In this document: piece after piece, positions 1 through 52,089 of the stretch
Position numbering within the stretch: position 1 is the first letter of the stretch
How the letters are laid out: each line of letters begins with the position of its first letter
Assembly (NCBI GenBank): GCA_903970515.1
Contig: CAJCJA010000047.1
Coordinates: 1-52,089, forward strand
Source of the DNA: Candidatus Saccharibacteria bacterium CG_4_10_14_0_2_um_filter_52_9
GTDB lineage: Bacteria; Actinomycetota; Acidimicrobiia; Acidimicrobiales; RAAP-2
Direction: 5' to 3'
Length of the DNA: 52,089 nucleotides
Position numbers and translations under genes: made by a program
The notes under the pieces: model-generated
The model's input: only the letters and a program-made list of their open reading frames with translations
Databases searched by the model: none
Told to the model about the DNA's origin: nothing

Positions 1-143
1 TCACCTTGCTGGTAACCCGGTGGCTCGACGTTCTCGAGCATCTTGGCGACCGTGTGGTGGCTGAGGCCGTAGTCGCGACAGATCTGGCGCACCGACACCT
101 TCTCGACCATTACTTTTCGGCGAATCTCCGTCCAAACTTGCAT
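1..143 (-). CDS. istA: IS21 transposase IstA, N-terminal part (cut by window edge)
   Basis: The first 47 residues begin MQVWTEIRRKVM and contain a helix-turn-helix segment (QICRDYGLSHHTVAKML) ending in the EPPGY motif found after the HTH of many IstA proteins. IstA is the DDE transposase that works with the ATPase IstB; the catalytic domain would lie off the left edge. I chose the ATG at 143-141 because the IstA-like homology starts there. Whether the gene is intact cannot be seen. Confidence 0.8.
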   Translation of the reverse strand, partial: MQVWTEIRRKVMVEKVSVRQICRDYGLSHHTVAKMLENVEPPGYQQG

Positions 144-215
144 GTTGCTGTGCACCCTTCTCCCGTTTCGCTGGTTGATTCCTTAGGGAACCAACTTGTC
201 AGCCGGGGCTGTTGG

Positions 216-275
216 GTGTGGCTGTTTTCGATGCGCGTTTCAGGGGCGAAGTGTGGCTACTTTCGATGCGCGTTT
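216..275. repeat. IS21 terminal tandem repeats
   Basis: Two 25-nt copies lie at 216-240 and 251-275, both of the form GTGTGGCT-NN-TTTCGATGCG-CGTTT, differing only at two central bases (GT versus AC) and spaced 35 nt apart. IS21-family elements carry several such repeats at each end that bind the transposase, so these support the placement of the element end at 278. Confidence 0.75.
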
Positions 276-322
276 ACAGGAAGTCGTAGTTAAACCACGG
301 AGGGACTGAAACCATCTCGATT

Positions 323-481
323 ATGCCCACGTCATTTTCGTCAGATCCAACACCACAGAAAACACCACCGACGAGAACCACTGGGAACTACCAAACCGAC
401 AGGAACGGACAAGTTTCCTTGCAGACAAATGACTACAACGACCAAACCGACACATCAAAACAGCTGGCAATCTACTCTTAA
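323..481 (+). other. Possible remnant ORF (52 codons), Thr/Gln-rich
   Basis: An open frame runs through the AC-rich stretch between the IS end and the tRNA fragment. It is open back to 290, has an ATG at 323 and stops at the TAA at 479-481, which is formed by the anticodon-loop sequence of the tRNA fragment. The predicted peptide is hydrophilic and rich in Thr, Asn and Gln, with no recognised domain. The 12-nt sequence ACCAAACCGACA occurs twice (390-401, 441-452). It could be the 3' end of a gene of the integrated element broken by the IS, or non-coding DNA. Confidence 0.25.
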
Positions 482-519
482 TCAACAGGTTCCGGGTTCA
501 AGTCCGGGCCGGCGCACCA
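475..519 (+). pseudogene. 3' part of tRNA-Lys(CUU), probable attachment site
   Basis: The 45 nt match canonical tRNA positions 32-76 without gap: anticodon loop CTCTTAA (475-481, anticodon CTT), T loop TTCAAGT (497-503), acceptor 3' strand CCGGCGC (509-515), discriminator A and encoded CCA (517-519). The sequence upstream does not pair with the acceptor or anticodon stem, so there is no 5' half. T-stem position 51:63 is a G-G mismatch. Such a fragment is what a tRNA-integrating element leaves at its distal att site; the intact tRNA-Lys would lie left of the window on the plus strand. Confidence 0.8.
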
Positions 520-556
520 TTCACGTGCAAGTCAATTCTTGTTCCCGGAGGGCACA

Positions 557-1219
557 GTGAAGTTTCTCCTCACCTCTGGAGGCCTCACCAACGCAAGCAT
601 TCTGGACGAACTGGTGAAGCTAATTGGCAAGCCGATTGCGCAGTCTTCTGCCCTCTGCATTCCGACCGCGCAGTGGGGCAATCCTCAATGCGGTCCGGAG
701 TCAACACGTGGCTTCGTCTGCGGACTTCCTCCTTGGGGAAGCATGACCTCACTGGAGTGGAAGTCGTTGGGTCTTCTTGAACTTTCGGCGTTGCCCACCA
801 TAGGAGAGTCGCGTTGGCTGCCATGGGTTCGCGAAGCGGACGTCTTGCTCGTGGACGGCGGCGACGCGACGTACTTGTGCCACTGGATGCGACAGTCGGG
901 TTTGGCGGACCTACTGCCTTCGTTGCCCGACACGGTCTGGGTCGGGGTGAGTGCCGGCAGCATGGTGATGACGCCTCGAATTGGTGTCGACTTCGTGCAG
1001 TGGTCATCCGCGAAGGACGACACGATGCTTGGGCTCGTCAACTTCTCGATCTTCCCCCATCTTGATGTTTTCCCGACTAACACACTCGCCGAGGCGCAAC
1101 GTTGGGCCACGGAGATCGACGGACCGGCGTACGCCATGGACGACCAGACCGCGATCTCGGTCGTCGACGGCGTCGTCAAGGTCGTCTCCGAGGGACAGTG
1201 GGTCCAACTTCGTTCCTGA
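557..1219 (+). CDS. Peptidase S51 family protein (dipeptidase E-like)
   Basis: The 220-residue product begins VKFLLTSGGL and carries the nucleophile-elbow segment GVSAGSMV expected for the catalytic Ser of the S51 family (PepE and cyanophycinase-like peptidases). The preceding LLVDGGDATYL segment also fits the family fold. S51 enzymes are cytoplasmic serine peptidases; PepE cleaves Asp-X dipeptides, but the substrate here cannot be read from sequence. A GGAGGG at 547-552 just before the GTG at 557 decides the start, against a TTG at 539. It is the first backbone gene after the tRNA fragment. Confidence 0.82.
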   Translation: MKFLLTSGGLTNASILDELVKLIGKPIAQSSALCIPTAQWGNPQCGPESTRGFVCGLPPWGSMTSLEWKSLGLLELSALPTIGESRWLPWVREADVLLVDGGDATYLCHWMRQSGLADLLPSLPDTVWVGVSAGSMVMTPRIGVDFVQWSSAKDDTMLGLVNFSIFPHLDVFPTNTLAEAQRWATEIDGPAYAMDDQTAISVVDGVVKVVSEGQWVQLRS

Positions 1220-1319
1220 GCCATTTGCTCACGGCGATTGTTGAGTCAACGAGCGCGAGCTACGTCTCTTCGTGAGTGTGTTCGCGTCGGTCACGACGAA
1301 GCACTCTTACAATGTCACG

Positions 1320-2171
1320 ATGCCCGAACTGCCCGAAATGCAGGCGCTTTCCGAGCGACTCACTGCGTCTCTCGCTGGTCGCACGTTAGGAGAAGCTCGA
1401 CTCCTTGGATTCTCTTCGCTCAAGACCGTGTCACCCGAGGGCGCAGATCTGATTGGTCACACGCTGCTCTCGGTAACGCGCCGAGCGAAGTACCTCATCT
1501 TCACGTTCGACCACGGTCTACGGATCGTACTTCATCTCTCCCAGGCGGGGAGAATCGATATAGAAGAGCCGCCAAAGTCAACGAGACCTCGGGGAGCGGT
1601 TGCTCGCTTCACCTTTGACGGTGACCCGTGGAGTCGTGCCATCCTCATCCGTGAGTTCGGCACGCAACGCAAGGCGGCGTGGTGGATCCTCGATGCCAAT
1701 GATGAAGGGCCGCTTAAAGGACTGGGGCCCGAGCCGCACACGCCCGAATTCTCCCACCTCATCCGCACCAGCACGAGCAAGCGGCGCCTGCACTCCGACT
1801 TGCGCGACCAGCACGTCATGGCGGGTATCGGACGCGGATGGGGCGACGATATCTTGCACCGCGCTCAACTTTCCCCGTTCGCCACGCTGGGCTCGCTCAG
1901 CGCCATCGAGCGAGAACGACTGATTGATGCGGTCGATCAAGTCCTCGACCAAGCGCTCGCCGCGGAGCGTACGCGCACCGGCGGGCTCTCCGAGTCAAGT
2001 CTCAGCGGGCGCTGCGCGGTGCACGGCCGATTCGGTCAACCCTGTCCCCTGCCCTGCGGCGACACGTTGGCTCGAGTCTCCTTCGAGTCCTATGAGATGA
2101 CCTACTGCCCGCGTTGTCAGACGAAGGGGAAGGTCCTCGCCGATCGTCGAATGTCTCGTCTCCTTAAGTAG
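1320..2171 (+). CDS. Fpg/Nei-family DNA glycosylase
   Basis: The 283-residue protein starts MPELPEMQ, which places the catalytic N-terminal Pro and Glu of Fpg/Nei enzymes directly after Met; this fixes the start at 1320. A Lys in TRRAKYLIF corresponds to the conserved beta-elimination Lys. The helix-two-turn-helix segment (GRGWGDDILHRAQLSP) and a C-terminal zinc finger with four Cys (C-x-H, PCPLPC, YCPRCQTKGK) follow. It removes oxidised bases and nicks the AP site in base-excision repair. TACAAT at 1308-1313 ends 6 nt before the ATG and no Shine-Dalgarno is present, which suggests a leaderless mRNA. Fpg versus Nei specificity cannot be decided. Confidence 0.92.
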   Translation: MPELPEMQALSERLTASLAGRTLGEARLLGFSSLKTVSPEGADLIGHTLLSVTRRAKYLIFTFDHGLRIVLHLSQAGRIDIEEPPKSTRPRGAVARFTFDGDPWSRAILIREFGTQRKAAWWILDANDEGPLKGLGPEPHTPEFSHLIRTSTSKRRLHSDLRDQHVMAGIGRGWGDDILHRAQLSPFATLGSLSAIERERLIDAVDQVLDQALAAERTRTGGLSESSLSGRCAVHGRFGQPCPLPCGDTLARVSFESYEMTYCPRCQTKGKVLADRRMSRLLK

Positions 2172-2280
2172 CGAGCGGGCGATCGCACGTTCAACGCGAG
2201 CTGCCGGGTAGTGGTCGGCACATTGAACCAAACATTGCGTCAGTGCAAACAACGAGAGCGATGCGTCGGAATCATCGGCA

Positions 2281-3039
2281 TCACCCGTGAGTCGAGATGT
2301 CGATGAGTGGATCGAGCGAAGGTCGAAGCGCCCGCAATACTCGCACCAGTTCCGTCTCGGAAATGCTTACGCAACCGTGAGTCGGAGCGTTGACTGACAC
2401 GTGCAGAAAAATCGCCGAGCCGCGATTCGCGACCACCGGCGCCGCGTTATAGGAAATGACCGCGAAGTAGTCGTAGGCCGGCGCCTCCGTCCATAGCGGC
2501 TCCGACGCACCCCCAAACGAAGGCTTCGTGCCGCAGTCGACGTGGACGAAATGGTTGTAGTTGACGGTGCCCGATTGTTCATCCCACCAGTCGCCGCATA
2601 CCAATCGGTGGTAGTGGTACGACAAGCCCGGGTCAGCCAATGTGCCGTACATGGTCACCCCAAAGCCAAAGCGCCCCATCGGCGTCGTGCCGTCACCCTC
2701 GTGCTTGTGCGCCGAGAGACCGTGGTAACCAACCCACGCGCTGTAGGGTCCCAACACCAATCGAAAGCATCCGATTTCGCGCTCGAACAATTCCAACGTG
2801 GCGCGCTGGGACGAGGAAGAGGGTGCGGTAACTGTAACGAGCTCATTTGACGACGTCGCGCCCGCCACCTCGTCCGCGAGCGAACTGCACTTCGCAACAT
2901 GATCCATCGCAACAACTCGATGTCGTGTCGCAGTGAACGCGACGCTCGCCGAACCCGTCGACGTGCCGATCAACACCGAAGCGGCGACGATTAGCCGCCC
3001 GTGGCGGAGAAGTGCTGATAGTCCGGTGACGCGCTCCAT
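2281..3039 (-). CDS. Exported L,D-transpeptidase (YkuD family)
   Basis: The 252-residue product has an N-terminal hydrophobic segment (about residues 16-37), then a YkuD-type catalytic motif: His213 and HGCVS at 221-225 with Cys223 as the expected nucleophile. Family members form or remodel 3-3 peptidoglycan cross-links or attach proteins to the wall, outside the membrane. The ATG at 3039 has a GGGGAGG just upstream and gives a normal signal/anchor, so longer in-frame starts were rejected. It begins inside the 3' end of the upstream M15 peptidase gene (49-nt overlap), so the two are probably co-expressed. Confidence 0.85.
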   Translation of the reverse strand: MERVTGLSALLRHGRLIVAASVLIGTSTGSASVAFTATRHRVVAMDHVAKCSSLADEVAGATSSNELVTVTAPSSSSQRATLELFEREIGCFRLVLGPYSAWVGYHGLSAHKHEGDGTTPMGRFGFGVTMYGTLADPGLSYHYHRLVCGDWWDEQSGTVNYNHFVHVDCGTKPSFGGASEPLWTEAPAYDYFAVISYNAAPVVANRGSAIFLHVSVNAPTHGCVSISETELVRVLRALRPSLDPLIDISTHG

Positions 3040-3707
3040 CGTCCTCCCCAAAACCAGCCTACGGAAGCGAAGGCGTTGTTGAGGATCCCTCCGAGTTCTG
3101 CCATGCCCGGTCGCACGTCGGTGCGGCTCATATACGAAGCCCCCGCAGCGGGTTGGGCGACGCCATCGAAGACGTACGGGTTCTGTACCGGGTTGACGTC
3201 GATGGCCTCGCCGTATGCGTGCACCGACCATTGGGGCGGCCCGTTTGCTACGGCGCGCCGACAGTTAAAGCTCGAGGTATTGTCGGCCGCCATCGAAAGC
3301 GGGTCGTGCCCACCGAATTGCGACTCGGGCGCCATCGAGTGAATTGGGAACCGGTGATCGTAAAGCGTTCGAAAAATCTTCACCACTGCGCCTACGACCT
3401 TCGAAGCAACGACCATCGTGCCCACCCGCGACTCGCCCTGAAAGTTGACATAGTCCATGGTCAACAGTCGAAGTTGGTTCGGACCAACCGGACAGCCCGG
3501 TCGCCACGTCGCGCCCAACTGCGCGGCATCGACGGTACTAACGCGGAACGAAAAAAGCGTGAGCGACGTCGCTCCGGCGATTTCACCTCTCGCCGAGGTG
3601 CCGGTGATGAACGTCGCTGCAGCGACCATCAGTCCCGAAGAGACGATGACGCGCCACTTGCGCTCCTTGCGTACCTGATGTTGAACGCCCGCTCCCCTCA
3701 GACCCAT
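2991..3707 (-). CDS. Exported M15-family D-Ala-D-Ala carboxypeptidase-like protein
   Basis: The 238-residue protein has a basic N terminus and hydrophobic stretch (about 20-37) as a signal or anchor. The Zn-binding pattern of VanY/M15 peptidases is visible: SVHAYGEAID at 161-170 gives His163 and Asp170, and DYQHF gives His232. Such enzymes trim D-Ala or cleave cross-links in peptidoglycan. A longer frame upstream of the ATG at 3707 would give an Arg/Ser-rich N terminus with no export signal, so it was not used. The gene overlaps the following L,D-transpeptidase, forming a two-gene cell-wall unit. Confidence 0.83.
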   Translation of the reverse strand: MGLRGAGVQHQVRKERKWRVIVSSGLMVAAATFITGTSARGEIAGATSLTLFSFRVSTVDAAQLGATWRPGCPVGPNQLRLLTMDYVNFQGESRVGTMVVASKVVGAVVKIFRTLYDHRFPIHSMAPESQFGGHDPLSMAADNTSSFNCRRAVANGPPQWSVHAYGEAIDVNPVQNPYVFDGVAQPAAGASYMSRTDVRPGMAELGGILNNAFASVGWFWGGRWSASPDYQHFSATGG

Positions 3708-3804
3708 GGTCGAATCGTAACTAGTGAGGGAACCGACTCTCGAGTCGCCGAGCATTCCAAAACGTCGCGCCTGCCCACAATTCACGCCACGACGAACGAT
3801 CGAG

Positions 3805-4578
3805 TCAAGCCGGCGGACCAAGGACGTGCCCACCGTCGACGTGGATGACGTTGCCCGTCGCCCACGACGCTTGCGCCGATGCAACGAAGCAAATCCACTC
3901 CGCGACTTCGTGGGCGGTGCCCATTCGACCGAGAGGGACTCGACGCGAAAGGTCCTCGTACGTCGCCGCGAGATCGTCACTATAGGTTTCGTGAATCGGT
4001 GTGTCAATCACGCCAGGGGCAATGCAGTTGACGCGAATGGAGTCCGGTGCCAATTCATGCGCCCACGCTTTGGTCAGGTAATCGAGTGCCGCCTTCGTCG
4101 ATCCGTAGAGCATGGTCGACGGCATGAGGATTGAGCCGAGTGACGAACTCACGTTCACAATCGAAGCGTCGGGTGATTGACGCAGGTGCTCGAGCGATGC
4201 TCTTGCCAACAGCAGTGGGGCTCGAACGTTCAGCGCGTAATGTTCATCAACGATCTCGCTCGTGATCTCATTGAGACGCCCCGGCTGAATCATTGCCGCG
4301 TTGTTGACGAGAACGTCGAGACGACCAAAGGAATCAATGGTTGTCGTGACCACCTCCTCGCACGATGATGCCTGCGCGAGGTCAGCGACGACACTGAGCG
4401 CCGTCCCGCCGTTCGACCGTATTTCGTCACCCACTCGGTCAAGGTTTTGCTTGCGTCGCCCCACGAGGACAACTCGGTGTTCCCGCCGTGCGAAGAGTCG
4501 AGCGGTGGCCGCGCCGATGCCGCTTCCCGCTCCCGTCACGATTACGACACGTTGTGAATCATCAGTTTCGGTGGCCAC
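3805..4578 (-). CDS. SDR-family NAD(P)-dependent oxidoreductase
   Basis: This 257-residue classical short-chain dehydrogenase shows the cofactor motif TGAGSGIG (15-22), NNAA (92-95), catalytic Ser145 and the Tyr158-x3-Lys162 pair. It is a cytoplasmic oxidoreductase of unknown substrate. It lies 46 nt downstream of the tetR gene on the same strand and is probably the third gene of the alpha/beta hydrolase-tetR-SDR operon, so the substrate may be related to that of the hydrolase. The ATG at 4578 is the natural start. Confidence 0.88.
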   Translation of the reverse strand: MATETDDSQRVVIVTGAGSGIGAATARLFARREHRVVLVGRRKQNLDRVGDEIRSNGGTALSVVADLAQASSCEEVVTTTIDSFGRLDVLVNNAAMIQPGRLNEITSEIVDEHYALNVRAPLLLARASLEHLRQSPDASIVNVSSSLGSILMPSTMLYGSTKAALDYLTKAWAHELAPDSIRVNCIAPGVIDTPIHETYSDDLAATYEDLSRRVPLGRMGTAHEVAEWICFVASAQASWATGNVIHVDGGHVLGPPA

Positions 4579-4624
4579 CTCAGAAATTTAATCTCAAAGT
4601 TGCACCAAATTCATCGAGGTGTCT

Positions 4625-5194
4625 TCACTGGCGCGGCCAACTCTCGAGGGCAACGATGACTCCTCGAATCAGCCGGTCGTAACTTCGATTGACGTCAACG
4701 TTGAGTTGAAACCCTCCGCTACTTTCGAGCGTCACGAAACCGTGCAACGAAGAGCGAAGTACTCGAATGGCGTCAATCGCGTCGTCGCCCTCGAGCTTGT
4801 AGGCGCCGAGCACGTCAGCGATGATTTGCACAACCGCGAGTGACGCAGCTTCGTCATCACTGTCACCCGGTGATGGCGCGACCTGGGCGGACACGTAGCG
4901 ACCCGGGTGGCGCAGGGCCCACTGTCGATACGCGTGTGACATGGCGATGATCGCGTCGTTCCCCGATCGTCCGACCGCCGCACGCGCCAGCACGTCGCCG
5001 AGTTCGACTTTCGCTCGCACCGAGATGCTTCGTTGCAAACTCGCCATCGAATCAATGTGCTTGTACAGCGATGGTTGACGCACGCCAAGTCGTTCCGCGA
5101 GGGCCGCAAGGGTGAACTCGCGAAGTCCCACTTCGTCGGCCATTTGCTCGGCTTCGTGGACCACGCGATCTTGTGTGAGTCCTGCTCTAGGCAT
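4625..5194 (-). CDS. TetR-family transcriptional regulator
   Basis: The 189-residue protein begins MPRAGLTQDRVV and has a TetR-type HTH (about residues 17-50: FTLAALAERLGVRQPSLYKH). The C-terminal part (ALRHPGRYV ... GFVTLESSGGFQ) resembles the WHG-type ligand domain of TetR proteins. The gene overlaps the end of the alpha/beta hydrolase gene by 8 nt, so both come from the promoter at 6028-6056. A 19-bp palindrome that covers the -10 of that promoter (6023-6041) is a natural candidate operator for this repressor, which would make the operon autoregulated. The ligand is unknown. Confidence 0.9.
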   Translation of the reverse strand: MPRAGLTQDRVVHEAEQMADEVGLREFTLAALAERLGVRQPSLYKHIDSMASLQRSISVRAKVELGDVLARAAVGRSGNDAIIAMSHAYRQWALRHPGRYVSAQVAPSPGDSDDEAASLAVVQIIADVLGAYKLEGDDAIDAIRVLRSSLHGFVTLESSGGFQLNVDVNRSYDRLIRGVIVALESWPRQ

Positions 5195-6020
5195 CGAGAT
5201 CCAACGTCGTGATGAAGCGCAACACGGCGTCCGCAACAATCTTTGGCTGTTGGGACTGCGGGTAGTGACCCGCGTCGGGCACCACGAGAACCTCGCCACG
5301 AACGGCGCCGCCGATCCAGCGCGCTTCGGCGGCGGGGTCTGGGAAATCAATGTCGAGCGCGCCCATGATGACCAACGTTGGTACCCTCACCCGGGCGATC
5401 TGCGCGGCGGCTAATGAATGGTCGGTCCTCGTCGTCAACGAGAACGCCTTCGCGTAGCCGGGACGACGCAGGTTCCTCACAATTGTGTCTCGGTACTCGT
5501 CGAAGTCACTTGGTCGCTGGCCCGAATAAAGTTTTGGCAGATAGGACTTCCACATCGCGGTCGCCCAACGCCGGTGCATGATCACACGAAACAGAGCCCG
5601 CTTGATTGCTCCGTTGGCCCCATTGCGCACCCACGGCCCCACGAGCACGAGTGCGCGAACGAGTTCGGGATGGTCGGTCGCAACCAACACCGCCGCTCCC
5701 GCACCCATGGAATTTCCAATGACGACCGCCGGCCCACCGAGTTCTCCGATCAGAGCCCTCACGTCATCAGCCGTCGGCGCGTCGCCGTAGGTATTGAAGG
5801 TCGTGTCGCTCTCGCCGTGTCCTCGAAGGTCCGTGCTCGCGACGCGATAACCCGCAGCGACCAGCGCCGGCGTGAGGAAGCGATAGGAACTTCGAAGGTC
5901 GCCCATGCCCGGGACGAGGACCAACAAAGGGCCCTCCCCCGTGATGTCGTAGCTGATGCGACCCTCAGGGCGCTGGAGAAATCTGGAAGAAGAAGTTTGA
6001 ACTATTGGATCCTGGGTCAT
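5187..6020 (-). CDS. Alpha/beta hydrolase
   Basis: The 277-residue product has the oxyanion-hole region LVPGMGD, the nucleophile elbow GNSMG (102-106, Ser104), an acid in the GALDIDFPDP segment and the catalytic His in DAGHYPQ. It is a cytoplasmic hydrolase of the large esterase/haloalkane dehalogenase-like superfamily; the reaction cannot be assigned. It is the promoter-proximal gene of an operon with tetR and an SDR. The ATG at 6020 follows the -10 by 7 nt, so the mRNA is probably leaderless; the in-frame extension upstream crosses the promoter and is not credible. Confidence 0.88.
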   Translation of the reverse strand: MTQDPIVQTSSSRFLQRPEGRISYDITGEGPLLVLVPGMGDLRSSYRFLTPALVAAGYRVASTDLRGHGESDTTFNTYGDAPTADDVRALIGELGGPAVVIGNSMGAGAAVLVATDHPELVRALVLVGPWVRNGANGAIKRALFRVIMHRRWATAMWKSYLPKLYSGQRPSDFDEYRDTIVRNLRRPGYAKAFSLTTRTDHSLAAAQIARVRVPTLVIMGALDIDFPDPAAEARWIGGAVRGEVLVVPDAGHYPQSQQPKIVADAVLRFITTLDLDA

Positions 6021-6022
6021 GT

Positions 6023-6041
6023 AGGCTATTATATATAGCCT
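6023..6041. promoter_or_regulatory. Palindromic operator, probably for the TetR regulator
   Basis: AGGCTAT-tatat-ATAGCCT is a 7-bp perfect inverted repeat around a 5-nt AT centre (19 bp in all). It overlaps the -10 element of the hydrolase-tetR-SDR promoter and abuts the start codon, a position where a bound repressor would block transcription. Spacing and size are typical of TetR operators; the link to this TetR is inferred from position. Confidence 0.7.
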
Positions 6042-6056
6042 TTTAGGGAATGTCAA
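6028..6056 (-). promoter_or_regulatory. Consensus sigma70-type promoter for the hydrolase-tetR-SDR operon
   Basis: On the minus strand TTGACA (6056-6051) and TATAAT (6033-6028) are separated by exactly 17 nt: both hexamers and spacing match the ideal consensus, which is unusual in this GC-rich sequence. The expected transcription start is at or next to the A of the ATG at 6020, predicting a leaderless transcript. Confidence 0.85.
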
Positions 6057-6141
6057 TAGTTTTGGAAATTGTCCGTGAGCGTCGATGGCGGTTGGGACTT
6101 CATCGCGGCTCGACCAAGTGACACTGATTGAATGGTGAACG

Positions 6142-6822
6142 ATGGAGCCCCTCGACAACATCATGTGGCACGCGTTGAGTGGGCCGCAATTGCGCTTCGC
6201 GCAAGGCGATGATCGAGCGCGGTGCTATCCGAGCGACGTTGCGGCGTTCAGCGCCGTTCCCGACGAACCTCGACCGGAGCATTTTGCCGCACTGCGCGAC
6301 CTCGTCGGGCCAGATGGCGTCGCCGTATTGTTTCGCGACAACGTGGAGGCGCCCGACGATTGGGACGTGCTCGACATGTTCGACGGCGTGCAGATGGTCG
6401 CTCCGACGTCGATGGCCTCCACATCACTCGATCCACGAGTCGTGACGCTCGGGGCCCTTGACGTAGAGGACATGATGTCCTTGACCTCGCGCACGAACCC
6501 CGGACCATTCGCCCGCAGAACCTTCGAGCTCGGTACGTACCTCGGCATTCGCCACGAAGGCCATCTCATTGCAATGGCGGGACAGCGGGCACGTACGAAC
6601 GAACACATCGAAATCAGTGCCGTTTGCACCGACGCCGCCTTCGTAGGGCAAGGACTCGGCCGCGCGCTCGTCATCGCACAGGTCGCAACGATTATCGCCG
6701 AGGAAAAAATACCTATGCTTCATGCGTCGGCGCAGAATCTCCGTGCCATCGCCCTGTACGACTTCCTCGGTTTCCAGTTACGTCGCACGGTCAAGGGCAT
6801 CATCATGCGCTCACCTCATTGA
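6142..6822 (+). CDS. GNAT-family N-acetyltransferase (FR47-like)
   Basis: The 226-residue protein has an N-terminal domain of unknown role and a C-terminal GNAT fold. The acetyl-CoA binding signature is seen around EISAVCTDAAFVGQGLGRAL, with Q/G-x-G-x-G/A spacing, followed by HASAQNLRAIALYDFLGF, the usual beta4-alpha4 and Tyr region. This resembles FR47-type acetyltransferases. It is divergent from the hydrolase operon, with about 85 nt between its start and the -35 of that promoter. The substrate is unknown. Confidence 0.82.
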   Translation: MEPLDNIMWHALSGPQLRFAQGDDRARCYPSDVAAFSAVPDEPRPEHFAALRDLVGPDGVAVLFRDNVEAPDDWDVLDMFDGVQMVAPTSMASTSLDPRVVTLGALDVEDMMSLTSRTNPGPFARRTFELGTYLGIRHEGHLIAMAGQRARTNEHIEISAVCTDAAFVGQGLGRALVIAQVATIIAEEKIPMLHASAQNLRAIALYDFLGFQLRRTVKGIIMRSPH

Positions 6823-7044
6823 AGGTTCCGTGACGTCGGCGCCGCAACGCAACGAGTTTCGCGCGCGAGGGTCACGGCTTGATCACTGCGGTCCTCGCTG
6901 AGAATGCGCACACCATATTCCTACTGCCTTGTTGGATAATTCTCGACGGGTCTGATAGACAACAGAAGAGGCGTCGAACACTCGGCTCCTCGAAAGGTTT
7001 TCGCGTGGCCGCGAGGTTCGTGGTCCTAAGCAAAGGGGAGAGTC
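6823..7044. other. Intergenic region without recognised gene
   Basis: No coding frame with family resemblance, RNA gene or strong hairpin was seen. The last part holds the GGGGAG (7035-7040) ribosome-binding site of the next gene, so the promoter of that gene is probably within this stretch, but I could not place its -35 and -10 with confidence. Confidence 0.5.
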
Positions 7045-7473
7045 TTGTCCATTCGAAACAGCACGAAGCGAACGATGCTGAAGGTGTTCCTCGGTTCGGC
7101 CGTCGTCATCGGAACGCTGGTCGTGCCGCTCGGCATAGGAGTCGAGGGCAGTGGCGCCGCGAGTGCATTCTGCTCAACACTGAGGACGTGGGAAACCAAC
7201 CCGCCAAAGGCTCCGCCCTCGGGATTCACCACCGCTGCATACCACGCCTGGGCCAAGAGTTACCTACCGCTCTATGAGAAGTTGGCTTCTGAAGCACCCA
7301 ACGCCAAGACCAAAACCATCCTCAACGACGTCGTCACCATCTTGAAGGACTACGCGAGCGCGTCGAGCATTCAGAAGCTCGAGGCGGACGCCGCCGCGAA
7401 TGCCAAGGGCTACGAACAAGACGCGCAGGCACTCGCGCAAGCCGTTATTTCCTGCGCGGGTTCGCTGGGCTAA
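7045..7473 (+). CDS. Small secreted protein of unknown function
   Basis: The 142-residue product has a clear signal peptide (basic MSIRNSTKRTMLK, hydrophobic core to about residue 34, Ala-rich cleavage region GAASA near 40). The mature part is helical and Ala/Lys-rich, with two Cys (CSTL and ISCAG), one near each end, that could form a disulfide. I do not recognise a family. The TTG at 7045 follows a GGGGAG; an ATG at 7075 would give a shorter signal peptide and is the alternative. It is followed by a very strong hairpin at 7480-7525. Confidence 0.7.
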   Translation: MSIRNSTKRTMLKVFLGSAVVIGTLVVPLGIGVEGSGAASAFCSTLRTWETNPPKAPPSGFTTAAYHAWAKSYLPLYEKLASEAPNAKTKTILNDVVTILKDYASASSIQKLEADAAANAKGYEQDAQALAQAVISCAGSLG

Positions 7474-7479
7474 TCGCTG

Positions 7480-7525
7480 CACCGACTCCCATCACCTCGA
7501 TCACTCGAGGTGATGGGAGTCGGTG
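7480..7525. terminator. 21-bp perfect hairpin, probable terminator
   Basis: The arms 7480-7500 and 7505-7525 are perfectly complementary over 21 bp around the tetraloop TCAC. It lies 7 nt after the stop of the secreted-protein gene and before the next co-directional gene. No T-tract follows, so if it terminates it is of the U-poor type described in actinobacteria; it could also stabilise the 3' end of the mRNA. Confidence 0.75.
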
Positions 7526-7586
7526 ATGATTCAAACTCCGGTCAGTAGACCGCGATATCCGCCGCGCACGCGTTAGCGTGCTCGGC

Positions 7587-8075
7587 GTGGAGATCCGTTT
7601 CGCCAGGCCTACTGACGTCGAGGCGATTGACGCCTTAATTCGAGAACTCGCCGAGTACGAACGTCTCAGCCACCAGGTCATCGCGAACCAGCAGCAACTC
7701 CGTGACGCCCTGTTCTCCGCGACACCCCACGTCTATTGCCACGTGGTGGAGGAAGAACACACAATCGTCGGCTTTGCGCTGTGGTTTCTCACGTTTTCCA
7801 CATTCGAGGGTGCGACTGGTCTCTACCTCGAGGACCTCTACGTTCGAGAGTCGCATCGACGTCAAGGCATTGGCGCCTCATTGTTGCAAAGGCTCGCGGC
7901 ATTGTGCGTCGAGCGGGGTTATACGCGTCTGCAGTGGTGGGTGCTCGATTGGAACGAACCGTCGATTGAGTTTTACCGTTCGTTTGGCGCGGTGCCCATG
8001 GATGAGTGGACGGTCTATCGCGTGAGTGGCGAAGCCCTGAGGAAACTTAGTAGCGCTACTGCCTCCGATCATTAG
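7587..8075 (+). CDS. GNAT acetyltransferase, diamine (SSAT)-like
   Basis: The 162-residue protein carries the run LYLEDLYVRESHRRQGIG, the acetyl-CoA site, followed by LQWWVLDWNEPSIEFYRSFGA, and ends with DEWTVYRVSGEAL. This arrangement is characteristic of spermidine/diamine N-acetyltransferase-like (SSAT) proteins, although bacterial members may acetylate other amines such as thialysine. TAGCGT at 7574-7579 ends 7 nt before the GTG at 7587, which favours this start (leaderless) over the GTG at 7578, which lies inside the hexamer. Substrate is inferred. Confidence 0.83.
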   Translation: MEIRFARPTDVEAIDALIRELAEYERLSHQVIANQQQLRDALFSATPHVYCHVVEEEHTIVGFALWFLTFSTFEGATGLYLEDLYVRESHRRQGIGASLLQRLAALCVERGYTRLQWWVLDWNEPSIEFYRSFGAVPMDEWTVYRVSGEALRKLSSATASDH

Positions 8076-8081
8076 GCACCC

Positions 8082-8516
8082 TCAGATGCATTCGGCGAGC
8101 GCGAAGAGAAACTGTTGGAGCGTGCGAATAAAATCGAGGAGCACGGGCTCGCAGGCTGCCAGCTTCTCCTCGTTCAACAATCCGTGGGACGTGGCCGTTG
8201 AACGCAGCGCAATCTGCAGAGTGCTGAGCCACGCCCACGCCTCGCCCTCGTTCAAGAATTGTTCGCCGAGCGTCATGTAGGCGAGCTCCGCGTTTGTCGA
8301 AATTTCATTCTGGCGATTGAGCGTCGAGAGGGGGTCGTCCGAATCGACACTCGGATCAATGGGTGGATTGAGACCTTCGCGCCACTCGTGCTGCGGGTCT
8401 CGCTCGGCGGCGACCACTCGCCCGAAGGCCTCGCGCGCGACTTCTCGCCCCGCATCATTAAGGCGCACTTCGATGCGCCCATCGCGACGACGAACGAAGA
8501 GTCGATTGCCAACCAC
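8082..8516 (-). CDS. DUF2017 family protein
   Basis: The 144-residue acidic protein resembles the actinobacterial DUF2017 family: the pattern ISTNAELAYMTLGEQFLNEGE and the final LDFIRTLQQFLFAL helix are the recognisable parts. Function is unknown, but family genes very commonly sit directly after clpS, as here: the GTG start shares its G with the clpS stop (TAGTG), implying translational coupling. A role linked to Clp proteolysis is an inference from that context. It is shorter than many family members. Confidence 0.75.
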   Translation of the reverse strand: MVGNRLFVRRRDGRIEVRLNDAGREVAREAFGRVVAAERDPQHEWREGLNPPIDPSVDSDDPLSTLNRQNEISTNAELAYMTLGEQFLNEGEAWAWLSTLQIALRSTATSHGLLNEEKLAACEPVLLDFIRTLQQFLFALAECI

Positions 8517-8821
8517 TATTCGTCCTTCTCGATCGTCGCCTGGAGTCCAGCGACTTGAAGTTTCACGCAGTAGGACGTGGCCCGATCATTCGCTCCCGAC
8601 CATACGATCGCTCGACCTTCGTGATGAACTTGCAACATCAGTTGTGTGCACTTGTTATTCGAATACCCGAAGATCCGCCGAAATATCACAACCACGACGG
8701 ACATGGGTGTCACCGGATCGTCCCACACGACGACGTTCCAGGGCCGCTCCGTCATGACGACGCTGGTCGTCTCTTGCTTCGTCTCCGTCGACGACAGAAC
8801 GTTGCGGACCAGAGTTCTCAC
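8516..8821 (-). CDS. clpS: Clp protease adaptor ClpS
   Basis: The 101-residue product has a flexible, Thr-rich N terminus and the ClpS core: WNVVVWDDPVTPMSVVVV, FGYS, QVHHEGRAIV and the terminal AGLQATIEKD. ClpS binds N-degron substrates and delivers them to ClpA/ClpC-ClpP. The Asp-Asp of WDDP and the His of QVHH correspond to residues lining the N-degron pocket in characterised ClpS. GTG at 8821 gives the usual disordered N-terminal extension. It is divergent from the MpaB-type gene. Confidence 0.9.
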   Translation of the reverse strand: MRTLVRNVLSSTETKQETTSVVMTERPWNVVVWDDPVTPMSVVVVIFRRIFGYSNNKCTQLMLQVHHEGRAIVWSGANDRATSYCVKLQVAGLQATIEKDE

Positions 8822-8893
8822 TTGCCCAGTGTCCCAGACGACCGCGCCGAAAGAAAGTCACGAGCCATAAGATGCGCGAGAGGAAAGGTGGCC

Positions 8894-9772
8894 ATGAGCA
8901 TCGCGAGTTGGAAGGAAGTGCCAACGCGCCTACGCTCACGCACGAACACCCAGATTCGACGCAGCGTCGGACTCACACAAGAGCCCCCTCCCCGATGCTC
9001 GGATCCAGAGCATTCGTATTTTCCCGTCAACGGCGCGTCACGCCTCGTGCACGCCGACCTTTCGTCCATGTTGGCCGGTGGCATCGCCTCTTTGTTCTTT
9101 CAGATGCTGCACCCCCACGCGATGGCTGGCGTGGCTGATCATTCTCGCTACCAACAAGATCCGCTCGGTCGGCTGTTGCAAACCGCCAATTTCATTGGTG
9201 CGACGACCTTCGGTTCGAAGGAAACGGCGTACGCCTCGATTGAACGAGTACGAGCGGTGCACGTGGCGGTGCGAGGCATCGCGGACGACGGAAAGCCCTA
9301 CGACGCGAATGACCCACATCTGCTCGCCTGGGTCCACGTCGCCGAAACCTCGATGTTCCTCGCCGGATATCAGCGATACGGTAAGCGACGAATCTCCAGA
9401 AGCGACGCCGACGAGTACGTACGCGAGATGGCGGGGCTCGCGTGCGACCTCGGCGCGGAAAACCCACCGACGAACCTCGACGAATTGCGAGTCGCCATCG
9501 ATCGTTTTCGCCCGGAACTGCGCCTCAGTCCCGACGGCATCGCGGCGCGCGACTTCTTGATGGATGGTTTCGTCAAAGGCGTGTTGCCGCGCATGGCGTA
9601 CCGACTGTTCATGCTTGGAGCACTCGACTTATTGGAACCGTGGGCCCGTCAACTGCTCGGCGTCAAGGAATCGTCATGGCCGAGACGTCTTTGGGTTCGA
9701 GGGGCGACGCACGTCCTGAGTGGACTGGTTCGATTCTTCGTCCCACCGCCCGATCGCGTCACAACGCCGTAG
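8894..9772 (+). CDS. MpaB-type (DUF2236) oxygenase family protein
   Basis: The 292-residue protein belongs to the DUF2236 family, which includes fungal MpaB and latex-clearing-type haem proteins. Family landmarks are HPHAMAGVADHSRYQQDPLGR and HLLAWVHVAETSMFLAGYQRYG, which carry conserved His and Arg residues, and a helical C terminus. Most bacterial members have no known substrate; an oxidative reaction on a lipid-like molecule is conceivable. The ATG at 8894 follows AGGAAAGG (8881-8888). Its 3' end overlaps the convergent SDR gene by 14 nt. Confidence 0.82.
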   Translation: MSIASWKEVPTRLRSRTNTQIRRSVGLTQEPPPRCSDPEHSYFPVNGASRLVHADLSSMLAGGIASLFFQMLHPHAMAGVADHSRYQQDPLGRLLQTANFIGATTFGSKETAYASIERVRAVHVAVRGIADDGKPYDANDPHLLAWVHVAETSMFLAGYQRYGKRRISRSDADEYVREMAGLACDLGAENPPTNLDELRVAIDRFRPELRLSPDGIAARDFLMDGFVKGVLPRMAYRLFMLGALDLLEPWARQLLGVKESSWPRRLWVRGATHVLSGLVRFFVPPPDRVTTP

Positions 9773-10481
9773 AGAGACCTCCGTCAACGACCACAACTTG
9801 TCCAGTGACGTACGGCGTCGCCGCGAGCGCCACGATGACGTCGGCAACGTCCTCGGGGGTGCCACTGCGGTGAAGCGGTGCGACGGCCGAGACGAATTTT
9901 CGCTCCAGTTCCCAATCGGCCGTCCACGGTGTATCGATGAGACCGGGCGCGACCGCGTTCACTCGCACCTCGGGTCCCACGGCCTTCGCGAGCAACGCCG
10001 TCAGGTGGTTGAGTGCGGCCTTCGATGAGGCGTAGGGAATGGACGAACCCGTGGGACGAACGCCGGCGACTGAGGACACGTTGACGATCACGCCATTTGT
10101 TTTTCGAAGTTCCTCCATCGCCGCCACGCACATCGACCACGTGCCAAAGACGTTGACTTCGAAGATTTGACGCCACACGTCTACCGTCGCCGCCGCCAAG
10201 TCCGAGTGAGCAATCTTCTTGGTCGCGCCCGCGTTATTGATTAAGACGTCAAGACGTCCGTAGCGAGCGACGACTTCGAGAACCAAACGGGCGCAGTCGT
10301 CTTCTTTGGTGATGTCCGCTTGGACGTAGTGCGAACCGGGCGTGACCTCGGCCAGGCGCTCACCTTCACGCACACTGTGGGCCGAGTTGAAGACGACGGT
10401 GTCGCCGAGGGCGGCAAAGCGCAGCGCCGTTGCTTCGCCAATCCCACTCGTCGAACCAGTGACGAGGACGACCCTCGCCAT
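9759..10481 (-). CDS. SDR-family oxidoreductase
   Basis: This 240-residue short-chain dehydrogenase has TGSTSGIG (8-15), NNAG (82-85), the Ser of VNVSSVAG (about 136), and Tyr150-x3-Lys154. The C terminus (VTGQVVVVDGG) is typical of FabG-like members. Substrate is unknown. Its ATG shares one base with the TAA of the aldose-epimerase-like gene upstream (TAATG), so the two are translationally coupled and may act on related sugar or polyol substrates. Confidence 0.87.
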   Translation of the reverse strand: MARVVLVTGSTSGIGEATALRFAALGDTVVFNSAHSVREGERLAEVTPGSHYVQADITKEDDCARLVLEVVARYGRLDVLINNAGATKKIAHSDLAAATVDVWRQIFEVNVFGTWSMCVAAMEELRKTNGVIVNVSSVAGVRPTGSSIPYASSKAALNHLTALLAKAVGPEVRVNAVAPGLIDTPWTADWELERKFVSAVAPLHRSGTPEDVADVIVALAATPYVTGQVVVVDGGLSTAL

Positions 10482-11392
10482 TAGGCGCGACGCCGCAAGC
10501 GCCACGATCCAGCCCAGTGCTGACCGGGTTCGAGTACCACGATGTCTTTGCCACTTCGAAGGGCGTCGGGTGGGCACGTCATCGGCTCAACCGCGATCGC
10601 CGTGCGACGTCGCCCTTTCTCCAACGTGTCGCCGGTGAAGACCTGGAGGTAGGGGAACGTGCGATCGACGCTCAACTCCACTTCCCCACCCGCGCTGTCG
10701 GTAACCACCACGCTGGTCATGCCACTGTCGTCACGAACCAACTCGGTATAGGTGACGTCGAGTTCGTGACCGTTCACGGATTTTTGTCGAGAGAAGTCCA
10801 ACTGGTGCCCGGCCAGCGGCAAGATCTCGCCCGTGGGTAGCTTGCGCGCGTTCGTCGCGACGTAGGCCTTCGCGGGTACTTCGAGTTGCGCGCCCTCGAT
10901 GGTCGGTGTTGTCACTGAAAGGTACGGGTGAAACCCAACGCCGAAGGGGATCGGTACGTCATCGCGATTAAGGACGGTGGTCGTTACGGTGAGACCGAGC
11001 GATCCGAGGTGATAGGCAACGCTTATTTCCGACAAGAAGGGATAATCGGGAGTTGGATGCAGCAACATCGACAACACGCAACGGTTTTGGTTCACCGAAT
11101 CGATTCGAAATGGACGCCAACGGATGAGACCGTGAATGGCCGTGGCGTGTTCGACGTCATCAACGGTCGGGTGTGCCACGCGATCCGAAAACGTCCATTC
11201 ACCGTCACCCGTGCGATTCGGCCAGGGGAACAGGACTTGGCCCCGGGCTCCCGTGGGCACTTCCTCACCGGCGAAGCCTTCGATCACGCTCAACCCACCT
11301 TTCACGTAGGTTCGAAGGGTCGCACCCACTTCGGTAATGACCGCGCGCTGGTCGCCGTGGGCTATCGCAATCTGTTCTCCTGACGGAAGCAT
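10481..11392 (-). CDS. Aldose 1-epimerase family protein
   Basis: The 303-residue protein matches the galactose-mutarotase fold: HGLIRW (first catalytic His), GVGFHPYLSV (second His, acid) and IAVEPMTCPPDAL (catalytic Glu). It interconverts anomers of a hexose or hexose phosphate. An N-terminal segment with LFPWPNRTGDGEW matches the sugar-binding Asn-Arg region. A GGGGAAACG lies upstream of the ATG. It is coupled to the downstream SDR and divergent from surE. Confidence 0.88.
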   Translation of the reverse strand: MLPSGEQIAIAHGDQRAVITEVGATLRTYVKGGLSVIEGFAGEEVPTGARGQVLFPWPNRTGDGEWTFSDRVAHPTVDDVEHATAIHGLIRWRPFRIDSVNQNRCVLSMLLHPTPDYPFLSEISVAYHLGSLGLTVTTTVLNRDDVPIPFGVGFHPYLSVTTPTIEGAQLEVPAKAYVATNARKLPTGEILPLAGHQLDFSRQKSVNGHELDVTYTELVRDDSGMTSVVVTDSAGGEVELSVDRTFPYLQVFTGDTLEKGRRRTAIAVEPMTCPPDALRSGKDIVVLEPGQHWAGSWRLRRRA

Positions 11393-11449
11393 CAGTTCGT
11401 TTCCCCGCTTTTCACCTCAACGTAACTTAGGGCAGTTAGGGTGAGACAG

Positions 11450-12298
11450 ATGCGAATTTTGATTACTAACGACGACGGTATCGATGCACCTGGAATCGCG
11501 ATACTCACGCGAGCGGTGCAGAAGTGGATTGAACGGTGCCCACCGGGCCAACTTCGCGAGGCGATGGTCGTCGCCCCGCACCAGAACTATTCGGGCATGT
11601 CCTCAGCCGTTGGCGACGTGTTCGCTCACCCCGCCGTCAAATACAAGCGCTTTACGATCCTCGGCGCCGAATCCATCCCCGCCTACTCCCTCGAAGCGCC
11701 ACCGGCCCTCTGCGTCATCGTGGGCGCCGTGGGAAGTTTTGAGTTCGAACCCGACCTCGTACTTTCGGGCATCAACGCGGGCGCCAACGTAGGGCGAAGT
11801 CTCCTGCATTCGGGGACCGTCGGGGCGATTCTCACCGGTGCGCAATTGGGGCTCTCGGGTCTCGCGGTGTCGGTGCAATGGGGCGAAGACGTGCATTTCG
11901 ACACCGCCGCCGACCTCGCGATGGAAGTGCTTGAAGAACTCATGGATGCGCCCCAGCGCACGTTGATGAACCTCAATGTGCCCAACCTCAGTGCGCATCA
12001 ACTCAAGGGCGTGAAGAGGGGACGTGTGTCCACGGCGGGCATCGTCAAAGCGGCGGGACCACGCGCCGGGGGCGAGCCCCTCGGCGAAGAAGGCGAACTT
12101 CCCCTGCGGGTCGGTGCGGCGAGTCCCGAGTTAGGCGACGTCAGTGACGAGGACGCGGACGAAGACGGCGCTCTGCTCTCAGCCGGTTACGCATCGCTCA
12201 CGCCGCTGCGCGGACCCCACGAAGACACCGATCCCTCAAGGGACGCGCTCATGCACGCCGCCCTTCGTGCGATCGATCGTCATCTCTCGCAGTTCTAA
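11450..12298 (+). CDS. surE: 5'/3'-nucleotidase SurE
   Basis: The 282-residue product starts MRILITNDDGIDAPGI with the metal-binding Asp8-Asp9 pair and continues with APHQNYSGMSSA and LSGINAGANVGRSLLHSGTVGA, all SurE signatures. SurE dephosphorylates nucleoside monophosphates in the cytoplasm. An acidic stretch (DVSDEDADEDGA) interrupts the C-terminal region. TAGGGT at 11437-11442 ends 7 nt before the ATG at 11450, favouring a leaderless start over the GTG at 11441, which overlaps the hexamer. The 3' end overlaps the convergent arfB by 4 nt. Confidence 0.92.
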   Translation: MRILITNDDGIDAPGIAILTRAVQKWIERCPPGQLREAMVVAPHQNYSGMSSAVGDVFAHPAVKYKRFTILGAESIPAYSLEAPPALCVIVGAVGSFEFEPDLVLSGINAGANVGRSLLHSGTVGAILTGAQLGLSGLAVSVQWGEDVHFDTAADLAMEVLEELMDAPQRTLMNLNVPNLSAHQLKGVKRGRVSTAGIVKAAGPRAGGEPLGEEGELPLRVGAASPELGDVSDEDADEDGALLSAGYASLTPLRGPHEDTDPSRDALMHAALRAIDRHLSQF

Positions 12299-12729
12299 TC
12301 GTCGGTTGGCCGACGCCGGTTCTCCTTCACCCGACCCCGCGCCTTCTTGTCCTCGATGCGGCGCACCTTCGAGGCCTTGGTTGGTTTACTCGCCCGGCGA
12401 GGATTGGGGGGCGTCAGCGCGGCGCCGATCTTGTTCGCCAACTGTTCCAGCGCGGCCGAGCGGTTCTGGCCCTGGGAGCGAAATCGCCCAGAGCTCGAAC
12501 GCACGACACTACCCATGTTCTCGAGCAGCAGCGCTCGGTCAGCGTCGTTTAACACCTCGGAGCGCGTCACGTGGAACGATGCGATGACTCGCGTCAACGA
12601 ACGATTGGCGTGTTGACCCCCCGGTCCGCCCGAAGTCGTGAACCGGATATCAATCTCCTCGCCAGGGATGACGAGTCTCGGGCGAATTTGCAACGCGCCC
12701 GTTTCCAAGACGCGCGGCACAAAGGTCAT
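12295..12729 (-). CDS. arfB: Alternative ribosome-rescue factor ArfB (YaeJ-type peptidyl-tRNA hydrolase)
   Basis: The 144-residue protein has the catalytic GGPGGQ motif (34-39) of class-I release-factor-like hydrolases. It lacks the codon-recognition domains and ends in a basic, disordered tail (KPTKASKVRRIEDKKARGR) that in E. coli ArfB enters the empty mRNA channel. It releases stalled nascent chains from non-stop ribosomes. Its ATG overlaps the stop of the upstream thioesterase gene (ATGA, 4 nt). Confidence 0.93.
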   Translation of the reverse strand: MTFVPRVLETGALQIRPRLVIPGEEIDIRFTTSGGPGGQHANRSLTRVIASFHVTRSEVLNDADRALLLENMGSVVRSSSGRFRSQGQNRSAALEQLANKIGAALTPPNPRRASKPTKASKVRRIEDKKARGRVKENRRRPTDD

Positions 12730-13559
12730 TTCTCCGGTGCGGGGAATCGCACCATCGCGAGTTGCGACGACGACCCAACGAGTTGACCACGCTCGTCGAA
12801 CATCTCACAGCGCTCGTCAACGAGTCCGTCAGCGATTACCACGCCCCACTGACGAGCTCGTAACCATTCGCCTTGTGGAATTCTTCGAGCGTAACTCGTC
12901 AGTTGCAGCGTCGGCACCCAACCTGATGATCCGATGGGGAACGTCGCGGGTGGGAACGCGTCACTCGCGAACAGGATGCTCCAGGGGTCCCAACGCATCC
13001 CGTCGTCGCCGAGGCGGATCCAACCTAGTAACTCGGCCCGATCGGCGACCTCGCCAAACCACCAGCCCACGCTCCTGGGGTCGAGACGCAGATCGACGGC
13101 GTTGAAAGTCTTGACGTCGTCGGTTCCCGGTACACGATGACACTCCTCAAGAGGCGCGACGTCGGGTATCTGCGCATCCTGGTAACGAAGCACGGAATCC
13201 TCCTTGAGGGTGCCCAACGTCACCAGCGACTCAGTCGTGACGACACCGCCCTGCATCATGGTGACGTGCACGAAGGAGGCCCCTCGACCAACGCGACGAA
13301 CATCGGTGAAGATCTCCGCTGGCGCCGGTTCGGGAGAGCCCACATAGTTCGTGGTGATCGACGTCGTATGCAGATGAGGTGCACCCTGCGCCGAAGCGGC
13401 GGCGAGGGCCGCGCTCGAGAGGACGCATTGCAAGTAACCGCCGTTCGGATGACCCATCACCGAATAGAGCGATGAGATGTCGACTCCAAAACGGTCAGCG
13501 GCGAGTGGTTCGACGGCGGCGGCGTCTCGAAGAGTGACGTTGAGGGAGTTGTTCGACAC
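12726..13559 (-). CDS. Acyl-CoA thioesterase (TesB-like, double hot-dog)
   Basis: The 277-residue protein resembles two fused hot-dog domains of the TesB-like acyl-CoA thioesterase family: N-terminal HPNGGYLQCVLSSAALAAAS with GRGASFVHVTMMQGG, and a C-terminal half with PTLQLTSYARRIPQGEWL. It would hydrolyse acyl-CoAs in the cytoplasm; chain length is unknown. TAGTGT (13571-13566) lies 6 nt before the GTG start, so a leaderless transcript is likely. It is coupled to arfB and divergent from mmsA. Confidence 0.83.
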   Translation of the reverse strand: MSNNSLNVTLRDAAAVEPLAADRFGVDISSLYSVMGHPNGGYLQCVLSSAALAAASAQGAPHLHTTSITTNYVGSPEPAPAEIFTDVRRVGRGASFVHVTMMQGGVVTTESLVTLGTLKEDSVLRYQDAQIPDVAPLEECHRVPGTDDVKTFNAVDLRLDPRSVGWWFGEVADRAELLGWIRLGDDGMRWDPWSILFASDAFPPATFPIGSSGWVPTLQLTSYARRIPQGEWLRARQWGVVIADGLVDERCEMFDERGQLVGSSSQLAMVRFPAPEK

Positions 13560-13622
13560 GCAGCAACACTAACGGTCGCATCAAAAGCGCCTGTAGATTT
13601 GAGACAACGAAGGAGAGCCACT

Positions 13623-15101
13623 ATGCAGTTCGTTCCGCATTTCATCAACGGTGAGCGTGTCACACAGACCGGCGATCTGCCAGTGCACAATCCGGCGACG
13701 GGTGAGGTGACGTCGATGGTGCCTGTCCCCGATAGCGCCTTCGTTGACGCTGCGGTGCACGTCGCGCGCGAGGCCGCGCTGTCGTGGCGTGAGTCTTCTC
13801 TCTCCGAACGGACGAACATCCTCTTCACCCTCCGCCAACTTCTCGTCGAGCACGCCAATGAACTCGCGGCGATTATCACGAGCGAGCATGGCAAGACGCT
13901 GCCCGATGCTCACGGCGAACTCGCTCGAGGACTTGAGAACGTCGAATACGCCTGCGGTCTCACTGAACATCTCAAAGGTGGTTTTACCGACCAAGTGGCG
14001 CAAGGTGTTGACGTGCACTCACTTCGCGAACCAGTCGGTGTGGTCGCGGCGATCACTCCCTTCAACTTCCCGATGATGGTGCCGTTGTGGATGAGCGCGA
14101 ATGCCCTCGCGACGGGCAACACGGTTATCCTCAAGCCCTCGGAGCGGGACCCGTCAGTCTCCATACGTCTCGCCGAACTTCTCCTCGAAGCGGGTCTGCC
14201 CAAAGGCGTGTTCAACGTGGTCCAAGGAAACGCCGCGACCGTCAACCAATTACTCGAACATCCAGGAATCGACGCCATCAGTTTCGTTGGTTCGACGCCC
14301 GTCGCGCGACACGTGTACGAAGTTGGCACCGCTCACGCCAAACGCGTCCAGGCACTGGGTGGTGCGAAGAACCACATGGTGGTGTTACCCGACGCCGACC
14401 TGGACATCGCCGCCGACGCCGCGGTGAACGCGGGATTCGGTGCCGCGGGCGAACGTTGCATGGCGATCAGCGTGGTCGTCGCAGTTGGCTCGATCGCCGA
14501 CGATCTGATCGTCAAGATCACCGATCGAATGGACAAATTGAAGGTTGGTCCCGGCAACGACCCGGCGAGCGACTTCGGCCCGGTCATCACCCAAGAACAC
14601 CGCGATCGCATCGTCGACTACGTGTCCTCAGCGACGAGCGACGGCGTCGAGGTCGTTCGCGATGGCACCGCGCTCGCGAAAGACGCGGGCTTCTTCGTCG
14701 GTCCTTGTTTGCTCGACAATGTGCGCCCGGGCGTGAAGTCCTACGACGACGAGATCTTTGGACCAGTGCTCGGCGTCGCTCGAGTGCGCACTTATGAGGA
14801 CGCGGTGAATTTGATCAACGCCAACCCCTACGGTAACGGCACAGCAATCTTCACGAGGGACGGCAACGTCGCGCGACTCTTCAGTCGCGAGGTGCACGTG
14901 GGCATGATCGGCATCAACGTGCCGATTCCCGTACCGGTGTCGAGCTACTCCTTTGGTGGTTGGAAGAACTCGCTCTTCGGTCACTCACATATCTACGGTC
15001 CCGAAGGATTCACGTTCTACACGAGAGCCAAAGTCATCACGACTCGCTGGCCGCAACCCTCGGACTCCCAGATCGACCTCGGGTTTCCCACGACGCGTTA
15101 G
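13623..15101 (+). CDS. mmsA: CoA-acylating methylmalonate-semialdehyde dehydrogenase
   Basis: The 492-residue aldehyde dehydrogenase has TPFNFP (145-150), the catalytic GERCMAIS with Cys279, and the MmsA-specific C terminus (VGMIGINVPIPVPVSSYSFG, then YGPEGFTFYTRAKV). It converts methylmalonate semialdehyde to propionyl-CoA in valine, thymine or inositol breakdown. AAGGAGAG precedes the ATG at 13623, and TAGATT about 30 nt upstream is a candidate -10, so this gene has a leader. The permease gene starts directly after its stop codon. Confidence 0.92.
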   Translation: MQFVPHFINGERVTQTGDLPVHNPATGEVTSMVPVPDSAFVDAAVHVAREAALSWRESSLSERTNILFTLRQLLVEHANELAAIITSEHGKTLPDAHGELARGLENVEYACGLTEHLKGGFTDQVAQGVDVHSLREPVGVVAAITPFNFPMMVPLWMSANALATGNTVILKPSERDPSVSIRLAELLLEAGLPKGVFNVVQGNAATVNQLLEHPGIDAISFVGSTPVARHVYEVGTAHAKRVQALGGAKNHMVVLPDADLDIAADAAVNAGFGAAGERCMAISVVVAVGSIADDLIVKITDRMDKLKVGPGNDPASDFGPVITQEHRDRIVDYVSSATSDGVEVVRDGTALAKDAGFFVGPCLLDNVRPGVKSYDDEIFGPVLGVARVRTYEDAVNLINANPYGNGTAIFTRDGNVARLFSREVHVGMIGINVPIPVPVSSYSFGGWKNSLFGHSHIYGPEGFTFYTRAKVITTRWPQPSDSQIDLGFPTTR

Positions 15102-16517
15102 GTGGAAGTCGTCCGCGCGATCCTTGGCTGGATTGGCAGCGGGTTGCGAGAGAGCGCGGCCATGCTGTGGGTGACGTTCTGGCCCTTGGTGTTGGGCTTC
15201 ACGGTGTCTGGTTTGGTCCAGAGCATGGCGTCGGCCAACGCCCTGCGCCGTCAACTCGGCACGACGTCGCCCGCGTCACTCGCGCGCGCGAGCGCACTGG
15301 GCATGATCTCCTCCTCGTGCAGCTTCGCGGCGTCGTCGATGTCGCGAGCGATCTTTGCGCGCGGCGCTTCGTGGACGAACTCGCTTGTCTTCATGGTGTC
15401 GTCGACGAACCTCGTGATCGAGCTTGGATTGGTGATGTATTTTCTGCTCGGCTGGCAGTTCGTCGTCGGACAGTTGGCGGGCGGTCTCGTGATGATCGTC
15501 GCTCTTGCATTACTCACCACTCGTTTCTTCCCCGCCGCTCGCCAGCGCGCCCTTCACGACTCCGTGCTTCGTGAGACGGCGCCGAGCGACGGCGGTGATT
15601 CGCTTCGCAGTCGAATCCGCGACGTGCGTTACTACCGCGAAGGGGCGCACTACGCGATGGGTGACGTCGCGATGTTACGACGAGAGCTGTTCTTCGGGTT
15701 CCTCGTCGCCGGTTTCCTCAGTGTGCACGTTCCGACAAGTTGGTGGAGCCACGTCTTTCTTCCTGGCACGAGATGGTACGACCTTCTTGAGAACGTGGTT
15801 GTAGCCCCACTGGTCGCCGTCGTATCCTTCGTCTGTTCCGTTGGCAATATTCCTCTGGCGGCAGCCCTATGGGTTCACGGCGTGGCCTTTGGTGGGGTCA
15901 TCGCCTTCATCTTCGCGGACCTGATCACGTTCCCACTTCTGCTGATCTATCGACGTTTTTATGGCACGAATGCGGCGACGCGACTCCTCGCGCTGCTGTG
16001 GCTCGTCATGTCAGCGAGCGGTTTCGTCGTTGATCTCCTCGTTCGACGAGCGCACCTCATTCCTCACACCCGTCACGAACCGGCGCTGCGCGGTGACTTC
16101 TCGCTCGGCTGGACCCTCGGTCTCAACATGGCGGCGCTGGTAGTGCTGCTTTGCGTGTGGATCCTCTCACGCACGACCGATGACCTGGGCGCGCGTGATC
16201 CGGTGTGTGGCATGCACGTGGACCCGCACCACGCCGTCGCGTCGCGCACCCGCGATGGCGCGACGTATTACTTTTGCTCGATTCGCTGCGCCGAGCGCTT
16301 CGACCTTGAATCCAGCGCGCCTAGCGCGGACACCTCGGGAATGTCGCTCGATCCAGTGTGCGGCATGCACGTGGGTCGAGAGCTCAGTGCCGTCGGGCAA
16401 GATTCGGTGACCTACTATTTCTGCAGTCCGGCGTGCCAATCGGCGTTTTTGCGTCACGAGGATGCATCGACCAGCGCTCAACCCGTCAATTTAGGAACGA
16501 AGCACATTCATGAGTAA
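15102..16517 (+). CDS. Membrane permease with two C-terminal YHS metal-binding domains
   Basis: The first ~355 residues form about eight hydrophobic helices resembling the predicted-permease family (PF03773, related to ArsP): an SSSCSFAASSMSR segment and a CSVGNIPLAAALW segment carry the conserved Ser/Cys motifs. The last ~110 residues hold two YHS domains, DPVCGMHV ... YYFCSIRC (about 366-401) and DPVCGMHV ... YYFCSPAC (about 416-452). Such Cys clusters bind metal ions. The GTG start abuts the mmsA stop. A metal or metalloid export role is inferred, not shown. Eight nt overlap the Nudix gene. Confidence 0.8.
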   Translation: MEVVRAILGWIGSGLRESAAMLWVTFWPLVLGFTVSGLVQSMASANALRRQLGTTSPASLARASALGMISSSCSFAASSMSRAIFARGASWTNSLVFMVSSTNLVIELGLVMYFLLGWQFVVGQLAGGLVMIVALALLTTRFFPAARQRALHDSVLRETAPSDGGDSLRSRIRDVRYYREGAHYAMGDVAMLRRELFFGFLVAGFLSVHVPTSWWSHVFLPGTRWYDLLENVVVAPLVAVVSFVCSVGNIPLAAALWVHGVAFGGVIAFIFADLITFPLLLIYRRFYGTNAATRLLALLWLVMSASGFVVDLLVRRAHLIPHTRHEPALRGDFSLGWTLGLNMAALVVLLCVWILSRTTDDLGARDPVCGMHVDPHHAVASRTRDGATYYFCSIRCAERFDLESSAPSADTSGMSLDPVCGMHVGRELSAVGQDSVTYYFCSPACQSAFLRHEDASTSAQPVNLGTKHIHE

Positions 16518-16929
16518 ACAACACACCACCGTACGCTCCTACGGCGTCTTGATCCACGAGGGTCGCATCGCCCTCGTGCGTTCGTCGAATCCTCAACACG
16601 TGCCGCCCCTCTGGTGGTTACCGGGCGGTGGCATCAGCTTTGGCGAAGCACCCGAAGACACGCTCTATCGAGAATTCAAAGAGGAGACGGGACTCGAGGT
16701 CCGTAACCCCACGCTCTTGGGTGTGACGAGCGACGTGCGGCGCCGTGACAACGGGGATCAAAGCCACACCGTGCGAATTCTCTTTACGGTGGAACTGGCG
16801 GGTGGCGAATTGCAACACGAAGTGCACGGGACGACCGACCACGCCTCGTGGTTCACCCTCGAGGAACTCGACTCGCTCAACGTCGCCGAGTACGCCCGAG
16901 CGGCCATCGATGCGGCTCAAGCGAAGTAA
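16510..16929 (+). CDS. Nudix hydrolase
   Basis: The 139-residue protein contains a complete Nudix box (GGGISFGEAPEDTLYREF followed by KEETGLEV), the metal-binding loop-helix that hydrolyses nucleoside diphosphates linked to another moiety. The start overlaps the YHS permease gene by 8 nt, and the end overlaps the convergent acyl-CoA ligase gene by 13 nt. Substrate cannot be inferred; the TTV-RSYGVLIHEGRIALVR N terminus is typical of MutT/ADP-ribose-type members. Confidence 0.9.
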   Translation: MSKQHTTVRSYGVLIHEGRIALVRSSNPQHVPPLWWLPGGGISFGEAPEDTLYREFKEETGLEVRNPTLLGVTSDVRRRDNGDQSHTVRILFTVELAGGELQHEVHGTTDHASWFTLEELDSLNVAEYARAAIDAAQAK

Positions 16930-18593
16930 ATCTTCGGCATCTCTCGTTTCAAGAACTTGCCCGCCGCGTTTCGTGGCAACGATTCGCTCGTGAACGCGAT
17001 TCGCGTCGGAATCTTGAAATTGGCGAGCCGCGTCGAGAGATGTTCGTGCAACTCCGCTTCCGTGAGATGCGCGCCAGGCTTCAGCATCACGACGCACGCC
17101 ACCTCCTCACCCAACCGCTCGTTCGGGATCCCGAAGACCGCCGCCTCGTAGACGCTCGGGTGCTCGTAGATCGCGGACTCCACCTCGGCTGAGTACACGT
17201 TCTCGCCCGCTCGAAGAATCATGTCCTTCAGCCGATCCTCGATGTAGAGGAAACCCTCGTCGTCGATGTGTCCGAGGTCGCCCGTGCGCAGCCAGCCGTC
17301 CTTGATCGTTTGGGCGGTCGCTTCGGGCTTGTTCCAGTAGCCGCGGATAAGTGTGGGCGACTTGAGCCAGATCTCACCGCTTTCGCCCACCGGTAGTGCG
17401 CGAAAGTCCTCGTCGCGGACTTCGACGTCCATGACGATGGTGGGGGTGCGTCCGGTCGACGAGGAGTGCGTGACGTAATCCTCGCCGTAGTTGCCGGGTC
17501 CGTAGGCGTTGGTCTCGGTCATGCCGTAACCCAGCGTCGGCCCACCCTTTTCGAACGTGTCGGCGACTCGCGCGACGAGTTTGGGCGGTGCGGGTGCCCC
17601 ACCGCCGCCAATCGCTTGCAACGAGGAGGTGTCGTACTTGGAGAAATTGGGATTCTCCAGCATGTCCCAGGACTGCGTGGGCACGCCGACGAATGCCGTG
17701 ACCTTATGGCGCTCGATCAGCTGCAACGCGCGCTCGGGTTCCCATCGATACATCATCACCAACTTGAAGTGCCACGAGAAACACGACATCATCACAGGGA
17801 TGCACCCCGTCACGTGAAACAGCGGCACGATCAAGATGAAGCACGGCGCGAGACCGCTGCCCGCCTCCCCGTCGCCCCGTCGCGCCGCCTGTATGGCTGC
17901 GCCCGAGGAGAACGCCATGATGGCTTGACACACGGCAAAATGCGTCGAGACGGCACCCTTGGGGAAACCCGTCGTGCCCGAGGTGTAAAGGATTGTCGCG
18001 TCCATGTCGGGCGTGATCTCTACCAGGGGCATCTCGGCGTCCTTGATCACTACGTCGTTCCATCTCTCGACGCCAGGTGCGAGAGGTTCGAGTTCGTCGA
18101 GGCGCACGCCGAGGATGCGTACGTTCGCGCGCTGACAGGGCACGCTCGCCCGCGCCACCCGTTCCGAATCAGCGATCAGGACCTTCGGACCTGAGTCGTC
18201 GATGGCGTACTCGAGTTCGTCCTGGGTCCACCACGCGTTCAGCGACACCGACACCGCACCAACGCAAATGATCGCGGCAAAGGAGATGATCCACTCGGGC
18301 AGATTGCGCATCGCGATGGCGACTCGGTCGCCCGGCTTGACGTCGTAGTGATGCACCAAGGCGTGGCTCAGCGCATCGACTTCGGTCATGACCTTGGCGA
18401 AACTCCACTCCTCGTCTTCGTACACGAGGAACGTCGCATCGATACCTCGCGCCATCTCGAAGAATTGTCGAAGGTTGGCGGGCGAGTTCTTGAAGGCGCG
18501 AAACGATACGCCATCGCGTTCGACGTTGACGACTTCGAAGGGTTGTCCCTGCGCAGCTACCGCCGCGATCGCTTCTTCAATGCTTAATCCCAC
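16917..18593 (-). CDS. Acyl-CoA synthetase (class I adenylate-forming)
   Basis: The 558-residue enzyme has the P-loop motif TSGTTGFPKG, the A5-type YGMTE, the GYWNKPEAT and GWLRTGDLGHIDDEGF motifs, and the catalytic Lys region PRNAAGKFLKR at the C terminus. It activates a carboxylic acid to its CoA thioester via an acyl-AMP; long- or medium-chain fatty acids are likely but not certain. A GGGGG precedes the GTG at 18593 and this start gives LSIEEAIAAVAAQGQPFEV, a usual beginning for the subgroup. It fits with the thioesterase and desaturase nearby as lipid metabolism. Confidence 0.88.
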   Translation of the reverse strand: MGLSIEEAIAAVAAQGQPFEVVNVERDGVSFRAFKNSPANLRQFFEMARGIDATFLVYEDEEWSFAKVMTEVDALSHALVHHYDVKPGDRVAIAMRNLPEWIISFAAIICVGAVSVSLNAWWTQDELEYAIDDSGPKVLIADSERVARASVPCQRANVRILGVRLDELEPLAPGVERWNDVVIKDAEMPLVEITPDMDATILYTSGTTGFPKGAVSTHFAVCQAIMAFSSGAAIQAARRGDGEAGSGLAPCFILIVPLFHVTGCIPVMMSCFSWHFKLVMMYRWEPERALQLIERHKVTAFVGVPTQSWDMLENPNFSKYDTSSLQAIGGGGAPAPPKLVARVADTFEKGGPTLGYGMTETNAYGPGNYGEDYVTHSSSTGRTPTIVMDVEVRDEDFRALPVGESGEIWLKSPTLIRGYWNKPEATAQTIKDGWLRTGDLGHIDDEGFLYIEDRLKDMILRAGENVYSAEVESAIYEHPSVYEAAVFGIPNERLGEEVACVVMLKPGAHLTEAELHEHLSTRLANFKIPTRIAFTSESLPRNAAGKFLKREMPKIYFA

Positions 18594-18699
18594 GAGACCC
18601 CCTTGATGTTCCCAAATCCTAGGCAGAACTTCGACCAGCCACGCTGCATTAGAAATGAGGCGTGCGAGTAGCGGACTTCTCGAGCGACCGTGAGAGACG

Positions 18700-18978
18700 G
18701 TGATTCGTTTCAGCGTGCACGTCACCCCCGGCGTGCGACATGCCCGCGCCGGAGGAACCTACGGTGACGCGCTTCGCGTGCGGGTGGGCGCTCATAACCA
18801 CGACGGTGCCGCCAACGGGGACCTCGTCGATTGCCTCGCACGATCCTTTGGGGTCAAGAGCAGTGCGGTGCGAATCGTCGTTGGTTTTCGTTCGCGAACG
18901 AAGATCGTCGAACTCGAGGGTGACCACAAGGTACTGAACCGTCGCCTGGTCGCACTCATGGCGGACCAACGACCCTAA
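18700..18978 (+). CDS. DUF167 (YggU-type) family protein
   Basis: The 92-residue protein shows the DUF167 pattern: HVTPGVRHARAGGTYGDALR, then DGAANGDLVDCLARSFGV and VRIVVGFRSRTKIVEL. The family is widespread and small, with a known fold but no settled function. It lies in a short gap between the acyl-CoA ligase (divergent) and a small membrane protein downstream. The GTG at 18700 is the only reasonable start. Confidence 0.85.
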   Translation: MIRFSVHVTPGVRHARAGGTYGDALRVRVGAHNHDGAANGDLVDCLARSFGVKSSAVRIVVGFRSRTKIVELEGDHKVLNRRLVALMADQRP

Positions 18979-19026
18979 CGATCCGTTGTGGGAGAGTGCA
19001 ATGAAGCTTCTCTGAAAGGAAATCTC

Positions 19027-19326
19027 GTGTTCGCCACTAACTACCCATTACTTGACGTTTTCTGGTCGATGCTCTACTTCATCATCCTGGTCTTTTGGAT
19101 CATTCTGATTTTTCACATCATGCTCGACATCTTTCGCAGTCACGACCTCAGTGGTGCCGCGAAAGCATTGTGGGTGCTGCTCATCCTGGTCTTTCCGCTC
19201 GTGGGTGGGCTCATGTACCTCGTGATCCGTGGCGGATCAATGCACGAGCGTCAACTGCACGTCGTACAGGCCCAGCAAAAGTCCTTCGAGGACTACATCA
19301 GAAAAGTCGCCAATTCCAAAGAGTAA
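19027..19326 (+). CDS. Small membrane protein with PLDc_N-like domain
   Basis: The 99-residue protein has two hydrophobic helices (about residues 7-30 and 43-62) in the PLDc_N arrangement (LWVLLILVFPLVGGLMYLVIRG), then a charged cytoplasmic tail. Such stand-alone domains are common in actinobacteria and have no defined role. GAAAGGAA (19014-19021) sets the GTG at 19027 as start. It is convergent with the desaturase gene. Confidence 0.8.
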   Translation: MFATNYPLLDVFWSMLYFIILVFWIILIFHIMLDIFRSHDLSGAAKALWVLLILVFPLVGGLMYLVIRGGSMHERQLHVVQAQQKSFEDYIRKVANSKE

Positions 19327-19329
19327 TGA

Positions 19330-20256
19330 CTAGGCGACGACGGGCGCCAGACTGGCGGCCTTTTGGGCCATGCGCTCGACGCTCTCGGTGATCTTCGCGA
19401 GGACAGCGTCGAGACTCGCGCGCGCCTTCTCCGCTTCAGCGCTCAATCCCGCGAGGTGATCCACGTCCCAGAGCCCGAGGACCGGCGTCACGACGTCCTT
19501 CAAGAACTGGCCGAGACCATAGATGCCCTCGCGAGAAATACGCACGGCGTGACGAGTGAATGCGGGAATGCCCGTGCCGGGCATGGCGAAGGCAGTGATC
19601 TGCTTCGCGGTCGCGATCATCATCGTCGATGGGTCAATGGCAAAAGCGGCGAGCGTGAGGTCGCGGTAGAAGAGGTAGTGCTTCGTCTCGTCGCCCGCGA
19701 TGAGACCAAGGACGTTACGTCCGGTCTTGTCGTCCTTGGGCAACTTCGCACCCGTGTTGCGATGGGCAATCTGGGTGGCGCGCTCCTGCAGCGACACGTA
19801 CGCAATGAGGTCCGCGAAGGTTTCGGGTTCTGGAACTTCGCCCTTGGACATCTGCACGCGACGCCCGACTTCGAGCAACGTCGGGTCGATGCAGCGACTG
19901 ATGTGGACCCAGTCGCGCATCACCATGGCGTGGCGATTCTCTTCCATCGTCCATTGATGATTCCAGTCGAGGATCGGGTGATCCTTCGGTGCGTGGCGAA
20001 GCAGTGAGCTCGTGTAGTACGGGAGGTTGTCCTCCGTGAGCAGATTCACGTAGATCGAACTGCGCACGCCCGCCGACAAGGGGTAGTCACTTTCGCACCA
20101 CGGTCGCTCGGTGAAACTCTCGCCCTGTCCCCAGTCGATCTGCTCGTGCGGAAACCAGAGACGTGGGGCGTCGAGGTGACGGTTATAGAGACGTTCTACG
20201 TCGGGCGCGATTTCGCAAAGCAAGTCAGTACGGCTGCTTGATCCACGTTTGCTCAC
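19330..20256 (-). CDS. Acyl-ACP desaturase (soluble diiron)
   Basis: The 308-residue protein carries the two diiron motifs of the soluble stearoyl-ACP desaturase family: EENRH (105-109) and DETKH (189-193), with a Glu and a downstream His between them (QERATQIAH). It introduces a double bond into acyl chains on ACP (or CoA in some actinobacterial DesA proteins) using O2 and reduced ferredoxin. The GTG at 20256 gives the usual N terminus. It is divergent from the MFS gene. Confidence 0.88.
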   Translation of the reverse strand: MSKRGSSSRTDLLCEIAPDVERLYNRHLDAPRLWFPHEQIDWGQGESFTERPWCESDYPLSAGVRSSIYVNLLTEDNLPYYTSSLLRHAPKDHPILDWNHQWTMEENRHAMVMRDWVHISRCIDPTLLEVGRRVQMSKGEVPEPETFADLIAYVSLQERATQIAHRNTGAKLPKDDKTGRNVLGLIAGDETKHYLFYRDLTLAAFAIDPSTMMIATAKQITAFAMPGTGIPAFTRHAVRISREGIYGLGQFLKDVVTPVLGLWDVDHLAGLSAEAEKARASLDAVLAKITESVERMAQKAASLAPVVA

Positions 20257-20382
20257 GTTGCCTCATTAGATATCGTGGCTGCGACGCAGCAACCTTTCTT
20301 CAATCGTAACCCTGAGAATTCCCATCGCCTCACCGTCTTTGTGATTCGCTGCACAAGGCGGACGCAGTAACCTTGCCCTCTT

Positions 20383-21651
20383 GTGAAATTGGTAGAAACC
20401 CTTGTGCCCGTGGACTTTCGTCGGGCGATCGACGCGCCACTTCGGCGCTTCTATACCTGCACGTTCATTAACTGCATCGCCATAGGACTTACCCTCTCGC
20501 TCTACGTCGTCTATCTGCACAACGTCCGCGGGTTTTCAACCGGCTTCGCCACGCTCTTGTTGTCGATCTCCGCGATCGCCGGACTCGCGTCGAGTCCCCT
20601 GTGGGGAACGGCGACCGACCGCTTTGGGCCCTGGCGCGTCACGCTTTTCGCCTACGTCTGTGACGCGGGCGCACTCGTGGTCTTTGCGATGGTGCATACC
20701 AAGCTCGAAGCGTTCGTCGCGGCGTTGTTGCTCGCCGTGTTCGGTGGCGCGGGGTGGGGACCCAACAGCACCATGCTTAGTCGACTCGTGAACGAAGAGC
20801 ATCGCCAACGCGCCTTTGGTTTCAACTTCATGCTGGTCAATCTCGGTATTGGCTTTGGCGGTCTCGTGTCGGCACTCATCGTCGACACGCATCACCCCGC
20901 CACCTTCACGGCGCTGTATGAGTTCAACGCCGGCGTCACTCTCGTCGCCGCGTTGTTCTATTTGCGCCTTCGCCCCTACGGCCAAGCCATCACGGAACAT
21001 CACGACGATCCCGTCAAGAGCGCCGAGGGCTGGAATGTCGTGCTGCACGACAAGCGACTGATACAGATCGTCATTGCGATGCTCGTCTTGATGATCGGTG
21101 GCTACGGCTCGCTCGACGCCGGATTTAGCCTCTTTGTCGTCAATGACCTGCACTTGAGTGTGCACGCGATTGGCGTCATGTTCTTCTTCAACACCTCGAC
21201 CATCGTGCTTGCCCAGTTGTGGGTGCTCAATCGCATCGAAGGGAGGAGTCGCACGAAAGTCATGGCGACGACCGCCGCGCTGTGGTTCATCTTTTGGGTC
21301 ATTCTCGATCTCGCCCTTCGCGTACCCAAGTTCGCCGCGTTCATCGCACTGTGTGTGGCGATGGTGATCTTCGCAGTCGGCGAGACAATGCTCTCGCCCG
21401 TGGGTCCCGCGCTCGTCAATGACATCGCACCAGAACACCTCCGCGGTCGCTATAACGCAGCCCAGGGTCTCACTTGGGGCGTCGCGGGCTCGGCGGCGCC
21501 GGCGATCACCGCGATCTACTTCGCCAGTGGACTTGGTACGTGGTGGCCGCTCAGCACGGGACTTACGGCCCTCGGCGGAGGTCTCTTGATGCTCAATCTT
21601 CGACGCCACCTCACGAGGAGCGAAGACGGCCGGGCGGACGTCGCCCCTTAG
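20383..21651 (+). CDS. MFS transporter
   Basis: The 422-residue protein has about 12 hydrophobic segments and the MFS motif after TM2 (LWGTATDRFGPWRV) with a weaker copy in the second half (NRIEGRSRTKV). It resembles drug/metabolite exporters of the major facilitator superfamily. The substrate is unknown. The GTG at 20383 precedes the first helix. A long antisense frame over this gene (20536-21810) is a codon-bias shadow. Confidence 0.85.
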   Translation: MKLVETLVPVDFRRAIDAPLRRFYTCTFINCIAIGLTLSLYVVYLHNVRGFSTGFATLLLSISAIAGLASSPLWGTATDRFGPWRVTLFAYVCDAGALVVFAMVHTKLEAFVAALLLAVFGGAGWGPNSTMLSRLVNEEHRQRAFGFNFMLVNLGIGFGGLVSALIVDTHHPATFTALYEFNAGVTLVAALFYLRLRPYGQAITEHHDDPVKSAEGWNVVLHDKRLIQIVIAMLVLMIGGYGSLDAGFSLFVVNDLHLSVHAIGVMFFFNTSTIVLAQLWVLNRIEGRSRTKVMATTAALWFIFWVILDLALRVPKFAAFIALCVAMVIFAVGETMLSPVGPALVNDIAPEHLRGRYNAAQGLTWGVAGSAAPAITAIYFASGLGTWWPLSTGLTALGGGLLMLNLRRHLTRSEDGRADVAP

Positions 21652-21653
21652 TT

Positions 21654-22205
21654 CTAGAGCTCTTCGACCAACTGCTCGACGCGTTGCATCCACGGCCGAT
21701 TCTCCGTGCTGTGCCCCTGCGAGTGCAAGGCGGCGCGCTCGGCGCGCAGCCGAGAGGCGACACTCGCGAGGTTCCTCGGTAACGCGCTCGCGACGCGATT
21801 GCGCACCCACTGGGCGAGCGCAGGTGAGGCGCCACCCGTCGACACGGAGACCAGTACTTCGCCGTCACGGTAGTTGGCGGTGAAGTAAAACGCGGATCGC
21901 CCCAGGTCGTCGACCACGTTCAACAGGACATTGCGCTCATTCGCCTCACGGACGATTTCGTCGTTCACGTCGCCGTCACCCGTGGCCGCGACGGCGAGCA
22001 ACGCACCTTCGAGATCGCCATATTGATACGCTCGCTCGACGAAAAGACTCACGCCGTCGGGTAGCGCCGTGAGGAGTTCCTTCGATATCACGGTGACGAG
22101 CGCACCCGCATCAAGAAGTTGGCGGGCCTTATCCGTGCCCACGCGTCCGGCACCAATCACGACGACTCGACGACCGCGAAGATCGATGACGAGCGGGAAC
22201 ATCAC
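21654..22205 (-). CDS. Precorrin-2 dehydrogenase / siroheme synthase N-terminal-type protein
   Basis: The 183-residue protein starts MMFPLVIDLRGRRVVVIGAG with the NAD-binding GAGRVG (18-23) and continues with NVVDDLGRSAFYFTANYRDGEVLVSVSTGGASPALAQWVR, the Met8/CysG-N pattern including an Asp in VVDD. It oxidises precorrin-2 to sirohydrochlorin and may insert Fe. The gene overlaps the methyltransferase gene upstream by 4 nt (ATGA), so the two halves of CysG are encoded separately but coupled. Confidence 0.9.
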   Translation of the reverse strand: MMFPLVIDLRGRRVVVIGAGRVGTDKARQLLDAGALVTVISKELLTALPDGVSLFVERAYQYGDLEGALLAVAATGDGDVNDEIVREANERNVLLNVVDDLGRSAFYFTANYRDGEVLVSVSTGGASPALAQWVRNRVASALPRNLASVASRLRAERAALHSQGHSTENRPWMQRVEQLVEEL

Positions 22206-22939
22206 GGCTGCAGGGCCAAGTCCGCGACCAGAGCGTGCACGTCACTCGTCGCGAGTGCGGCGACCGGTCCGATGACGAGCACGGCGGGCGCGACCACTTG
22301 AAGTGCGCCGAGTTCTTGAAGGGTGCCGCGCAGCACGTGTTCGCGCGACGTCGACGCCCATTCAATGGCGGCGACGGGCGTCGATGGAGCAAGGCCGCCC
22401 TCAATCAACGCGTTGGCAATGTCGCGACGTCGCTCGACACCCATGAGGACCACCAACGTGATGTCCGGATTCGCGAGTTGCGAAAAGTCAACGCTCGAGC
22501 CCTTCAGCGAACTTCCGGTGACGACCGTGACGCCATGCGAGAGTCCGCGGTGCGTCACGGGAATCCCCGCGAGCAGTGGGGCGCCAAACGCGGAGCTGAT
22601 GCCTGGTACCACGTGCACGGGAATCGCATTCTCAACGAGCGCCTGGACTTCCTCGCCGCCTCGACCAAAGACGAATGGATCGCCGCCCTTGAGGCGCACG
22701 ACACAGTCATACTCGCGACCGAGCGTGACGAGCAGTTCGTTGATGCGCTCTTGCGAATGTGAACGACCGGGCAATTTGCCCACGTCATAGCGAATCGCGT
22801 TGGGATTGATCACCTCGAGAACGTCGTGTCCAATCAAACGATCATGGACGACGACGTCTGCGCTCGCGAGAAGTCGCGCCGCTCGAATCGTCAGGAGATC
22901 GGCGTCGCCGGGTCCCGCACCGACCAGGTACACCGTCAT
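22202..22939 (-). CDS. cobA: Uroporphyrinogen-III C-methyltransferase
   Basis: The 245-residue enzyme has the SUMT signatures: VGAGPGDADLLTIRA near the N terminus, VRLKGGDPFVFGRGGEE and VVPGISSAFGAPLLAGIPVTHRG. It methylates uroporphyrinogen III twice with SAM to precorrin-2, leading to siroheme (and to B12 in organisms with that pathway). It is the first gene of a two-gene siroheme operon with the Met8-like gene. A promoter with TTGAAT and TAGGAT and a CCTACCGGACTAG element lies upstream (23073-23102). Confidence 0.93.
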   Translation of the reverse strand: MTVYLVGAGPGDADLLTIRAARLLASADVVVHDRLIGHDVLEVINPNAIRYDVGKLPGRSHSQERINELLVTLGREYDCVVRLKGGDPFVFGRGGEEVQALVENAIPVHVVPGISSAFGAPLLAGIPVTHRGLSHGVTVVTGSSLKGSSVDFSQLANPDITLVVLMGVERRRDIANALIEGGLAPSTPVAAIEWASTSREHVLRGTLQELGALQVVAPAVLVIGPVAALATSDVHALVADLALQP

Positions 22940-23072
22940 CGACGCCCGCCATTCAGCGAGTTCACACCACGATCATCGCTCGAAGGATGCTCCAGGGAGC
23001 ACGCCACGCCACGAGGGGACAAGCTCACGATCGATCCTCTACTTTGCTCATTGACGACATCAAGTGCATTAA

Positions 23073-23102
23073 ATCCTACCGGACTAGTCATATTTGATTC
23101 AA
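23073..23102 (-). promoter_or_regulatory. Candidate promoter and operator of the siroheme operon
   Basis: On the minus strand TTGAAT (23102-23097) and TAGGAT (23078-23073) are 18 nt apart. The interval contains GACTAGTCCGGTAGGATT, a partly symmetric element that resembles binding sites reported for Rrf2-type regulators of sulfur assimilation. The promoter call is moderate; the regulator assignment is only a suggestion. The leader to the ATG at 22939 would be about 125 nt. Confidence 0.45.
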
Positions 23103-23193
23103 GAGCGGTTGGCGCAACACGACGACTGGCGCGTAGACCATCGAGTCACGATGGATGCCGATGATAGGTTCGAGCGAGCGCACAAGGAGCACG

Positions 23194-24033
23194 TTGAAGG
23201 TAATTCTGCTGGGCACGGGTTCACCTATCCCCAACCCTGAGCGCGCCGGACCAGCGACCCTCGTTCGCACGTCGACGGACAACATCCTCTTTGACTGTGG
23301 GCGCGGCGTCGTCATGCGTCTCGCGAAGGCCGGCGTCATTCCACCGATGCTGTCGGGTGTCGTTCTCACCCACCTTCATAGCGATCACGTGTGCGACCTT
23401 AATGACGTGATCACGACACACTGGATCATGAACCCCGTTCCCAGCGCGCTGCGCATCATAGGACCCCGAGGCACCAAGGAATTCGTCGACGCCACACTCA
23501 TTGCGCTCGCGCTCGACGTTGGCTATCGTCTCGCTCACCACGCCGACCTCACCCAAGGTCCACTCGTCGATGTACTCGAGGTCGACGCGGGATCTTCCTT
23601 CACGTTGGGTCAACACGACATCCTCAGCGGCGCCACCGACCACCGACCGGTCGCGCCGACGCTGGCGTACCGACTAAGCGAGGGCGACCAAAGTGTCGTG
23701 ATTGCCGGCGACGGTGTGCCCTGCGCATCGCTCGACGCACTCGTGCGTGGAGCGAGCGCGTACGTGCAGACCGTGGTTCGCCCTGAACTCGTCCAGCAAA
23801 TTCCTAGTCCGCGACTGCAGGACATCCTCGACTACCACTCGAGCGTCGAGCAGGCTGCCGACACGGCCCAACGCGCCGGTGTGAAGGCCCTCATGCTCAC
23901 GCATATGGTGCCGCCACCGGCGCCCGGCAGCGACGACGAGTGGCGCGCCTTGGCGTCGTCGTTCAAGGGAACGGTCGTCATCGGTGACGACTTGACGAGC
24001 CTCGACCTTGGCACCATGACGGTGACGCCCTGA
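23194..24033 (+). CDS. Metallo-beta-lactamase fold hydrolase (RNase Z-like)
   Basis: The 279-residue protein begins with the LLGTGSPIPNPERAGP segment and has the Zn motif THLHSDH (59-65), a distal Asp in VIAGDG and a C-terminal His in LTHMVPPP. This layout is that of RNase Z/arylsulfatase-like MBL hydrolases, but the long exosite of RNase Z is not evident, so a small-molecule hydrolase is also possible. AAGGAG at 23184-23189 sets the TTG at 23194 as start; an ATG frame further upstream (23155) adds a non-conserved leader. Confidence 0.82.
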   Translation: MKVILLGTGSPIPNPERAGPATLVRTSTDNILFDCGRGVVMRLAKAGVIPPMLSGVVLTHLHSDHVCDLNDVITTHWIMNPVPSALRIIGPRGTKEFVDATLIALALDVGYRLAHHADLTQGPLVDVLEVDAGSSFTLGQHDILSGATDHRPVAPTLAYRLSEGDQSVVIAGDGVPCASLDALVRGASAYVQTVVRPELVQQIPSPRLQDILDYHSSVEQAADTAQRAGVKALMLTHMVPPPAPGSDDEWRALASSFKGTVVIGDDLTSLDLGTMTVTP

Positions 24034-24039
24034 TAACTC

Positions 24040-24058
24040 TTCACGCTTCTCGCGTGAA
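24040..24058. terminator. Short hairpin between convergent genes
   Basis: TTCACGC (24040-24046) and GCGTGAA (24052-24058) form a 7-bp stem with a 5-nt loop, 7 nt after the MBL gene stop and in front of the end of the convergent gene. It could act as a weak bidirectional terminator; there is no T-tract. Confidence 0.45.
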
Positions 24059-24092
24059 TGACCTCTGTGCCAGCGCCAAGCGAAACCGTCGT

Positions 24093-24548
24093 TTAGGTTC
24101 GCGTGTACACGTCGAGTCGCCAACTGTCCTTCGCGTCGTAGTCACATAACGCCGTGGTCATGGTGCACATGACGTCGAGGACTTGACGAGCAGGCGTGGC
24201 CACCGGGACTTCGAGTACGAGGCCCCGTTGACCGTGATCCAAACGAATCAGAAACGGCGCGCCCCCGAGCAGGCCCATGATCCGCTCGCGGCCAAGTCTC
24301 CCGCGAGTGTGAAGCAGACCGAGCGAGGAGGGCTGACGTTGACCATGGCGTTCGCCGACGGTGATGTACGAAGCCATCACGACGCCCCGGTTCGACCAAA
24401 GTCCGAGGAAATTCACGCGTAGGTCCGGCACGTCGTCGTAGACGTCGGGCACGAGATTGCACCACCCCCGTCCTTCCGCGACCGAGTCCATCGCCACCAG
24501 TGCTTCGTGGCGATCCCCGGAGAAATGAAGGGAGCGTCTCGTAGTCAT
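24093..24548 (-). CDS. Conserved hypothetical protein
   Basis: The 151-residue product begins MTTRRSLHFSGDRHEAL and has no signal peptide or membrane segment. Its conserved-looking core is WSNRGVVMASYITVGE and GGAPFLIRLDHGQRGLVLEVP, an alternating beta pattern. I do not recognise a family. It lies 34 nt downstream of the zincin gene on the same strand, so the two may be co-transcribed. The ATG at 24548 was chosen over an upstream in-frame GTG/ATG region that would reach into the intergenic gap. Confidence 0.6.
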   Translation of the reverse strand: MTTRRSLHFSGDRHEALVAMDSVAEGRGWCNLVPDVYDDVPDLRVNFLGLWSNRGVVMASYITVGERHGQRQPSSLGLLHTRGRLGRERIMGLLGGAPFLIRLDHGQRGLVLEVPVATPARQVLDVMCTMTTALCDYDAKDSWRLDVYTRT

Positions 24549-24582
24549 GGCGCCCGCCGTCGCGACTGGAACGCCGACCCTC

Positions 24583-24930
24583 TCACGACCACCCCAGTTC
24601 ACTCAGACGAGGATCACTGATGCCAAAGTGGTGCGCGATCTCGTGGATGACGGTCTTGCGGATTTGCGCCTTGACCTCGTCTTCATTCGAACAGACTTGG
24701 CAAATTGTTGCCTGATACAGGGTGATCCGATCGGGCATCACGCCGCTGTAACTGATGGGACCACGCTTGGTGAGCGGAATACCCTCGTAGAGCCCGAACA
24801 ACGCGCGCCCCGGCGCTTGGTCGGCAACGATAATCGCTACGTTGTCAATCTCGCGCTTGAGTTCCTCGGGCAACGACGCAACCGCCTCGTTCGCGAGTTC
24901 TTCGAAACGTTCGTTGGTTACAGAGAACAT
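24583..24930 (-). CDS. Small zincin-like metallopeptidase family protein
   Basis: The 115-residue protein shows VIHEIAHHFGISDPRLSELGW, an extended HExxH zinc site (His96, Glu97, His100) with a downstream Asp, the signature of a small zincin family (PF06262) common in actinobacteria. The family's substrates are unknown. TAGCCT (24942-24937) ends 6 nt before the ATG at 24930 and no Shine-Dalgarno is seen, consistent with a leaderless transcript. Confidence 0.87.
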   Translation of the reverse strand: MFSVTNERFEELANEAVASLPEELKREIDNVAIIVADQAPGRALFGLYEGIPLTKRGPISYSGVMPDRITLYQATICQVCSNEDEVKAQIRKTVIHEIAHHFGISDPRLSELGWS

Positions 24931-25032
24931 GTTGGAAGGCTACAAGTCGCGAAACGTAACTGCGCGGGCGCATTCACGAACTGGTTTTGGCTGCACTTGT
25001 TTGACGCGACTTGATGAACAGCGTGCGGGTCG

Positions 25033-25563
25033 CTATGACGCTTCGGCGCTCTCGGTGATCGAGAAGGTCGATGTCTTGTCACTCTTCTCTGGGGCGATGG
25101 GTCGATTCTTCGATCCACTGGTCACGAAGACGCTGACGCTGAGTTGGCGGTAGTGCGTCGCTGGGCCGCTCGACCGATAGGTCCCCGTTGATTTGGCCTT
25201 GACACAGAAACTCTCGAGCCCCGCGGAGTACGAGGTGCTCACACTGAGTCCGTAGCACGTCGTCGTGGAGGCTGCATTTTTTGCCGAGACCGCGAGCGTC
25301 ACCTTCTTCACCGAAGTAGGCGGATTCGACACGCCATACGCGCACGCGAAGTCCTTCGTCGATACTGCACGAGTCCCGCATTCTTGGCCGACGCCGAGGG
25401 TACCGGTCGCCTTCCATGACCACGGGGTCGACGCCAGCGCAGGCGTGACGCCGCTCGCTGCGACGAGCGCCGGGAGAACGACCAACAGTATTGATCGTCG
25501 CCATAACTGGCTTGACGCAGAATTTCTTGGCCGCGCGTGCGATCCGTGGGTACGTGTTTTCAT
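25033..25563 (-). CDS. Secreted protein of unknown function
   Basis: The 176-residue product has a long basic N terminus, a hydrophobic core (SILLVVLPALVAASGV) and an Ala-rich cleavage site near ALAST, so it is exported. The mature part is Ser/Thr/Lys-rich with four Cys (ECGT, FACAY, TTCYG, SFCVK) that could make two disulfides, and a repeated VSxSxSY-type beta pattern. No family recognised. The ATG at 25563 gives the standard signal peptide. Confidence 0.68.
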   Translation of the reverse strand: MKTRTHGSHARPRNSASSQLWRRSILLVVLPALVAASGVTPALASTPWSWKATGTLGVGQECGTRAVSTKDFACAYGVSNPPTSVKKVTLAVSAKNAASTTTCYGLSVSTSYSAGLESFCVKAKSTGTYRSSGPATHYRQLSVSVFVTSGSKNRPIAPEKSDKTSTFSITESAEAS

Positions 25564-25614
25564 GGTGTGACGACTTCGATTCGACCACTGTGCGATACGG
25601 GCTCGATGGCGCAT

Positions 25615-26055
25615 CTACCTAGGTTCGCAGATGACGAGTGGTATCTCCCGACGTGATCGGCGACCATAACGCTCATAGGGTCGGTACGCCGCAATCACCC
25701 GCGGCCACAAGGTGGCGGCCTCCTCGGGCGTGGCGACTCTCGTCATCATGTCGCGTGTTTCTCCCTTGGCGCGAATCACAACCTTCGGCTGCGCTACGAG
25801 GTTGCGAAACCACTGAGGATCACGGTCGTCGCCCCCTTTGGACGCAACGAGCACGATGTAGTCCTGCTCATGAACGGGTGCCGTGAGAATGGTGGATCGA
25901 GGTAGACCCGACGTTCGACCGGTCGTCACGAGCTCGACCACCTTCATGCCGAAGGCGGACGATCCAACGTGGCCCCTGGTCGCGCGAAGCACCCCTTTGT
26001 GGAGGAGATTCAATACTCGAAAACCAACGTCGACGGAGAAATTACGAGCGGACAT
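25615..26055 (-). CDS. DDN-family deazaflavin (F420)-dependent nitroreductase-like protein
   Basis: The 146-residue protein has the DDN family pattern: VELVTTGRTSGLPRSTIL, VLVASKGGDDRDPQWFRNLV and VVIRAKGETRDM. Members are split-barrel proteins that bind F420 (or FMN) and reduce quinones or nitro compounds. It points to F420 metabolism in the host, together with the LLM and PPOX proteins in this window. It lies just downstream of nrdJ on the same strand, 42 nt away. Confidence 0.87.
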   Translation of the reverse strand: MSARNFSVDVGFRVLNLLHKGVLRATRGHVGSSAFGMKVVELVTTGRTSGLPRSTILTAPVHEQDYIVLVASKGGDDRDPQWFRNLVAQPKVVIRAKGETRDMMTRVATPEEAATLWPRVIAAYRPYERYGRRSRREIPLVICEPR

Positions 26056-26097
26056 ATCTCGATTGGATTGGTCGGTAGGCGCGAAAGGGAACGCGAC

Positions 26098-28929
26098 TTA
26101 ACTGCAGCCGCTCGTTGCTCCGCAACTCGAACATACGTAACACGAACCCGCGCGCTGCATTGCGTTACCGCACTGGTAACACATCGGTGCGTCGCGCTGC
26201 TCTGATCGGTTAAGCAGCGGCGGCTGACCCGCACGCGGTTTGTCGATGACGTCAACGAGTGTGGGCTGGATGCTCACGCCAACATTCGGGGTCGCTTGTT
26301 CGACAACTTCGGGCAACGTGGGTTGAATTCGTTCGCTGGTCGAGAGCACGCCCAACTCTTCACGCTCCGAGGTCTCCAAGTAGTCCAGTGCCAAGCGACG
26401 GAAGATGTAGTCGACCAACGACGTCGCGATTCGAAGGTCCGCGTCATCGGTCATCCCCGACGGTTCGAACTTCATGTTCACGTACTTGCGCACGTACGTC
26501 GCCAACGGCACGCCGTGCTGCAGACCGAGACTGATCGAGATTGAGAACGCATCCATGATGCCCGCCAAAGTCGATCCCTGCTTGGAGACCTTGATAAAGA
26601 CCTCGCCCGGTCGACCGTCTTCGTATTCACCAACGGTGACGTACCCTTCGCAGTCCGCCACGCGGAACGCGAACGTCGAGGACACGCGGCGACGAGGCAG
26701 TCGCTCACGCACCGCGCCAACGACCACGTGCGAACCCTCGGACTTCGCGAGTTCCAGCGCCGCCTCGAGCTTGGTGATCTTGGTGAAAAGCTCGGCCGCG
26801 ACGGAGTCGGTCGCGGTGACCGACGAGGAGGACTCTTCGCCATCCTTCTTCGCGGTCGAGAGAGGTTGTCCCACCTTGCAGTTGTCACGATAGATCGCGA
26901 CGGCCTTCACGCCCAAGCGCCACGCGTCCATGTGCAAGTTCTCCACGTCTTCGATGGTGGCGTCCTCTGGCATGTTGACGGTCTTGGAGATCGCTCCCGA
27001 GATGAACGGTTGCACCGCACCCATCATCTTGACGTGGCCAAGGTAATGAATCGTGTTGTCGCCCATCGAGCACGCGAACACCGGGAGGTGCTCGGGCCTG
27101 AGCGCCGGGGCACCGACGATGGTCTTGTTCTCGTCGATGTAGTTCTCGATGGCGGCGATCTGCTCCTCGGAGTAACCGAGCACGTGCAGCGCGCGCGGCA
27201 CGGTCTGGTTGACGATCGACATGTTGCCACCGCCGACCAACTTCTTGAATTTCACGAGTCCGAGATCGGGTTCGATGCCGGTCGTGTCACAGTCCATCAG
27301 GAGTCCGATGGTGCCGGTAGGAGCAAGGACGGACGCTTGCGCATTACGAACACCGTGACGACTGCCGAGGTCAACCGCTTCTTCCCAGGCGTGCTGGGCG
27401 GCTTGGAGAATGTCCGCGGGCGCCTTCGTCTCATCGATGTGATACGAAGCGTCTCGGTGCATGCGAAGCACGTTCAGCATGGGCTCAGCGTTCTCAGCGA
27501 ATCCCTCGTGGGGACCCATTCGTCCCGCCGTGCGCGCACTCGTCGCGTACGCGTGACCGGTCATGAGCGCGGTGATGGCACCCGCCCAGGCTCGACCCTC
27601 ATCGGAGTCATACGCGAGTCCCGACGCCATCAACAACGCGCCGAGGTTCGCGTAGCCCAGACCCAACTGGCGGAACTTTCGCGAGTTCTCGCCAATCTTC
27701 TCGGTCGGGTAATCCGCGTCGCCCACGATGATCTCTTGGGCGGTGAAGAGCACTTCGATGGCGGCCTTGAACGACTCGATGTCGAAACGTCCATCGCTGC
27801 GGAGAAACTTCATGAGATTCAAGCTCGCGAGGTTGCACGCCGAATTGTCGATGTGCATGTACTCCGAGCATGGGTTTGATCCGTTGATGCGATCGGTGTT
27901 CGACGAGGTGTGCCACTTGTTGATCGTGGTGTCGAACTGCAGACCGGGGTCCGCGCACTCCCACGCGGCGCGCGCAATGTCGCGCCAGAGCTCGCGCGCC
28001 TTAAGCGTTCGCACGATGCGACCGCCGTGACGAGCGACGAGGTTCCAGTCGGCGTCGGCGAGGACCGCTTGCATGAAGTCGTCCGAGACGCGCACCGAGT
28101 TGTTCGCGTTCTGATATTGAATCGACGTAATGTCCTTGCCGTCGAGATCCATGTCGAAGCCGGCGTCGCGAAGAACACGAGCCTTCTTTTCTTCGTTGGC
28201 CTTGCACCATACGAACTCTTCGATGTCGGGATGATCAGCGTCGAGGATCACCATCTTCGCCGCGCGGCGTGTCTTGCCACCCGACTTGATGGTGCCCGCC
28301 GACGCGTCCGCACCGCGCATGAACGACACCGGACCCGACGCAGTCCCACCGCCCTCGAGACCTTCGGCGCTGGAGCGAATTTTGGAGAGGTTTACCCCGG
28401 CACCCGAACCACCTTTGAAGATGATCCCCTCTTCGGTGTACCAATTAAGGATCGAACGCATCGAGTCCTCCACGGCGAGGATGAAGCAGGCGCTGCCCTG
28501 TTGTGGAACGCCCTTCACGCCGATGTTGAACCACACGGGCGAGTTGAACGCCGCCTTTTGCGTGATCAATAGATGCTTCAACTCCGCCCGGAAGGTCTCA
28601 GCCTCTTCTTCGTCGACGAAGTAGTCACTGTCGAGGCCCCATCGCGTCACGGTGTCGACGATGCGGTCGACGACTTGCTTCAGACTGGTCTCTCGTTCGG
28701 AGGTGCCGAGCGTGCCGCGGAAGTACTTCTGAGCGAGAATGTTGGTCGCGTTGAACGACCACGACGCCGGAACCTCGACGTCGAGTTGCTCGAACGCGAT
28801 CGATCCATCACGAAAGTTACTGATGCGCGCGTCGCGGCGATCCCAAACGACCTCGTCGTACGGGTGACGGTCTTCAGTCGTGAAGAAGCGTCGGATGCCT
28901 ATCCCTAAGCGCTGTGGTGCGATGGCCAT
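26098..28929 (-). CDS. nrdJ: B12-dependent (class II) ribonucleoside-diphosphate reductase
   Basis: The 943-residue enzyme has the class II catalytic core: active-site Cys in GSACFIL (about 148), the ribonucleotide-binding FKGGSGAGVNLSKIRS, NPCSEYMHIDNSACNL (from 352) and ATGTIGLLMDCDTTGIEPD-type segments near the middle (as LAPTGTIGLLMDCDTTGIEP). The C terminus carries a zinc ribbon with the redox Cys (MCYQCGNAM, CYVCSSCGA). It makes dNDPs using adenosylcobalamin and needs no O2. The ATG at 28929 is preceded by GAAAGAGA. Tandem NrdR-like boxes and a TTGACG/TGTAAT promoter lie upstream. Confidence 0.95.
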   Translation of the reverse strand: MAIAPQRLGIGIRRFFTTEDRHPYDEVVWDRRDARISNFRDGSIAFEQLDVEVPASWSFNATNILAQKYFRGTLGTSERETSLKQVVDRIVDTVTRWGLDSDYFVDEEEAETFRAELKHLLITQKAAFNSPVWFNIGVKGVPQQGSACFILAVEDSMRSILNWYTEEGIIFKGGSGAGVNLSKIRSSAEGLEGGGTASGPVSFMRGADASAGTIKSGGKTRRAAKMVILDADHPDIEEFVWCKANEEKKARVLRDAGFDMDLDGKDITSIQYQNANNSVRVSDDFMQAVLADADWNLVARHGGRIVRTLKARELWRDIARAAWECADPGLQFDTTINKWHTSSNTDRINGSNPCSEYMHIDNSACNLASLNLMKFLRSDGRFDIESFKAAIEVLFTAQEIIVGDADYPTEKIGENSRKFRQLGLGYANLGALLMASGLAYDSDEGRAWAGAITALMTGHAYATSARTAGRMGPHEGFAENAEPMLNVLRMHRDASYHIDETKAPADILQAAQHAWEEAVDLGSRHGVRNAQASVLAPTGTIGLLMDCDTTGIEPDLGLVKFKKLVGGGNMSIVNQTVPRALHVLGYSEEQIAAIENYIDENKTIVGAPALRPEHLPVFACSMGDNTIHYLGHVKMMGAVQPFISGAISKTVNMPEDATIEDVENLHMDAWRLGVKAVAIYRDNCKVGQPLSTAKKDGEESSSSVTATDSVAAELFTKITKLEAALELAKSEGSHVVVGAVRERLPRRRVSSTFAFRVADCEGYVTVGEYEDGRPGEVFIKVSKQGSTLAGIMDAFSISISLGLQHGVPLATYVRKYVNMKFEPSGMTDDADLRIATSLVDYIFRRLALDYLETSEREELGVLSTSERIQPTLPEVVEQATPNVGVSIQPTLVDVIDKPRAGQPPLLNRSEQRDAPMCYQCGNAMQRAGSCYVCSSCGATSGCS

Positions 28930-29022
28930 TTCGATCTCTTTCTAATCCATTCCGACACTGCTGCCGCCTTCTCGCCCTATCGAAACCAGGGCTGGCGAGA
29001 TTACTGACTCGCGGCCCCCTAG

Positions 29023-29038
29023 CCACAACATGTAGTGG
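29023..29038. promoter_or_regulatory. NrdR-like box 1
   Basis: CCACAACATGTAGTGG is a near-perfect 16-bp palindrome with the ACA-AT-TGT layout of NrdR boxes. It lies in the nrdJ leader, downstream of the predicted transcription start. Its centre is 31 bp from that of box 2. Confidence 0.7.
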
Positions 29039-29053
29039 TCGGGCCACTACGCG

Positions 29054-29069
29054 TCGCAAGATGCTGTGT
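29054..29069. promoter_or_regulatory. NrdR-like box 2 (degenerate)
   Basis: TCGCAAGATGCTGTGT keeps 9 of 12 core positions of box 1 (CAACATGTAGTG). The 15-nt gap to box 1 (31 bp centre to centre, three helical turns) is the spacing known for paired NrdR sites. It covers the predicted nrdJ transcription start next to the -10. Confidence 0.65.
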
Positions 29070-29070
29070 C

Positions 29071-29099
29071 ATTACAGCACTGTAATTACACCACGTCAA
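29071..29099 (-). promoter_or_regulatory. nrdJ promoter
   Basis: TTGACG (29099-29094) and TGTAAT (29076-29071) are 17 nt apart on the minus strand. The -10 is part of a 16-bp perfect palindrome ATTACAG-CA-CTGTAAT (29071-29086). The leader to the nrdJ ATG would be about 130 nt and contains the NrdR-like boxes. Confidence 0.7.
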
Positions 29100-29185
29100 C
29101 TCTATTTTCGAGTTTTCGCGAGAATTCTTCTCCCCGACATTCTAGGCCCAATAACTGTCCGGAATTCCTCGGTATCCTCGCCCCC

Positions 29186-30661
29186 ATGGAGCTGATCCTT
29201 GCCCTCGACGCGGGTACGTCGAGCGTGAGGACCCTCGCCTTTGACGCGGGCACGCAGGTACTCGACAGCGCCTCTCGCGAACTCACTCAGTATTTCCCCC
29301 ATCCTGGCTGGGTCGAGCACGACGCCACCCAAATCGCCGATCTGGCGATCGCGACCCTGCGCGAGGTCGCCAGTCGAGCCCTCGAGCGCGGTCACCGGGT
29401 CGCTGCCGTGGGCATCACGAACCAACGAGAGACAACGGTCGCCTTCGACCGCGAAAATGGCCACGTCGCGCATCACGCGCTGGTGTGGCAGGACCGGCGC
29501 ACCGCCGCCACGTGCGAGCAGCTGGAACACGACGACAAGGGCTCCCTCGTGCGCGAGACCACCGGCCTGGTGCTCGATCCCTATTTCTCGGCGACCAAGA
29601 TGCGTTGGCTGCTCGACGCGGGCGTACTCGACGCGGCGAGTGCGCCGAGTCTGTGCACGATCGACACCTGGTTGCTCTGGGTGCTCAGCGGAGCGAGTGA
29701 CGGTGGGGCGTATCTCACGGAACCGTCAAACGCGTCGCGCACCATGCTGATGGACCTCGACACCCTCGACTGGTCGCCCGCGATGACGTCGCTCTTCGAG
29801 GTCCCCAACGCCGCACTCGCCGACATTCGACCATCGACCACCAACTTCGCCACGATCAGTGCCGAGGTCGTGCCCGAACTCGCCGGCGTGCCCGTCACCG
29901 GCATCTTGGGCGATCAACAGGCGGCCCTCTTTGGACAGGCGTGCTTCGAATCGGGTGTCGTGAAGGCTACCTACGGCACCGGCGCGTTCATTCTCGCGAA
30001 CGCGGGCGATACGTCACCCGGCAGCGTCGACGGACTTCTCACGAGTGTCGCCTGGGACCTCGGCGCGTTCGGTCCCGCGACCTATTGTCTCGAGGGATCG
30101 GCCTTCGTCGCCGGCGCGGCCGTGCAGTGGTTGCGCGACGAACTCGGTTTCATCGACGCCTCGAGTGAACTCGAAGCGCTCGCCAATTCAGTCGCGAGCA
30201 GTGAGGGCGTGGCGTTCGTGCCTGCGTTCACGGGACTCGGTTCGCCGTTCTGGCGTAGCGACGCGCGAGGTTCGATCAGCGGTCTCAGCCATAGTTCGCG
30301 ACGAGCCCACGTCGCGCGAGCCCTCTTGGAATCTCTCGCGTTCCAGGTGCGAGCGATCACCGACGCATTCCAATCGGGGGGCGTCGCGCTGCGCGAACTT
30401 CGCGCCGATGGTGGTGCGGCGGCGATGGACTCGTTATTGCAACTCCAAGCGACCATCAGTCGCCTCGACGTGGTGCGCAGCCGCTCCCTCGAGGCGACCG
30501 CCCGGGGGGCGGCGTGCGTCGCCGGTCTCGAGATCGGCGTGTGGCATTCGCTCGAAGAACTCGGTGAGCTCTGGGAGTACGACGCTCGATTCACCCCACT
30601 CGACCCGCTCCTCGTCGACGCTGGCTACGAGGCGTGGTTGCGCGCGTGCGATCGCTCGTGA
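29186..30661 (+). CDS. glpK: Glycerol kinase (FGGY family)
   Basis: The 491-residue kinase begins MELILALDAGTSSVRT (phosphate-binding loop 1) and has GITNQRETTVAFDRE, WQDRRTA, GILGDQQAALFGQACF and KATYGTGAFILANAG, which follow the glycerol-kinase version of the FGGY fold. It phosphorylates glycerol to glycerol 3-phosphate. TATCCT at 29173-29178 ends 7 nt before the ATG at 29186, suggesting a leaderless mRNA; longer in-frame upstream codons are not conserved. A related FGGY sugar kinase specificity cannot be fully excluded. The SMP-30 gene follows 24 nt later. Confidence 0.88.
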   Translation: MELILALDAGTSSVRTLAFDAGTQVLDSASRELTQYFPHPGWVEHDATQIADLAIATLREVASRALERGHRVAAVGITNQRETTVAFDRENGHVAHHALVWQDRRTAATCEQLEHDDKGSLVRETTGLVLDPYFSATKMRWLLDAGVLDAASAPSLCTIDTWLLWVLSGASDGGAYLTEPSNASRTMLMDLDTLDWSPAMTSLFEVPNAALADIRPSTTNFATISAEVVPELAGVPVTGILGDQQAALFGQACFESGVVKATYGTGAFILANAGDTSPGSVDGLLTSVAWDLGAFGPATYCLEGSAFVAGAAVQWLRDELGFIDASSELEALANSVASSEGVAFVPAFTGLGSPFWRSDARGSISGLSHSSRRAHVARALLESLAFQVRAITDAFQSGGVALRELRADGGAAAMDSLLQLQATISRLDVVRSRSLEATARGAACVAGLEIGVWHSLEELGELWEYDARFTPLDPLLVDAGYEAWLRACDRS

Positions 30662-30685
30662 ACTAGGTTCCGACGGGGGGGCATC

Positions 30686-31570
30686 ATGACCACGTACACG
30701 TCGCGCGTCATTCGCGAGGGACTCTCATTCGGGGAAGCGCCGCGCTGGCATGACGGGCGCCTCTGGTTCTCGGACTTCTATCGACACGGTGTCTTCTCGG
30801 TTGAGGCGGACGGCTCCGACGAGCGACTCGAGCACGTCGTCGACACGCAACCTTCGGGACTTGGTTGGCTACCCAACGGCGACCTCGTGTGCGTGTCCTC
30901 CACCGACCATCGGGTGCTTCGATTCCGCGGTAACGCGCGAGAGGAGTTCGCCGACATCAGCGAGTACTGCGGGTTCTGGGCCAATGACATGGTGGTGTCG
31001 TCCACGGGTTACAGCTACGTGGGCAACTTTGGTTTCGACCTCGACACCATGCTCGCCGAGGAGGGAGCGAAGGGCTTGTTCGCGTCACCACCACCTACGA
31101 CCAACGTCGTCGTCTTGAACCAAGACGGCAAAGTGATCCAACATGTTGCCGACATGGCGTTCCCCAATGGATCGGTGATCACGCCCGACGGTGCGACGCT
31201 CATCGTCGGCGAGACCATGGCCTTTCGACTCAGCGCCTTTGACGTGCACTCTGACGGCACCCTGAGCAATCGAAGAGTCTGGGCTCAACTCGACTTCGTC
31301 GCGACCGACGGCATGTGCCTTGACGCCGAAGGACAGATCTGGCTCGCCAATGCCCTTACCAACAAGTGTCTTCGCGTCAAGGAAGGCGGCGAGATCACGG
31401 GCGAGGTCACGACGAGCCAAACGGCGTTCGCGTGCATGCTCGGTGGCGAGAACGGCACCACCTTGTTCATCATGACGTCGCCATCGAGCAACCGTTTCGA
31501 GATTGCCGACAAGACACTCGGAAAATTGGAATCCGTCATCGTCACCCAGACCCACGCGGGGCTGCCCTGA
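30686..31570 (+). CDS. SMP-30/gluconolactonase family protein
   Basis: The 294-residue beta-propeller protein shows the family pattern GEAPRWHDGRLWFSDFY at the start (metal-binding Glu), a central FWANDMVVSSTGYSYVGNFGFD and FPNGSVITPDGATLIVGET with the Asn/Asp ligands, and GMCLDAEGQIWLANA. Members are Ca/Zn lactonases; the natural lactone here is unknown. A G-rich ribosome-binding site precedes the ATG. It probably shares a transcript with the glycerol kinase gene. Confidence 0.88.
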   Translation: MTTYTSRVIREGLSFGEAPRWHDGRLWFSDFYRHGVFSVEADGSDERLEHVVDTQPSGLGWLPNGDLVCVSSTDHRVLRFRGNAREEFADISEYCGFWANDMVVSSTGYSYVGNFGFDLDTMLAEEGAKGLFASPPPTTNVVVLNQDGKVIQHVADMAFPNGSVITPDGATLIVGETMAFRLSAFDVHSDGTLSNRRVWAQLDFVATDGMCLDAEGQIWLANALTNKCLRVKEGGEITGEVTTSQTAFACMLGGENGTTLFIMTSPSSNRFEIADKTLGKLESVIVTQTHAGLP

Positions 31571-31571
31571 G

Positions 31572-32771
31572 TTAACCCAGTTTGGTGAGCGCTTTTCTCA
31601 TGTTGCGGATCGCCTGCTGCGTGCGAAGCTCGTTCTCAATCAGAGCGAAACGCACGTGCGCGTCGCCGCCTTCACCGAATCCCACGCCCGGACTGGTCGC
31701 GACGTCGGCTTCTTCGATGAGGAAGCGCGCAAACTCGAGCGAACCCATTTCCAGATAGGGTTCCGGGATCGGTGCCCAGATGAACATCGATCCCTTGGGC
31801 GCCTTCACGTCCCAACCAATGCGGGCCAGTCCGTCAATGAGCAGATCGCGACGGGCCTGGTAGATCGCGAGGAGCTGTCCTGGATAATCGAGCGCCTCGT
31901 TCATTGCGACGATCGCGGCGATCTGGACGGGTTGGAACGTCCCGTAGTCGAGGTAACTCTTCAGTTTCGTCAACGCGGCGACAATCTCGGCGTTGCCCAC
32001 GAGGAATCCCACGCGCCATCCCGCCATCGAGAACGACTTCGTGAGGGTGTAGAGCTCCACGCAGCATTCCTTCGCCCGTGGGACTTGCAGGATCGACGGC
32101 GGTCGATATCCGTCGAATCCGAGATCCGCGTACGCGAAGTCGTGACAGACAATGATGTCGTGCTCGAGGGCGAAACCCACGAGCTTCTCCATGAACGCGA
32201 AGTCCACGCACGCACTCGTGGGATTGTGCGGGAACGAACAGATGATGACGCGCGGCTTCACGGCTGCGTCCTCGTAGGCGCGCACCAGTCCCTCAAAAAA
32301 CGCGTCACCGGGGTTGTCGTCGCTCGCGCCGGGATCGGCGATGGGCACGGTGATGACGTTTGCGCCCGCGAACCCGGGGCCAGCTAAGTGGATGGGATAA
32401 CTCGGACTCGGCACGATGGCACTATCACCCGGACCGAGCAAGACCCACATCAGGTGTGTGAGACCTTCCTTCGCGCCTATGGTCGTCACGACTTCGGTCT
32501 CGGGATCGATGTCGACGTCGAAGAGCAACTTGTAGCGATTGGCCATGGCGAGGCGAAGGTTGGGGATGCCTCGACTCGCGCTGTAGCGATGGTTCTTTGG
32601 GTTATACGCCGCCTCGGCCAGTTTCGCCACGGCGACATCAGGGCTCGGAAGGTCTGGGTTGCCGAAACCGAAGTCCACCACGTCGCGTCCAGCCGCACGT
32701 GCTTCGGCCTTCAGACCATTGATCTGGGCGAAGACGTACGGGGGTAGTCCTGTGATTCGGCGGAATTCCAT
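31572..32771 (-). CDS. Class I aminotransferase, AlaC/LL-DAP-AT-like
   Basis: The 399-residue PLP enzyme has the Tyr64 region (NHRYSASRGIPNLR), Asn183 in FPHNPTSA, Asp211 and Tyr214, the Schiff-base Lys245 in TLTKSFSMAGWRVGF and the substrate-carboxylate Arg in VRFALIENE. It most resembles glutamate-pyruvate aminotransferase AlaC and related enzymes; the real amino donor is not certain. The ATG at 32771 overlaps the stop of the LLM gene upstream (TGATG), a coupled string with the ROK kinase. Confidence 0.85.
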   Translation of the reverse strand: MEFRRITGLPPYVFAQINGLKAEARAAGRDVVDFGFGNPDLPSPDVAVAKLAEAAYNPKNHRYSASRGIPNLRLAMANRYKLLFDVDIDPETEVVTTIGAKEGLTHLMWVLLGPGDSAIVPSPSYPIHLAGPGFAGANVITVPIADPGASDDNPGDAFFEGLVRAYEDAAVKPRVIICSFPHNPTSACVDFAFMEKLVGFALEHDIIVCHDFAYADLGFDGYRPPSILQVPRAKECCVELYTLTKSFSMAGWRVGFLVGNAEIVAALTKLKSYLDYGTFQPVQIAAIVAMNEALDYPGQLLAIYQARRDLLIDGLARIGWDVKAPKGSMFIWAPIPEPYLEMGSLEFARFLIEEADVATSPGVGFGEGGDAHVRFALIENELRTQQAIRNMRKALTKLG

Positions 32772-33463
32772 CAAGAAAACCTACTTACTTCATTGGCGGT
32801 TCGCCAATATTCGAGCGGACCCAGTGCGACGTCGGGGCTGAAGATGGCCCAGCTGGCCCCCGCGAGCGCGAGCGCGTCGAGATGTTCCTCAAGGTCATCG
32901 GGCGTCGGACCAGCCCAGGACGTCGGACCGATCACGCATTCCGTGGCGAGTCGTGCAGCCGTCGCGCCCCACAGATTGAGCGTGGCGCCGAGCGTGCGCG
33001 CGAGTTCATTCGTGGTGCTCGAGCCCGCGCCGAACCACACCGGCAAAGTTGGCGCGAGTTGCTCGTGCGTTGCGGCGAGCAGCGCTCGACGTTCGTCCGC
33101 ACTTCGCTCTTCGAGCCCATAGGCGGCGTTCTCGGGCGCGGACAATTTGTCCCCCGTGCCCAGTGCCGCAATAACGCGACCGGGCGCGAGCGATTCGAGC
33201 GTGCGAAATTGCTCAACCAAATGTGCCGTACTCACCATGCCCACGCGCGCGACCAGCGGACCCACGCAGAGTTCCTCGTGACGCGTCGCGACGACCGCCA
33301 AGAGTCCAAAGGGGGCGAGCGAGGGACGAGTGGGCGTACCCATTGGCCAAAGGTGGTCGTAGGCGAACACGCCATCGAGATGCGCGTTCGCCGCACGTTC
33401 GGCAAAGTCCAACGCGTCATCAGCGCCGCGACGAAACGTCGGCAGCAAGACGCCAACTTTCAT
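32771..33463 (-). CDS. LLM-class flavin/F420-dependent oxidoreductase
   Basis: The 230-residue protein is a short luciferase-like TIM barrel: MKVGVLLPTFRRGADDALDFAERAA start, DGVFAYDHLWPMG, VGPLVARVGM and LVEQFRTLESLAPGRVIAALGTGD. These proteins use FMN or F420; with F420 markers elsewhere in the window the latter is plausible. It is shorter than usual (300+ residues), though the C-terminal WAGPTPDDLEEHL segment is present. It overlaps its neighbours on both sides. Confidence 0.83.
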   Translation of the reverse strand: MKVGVLLPTFRRGADDALDFAERAANAHLDGVFAYDHLWPMGTPTRPSLAPFGLLAVVATRHEELCVGPLVARVGMVSTAHLVEQFRTLESLAPGRVIAALGTGDKLSAPENAAYGLEERSADERRALLAATHEQLAPTLPVWFGAGSSTTNELARTLGATLNLWGATAARLATECVIGPTSWAGPTPDDLEEHLDALALAGASWAIFSPDVALGPLEYWRTANEVSRFS

Positions 33464-34431
33464 GAATGTCGTTCGAAGGCGACGAGTGCGGCGCCCATGG
33501 CGCCCGAGCGGTGCTCGAACATCGACGACGTGATCGTGATCTCGGGACGGCTGCTGTAACCCTCGACGAGGTCACTCAGATACTCTCTGGCGAAGGGCAG
33601 CACCAGGTCCGACGCTCGAGAGAGACCTCCCCCGATCACGAAGTGGCCCACGTCGAGAATCGCGACGAGATTGGCGAGCCCGAGTGCGAGCCACCAACTC
33701 ACCTGGCGGATCAAGTCGATCGCCTCGTCGCTGCCGTGCGCGGCCGCGTCCGTGACGTCCTCGGGGGCGATGTCCTCCGCTGATCCAGCGCGCTCGAGCA
33801 ACGCCGACAGCCGTCCTTCCTTGGCGGCGTCTTGGATGAAGCGACGAAGACCGCTCCCCGACGCATAACGTTCCCAGCAACCCATGCCGCCACAGGTGCA
33901 GGGGATACCGTGCGCCTCGACGACCATATGGCCAATCTCACCGGCAAAACCGCTGTGACCTCGCAGCAGCGCGCCGTCGGCGATGATCCCCCCACCAATG
34001 CCGGTGCCGAGGGTCACCATGACGAAGTCGTTGATACCCCTTCCCGCACCCCATTCGTGTTCGGCGAGCGCGGCGCAATTGGCGTCGTTCTCGTAGAACA
34101 CGAGGGAACTCTGTAAGGTCACGCTGAGCAGCGATCCGACATCGGCGCCAGATGCCGTCTGAAGGTTCGGCGCGTAGGCGAGTTTGCCGTCCTTGCGCAT
34201 GAGCCCGGGCAATCCCACGCCCACCGGGATCTCGTTCGCCTTGAGCCCGTGGAGGGACGCGAGGTACTTGATCAATTCGGCCAACGCCGCGGCCGTGGCT
34301 TCGCCGGGCGGAAGCTGCGAATCGTGCGGTGTGGGCGCCTGCACCTCGCCCAAGACGCGTCCGTCGCGCGCCACCATCAAAGCGAGCGCCTTGGTGCCCC
34401 CCACGTCGATACCAATCGCGACGTCACTCAT
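33460..34431 (-). CDS. ROK-family glucokinase
   Basis: The 323-residue kinase has DVGGTK (9-14), ENDAN (114-118), GTGIGGGI, the catalytic Asp within ENDAN and the zinc motif CTCGGMGCWE (Cys178, 180, 185; His168). It is close to actinobacterial ROK glucokinases that start glycolysis. The ATG overlaps the SRPBCC gene stop by 4 nt and its own stop overlaps the LLM gene start by 4 nt. ROK proteins without an N-terminal HTH, as here, are enzymes rather than repressors. Confidence 0.9.
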   Translation of the reverse strand: MSDVAIGIDVGGTKALALMVARDGRVLGEVQAPTPHDSQLPPGEATAAALAELIKYLASLHGLKANEIPVGVGLPGLMRKDGKLAYAPNLQTASGADVGSLLSVTLQSSLVFYENDANCAALAEHEWGAGRGINDFVMVTLGTGIGGGIIADGALLRGHSGFAGEIGHMVVEAHGIPCTCGGMGCWERYASGSGLRRFIQDAAKEGRLSALLERAGSAEDIAPEDVTDAAAHGSDEAIDLIRQVSWWLALGLANLVAILDVGHFVIGGGLSRASDLVLPFAREYLSDLVEGYSSRPEITITSSMFEHRSGAMGAALVAFERHS

Positions 34432-34868
34432 CGAATCGACTCAGCTTGAGCCTTCAGCTCTCGAAGTGCTTGCGTTTGGATGCGTTGCGCCGCTCGCGAC
34501 TTGATGAAGTGTGGGATGGGCACGAGAAGTTCCACCTCGAGGTCGTAGGTCACGCGCGTCGCGCCCGCGACGTCATCGAAACGATATTGACCCTGCATGG
34601 TCTCGGTGAGGTCGCCGTGGGTTTGCACCCAGCTGATCGATTGGGGTGCGCGGCTGTAGTCGTAGCGCAGCGCGTACGTCGTTGAGCGTCCGAACGCGGC
34701 GGCGCGAAATTCGACCTCGAGTGGACGACCGTTGGCGTCGCGCTCGGTGATCTCGATTTTCTTAAGTTCGCTCACCCACTGCGTGTAATTCGCAAAATCT
34801 GCGACCACGCCATAGACGACCTCGGGCGGGGCGCTGACCATAATTGACTCCGTAGCTCGCTGCAACAC
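34428..34868 (-). CDS. SRPBCC-family protein (polyketide cyclase/START-like)
   Basis: The 146-residue protein has the SRPBCC pattern ESIMVSAPPEVVYGVVADFANYTQWV, then WVQTHGDLTETMQGQYRF and RVTYDLEVELLVPIP, a hydrophobic-cavity fold. It may bind a lipid or aromatic ligand; no enzyme activity can be claimed. GGGAGG just before the GTG at 34868 decides the start against the GTG at 34880. It sits between pimB' and the ROK kinase, a neighbourhood that I recall being conserved in actinobacteria. Confidence 0.85.
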   Translation of the reverse strand: MLQRATESIMVSAPPEVVYGVVADFANYTQWVSELKKIEITERDANGRPLEVEFRAAAFGRSTTYALRYDYSRAPQSISWVQTHGDLTETMQGQYRFDDVAGATRVTYDLEVELLVPIPHFIKSRAAQRIQTQALRELKAQAESIR

Positions 34869-34889
34869 GCCGCCTCCCACTAATTCAGC

Positions 34890-36050
34890 CTAGGCGAGTT
34901 GGCTCTCTGACTCGTAGTGGTCGAAGTGGGCCAACCCCTCACTCAGCGCGACGCTCAGCACGTTCCAGTCGAAGCGCGAGAGCGCGAGATCACGGGCCGC
35001 GCTCGCATAGTTCGCGCGGGTCGCGTCACTTCCGAGCAGCGACGCGATCGCTTCGGCGAGCATTCGGGCGCTGCGCGGATGACGGAGCACCGTTCCCGTC
35101 ACGCCGTCGAGCACTGCCTCGTGACTTCCTCCGGAGCGTCCGGCGATTGACGCGACGGCGCACGAGGCCGCATTCAAAAAGACGATGCCGAATCCCTCTT
35201 GTTCCAAACCGAGCCATCGTGCTCGACAGTCCATCACCATCAGATCAGACGACGCGAGCCACTCGCTCAGCGAAGCGTCGGGCACTCGACCAAGGAACGT
35301 CACCGGTGCGTTGAGCCTCTTCGCCAATCGCTCCAGACGTTCACGGTCCCGACCCGCACCGCCAATGTGGACGCGAAGATTCACATTGTCCTTGGCGAGT
35401 CGAGCACTGGCACGAATGAGCGTGTCCATACCCTTGCGAGGTACCAGTCGAGAGTAGGAACTCACGAGCGCGGTCTGCGGTTCGATGGTGAAAGAACCAC
35501 GTACGCGTTCGCGCGTCGCGGCGTCCAGCGGACGAAACTCGCTGGTATCGACGCCCGGGGGGATCTGGATCACCGGCGGCATGAACTCCGCGGCGACGCG
35601 TCGCGCAGCGCGCTCTGGATAGCTCCCCGCGCAGAGCGCGACACTCGCGTGGCGCAGTACGTAGCGCATACTGGAAGCGACGAACGGGAGTCGACCGGGT
35701 ATGGCCACCTCTGCGCCGTGGAGCACGACTCCGTAAGGACGCGAGAGTCGCGGACCAAGCAGGCCGAGGGGCCACGCGGGATCGAGGAGTACCAGATCGG
35801 GCTGGTGCCGCTCGATCGCGTCTTCAATCGCGCGAAAGGAGCTACGGGTCGGTAGATACAGCGTGGACGCGCCCACCCGCTCAATCATCACTTCGCTTGC
35901 AGCGTCAAAGTTATCGGCGTCATCGTGCGACGAGGCCGTCACGACGACCGCTCGCCCAGGCTCGAGACGTCGCCATAGTTCATGAAGGTAGACCTGGATT
36001 CCACCCGTCTTCGGTGGATAATCGTTGGTCACCAGAAGGTGGCGCGCCAT
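34890..36050 (-). CDS. GT4 mannosyltransferase, PimB'-like
   Basis: The 386-residue GT4 glycosyltransferase starts MARHLLVTNDYPPKTGGIQVYLHEL, as mycobacterial PimB' does, and has YSRLVPRKGMDTLI and the donor-site helix. PimB' adds the second mannose to phosphatidylinositol mannoside from GDP-Man at the inner membrane face. The E-x7-E motif reads E-GFGIVFL-N: the second Glu is Asn (AAT), an unusual change at the nucleotide-sugar site. TAGCGT (36062-36057) lies 6 nt before the ATG. The exact acceptor is inferred. Confidence 0.82.
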   Translation of the reverse strand: MARHLLVTNDYPPKTGGIQVYLHELWRRLEPGRAVVVTASSHDDADNFDAASEVMIERVGASTLYLPTRSSFRAIEDAIERHQPDLVLLDPAWPLGLLGPRLSRPYGVVLHGAEVAIPGRLPFVASSMRYVLRHASVALCAGSYPERAARRVAAEFMPPVIQIPPGVDTSEFRPLDAATRERVRGSFTIEPQTALVSSYSRLVPRKGMDTLIRASARLAKDNVNLRVHIGGAGRDRERLERLAKRLNAPVTFLGRVPDASLSEWLASSDLMVMDCRARWLGLEQEGFGIVFLNAASCAVASIAGRSGGSHEAVLDGVTGTVLRHPRSARMLAEAIASLLGSDATRANYASAARDLALSRFDWNVLSVALSEGLAHFDHYESESQLA

Positions 36051-36092
36051 ACATCCACGCTAGCCAAGTCGATGCGATGCCAACGGCGTCGT

Positions 36093-36296
36093 CTAGGTCG
36101 TGCGCTCTTGGTATTTGAGGCGCGGTATGAGCCCCTGCGCGGTGAACAGTTCGACGACCTGGGCATCCTCGCTCGTCATCTCCAAGAGTCCGGGCTCCTC
36201 ACCCAGCACGAAACTGACGAGACAGTCCTCGCAATCGGGCGTACCCCGCCGAACGCAATCATTACAACTAATCGAGAGTTCTATGCCACTAGTCAT
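36093..36296 (-). CDS. Small Cys-rich protein
   Basis: The 67-residue product starts MTSGIELSISCNDCVRRGTP and has CNDC and CEDC, a likely metal-binding four-Cys knuckle, then SFVLGEEPG and an acidic middle. I do not know a function. GAGGTG precedes the ATG at 36296, and longer frames upstream are Arg/Ser-rich and not credible. It follows the thioredoxin-like gene by 46 nt. Confidence 0.72.
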   Translation of the reverse strand: MTSGIELSISCNDCVRRGTPDCEDCLVSFVLGEEPGLLEMTSEDAQVVELFTAQGLIPRLKYQERTT

Positions 36297-36342
36297 CGCG
36301 CACCTCTTTCTTGGGACGAGTATGCACGGGCGATGTGACATC

Positions 36343-36741
36343 TCACGGGGCAATGAACGCGGCGATCTCTTCGCGAATCTGATCCGGCCCAAAGACGACA
36401 CCCTCGCACACGACACGCTGCGTCGAGGCGTCAATCACGACGTAGAACGGGGGCCACTTAATGTCAAGTTCGCCGAGGAGCTCTGGTGCCACCACAATCG
36501 GGTGCGCCGAGTCGTGCCACTCGTCATCGTCATCGTTCGTCGCCGACACGATCAGCACGTGAAGGTCGGCAAACTCATCCAGCGACGAGTTGACGATGTC
36601 TCGACAACCCTCACAATTTGACTTGATCGCGATGAGCAAGGTGAGTCCTTCGAAATCGTGCCGGACCCGTTCGCCCTGGAGGGTAAGCGCAGAAAAGAAT
36701 TGAGGGGCGGGGCGGGGCCGCGGGGCGTCAATCGAACGCAC
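36343..36741 (-). CDS. Thioredoxin-fold-like protein
   Basis: The 132-residue protein has FEGLTLLIAIKSNCEGCRDIVN, a beta strand followed by a CxxC (Cys-Glu-Gly-Cys) and helix, then LHVLIVSAT and WPPFYVVIDASTQRVV, which fit a thioredoxin fold including a Pro before a strand. It may be a thiol-disulfide or redox-partner protein. The GTG at 36741 was chosen; the first 25 residues are Pro/Arg-rich and may be disordered. No signal peptide. Confidence 0.68.
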   Translation of the reverse strand: MRSIDAPRPRPAPQFFSALTLQGERVRHDFEGLTLLIAIKSNCEGCRDIVNSSLDEFADLHVLIVSATNDDDDEWHDSAHPIVVAPELLGELDIKWPPFYVVIDASTQRVVCEGVVFGPDQIREEIAAFIAP

Positions 36742-36749
36742 GCGGGTGC

Positions 36750-36998
36750 CTACGCGGACTCGGAGATGACCTCAACCCCGCGACCGTGTCCACACCAACG
36801 ACACGTCACCGACTCAATGGTCCTCGCGATCACCTCTGGTTCTTCGACGCTGAGGTCTCCGCCGACCGTGTAGTGATGAAACGACCGGACCGACGTCGTC
36901 TCGACGACGTCAAAACGCGTCAAATTGCCACACGCGGTGCAGCGATAACGAGTGGTCACCACATTGAGGGTAGTTGATGAAGTGCTTCGTTCATTCAC
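36750..36998 (-). CDS. Small zinc-ribbon protein
   Basis: The 82-residue protein has two knuckles, YRCTACGNLTRFDVV and VTCRWCGHGRGVEVI, with a FHHYTVGGDLSVEEPEV linker, a classic four-Cys zinc ribbon. Members are found across actinobacteria with no known role. The GTG at 36998 overlaps the stop of the PH-domain gene by 4 nt. Confidence 0.78.
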   Translation of the reverse strand: MNERSTSSTTLNVVTTRYRCTACGNLTRFDVVETTSVRSFHHYTVGGDLSVEEPEVIARTIESVTCRWCGHGRGVEVISESA

Positions 36999-37561
36999 GC
37001 GAGTCGGCCTCGGTGACGCCGCGGATTCATGTCAAAATCGTGACTCTGTGGCGAATCAAAGTCGAAGACCGTATCGAACGCGACGTCACTCGACGGGTGG
37101 TTGGCAAGCTCGTGATCAATGAGGCGAGCAAGGGCATCGGGGTGTCGCACCGGACCGAGACGCAGTGCGCCACTACGAGTCTCCAGCACGACGACACCTT
37201 TCTTCAAGATCCGTTCACGAACCCGTTGGTCTATGCGAATCGAGGTCACGTCGCGAAGTTCGACCGCGCTTCGTTGGTGGTGCAGCACGCCGCCTTCGAC
37301 AATGACTCGCTGGGTGGAAAGGTGCACCTTTCGCGATCGCCATCTCCACGTGCGCGTCACGAGCACGACCGCGCAGGGCCCGGCGAGGACCAGTAAGAGC
37401 CACGCGCGATACGTATGGAGCAGATGGACGTGCATGCTGGCGATCTCGACGATCGCACCCGCCGCGATGACACCGAGCAAAGGGACCACGAGTCCGCGAC
37501 CTAATGGCGTCACCGTGATCACGCGCTCCTCATCGCTTCGCCAGTGGGTCTTTCTCGCCAT
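36995..37561 (-). CDS. Membrane protein with bacterial PH domain
   Basis: The 188-residue protein has two N-terminal hydrophobic segments (about 18-38 and 50-68) and then a bPH_2-type domain (RKVHLSTQRVIVEGGVLHHQRSAVEL, VTSIRIDQRVRERILKKG and VVLETRSGALRLGPVRHP). Such proteins sit in the inner membrane; function is unknown. TAGCAT (37573-37568) lies 6 nt before the ATG, a leaderless configuration. The zinc-ribbon gene overlaps its stop. Confidence 0.83.
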   Translation of the reverse strand: MARKTHWRSDEERVITVTPLGRGLVVPLLGVIAAGAIVEIASMHVHLLHTYRAWLLLVLAGPCAVVLVTRTWRWRSRKVHLSTQRVIVEGGVLHHQRSAVELRDVTSIRIDQRVRERILKKGVVVLETRSGALRLGPVRHPDALARLIDHELANHPSSDVAFDTVFDFDSPQSHDFDMNPRRHRGRLA

Positions 37562-37666
37562 ACCCCAATGCTAAATTCAATTTCTGATTTGGAATCGGGC
37601 ATCGACTGAATTCCTTCGAAACGATGTCGTACTGTGAGCCGGCAATGTGCCGAAATGACCCACTAA

Positions 37667-37801
37667 CCGGTGTTCGTTGGCATCATCTTCCTGCACGAAT
37701 CGTTGACGTGGTACGAGCTGCTGGGTGGCCTCGTGGTTCTTTTCGGGGCGGCGATCGGCCAGGGTCGCTTCGCAAGGGCTCGCTACACATTGCGGAGTTG
37801 A
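37667..37801 (+). pseudogene. Remnant of an EamA/DMT-family transporter (C-terminal end)
   Basis: After a stop at 37664-37666 the plus strand encodes VFVGIIFLHESLTWYELLGG followed by a final helix (LVVLFGAAIGQGR) and a TGA at 37799-37801. This is the characteristic last TM pair of EamA-type transporters. Nothing upstream on either strand encodes the other eight or nine helices, so only about 44 codons survive. The end overlaps the globin gene's 3' end by 19 nt. It suggests a deletion that fused this tail to unrelated DNA near 37620-37666. Confidence 0.75.
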
Positions 37802-38157
37802 TGCGCCACCATATCGAAGTACGAACGCAACTCGTCGAACTGTTCATTAGAGAGTTCATCACGCACCATCGCCAACGCCGCATTCATTGCGTCGAGCCAC
37901 GCGTCACGAGCTCGCTTCGTGACGCGAAAGGGCGCGTGGCGCATTCGCAGTCGCGGATGTCCTCGTTCCTCCTGGTAGGTTCGCGGTCCGCCCCAATACT
38001 GGATCAAGAAGAGCGACAAATGACGCTTAGAGTCGTCGAGTTCTTCTGGATACATCGGCCGCAGAATTTCATCGTTCTCGACTTCGGCGTAGAACGCATC
38101 GACCAAGCGCACAAAGAATGTGTCGCCGCCGACTTGCTCATAGAGCGACGTTTCCAT
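37783..38157 (-). CDS. Truncated haemoglobin, group II (GlbO-type)
   Basis: The 124-residue globin has the B10 Tyr region (VRLVDAFYAEVENDEIL), QYWGGPRTYQEERGHPRLRM with the proximal His in MRHAPF, and a Trp in RDAWLDAM, matching group II truncated haemoglobins such as mycobacterial GlbO. It binds O2 and reacts with NO or peroxide in the cytoplasm. TAACGT (38169-38164) ends 6 nt before the ATG. It is followed (3') by the transporter remnant. Confidence 0.9.
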   Translation of the reverse strand: METSLYEQVGGDTFFVRLVDAFYAEVENDEILRPMYPEELDDSKRHLSLFLIQYWGGPRTYQEERGHPRLRMRHAPFRVTKRARDAWLDAMNAALAMVRDELSNEQFDELRSYFDMVAHQLRNV

Positions 38158-38208
38158 ATATCTACGTTAGATGGTGTGGAATAGACTTGTCCGAGTCTCT
38201 TTGGAGAC

Positions 38209-38281
<73 letters not shown>

Positions 38282-38330
38282 CTCATTGCGAGCGTCGAGC
38301 CACCTCGATGTGACGTAGGGAGTGAGTCTC

Positions 38331-38804
38331 GTGATCCGTGAACCCGTCGATATTGCGCCCGAGGACCCCGGGAGTGAGTTGGCCGAGCTTCTTCTTGCCT
38401 CGTACATCCAAGAACTGAACGTACGTTTCCCCGGCGGTTTCGAACGCGCACAGGGCATTAACGCATCACATGATGAGTACCGGATGCCCCGTGGTGTCTT
38501 ACTCGTGGTCCGATTCGGTGCGCGCGCAGTTGGTTGCGGAGCACTGCGCAAACTTGACGCCGGCGTCGCGGAGGTCAAGCGAATGTGGTTAGACCAGAGC
38601 GCCCGTGGCCTCGGCCTAGGACGGGAACTTCTAGGGCGACTCGAAGGAGTTGCCCTCGATCTTGGATGTTCGCGAGTTCGTCTGGATTCGAGCGACCATC
38701 TCGGCGAAGCAATCGCCCTCTATCGTTCGACGGGATACCGCGAGATCAATGCTTATAACGACAACCCGTACGCGGTGCTCTGGTTCGAAAAGGCGCTTTT
38801 CTAA
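38331..38804 (+). CDS. GNAT-family N-acetyltransferase
   Basis: The 157-residue protein has EVKRMWLDQSARGLGLGREL (acetyl-CoA site, R/Q-x-x-G-x-G/A type) and SSDHLGEAIALYRSTGYREI, the common single-domain GNAT layout. The substrate is unknown. AGGGAG at 38317-38322 favours the GTG at 38331 over the one at 38322. It starts 50 nt after the tRNA-Gly gene. Confidence 0.84.
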   Translation: MIREPVDIAPEDPGSELAELLLASYIQELNVRFPGGFERAQGINASHDEYRMPRGVLLVVRFGARAVGCGALRKLDAGVAEVKRMWLDQSARGLGLGRELLGRLEGVALDLGCSRVRLDSSDHLGEAIALYRSTGYREINAYNDNPYAVLWFEKALF

Positions 38805-38932
38805 CACCGAAACCCGTCTTGACGAGAACGTGTCAGGGACCCTTGGCTCGTTGCTTTCCTCGCCGCACGCCGCGGGCGACGCATGCGATCGTCGTGTAAC
38901 AATCTATGGTGCGCCGAGGGAGGTGACACAAC

Positions 38933-39487
38933 GTGCGAAGGACACCCGTGACGAGACGTAACGACGGGAGGACGAAAGATTATCGTCAAAGAATGCTTCG
39001 TCTCTTGAGAAAAACGAGCGTCATGGCACTGGCAGTCACGTCGTTCCCGCTTTTCGGAAGCCACGTTGCGGACGCCGCCAGTCACGAGAAACTTCCGCCC
39101 GCAGCCGCGTGCACGCACGCCGAGCTTCGCGAATCGATTGTTGCCACCATGGCACCCGCACCAAGCCACGTCGTGACCTTCGAGACCACAATAGAAAACC
39201 TCTCGCGAAAATCCTGCTCGGTGGCCGTCGGTCCCACGTCACCAATGATGAGCCTCACCGATCCGAGCGGGGCCACCGTGTGGAATAGCTGTTACACGTC
39301 GGGCGAGCCAGGTATGTGTGCCGAGTTTCTGCAACTCATTGCGCTCAAACCAAAGGCCAGTTACGCACGTAAGCAGTCGTGGGAGCCAAGTTCGACAACC
39401 ACCGTTCTCCAGGGCACTTACACCCTGATGTCGCGCTTCAGCGGCGTGGGATGGTCGCGATCGACGACGTTCGTGTTGTCGAGCTGA
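38933..39487 (+). CDS. Secreted protein of unknown function
   Basis: The 184-residue product has an unusually long, basic N region (26 residues), a hydrophobic core (TSVMALAVTSFPLFGSHVA) and a cleavage site near ADAASH. The mature part is a beta-rich domain with Cys at ACTHAELR, KSCSVAV, NSCYTSG and GMCAEF, in the size range of DUF4232/BsuPI-like beta-sandwiches, though I cannot assign it. A perfect GGAGGTGA at 38919-38926 before the GTG at 38933 decides the start over an ATG at 38993. Confidence 0.72.
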   Translation: MRRTPVTRRNDGRTKDYRQRMLRLLRKTSVMALAVTSFPLFGSHVADAASHEKLPPAAACTHAELRESIVATMAPAPSHVVTFETTIENLSRKSCSVAVGPTSPMMSLTDPSGATVWNSCYTSGEPGMCAEFLQLIALKPKASYARKQSWEPSSTTTVLQGTYTLMSRFSGVGWSRSTTFVLSS

Positions 39488-39514
39488 TCCAAACGCAGGA
39501 ACGCGCTCAGCCAG

Positions 39515-39922
39515 TTACGTCGTCGGATCGCTCGTCGTAACGGGCGAGGCACAACTCGCACTCGCGCCCGGAAGTCGGTATCGATTCTTCGCCACTACGC
39601 GGTAGGCGAATTCAGCGAACCACGACACCGGAGCCACGCGAAGAACGCGTCCCACGAGTCGCCAAACTCCTCGCGCGTTGATCAGCGCCCTCGACACGGC
39701 GCCTGCTCCCGTTTCCACGCGTTCGTCGCTGCACCAGCACAGCGTCGAATTCACGAGAGCTCTGTCGAGGTGCATGGCGAGCAAATCGTCGTCCGAGAAT
39801 TCTCGCGAATCAACGATGACCATCGACGAGGGCTCGCGAAGTCTCGCTTCGAGCCATTCCTTACAATTCGTGCAAAATCCGCACGATCCGTCGTAGACGA
39901 GAAGTGACGTCGTTTCACCCAC
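39515..39922 (-). CDS. DCC-family thiol-disulfide oxidoreductase-like protein (DUF393)
   Basis: The 135-residue protein starts with LLVYDGSCGFCTNCKEWLE, the DCC/DUF393 hallmark (YDGxCxxC), then STLCWCSDERVETGAGAVSRAL and SWFAEFAYRVVAKNRYRL. It is predicted to have a thioredoxin-like fold with a redox CxxC in the first motif. TAGAGT (39934-39929) ends 6 nt before the GTG start. Confidence 0.88.
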   Translation of the reverse strand: MGETTSLLVYDGSCGFCTNCKEWLEARLREPSSMVIVDSREFSDDDLLAMHLDRALVNSTLCWCSDERVETGAGAVSRALINARGVWRLVGRVLRVAPVSWFAEFAYRVVAKNRYRLPGASASCASPVTTSDPTT

Positions 39923-39983
39923 GATTCGACTCTACGATGCGTGCACCACGTGCCGACCGGGAAATTGTCGCTTCGCCTTTACA

Positions 39984-40289
39984 TCACGACAAGGGCAACA
40001 TCGGGGCGATGGCGAGTGATTGCCCCACGATGCGCGCACGCTTCCTCGCGGCTATTGGATAAATCATCTCCGGTCGAAAAGATCGCCCCTTGGCTTCGCC
40101 CGCGCGTCCGCCACGGACTTCGACCCATTCGTCGAGCGTCGACTCATTTCGAACGTGGGCTACGAACACCCAACTCTGGCGGCGTTCTCTCGTCCCGTCC
40201 ACCACGACCGCGTCACCGATGCTCACGCCGTTCCAATACGACGAACGTACGAGGTTGCCATTTCGAGTGACCATCGGACGCTGGGGCAT
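39984..40289 (-). CDS. Conserved hypothetical protein (DUF7246-like)
   Basis: The 101-residue protein has GNLVRSSYWNGVSIGDAVVV, WVFVAHVRNESTLDEWVEV and GRAGEAKGRSFRPEMIYP, a pattern I associate with a small actinobacterial family of unknown role (DUF7246-like; naming is from memory). It has no membrane segment. The ATG at 40289 is accepted; the C-terminal KRARIVGQSL tail may be disordered. Confidence 0.6.
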   Translation of the reverse strand: MPQRPMVTRNGNLVRSSYWNGVSIGDAVVVDGTRERRQSWVFVAHVRNESTLDEWVEVRGGRAGEAKGRSFRPEMIYPIAARKRARIVGQSLAIAPMLPLS

Positions 40290-40337
40290 GCTCCATGTCT
40301 AGTCTGAGTGACCAATTCGAGCGTGCACGTCGCTCTC

Positions 40338-41594
40338 CTACACGTCGTCGAAGAAAATTCGCGAGACGTGACTGAAGGAACAGACGTAGAGATCATCGCT
40401 GAAGCCCTCGCTCGCAAAAAGTACCGACTGTAGCGGGCTTTCGGTCCGTATTCGATGAACCTCGGCCCCCGTCTCAATGTCAACCAGGACAATGTCGTCG
40501 CGTTGTTCTTCGACATCGAAATCGTTCAGCATCACCAGTCCCGACGCCGAGAGCGTGATGGGGTGCATGGCGTGATTCAACCGCACCGACCACAATGGCG
40601 CATGCTCGTCACGAGAGAAGTCGAAAGCGCTCACCACGCCGTGCGAACTGTCGTACCCAATGGCGATCGATCGACGTGCGTCAATGGCGGGAGGATTCGC
40701 CACGATGCTCGGGCCCTCGTGATCGACGACCCAACGGCGCTGCTCGCCGCTCGCCCTGTCGATTTGGAACAATTGCTGAGGGCCGCGCGAGACGCCACAA
40801 CCAACCAATGTTCCTGCGTACGCCTCGGAACCGACACCATTGTCGAGGAACCACACGTGTTCGTCCGTAATCACGGCGTCCCAGCCATAGCCTTGACTTT
40901 CGTCCGTGCAGTAGAGAACGTCAAAATCTTCGTCACGCGAGAGTGTGCCCTTGTGCCATCGCAGACGAAAGAGGCGCGTTACGCCAACGACGTAGATTTC
41001 ATCACCCGATGCACTCAAACGGGCGACTGACGCTTCGGGAAGGGTGAGCGAAGCGCGCGTCGCCAACGTCTCTGGGTCGAGGACCACCACCTGACAATCG
41101 TCGCTCAGGGTATTCGTGTCCTCGCCCGGTCGAGCGCCGCCGAAGTCCTTCGTCACAATCTCGCCCCCTGGCAAGATCACGAACGAGTTATACGGACGCG
41201 CACGCGGCAGTTCGCGTGATCCGAGGGTCGCGAGCGACGAGGACAGGCGATGCAGATATCGCCCGAAGACAACGTAGAGCGAACCGTTCGCGTGTGCCGC
41301 AATGCCACCGGGCCAGGTTGGTCCAGCGGGCAAGTCCTTCGATCGCTCACTCGTCTCGAGGCTGACGGGATCGATGCGCTCGACCCAACTGACGGCCTCG
41401 TCGCCACCGGTGTGACACAACAAGAACACTTCGCCGGGCTCGCGCAACACGACCATCGTCGAGACGGGAGCGAGCCGCGACGTCGAATGCGCGACCGCGT
41501 TGCGACGAACGCGCAGGTTAGAAAGTTGCTGGCGGGCGGGTCCGTTGTCTTCGCCCGGCCAGGGACTTTGCCAGTAGCCGGGATTGCTCGTCAC
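40338..41594 (-). CDS. Predicted beta-propeller protein of unknown function
   Basis: The 418-residue protein shows regular propeller-like repeats of the form (hydrophobic)-x-(D/N)-x-(S/T) strands, for example GGIAAHANGSLYVVFGRYLHRLS, SVARLSASGDEIYVVGVTRLF, GYGWDAVITDEHVWFLDNG and PITLSASGLVMLNDFD. It has no clear signal peptide and no enzyme motif I can name. The start is the GTG at 41594, on the minus strand facing away from the RecB-like gene; 75 nt separate the two divergent starts. Confidence 0.65.
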   Translation of the reverse strand: MTSNPGYWQSPWPGEDNGPARQQLSNLRVRRNAVAHSTSRLAPVSTMVVLREPGEVFLLCHTGGDEAVSWVERIDPVSLETSERSKDLPAGPTWPGGIAAHANGSLYVVFGRYLHRLSSSLATLGSRELPRARPYNSFVILPGGEIVTKDFGGARPGEDTNTLSDDCQVVVLDPETLATRASLTLPEASVARLSASGDEIYVVGVTRLFRLRWHKGTLSRDEDFDVLYCTDESQGYGWDAVITDEHVWFLDNGVGSEAYAGTLVGCGVSRGPQQLFQIDRASGEQRRWVVDHEGPSIVANPPAIDARRSIAIGYDSSHGVVSAFDFSRDEHAPLWSVRLNHAMHPITLSASGLVMLNDFDVEEQRDDIVLVDIETGAEVHRIRTESPLQSVLFASEGFSDDLYVCSFSHVSRIFFDDV

Positions 41595-41669
41595 CTCATA
41601 ATGTTTAGTCGTCGCTCCAATGCTGACGAACGGCCGCCCCGTGTGACAGTGAGGGCATACGGTGGTCGC

Positions 41670-42461
41670 ATGTCATTCACCCAAGCGCTTCCGAAGTCCC
41701 TCTCTCCTTCTCGCCTCGCCGACTTTCAAGCGTGTCCTCGTCGCTATCAGTACGCGTCCGTCGAACGCATCCCCCAGCCCGCCACCTACGCCACCGCCAA
41801 AGGTCGCTTCGCCCACTACGTTTTCGAACATCTCTTCTTGTTGCCCGCCGAGGAGCGCACCATCGACCAAGCTCGCAAGTTCATCGATCCAGCTATTGGA
41901 GCCATCCTCACCGACGACGTCCGCCGTGACATCGCAATGGACGACTCGCTCCTCGCCACCTTGCTGGAGGAGATGAGCGAGATCATCACGACGTACTTTG
42001 CAATGGAGGATCCTCGTCTCGTCAACGCCGAGGGCATCGAATTTCGACTGGGGGTGAACGTAGACGAAACGCCACTCTTCGGCATCCTCGATCGTCTCGA
42101 CCGAGATGACGAGGGCAACCTGGTGATCGTCGATTACAAGACGGGCTCCCTGCCAAATAGGAATTACGACAGCCATACCTTCGCCAACGCCGAACTCTAC
42201 GCCGCGTTGTGTCGCGAGAAACTCGGCGAGACCCCGGTCAAGATCCGCTTGCTGTACGTCGCCAAGGGCGAAGCCATCGAACGGCCCGTCACCGACGTCG
42301 TCGTCAAGGCTCGCGCCGCGTCCGCGGTGAGTGCGTGGGAACGCATCAAGCGCTACTACCGCGACGGGGACTTCCCGGCGACCCCGTCGTCGAATACCTG
42401 TCGCTTCTGCTCCTACAAGGACCTCTGTCGCGCCAACGGGGTGCCGGTACCACCGCGCTAA
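41670..42461 (+). CDS. RecB/Cas4-like PD-(D/E)XK nuclease with Fe-S Cys pattern
   Basis: The 263-residue protein has the nuclease core GILDRLDRDDEG and VIVDYKTGS (Asp141, Asp155, Lys157) and a conserved Cys set: Cys22 (FQACPRRYQY) with Cys244, 247 and 253 (NTCRFCSYKDLC), as in Cas4 and the AddB/RecB C-terminal domains, where they hold a 4Fe-4S cluster. No CRISPR, helicase or Add partner gene is near. TACGGT (41658-41663) lies 6 nt before the ATG. Function is inferred as DNA repair or end processing. Confidence 0.87.
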   Translation: MSFTQALPKSLSPSRLADFQACPRRYQYASVERIPQPATYATAKGRFAHYVFEHLFLLPAEERTIDQARKFIDPAIGAILTDDVRRDIAMDDSLLATLLEEMSEIITTYFAMEDPRLVNAEGIEFRLGVNVDETPLFGILDRLDRDDEGNLVIVDYKTGSLPNRNYDSHTFANAELYAALCREKLGETPVKIRLLYVAKGEAIERPVTDVVVKARAASAVSAWERIKRYYRDGDFPATPSSNTCRFCSYKDLCRANGVPVPPR

Positions 42462-42477
42462 TCCGTAGGCTGTTGGC

Positions 42478-43074
42478 GTGACCTCATTCGAACTTTCCTT
42501 CGACTACCGATGCCCATTCGCGAAAAACATTCACTTGCACGTACTTCGCGCGCTCGAAGGTGGCGCCGACTTCGACGTCGAATTCGTACCGTGGACCATG
42601 AGCCAGGGTTACAAACGTGATGGAGCGCCCGACGTCTGGGACGACCCCGATCACGACGCCGACCTTTTGGCACTCGCGGTGAGCATCTCAGTTCGAGACG
42701 AACAACCCGAGAAGTTTCTCGCGGCGCACGAGGCGCTGTTTCGTGCTCGACATGAACGCGCTATTCGTCTCGTCACCTTCGACGAGATCGACCGCGTGCT
42801 TCAACCGATTGGCGTCGATATGACGCGAGTACGAGATGACGTCGAATCTCGACGTCCCCACAAGGTCATCGGTGAGAACTTTGCGAAGTATGAGGGCTTC
42901 GAGGCTTTCGGTGTGCCCACCTTTGTCGTCGGTGGCGACGCCGTGTTCGTCCGCTACATGACACCACCCGATGAGGACACGGCAGCGTCGACGAGCTTGA
43001 TTCAGTCGATCGTCGCGATGATCGCGACACAACCCGAACTCAATGAGTTCAAGCACACTCGCTTGCCAATGTGA
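42478..43074 (+). CDS. DsbA-family protein with single active-site Cys
   Basis: The 198-residue protein begins MTSFELSFDYRCPFAKNIHL: a CPFA in place of the usual CxxC, then a helical insert and GVPTFVVGG with the cis-Pro loop of the thioredoxin fold. This is the layout of DsbA/FrnE and 2-hydroxychromene-2-carboxylate isomerase-like proteins. With a single Cys it is more likely a glutathione- or CoA-type isomerase or a reductase than a disulfide-forming enzyme. TAGGCT (42466-42471) ends 6 nt before the GTG. Confidence 0.82.
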   Translation: MTSFELSFDYRCPFAKNIHLHVLRALEGGADFDVEFVPWTMSQGYKRDGAPDVWDDPDHDADLLALAVSISVRDEQPEKFLAAHEALFRARHERAIRLVTFDEIDRVLQPIGVDMTRVRDDVESRRPHKVIGENFAKYEGFEAFGVPTFVVGGDAVFVRYMTPPDEDTAASTSLIQSIVAMIATQPELNEFKHTRLPM

Positions 43075-43180
43075 ACTAGGAAGCGCGCAGTATCAACTAA
43101 AGGAGCGCGATCAGACCGAGCACGAGCGCGGGAGTGAACAGCTTTGCATTGTCACCTTTTTGCACGTGCGATGCGCATAC

Positions 43181-44092
43181 TTAGGTGCGGTTGGCATACT
43201 CGAGCATCGCGTCGAGCGCATCTGCGCGTTCGTCACTGGTGCCCGTGGGCGCGCCAGAAAATTCGGTGACGCCGGCGTCTCGTAATTCGTCTAACAGTTC
43301 GAGCACTTGTGCCTTGGTGCCGATCAGGCCCACGTCCGCGGGTTCCTTCGCCCCTTCGCGCTCCATCATGGCGGCGTAGCTCGGCAAGGTCGCGTAGATC
43401 GCGTACGCCTCGTTGACCCGAGCGCGCGCTCCCGCGACGTCGCTCGTGACCGTGATCGGCAAACCACACACGATGCGAGGTGCCAAGCGACCAACGCTGG
43501 CCGCCGCCTCGCGAATGAGCGGACTGATGTGAGAGGCGATCGTCCTTCGACCCGTCATCCACAAAACCGTGCCGTCACTCAACGTGCCGGCCAAGTGCAA
43601 CATCGCTGGACCCAAGGCCGCGATCAACAAACCAGGCGTACGTGTCTCTTTTGGTCCGAGCGGACTCATCGACACGGCCGTGACGCGTTTGCCCTGGACA
43701 TTGACGCTCTCGCCTCGCAACATCGGTGCCAGCGCCTCGAGATATTCGCGCATGTAACTCGCTGGCCGGTCAAAGGAGATTCCCCACAGGCCCTCGACGA
43801 CCACTTGATGCGAGAGTCCAATACCGAGTGACAAGGTTCCCTTAATCGCCTCTTGCACGGTGCGAGCTTGCGCCGCGAGCATCGAAGGATGGCGGGGTTG
43901 CACGGGAACGACCGACGTGCCAAAGTCCACGTCATCGAGTTCTCGTCCGATGACCGCGAGCACCGTCAGAGTGTCGGGACCAAAGACTTGTGCCGACCAC
44001 ATGGAACGAAAACCCATCTCACGAAGACGCGTCGCTCGTTCGATGGTCTTGTCGATGGAGCCGTCGGTGTCCAGCATGGCAGCGATACGCAT
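43181..44092 (-). CDS. LLM-class F420-dependent oxidoreductase
   Basis: The 303-residue luciferase-like TIM barrel has MGFRSMWSAQVFGPDTL near the start, GTSVVPVQPRHPSMLAAQA, LSLGIGLSHQVVVEGLWG and SYMREYLEALAPML, typical of the large F420-dependent LLM group. Substrate unknown. GAGAGGGGAA precedes the ATG at 44092; an in-frame upstream Met at 44149 is not supported. It is divergent from purK with 39 nt between. Confidence 0.86.
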   Translation of the reverse strand: MRIAAMLDTDGSIDKTIERATRLREMGFRSMWSAQVFGPDTLTVLAVIGRELDDVDFGTSVVPVQPRHPSMLAAQARTVQEAIKGTLSLGIGLSHQVVVEGLWGISFDRPASYMREYLEALAPMLRGESVNVQGKRVTAVSMSPLGPKETRTPGLLIAALGPAMLHLAGTLSDGTVLWMTGRRTIASHISPLIREAAASVGRLAPRIVCGLPITVTSDVAGARARVNEAYAIYATLPSYAAMMEREGAKEPADVGLIGTKAQVLELLDELRDAGVTEFSGAPTGTSDERADALDAMLEYANRT

Positions 44093-44131
44093 GTCGATTC
44101 CCCTCTCCGAGCGACCTGTAGCGTTCTGGTC

Positions 44132-45286
44132 GTGTCGAATGAATTCCAACCTAATCGAGTACGCGTGGGGATCATTGGGGCGGGACAGTTAGCGCTCATG
44201 ATGGGCGAGGTCGGACACGACGTCGGCGTAGAGACGATCGTGCTCGCGACGAGTCGTGACGAACCGGCATCGCTCTCGGGTGATGAGGTGTTACTCGGTG
44301 AAGCGAAAGACCCCGTCGCGCTCACCAATCTGGCCAACGCATCACAGGTAATCACCTTTGACCACGAACTCGTCGACCTTGAATTGATCGTGACGCTCGA
44401 ACGCGAGGGTATCGCGGTGCGTCCCGGCAGCCACGCGCTTCGCTTCGCCGTGGACAAGGCGTACCAACGTCGACGTTTCCTCGAAGCGGCGTTGCCGGTC
44501 CCCCAATTCGTGATCGTCAAGTCCAACACCGATCCCTCACTTGAGCCTTTCCTCGAGAAACTTTCCAATGAACCAGTCCTGAAGGCGCCGCGGGGAGGTT
44601 ACGACGGCCGCGGCGTACTCTTTCCGCGCTCGCGGGAAGAGACGTTGTCGATGATCGAACAACTCAGTGTCAGTGGCGAGGTGCTCGTCGAAGAACGTCT
44701 CGAACTCGATGGTGAAGTGGCGCAACTGATCGTGCGAGGAGTCGACGGCGAAGTGGCGCTCTATCCCCTCGTCACGACCGTTCAATCGCAAGGAATGTGC
44801 GTAGAGGTGCGCTATCCCGCCGAAGTCAGCGAGGCGATCGCCGCCCAAAGCGGGGTGCTCGCGAGGCGGATCGCGTCGTTGGTCGAGGGCGTGGGTGTGC
44901 TCGCGATCGAGTTCTTCGTCGCCAACGAGGAACTGTTCATCAACGAGATCGCGTTACGCCCTCACAATTCAGGTCACTGGACGATCGAGGGTGCGGCGAC
45001 GAGCCAGTTCGCCAACCATCTGCTCGCCGTCAGCGGCCAGGCCCTGGGTGACACCTCGGCGATTGTGGCGAACGCAGTGATGGTCAACGTCGTGGGCGGC
45101 GACGAACCAAGCTCACCGCAAGCCGCACGTGAGGTGTCGGGCATTTTCGTCCACGACTACGCCAAAGCGTGGCGACCCGGAAGGAAACTCGGCCACGTGA
45201 CGAGCGTCGGTGACGACGCCCACGAAGCACACGTGAGAGCATGGCAGGGTGCTCGCGCGTACGGCACGGTCATGAAAGAGGTCTAG
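44132..45286 (+). CDS. purK: 5-(carboxyamino)imidazole ribonucleotide synthase PurK
   Basis: The 384-residue ATP-grasp enzyme has [13 protein letters not shown] near the start, [18 protein letters not shown], the ATP-binding [28 protein letters not shown] and the metal-binding [26 protein letters not shown] region. It converts AIR to N5-CAIR in purine synthesis. TAGCGT (44119-44124) ends 7 nt before the GTG at 44132, which decides that start over longer frames. Its TAG overlaps the purE GTG by 1 nt. Confidence 0.93.
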
Positions 45287-45774
45287 TGCAGCCAGTCGTA
45301 GGAATAGTGATGGGAAGTTCCTCGGACTTAGAGATCATGAACAACGCCGCTGCCGTCCTCGATGACTTTGGCGTGGCGTACGAACTGCACGTGGTCTCGG
45401 CGCATCGCACGCCCGAGGACATGATCGAGTACGCGCGCTCCGCCAAGCAGCGAGGTCTGCGCGTGCTCATCGCGGGCGCCGGCGGGGCCGCGCACCTTCC
45501 TGGGATGTTGGCGGCGATGACGACGTTGCCGGTGGTGGGTGTACCCGTCGCCCTGGCCCGCTTAGATGGTCTTGATTCTCTGCTCTCGATTGTGCAAATG
45601 CCCCGTGGGGTTCCCGTCGCGACCGTCGCAATCAATGGCGCGGCGAACGCGGCACTCTTGTCACTTCGCGTTCTCGCGCTGGGCGACCCTTCACTCGCCG
45701 ACGCGCTCGAAAGCTATCGATTGCAACTCGCGACGCAGGCCAGAACACAAGACCAAGAACTCCCGAGGAAATAA
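45286..45774 (+). CDS. purE: N5-CAIR mutase PurE
   Basis: The 162-residue protein has [32 protein letters not shown] and [26 protein letters not shown] with the catalytic His pattern of class I PurE. It isomerises N5-CAIR to CAIR after PurK. The GTG at 45286 shares its G with the purK stop (TAGTG). Two-gene purine unit. Confidence 0.95.
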
Positions 45775-45854
45775 ACTCACGGTTGCCATGCGACGTGTCG
45801 CTCGGGCACACCCGGGCATAACACCTAGGCTGTACGAGGAGCGAAGGAGGCCCC

Positions 45855-46595
45855 GTGGGTATAGGTAAGAGGATTACGACGATTTTCCAGGCCAAGTCCA
45901 ACGCGGCCCTCAACAAGATGGAAGACCCGCGCCAGACGCTCGATCTTTCGTACGAACAACAGCTCGAGAACCTCACAAAAGTCAAGCGCGCGGTCGCGGA
46001 CGTCGCGACCGCCCGTAAGCGCGTGGAAATCCAAGCCGAACAGCTCAAGACTCAAGGCGACAAGTTGGCTGAGCAAGCCAAGGCCGCTCTCGCCCAGGGC
46101 AACGAACCACTGGCCCGCGAAGCGCTGACTCGCCGCGAGGCGATTGCCGATCAACTAAAGGACCTCGACGCCCAGCACGCGACCATCGTCGAACAAGAAG
46201 ACAAGTTGACCCAGACGTCCCAACGACTCCAGACCGAGATCGAGGCGTTTCGCACCAAGAAAGAGACCATTAAGGCGACCTACACTGCCGCGGAGGCGTC
46301 CGCGCACGTCAACGAGGCGGTCGCAGGTATCTCGACCTCAATGACCGACGCCGGCTCAGCGATGCAGCGCGCGCAGGACAAAGTGGCCGAGATGCAGGCC
46401 CGAAGTGGCGCACTCGATGAGCTCCTCGCTTCAGGCGCCCTCACTGACCTCAACGCGCCGAGCGACGACATCCAAGCCCAACTCGACAAAGCGAGCGGCA
46501 CGACGAGTGTCGATGCTCAGCTCGCCGCACTAAAAGCCCAGCTCAACTCGGGCGGCGACACCCCGAGCGAGTTGCCTACAGGGAAAGATGCATAA
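45855..46595 (+). CDS. pspA: PspA/IM30 family protein
   Basis: The 246-residue protein is almost entirely coiled coil after MGIGKRITTIFQAKSNAAL. It follows the PspA layout with MEDPRQTLDLSYEQQLENL (helices 1-2), long heptad regions, and a short acidic/Thr-rich tail. PspA binds and protects the inner membrane under stress. AAGGAGG at 45844-45850 before the GTG sets the start. It is followed by htpX (2 nt) and pspAB, the actinobacterial Psp arrangement. Confidence 0.92.
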   Translation: MGIGKRITTIFQAKSNAALNKMEDPRQTLDLSYEQQLENLTKVKRAVADVATARKRVEIQAEQLKTQGDKLAEQAKAALAQGNEPLAREALTRREAIADQLKDLDAQHATIVEQEDKLTQTSQRLQTEIEAFRTKKETIKATYTAAEASAHVNEAVAGISTSMTDAGSAMQRAQDKVAEMQARSGALDELLASGALTDLNAPSDDIQAQLDKASGTTSVDAQLAALKAQLNSGGDTPSELPTGKDA

Positions 46596-46597
46596 CC

Positions 46598-47509
46598 ATG
46601 CCGAAGTCCAAGATTGAATCTGATCACGGTCTGAACATTCGAATGTTCATCACGGGCTTGCTGCTCGTGCTGCTGTACGCCATCATCATCACCGTGCTCA
46701 TCCGCGTCGGTGTCGCCTTCGGTCTCGTGATCGTGATCGCGTTCGCGCTGATCTTCTCGCAGTATTTCTTCTCGGACAAGATCGCGATGTTCTCGATGCA
46801 CGCTCACGAGGTGACCCCTCAACAAGAACCGAGATTGCACGAGATTGTTGATCGCCTCTGTCTGCTCGCCAACATGGAAAAGCCACGCGTGGGCGTCGCC
46901 GAGGTTGATATCCCCAATGCCTTCGCGACGGGTCGCAGTCCCAAGCACGCCGTCATCTGCGCGACGCGTGGCATCATGACCCGTCTCAACGACGAAGAGC
47001 TCGAAGCGGTTCTCGCGCACGAGCTCAGCCACGTCGCACACCGCGACGTCGCGGTAATGACGATCGCGTCCGGTGTCGGGATGCTCGCGGGCCTCATAAG
47101 TCGGGTGGCGATGTGGAGTGCGTTCCTGGGCGGCGGTGGTGGTGGTCGAGGGCGCGGCGGTCAGAACATCGTCCTCATCGAACTTCTCACCTTCGTCGCG
47201 TCACTCGTTATCTACGTCATTGCCTACATCCTCACCATGGCTCTCTCGCGCTATCGCGAGCTCGCGGCCGACCGTTCAGGCGCCATTCTCATTGGTAAGC
47301 CCAGCGTGCTCGCAAGTGCGCTCGTGCACATCACGGGCGACATGGGCAAGATTCCCCGTACCGACCTACGAAAGACCGAAGGCATGAACGCCTTCTTCTT
47401 CGCTCCGGCCCTCGCGGGCGGAAGTGCCGCGTCGTTGTTCTCGACCCATCCGACGCTTCAAAAGCGCCTCGATCAGCTGAACAAGCTCGAGCGTGAACTG
47501 AACGGCTAG
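46598..47509 (+). CDS. htpX: M48 membrane metalloprotease HtpX-like
   Basis: The 303-residue protein has two N-terminal helices (about 15-35 and 38-58), the HELSH zinc motif (141-145) with a downstream Glu in ALSRYRELAADRSGA, two further helices and a Gly/Arg-rich loop (GGGGGGRGRGGQ) between. It degrades damaged membrane proteins. It starts 2 nt after pspA and its TAG overlaps the pspAB GTG. Confidence 0.9.
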   Translation: MPKSKIESDHGLNIRMFITGLLLVLLYAIIITVLIRVGVAFGLVIVIAFALIFSQYFFSDKIAMFSMHAHEVTPQQEPRLHEIVDRLCLLANMEKPRVGVAEVDIPNAFATGRSPKHAVICATRGIMTRLNDEELEAVLAHELSHVAHRDVAVMTIASGVGMLAGLISRVAMWSAFLGGGGGGRGRGGQNIVLIELLTFVASLVIYVIAYILTMALSRYRELAADRSGAILIGKPSVLASALVHITGDMGKIPRTDLRKTEGMNAFFFAPALAGGSAASLFSTHPTLQKRLDQLNKLERELNG

Positions 47510-48087
47510 TGGGTCTTCGCGACACGCTCTTCGGGCGCACGAAGCAAGTCCAACCGAAACTCGACAACCTCTTCGCCCTGCCCACGGCCGCGCTCACGCT
47601 GCAGACCGAACTCGACCTCGTGACGTCGGGCCAAGCGGGTCTTTGTTTTAAGGCAGGCAGTGGCGAGTCGACGATCAGCACCGACGCCGACGTCGAACAA
47701 CTCTTGAACTTCGATGAGGCGGGCGACGAGAAAGTATCGATTACGACCGATGACCTCGGTTTCAAATGGCTCGTCGTGAAGGACCCTGATCTCGAAAGTC
47801 AGGTGACCAGAATCCACAGCGCGAACACCTCGATGGTGGAGAACGGATTGGGTCCGCGTTTGCTCTGCGCAGTATTTGGATTCGTGCCCAAGACCCCGCC
47901 TGGCGAAGGGTCTGTCCGGATGGTCTATCTCTTGAAGCAGGGCACGTTCTATCCGTTCGCCCCCACGTCAAAGAACCAGCGCGACAACGAGCTCGAGTTA
48001 CGAATTCGATCATTCCTCGAAAACGATCTCCCGATGGAGAAGGACTTGACGCGATGGATGGCGCTCTGGGCCCTGCCGGTCAACTGA
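47509..48087 (+). CDS. PspA-associated protein PspAB
   Basis: The 192-residue protein starts MGLRDTLFGRTKQVQPKLDNLF and has a well-defined mixed alpha/beta layout with ITTDDLGFKWLVVKDPDLE, LLCAVFGFV and KQGTFYPFAPTSKNQRDN. It matches the PspAB family found next to pspA and htpX in actinobacteria (family name from memory). It has no membrane segment. The start GTG overlaps the htpX stop (TAGTG). Its end overlaps the convergent pterin dehydratase gene by 8 nt. Confidence 0.85.
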   Translation: MGLRDTLFGRTKQVQPKLDNLFALPTAALTLQTELDLVTSGQAGLCFKAGSGESTISTDADVEQLLNFDEAGDEKVSITTDDLGFKWLVVKDPDLESQVTRIHSANTSMVENGLGPRLLCAVFGFVPKTPPGEGSVRMVYLLKQGTFYPFAPTSKNQRDNELELRIRSFLENDLPMEKDLTRWMALWALPVN

Positions 48088-48391
48088 GGACGTCGCCGAA
48101 CCCTTCGAGCAATTGGTCGAATCCGTTGGCGTACTCGAGATCGAGACTCGTGATGCCACCTTGGTCGTGCGTCCACACTTCTGTTCGCAGCTCGCGGTAC
48201 CCGAGGGTGAGCATCGGATGATGCTCCAAACGATTAGCGAGCGCGACTTGGGCCATGACGATGTCCGCACCGCTCGCGTAGTCCTTCGTCTTCAGCTCCG
48301 TGACGAGATGTCCCTCCTCGAGACGCCAACGTTCGTGCTCGCTCAACCATCGCGCGACGTCATCATTGGCGAGTAGCGAAGGTCGGCTCAC
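48080..48391 (-). CDS. 4a-hydroxytetrahydrobiopterin dehydratase (PCD/DCoH family)
   Basis: The 103-residue protein has the family pattern [18 protein letters not shown] and [30 protein letters not shown], with the catalytic HHP region (57-59) followed by the beta strand Trp and the Asp. It recycles a pterin cofactor. Its ATG overlaps the fumC stop by 4 nt (ATGA), so the two are coupled even though the functions are unrelated. Confidence 0.9.
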
Positions 48392-49776
48392 GGGTGCGTC
48401 ATGTCTTCGGGCACGACCGCTGCGTCAAACTCTTCACCGGTGAGAAACCCGAGACCCATCGCCGCTTCGCGTAACGTCGTGCGCTCCTGGTGCGCTTTCT
48501 TCGCGACCTTGGCGGCTTTGTCGTAGCCAATGATCGGGTTCAGTGCGGTCACCAGCATCAATGAGTTCTGCAGATGATGATCAATCTGTTCGTAGTCGGG
48601 TTCGAGCCCCTCGATGCAGAATTCGCGGAAGCGGTCGCAGGCGTCGGTGAGCAAATCGATAGAGTGACAAAGGTTGTAAATCATCACCGGTTTGCAGACA
48701 TTGAGTTCGAGATTGCCTCGCGAGCCGGCCATCGCAATGGCGGCGTCATTACCAAATACCTGGATGCAGACCATGATCATGGCTTCGGACTGCGTGGGAT
48801 TGACCTTTCCCGGCATGATCGAGCTCCCGGGTTCGTTCTCGGGCAGTTGCAACTCGCCTAGTCCCGAGCGCGGACCCGATCCGAGCCATCGAAGATCGTC
48901 GGCGATTTTGATGAGGCTCGTCGCTGTGGTCTTGATTGCGCCGTGCGCGAAGACCAGGGCGTCGTGCGCGGCGAGGGCGGCGAACTTGTTGGGTGCGGTG
49001 ACAAACGGATGGCCCGTGAGGGTCGCGATCGCCGCCGCCACCCTCGTGCCGAACTCGGGATGCGTATTGAGACCCGTTCCCACCGCCGTGCCGCCCGCCG
49101 CCAGTTCGTAGAGACCGTCGAGTACGACACGCAAGCGCACGAGGTCCGCGTCGAGTTGGGCGACGTACCCGGAGAACTCTTGACCCAGCGTCAAGGGCAC
49201 CGCGTCCATCAGATGCGTACGGCCAATCTTGGTCACGTTCGTGTACGCCGTTGCCTTGGCGTCGAGGGCGTCACGCAGGCGTAGCACGCTGGGCACGAGC
49301 CGCTCGTTGATTTCGACGACGGCGGCGATGTGCATCGCCGTGGGAAACGTGTCGTTGGAGGATTGGGACATGTTGACGTCGTCATTGGGGTGCACGGGCT
49401 TCTTGGAACCCTGCTCACCGCCGGCGAGTTCGATCGCCCGATTCGAAATGACTTCGTTCACGTTCATGTTCGTCTGCGTGCCAGAACCCGTCTGCCAGAT
49501 CCGCAACGGGAATTCCGCCATCAAGGTGCCGTCCATGACCTCGCGCGCGGCTCGCTCGATCAGCGCGGCTCGCTCGTGGTCTAGCTTTCCCAGCGCCTCG
49601 TTGACCTGCGCCGACGCTAACTTCAAGACGCCAAACGCTCGTATGAGCGCGGGCGGCATGGTGTCGGTGCCAATGGCGAAGTGGTGCAGGCTCCGTTCCG
49701 TCTGTGCTCCCCAGTAATGGTCCGCGGGCACCTCAATCTCGCCCATGGTGTCAGATTCAATGCGAACGTTTCCCAC
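48388..49776 (-). CDS. fumC: Fumarate hydratase, class II
   Basis: The 462-residue enzyme has [16 protein letters not shown] at the start, [31 protein letters not shown], and the class II signature [10 protein letters not shown] (317-326). It hydrates fumarate to malate in the TCA cycle. A GTG with AGGAGG upstream starts the gene. It is followed by the pterin dehydratase gene. Confidence 0.96.
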
Positions 49777-49940
49777 GACTTCCTCCTACTTTCACTCACG
49801 TCAGTCTTATCGCAGTCGGCGACTTCTCAACCAACCGGTACCACCCCGCGCCCCTCGCTCGTCCCTGGGGTGCCGAGAGCGCGACGCGTCCAATAAGGTA
49901 CGTGTGGCGCTCGCGCCAACCACCCAACGAAGGGAACTCC

Positions 49941-50339
49941 GTGTCCGATTCATTCAGCGCCGCCTCGCGCGACATCTTCGCGAAGAATGTCCTCGCCCAC
50001 GTCGCCACCCTGGGGCCAGACGGTGCCCCTCAGGTGACGCCGGTGTGGGTAATGCTCGACGGCGACGACATCATCATCAACACGGCGCTCGGACGAGCGA
50101 AGGCTCGTAATCTCGCCTCTGACGCCCGCGTCGCGGTGTCGCTCACCGACCCCGACAACGGGTACGTGGCGATCGTCGTGCGAGGGACAGTCGTGGGATT
50201 CACCACCGAAGGCGCCGATGACGTCATTGACCAGCTCGCGAAGAAATACCTCGACGTTGATTCCTATCCGATGCGTCGCGAAGGCGAAGTTCGAGTGACC
50301 GTGCGCATCCGTCCGGACCGGATTTCACAGCAACCGTAA
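49941..50339 (+). CDS. PPOX-class F420-dependent protein
   Basis: The 132-residue split-barrel protein has VLAHVATLGPDGAPQVTPVWV, DDIIINTALGRAKARNLASDARVAVSL and VVRGTVVGFTTEGADDVIDQLAKKYL, a typical PPOX/pyridoxamine-oxidase-like F420-binding fold. The substrate is unknown. AAGGGAA upstream of the GTG decides the start; an in-frame extension back to 49704 crosses the promoter gap. Confidence 0.87.
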   Translation: MSDSFSAASRDIFAKNVLAHVATLGPDGAPQVTPVWVMLDGDDIIINTALGRAKARNLASDARVAVSLTDPDNGYVAIVVRGTVVGFTTEGADDVIDQLAKKYLDVDSYPMRREGEVRVTVRIRPDRISQQP

Positions 50340-50342
50340 CGG

Positions 50343-50828
50343 TCAAGCAAAATAAGTGAGCTCGCCGGCGTCGCTCGTGCGCGTCGCACTGATGGTGACG
50401 ACCTGCTCGCCCGATACGAGGGATGCGCCATCAGCGTGCCAAACCCGAATCAGCCGCGGAGGAGCAGGTCGGTTATAGGCCTTCGTGATGACGGCGTCGT
50501 CGGTCACGATGCTCACCTCGTCGTCACTTAACAGCGCCTCGAGGACCCGCGCGTTCGATGACGCGTTCGCACCCGACACGACCACGTCGCTCAACTCCAC
50601 GAGCCAGCTGAGCGTCTTGACGTCACGCGCGGCGAGAGACGCCGGATAGTCCTTCGACACTTCGAGCCAGATACCCAGTCCCCGATGCAGGTCGTCCTTC
50701 AGTGACGCCACGGCAATGACGCTGTTGGCGTCCTCGACGTGCACCACGACCGTCATTGACTCTTCATCGATGACGCGGACAGCACGGCTGAGTGACGCAA
50801 AGGGCAGCGTGAGTCGCGCGATCTGCAT
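50343..50828 (-). CDS. Conserved hypothetical protein
   Basis: The 161-residue protein has an alternating alpha/beta layout (ESMTVVVHVEDANSVIAVASL, HRGLGIWLEVSKDYPASLAARDVKTLSWLVELSDVVVSG, RLIRVWHADGAS). The middle part recalls the C-terminal barrel of luciferase-like enzymes, but this is a weak likeness. No family is claimed. It lies 2 nt after the DUF2469 gene on the minus strand and so probably shares its transcript. Confidence 0.6.
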   Translation of the reverse strand: MQIARLTLPFASLSRAVRVIDEESMTVVVHVEDANSVIAVASLKDDLHRGLGIWLEVSKDYPASLAARDVKTLSWLVELSDVVVSGANASSNARVLEALLSDDEVSIVTDDAVITKAYNRPAPPRLIRVWHADGASLVSGEQVVTISATRTSDAGELTYFA

Positions 50829-50830
50829 GC

Positions 50831-51130
50831 CTAGGGCTGAAGATCCTCTTTGGGCAGTCGTTCGATGTTGACGTCGCGAAACGTCAGCACGCGCACCGAC
50901 GGCACGAAGCGGGCCGCGCGGTACATGTCCCAGACCCAGGCGTCAGTGAGCGTGATCTCGAGCAACGTGGGGCTGGTGGCGGAACGAACTTCAACCGCGA
51001 CGTGATTGGCGAGATAGAAGCGGCGATCGGTCTCGACGGCGAAGTCGAAGGTCCCGACGACGGCCTTGTACTCTTGGACCAGTGCGAGTTCCAGCGTCGA
51101 CTCGTAGTCGTCGAGCTCTTCTTCGCCCAA
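50831..51130 (-). CDS. DUF2469 family protein
   Basis: The 99-residue protein starts with LGEEELDDYESTLELALVQEY and has FAVETDRRFYLANHVAVEV, TLTDAWVWDMYRAARFV and VLTFRDVNIERLPKEDL. It matches the actinobacterial DUF2469 family, which is usually found next to rplS/lepB. The function is unknown. The TTG at 51130 lies 5 nt after the rplS stop, and longer frames run into rplS. It is the gene directly downstream of rplS. Confidence 0.85.
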   Translation of the reverse strand: MGEEELDDYESTLELALVQEYKAVVGTFDFAVETDRRFYLANHVAVEVRSATSPTLLEITLTDAWVWDMYRAARFVPSVRVLTFRDVNIERLPKEDLQP

Positions 51131-51134
51131 GGGA

Positions 51135-51491
51135 CTAGGGACGCTCGGTGACGCGGAGCTCCTTGATCTTGGCGGCCTTTCCACGCAGATCACGGAGGTA
51201 GTAGAGCTTGGCACGGCGAACGTCACCGTACGAATCCACTTCGATCTTGGCGATAGTGGGAGCGTGCACCGGGAATGTTCGCTCGACGCCCACGCCGAAG
51301 CTCACCTTTCGCACGGTGAAGGTCTCTTGGAGACCCGAGCCCTGGCGGCGAATGACGACGCCCTGGAATACCTGGACACGCTCGCGGGTGCCCTCGACCA
51401 CTCGCACGTGCACCTTCAAGGTGTCACCGGTACGAAACGAAGGAATGTCGTCGCGAAGCGAATCGCGATCAATGAGGTCGGTCGGGTTCAT
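51135..51491 (-). CDS. rplS: 50S ribosomal protein L19
   Basis: The 118-residue protein has the L19 pattern: [51 protein letters not shown] and [18 protein letters not shown]. It lies at the 30S-50S interface of the ribosome. It follows trmD by 38 nt, the standard trmD-rplS order. The C terminus is short (KELRVTERP). Confidence 0.97.
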
Positions 51492-51529
51492 GGGAGCGGT
51501 CCCTTTCGGATCACTAAGGCTTTAGAAGT

Positions 51530-52089
51530 TTAGCCGTTCTCGCGAGGCGCATCCAACGCTCCAAACTCTTCCATCACCGCCCGGTCCTGCTCGCTCAGGC
51601 CACCGCGGCGCTCGATCAGATCAGGGCGACGCTGGATGGTGCGATGCAGCGACTGGGCCAGGCGCCAGCGAGCGATACGGGCGTGATCGCCCGATCGAAG
51701 AACCTCGGGTACGCTCAGCCCCCGGAACTCGGCGGGTTGGGTGTACTGGGGATACTCGAGCAGGTCATTGGCGAAAGACTCGTCCACGCTCGATTCGTCG
51801 TTGCCGAGCGCCCCGGGCAGCAGTCGCACGACCGATTCGATCACGCACAACGCCGCCAACTCACCGCCCGCCAGCACGAAATCGCCCACCGATATCTCGT
51901 CATCGACGCCGACGTCGAGGATTCGCTGGTCGAAACCCTCGTAGCGCCCGCAGATCAGGGTGAATCCCCACAGGCCTGCGAGGTCGTGGGCCACCTCGTG
52001 CGTGAAAGTCCGCCCCGACGGCGTGAGGGCGATCACCGGGTGCAAGAGACCCGGCGTCTCGTCGATCGTGCGCAGTAGTGGCTCGGGTC
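51530..52089 (-). CDS. trmD: tRNA (guanine-N1)-methyltransferase TrmD, C-terminal part (cut by window edge)
   Basis: The visible part has PEPLLRTIDETPGLLHPVIALTPSGRTFTHEVAHDLAG, ICGRYEGFDQRILDVGVDDEISVGDFVLAGGELAAL and a C-terminal EFRGLSVPEVLRSGDHARIARWR region, all TrmD. It methylates G37 of tRNAs. The N-terminal start lies beyond 52089. The order trmD-rplS-DUF2469 is the usual actinobacterial ribosome neighbourhood. Confidence 0.95.
   Translation of the reverse strand, partial: PEPLLRTIDETPGLLHPVIALTPSGRTFTHEVAHDLAGLWGFTLICGRYEGFDQRILDVGVDDEISVGDFVLAGGELAALCVIESVVRLLPGALGNDESSVDESFANDLLEYPQYTQPAEFRGLSVPEVLRSGDHARIARWRLAQSLHRTIQRRPDLIERRGGLSEQDRAVMEEFGALDAPRENG

Follow-up and report, generated by a model that had tools for sequence, protein, structure and literature searches.

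Integron-like arrays of small mobile gene cassettes joined by tRNA 3ʹ halves across one genus, putatively moved by a trans-acting integrase

The DNA analysed here, referred to as the window, is a stretch of 52,089 nt that makes up contig C47 of a 1.97-Mb genome in 56 contigs (G000; G and C labels denote genomes and contigs). The genome belongs to a genus of Acidimicrobiaceae MAGs, all of which are drafts. On the plus strand at 474–519, beginning 473 bp into the contig, lies the 3ʹ half of tRNA-Lys(CUU), from the anticodon loop to a CCA at 517–519. ARAGORN calls an intact tRNA-Lys(CUU) gene on another contig of the same genome (C14:596–669, minus strand), 595 bp from the contig end. Window positions 474–517 match this gene over 44 nt with one mismatch, at 506 in the T stem (98% identity; E = 1.8e-15), and, judged by that value within the genome, a chance origin is out of the question. 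At the half itself ARAGORN calls nothing; the sole tRNA gene in the window is a tRNA-Gly at 38211. Hence, the original prediction of a tRNA-Lys(CUU) 3ʹ fragment without a 5ʹ half is borne out, as is the expected intact gene that shares this 3ʹ part. The DNA after this intact gene reads TG, so the gene encodes no CCA; GCACCA is present in 26 of the 35 intact-gene lines listed. Such a second copy of a tRNA 3ʹ part, away from the intact gene, is what a tRNA-targeted integrative element leaves as its attachment scar. Since the intact gene exists and the DNA left of the fragment resembles the unit ends of relatives, the fragment is best read, as first proposed, as a scar of site-specific recombination at tRNA-Lys(CUU), with the half as the putative core of the attachment site.

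The unit to the left of the scar is represented by 474 bp only; it is cut by the contig edge and has one visible end. The AC-rich character of this DNA, pointed out in the original prediction, is real and conserved among relatives, where an AC-rich arm precedes the tRNA-Lys halves, and we read positions 320–473 (plus strand) as an attachment-site arm with which the inserted unit ends on the right. A leave-one-out HMM built from 32 other arms, with the cores removed, matches window 337–469 (E = 3e-13; next match, 0.71; decoys matched, 0 of 11). By blastn, the arm is 87% identical over 156 nt to DNA of G036:C4 and 77–83% identical to arms in G074, G073 and G077. Within it, on the plus strand, are the direct repeats CAACACCAC (348–356) and AAACACCAC (360–368), which agree at 8 of 9 positions with a 12-nt period and are putative arm-type integrase sites. 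A second pair on the same strand, ACTACCAAACCGACA (387–401) and ACGACCAAACCGACA (438–452), was recognized by eye and has similar counterparts in several relatives' arms. At 3–110 on the minus strand, inside the inserted unit and cut by the contig edge, is a candidate N-terminal remnant of an IS21-family transposase. The earlier remark on an IS21-type end thus keeps a weak match in its favour (NCBIfam NF033546, model positions 7–42 of 294, E = 3e-4), which is far below the model's cut-off.

To the right of 519, where ordinary chromosome had been predicted, 7.6 kb of lineage-variable DNA (520–8081, delimited by synteny with relatives) comes first, and conserved chromosome resumes only at 8,082. 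Hence, the earlier boundary is not the edge of the variable region. The first gene right of the scar encodes a peptidase S51 (557–1219, plus strand; PF03575, E = 9e-16), and the next named feature is an Fpg/Nei-type DNA glycosylase gene (1320–2171, plus strand; PF01149, PF06831). The remaining content comprises a YkuD-like gene (below cut-off) and genes for an M15 peptidase, an SDR, a TetR, an alpha/beta hydrolase and two GNATs. The GNAT gene at 7578–8075 adjoins the conserved block and has homologues in the equivalent interval of G061, G074 and G080. A homologue of the glycosylase (62–64% identical) forms a one-gene unit (U15) between two tRNA-Lys halves in G073:C14. The 7.6 kb could be either old inserted DNA or native to an ancestor. 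Peptidase S51 was considered as a native neighbour of tRNA-Lys and rejected: tRNA-Lys is absent from the flanks of its gene (up to 1.5 kb a side) in 12 other genomes. In G016:C9 (L039) the peptidase S51 gene starts ~40 bp past an intact tRNA-Val(CAC); the window copy likewise starts right after a tRNA half. The conserved block (8082–21651, by synteny) is the one that follows tRNA-Lys(CUU) in relatives. It begins with a gene that has no Pfam or NCBIfam family, followed by the gene for ClpS (PF02617), and farther along includes one for SurE (NCBIfam models, below their cut-offs).

Relatives share a common layout at this locus: tRNA-Lys(CUU), then a variable interval, then the conserved block. 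An aldehyde dehydrogenase gene (PF00171) upstream of tRNA-Lys on C14 has 34 matches in the relatives' loci, the twelve listed being 87–92% identical. Two relatives have an empty site, with only 29 bp (G071) and 36 bp (G022) between tRNA-Lys and the downstream gene. Relatives that lack the insertion, which the original prediction anticipated, are thus at hand, and such an empty site accords with an attachment scar; the flank that it identifies is 8082, not 520. The interval measures 0.9 to 11 kb in 14 genomes (G081, G061, G021, G030, G025, G024, G065, G066, G076, G001, G070, G033, G080 and G031), and a search for a tRNA-Lys half within it found none. In G072, G023 and G074 the interval is 15 to 39 kb long and contains one or two halves. 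Two further observations concern DNA next to intact tRNA-Lys genes. In G027:C29 (L078), the gene is followed by three consecutive copies of CACCAAAGTAG, as though successive insertions had left them. The DNA after the gene in G000 (C14:1–595) and in G073 (C14, from 1,830) is similar by eye over ~100 bp, and may be broken insertion-sequence DNA.

Extra tRNA-Lys 3ʹ halves (query positions ~31 to 74) occur in at least 23 of 61 genus genomes, and at least 15 have two or more. Up to four lie on one stretch, and wherever a stretch includes the intact gene as well (G073, G074, G023, G072) the halves are on its strand. Named records with a Lys half (24 stretches) are MAGs that bear the label Acidimicrobiaceae or Actinomycetes, and many come from palsa, bog and fen samples. 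We also searched 148 genomes of the order with tRNA-Lys, with up to six candidates scored in each. Among the matches listed, those outside the genus are single half-like matches in G052, G137, G053 and G235, with no arrays, which is a weak absence.

Arrays at tRNA-Met(CAU) are larger. In G063:C35 the intact gene at 48,430 is followed by 16 halves over 41 kb, and in G092:C23 by 13 halves over 18.7 kb; halves in these arrays were called with up to 9 mismatches in 42 nt. Further Met runs of at least three halves occur in G090, G034, G073, G017, G029, G086 and G028, and a tRNA-Met half is present in at least 28 of 99 genomes, with up to nine candidates scored per genome. Two Lys halves sit inside the Met array region of G063:C35, on the opposite strand. 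The genome of the window is among the 28: its tRNA-Met half, with an arm, is at C48:23,996 (L243), 1.45 kb from the contig end, and its intact tRNA-Met (C40:386) is also near an end. The gene on the contig-end side of this half shares 83% identity with the leading gene of a G063 cassette that encodes an HTH and a Fic-like protein (79% for G017); on the opposite side, genes share 72% and 71% identity with those of G090 units.

The original prediction described a single ordinary island, in which one element had inserted at tRNA-Lys(CUU), leaving the fragment as attR with plain chromosome on its right. The single Lys half in G000, the intact gene near a contig end and the conserved arm fit that description. 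However, it is too simple because relatives carry tandem halves on one strand, and neither the variable 7.6 kb that follows the scar on its right nor the tRNA-Met half beside cassette-type genes on C48 agrees with it. We therefore consider it quite unlikely. In our preferred reading, the half is probably the right-hand attachment scar of a unit that a tyrosine integrase inserted at tRNA-Lys(CUU), as one step in the growth of a cassette array.

The arms that precede the halves have a recurrent internal structure. A perfect 9-nt direct repeat, always with a 12-nt period, is present in 23 of 45 Lys arms; in the others the best such repeat agrees at 8 of 9 positions (10 arms), at 7 (10 arms) or at 6 (two arms). 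In shuffled arms a perfect repeat appears in 0.4% and an 8/9 repeat in 6.8%; scores of 7 and 6 are frequent there. The repeats fall into different families, including AATCCCACA, ACATCCCTC, AGGCCTCAT, AACACCACA and TGTCAACAC, and the window arm falls in the AACACCACA class, its repeat agreeing at 8 of 9 positions. Many Met arms have ATCCCACGT or ATCCCACAT at a period of 12; others have different repeats or none that is clear. We infer that an integrase binds at the 12-nt-period repeats.

We delimited 100 units between successive sites (71 at Met, 26 at Lys-CUU, two at Ala-GGC and one at Lys-UUU). They come from stretches chosen for holding halves, and their counts therefore give no genus-wide frequency. 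With one 31-bp unit set aside, the median length is 1,743 bp, and 68 of 99 units are shorter than 2.5 kb (20 are shorter than 1 kb). Among the 68, one confident gene was found in 37, two in 17, none in 12 and more than two in two; the gene finder was home-made and misses genes, such as the SDR gene of unit U32. Contents tested against Pfam include YefM/YoeB, a nucleotidyltransferase with a weak HEPN partner, glyoxalase, SnoaL-like and LanC-like proteins, alpha/beta hydrolase and SDR. An integrase was found in three of the 100 units, namely both Ala-GGC units and the Lys-UUU unit, and none in the other 97, in searches for tyrosine recombinases with five query proteins and, on called genes, with our own HMM. 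These figures set the units apart from tycheposons, which are described as large cargo elements (4–200 kb) beside a tRNA with their own tyrosine recombinase. At tRNA-Ala(GGC) in G063:C35:1–13,416, two units lie in tandem, each with an integrase; they may be an autonomous counterpart to the small cassettes.

There are 21 pairs of homologous units. One pair lies within G090, and the other 20 link different genomes; these form 10 groups, so that neither the pairs nor the neighbour comparisons are independent. In several cases the lengths of shared cassettes are nearly equal (1155, 1155, 1153 and 1137 bp; 2310 and 2310 bp; 1228 and 1228 bp; 692 and 693 bp), and neighbours are conserved in none of 27 testable comparisons. 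In 16 of the 20 pairs the cassettes, compared over their aligned parts only, are more alike than the trigger-factor genes (tig) of the same genomes, for example 99.8% against 79.0%. The other four, with cassette identity below that of tig, are three YefM–YoeB pairs and M41/M64 (82.4% against 95.9%). In the 99.8% pair (M36/M42), identity continues past the cassette through 150 nt or more of the preceding arm. The shared stretch may thus comprise more than one cassette, or come from a misbinned contig.

More generally, misbinned or misjoined contigs in draft MAGs could mimic sharing, and an artefact of assembly or binning, with contigs joined at the 44-nt repeats or assigned to the wrong genome, has to be weighed. 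In its favour, intact genes and halves of G000 lie close to contig ends. Against it, the same cassettes recur with the same ends in different genomes, the large arrays are internal to G063:C35 (96 kb) and G092:C23 (119 kb), and single halves also occur in records from other sequencing projects. We regard such an artefact as highly improbable.

The limits of the shared DNA differ between the two sides of a cassette. On the right, homology ends at the core, with 60% identity in the next 150 bp against a background of 59%. On the left, in the 10 pairs that have a preceding arm in both members, the preceding arms are 74% alike and the cassettes' own arms 76%, the own arm being the more similar in 6 of 10; any two arms are 70% alike as background. 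Since own and preceding arms are about equally alike, there is room for homologous recombination in the arms. An apparent drop in similarity on the left of the core (preceding arm 59% alike, 19 pairs) does not support a breakpoint there: 8 of the 19 pairs had an intact gene on one side, and the difference vanishes without these and one cut-short pair.

In some relatives, integrases lie at the same intact tRNA genes as the arrays. Relatives of the G077 integrase at E ≤ 1e-60 occur in 22 of 99 genus genomes. Those with upstream DNA mostly follow directly after an intact tRNA, which is Lys-CUU (G077, G100, G094), Lys-UUU, one of two CAU kinds, Val, Arg-ACG or Gln; some of the most distant members have a tRNA neighbour (Ser, Arg-CCU) on the opposite strand, and the G068 member is near a Lys half rather than an intact tRNA. 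In three cases the repeats between tRNA and integrase resemble by eye the arm repeats of the same tRNA. These are AGGCCCAT, at the G094 tRNA-Lys integrase and in an arm of G028; ATCCCACGT, at the G094 tRNA-Met integrase and in Met arrays; and ACACCACA, at the G077 tRNA-Lys integrase, in the arm of G077:C27 and in the window class. The G100 repeat, AAACCCAC, is one base off the nearest arm class. The original prediction had suggested looking for a nearby tyrosine recombinase gene. In G000, where the contig edge cuts the unit, no member of this tRNA-Lys-linked family was found at E ≤ 1e-60. The genome has three tyrosine recombinase matches. One of them (C18:108–1256, L052) was examined as the enzyme of the site and rejected, being 99% identical to a G036 integrase that follows tRNA-Ala(GGC). 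Because C18 also starts exactly where tRNA-Ala(GGC) ends, G000 likely has a tRNA-Ala island.

Could the cassettes now be shuffled by homologous recombination between the repeated arms and halves, with no need for a site-specific integrase? The cores are nearly identical and unrelated arms ~70% alike, left-hand breakpoints may lie in the arms, and among the Met-array genomes only G094 has a family integrase beside tRNA-Met (E ≤ 1e-60), all of which such a process would accommodate. It leaves unexplained the 12-nt-period repeats of the arms, which are like those beside the integrases, and we judge it unlikely as the main process.

Under the preferred reading, insertion by an integrase at the tRNA, the following series of events can be proposed. 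A tyrosine integrase would cross over inside the 3ʹ half of the tRNA gene. The copy of the 3ʹ half on the incoming DNA would restore an intact tRNA, and the old 3ʹ half would be pushed away. Since each insertion displaces the old half, repeated insertion would build an array on one strand: intact tRNA, unit, arm and half, unit, arm and half, chromosome. An integrase acting in trans, bound to the 12-nt-period repeats of the arm, may excise and integrate small units. The DNA left of 474 in the window would be such a unit, and C14 and C47 may flank one array in G000. For most arrays no such enzyme was found in the assembled genome; it may come from passing elements, or shuffling may now use homologous recombination. 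Such an outside supply is presumably comparable to that of CALINs, which are integron-type cassette arrays with no integrase nearby. In its fullest form, the arrangement would be a tRNA-based analogue of the integron, whose minimal cassettes carry one or two genes and end in an arm, with 12-nt-period integrase sites, and a tRNA 3ʹ half. In this form, tRNA-specific integrases would move the cassettes in trans, one at a time and between species, and the tRNA would serve as a permanent entry site. We hold this form tentatively, at slightly less than even chances.

To our knowledge, shuffling of small cassettes between species is known mainly from integrons. The arrays described here resemble integrons in being built from small cassettes with a gene or two apiece, toxin–antitoxin pairs included, often without an integrase nearby. 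They differ in the joint, here an arm followed by a tRNA 3ʹ half. Integron cassette genes are mostly in one orientation, whereas the genes in units shorter than 2.5 kb are divided between the minus strand (40) and the plus strand (38).

The window's genus belongs to the same class as the order Actinomarinales. Additive flexible genomic islands with repeats of tRNA parts have been described in Methylophilaceae (PMC10872708), Actinomarinales (PMC7771536) and Alteromonas (PMC4119200); in the sections of these papers that we draw on, they are variable, lie beside a tRNA gene, grow by added cassettes and leave tRNA-part repeats behind. The arrays here likewise form variable islands anchored at a tRNA, with added cassettes and tRNA repeats. 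In the Methylophilaceae the tRNA is also tRNA-Lys(ctt), of which the last 20 nt are concerned (PMC10872708), and the Actinomarinales account reports small cassettes inserted at tRNAs and cassette transfer between genera (PMC7771536). As far as those accounts describe, the arm sequences, the site-paired integrase and the neighbour-change test are particular to the present arrays. Elements with tyrosine recombinases are also known to form arrays, according to the part of PMC6563490 consulted.

CIMEs, as presented in the relevant part of PMC5704250, are integrase-less units that have att sites as their bounds and have accreted in tandem at a single site. The units could have arisen in the same way, as former autonomous elements reduced to att sites and a gene or two that then accreted. 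The process is described there for ICEs and IMEs, and the integrase-bearing tandem units at tRNA-Ala(GGC) in G063 fit it. CIMEs in that account are decayed elements, whereas here the same short cassette keeps a near-constant length and recurs in different species with different neighbours, an outcome that separate decay should not yield. We consider decay and accretion somewhat unlikely as the source of the units. tRNA-scarred additive islands and CIME accretion have already been published. Integrase-less shuffling arrays appear to be a new form of such arrangements; neither a pairing of arms with integrases nor a neighbour test for integrase-less cassettes was found in the open-licence literature searched, in those portions that were consulted. 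If tRNA-targeting integrases do run the cassettes, some of the small-scale gene turnover at tRNA genes of environmental bacteria, as in additive islands, would gain a defined mobile unit, defined DNA sites and a testable enzyme. If so, the signature to search for would be recurring tRNA 3ʹ halves with 12-nt-period direct repeats ahead of them.

Mycobacteriophage L5-type tyrosine integrases target a tRNA and use arm-type sites. The present system is similar in having the core in the tRNA 3ʹ half, and the G077 integrase has catalytic and SAM-like domains with an arm-binding match just below cut-off (20.7 against 22.3 bits). To the integron-integrase models TIGR02249 and NF011946 it has a match over ~47 residues only, below cut-off. 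The system is unlike the L5 type in its distance from phage proteins: all 2,387 matching phage records are less than 60% identical, and the ten listed are at most 29% identical. A known vector was rejected: among the matches listed, the identity of integrase relatives does not exceed 29% for phages and 31% for plasmids. A viral origin of the halves was likewise rejected, the exact Lys and Met half patterns having no matches in viral contigs. Runs of three neighbouring tyrosine recombinase genes also occur in the collection (G028:C14, C15 and C58; G008:C115; G069:C79), and these resemble the arrangement in Tn554-like elements.
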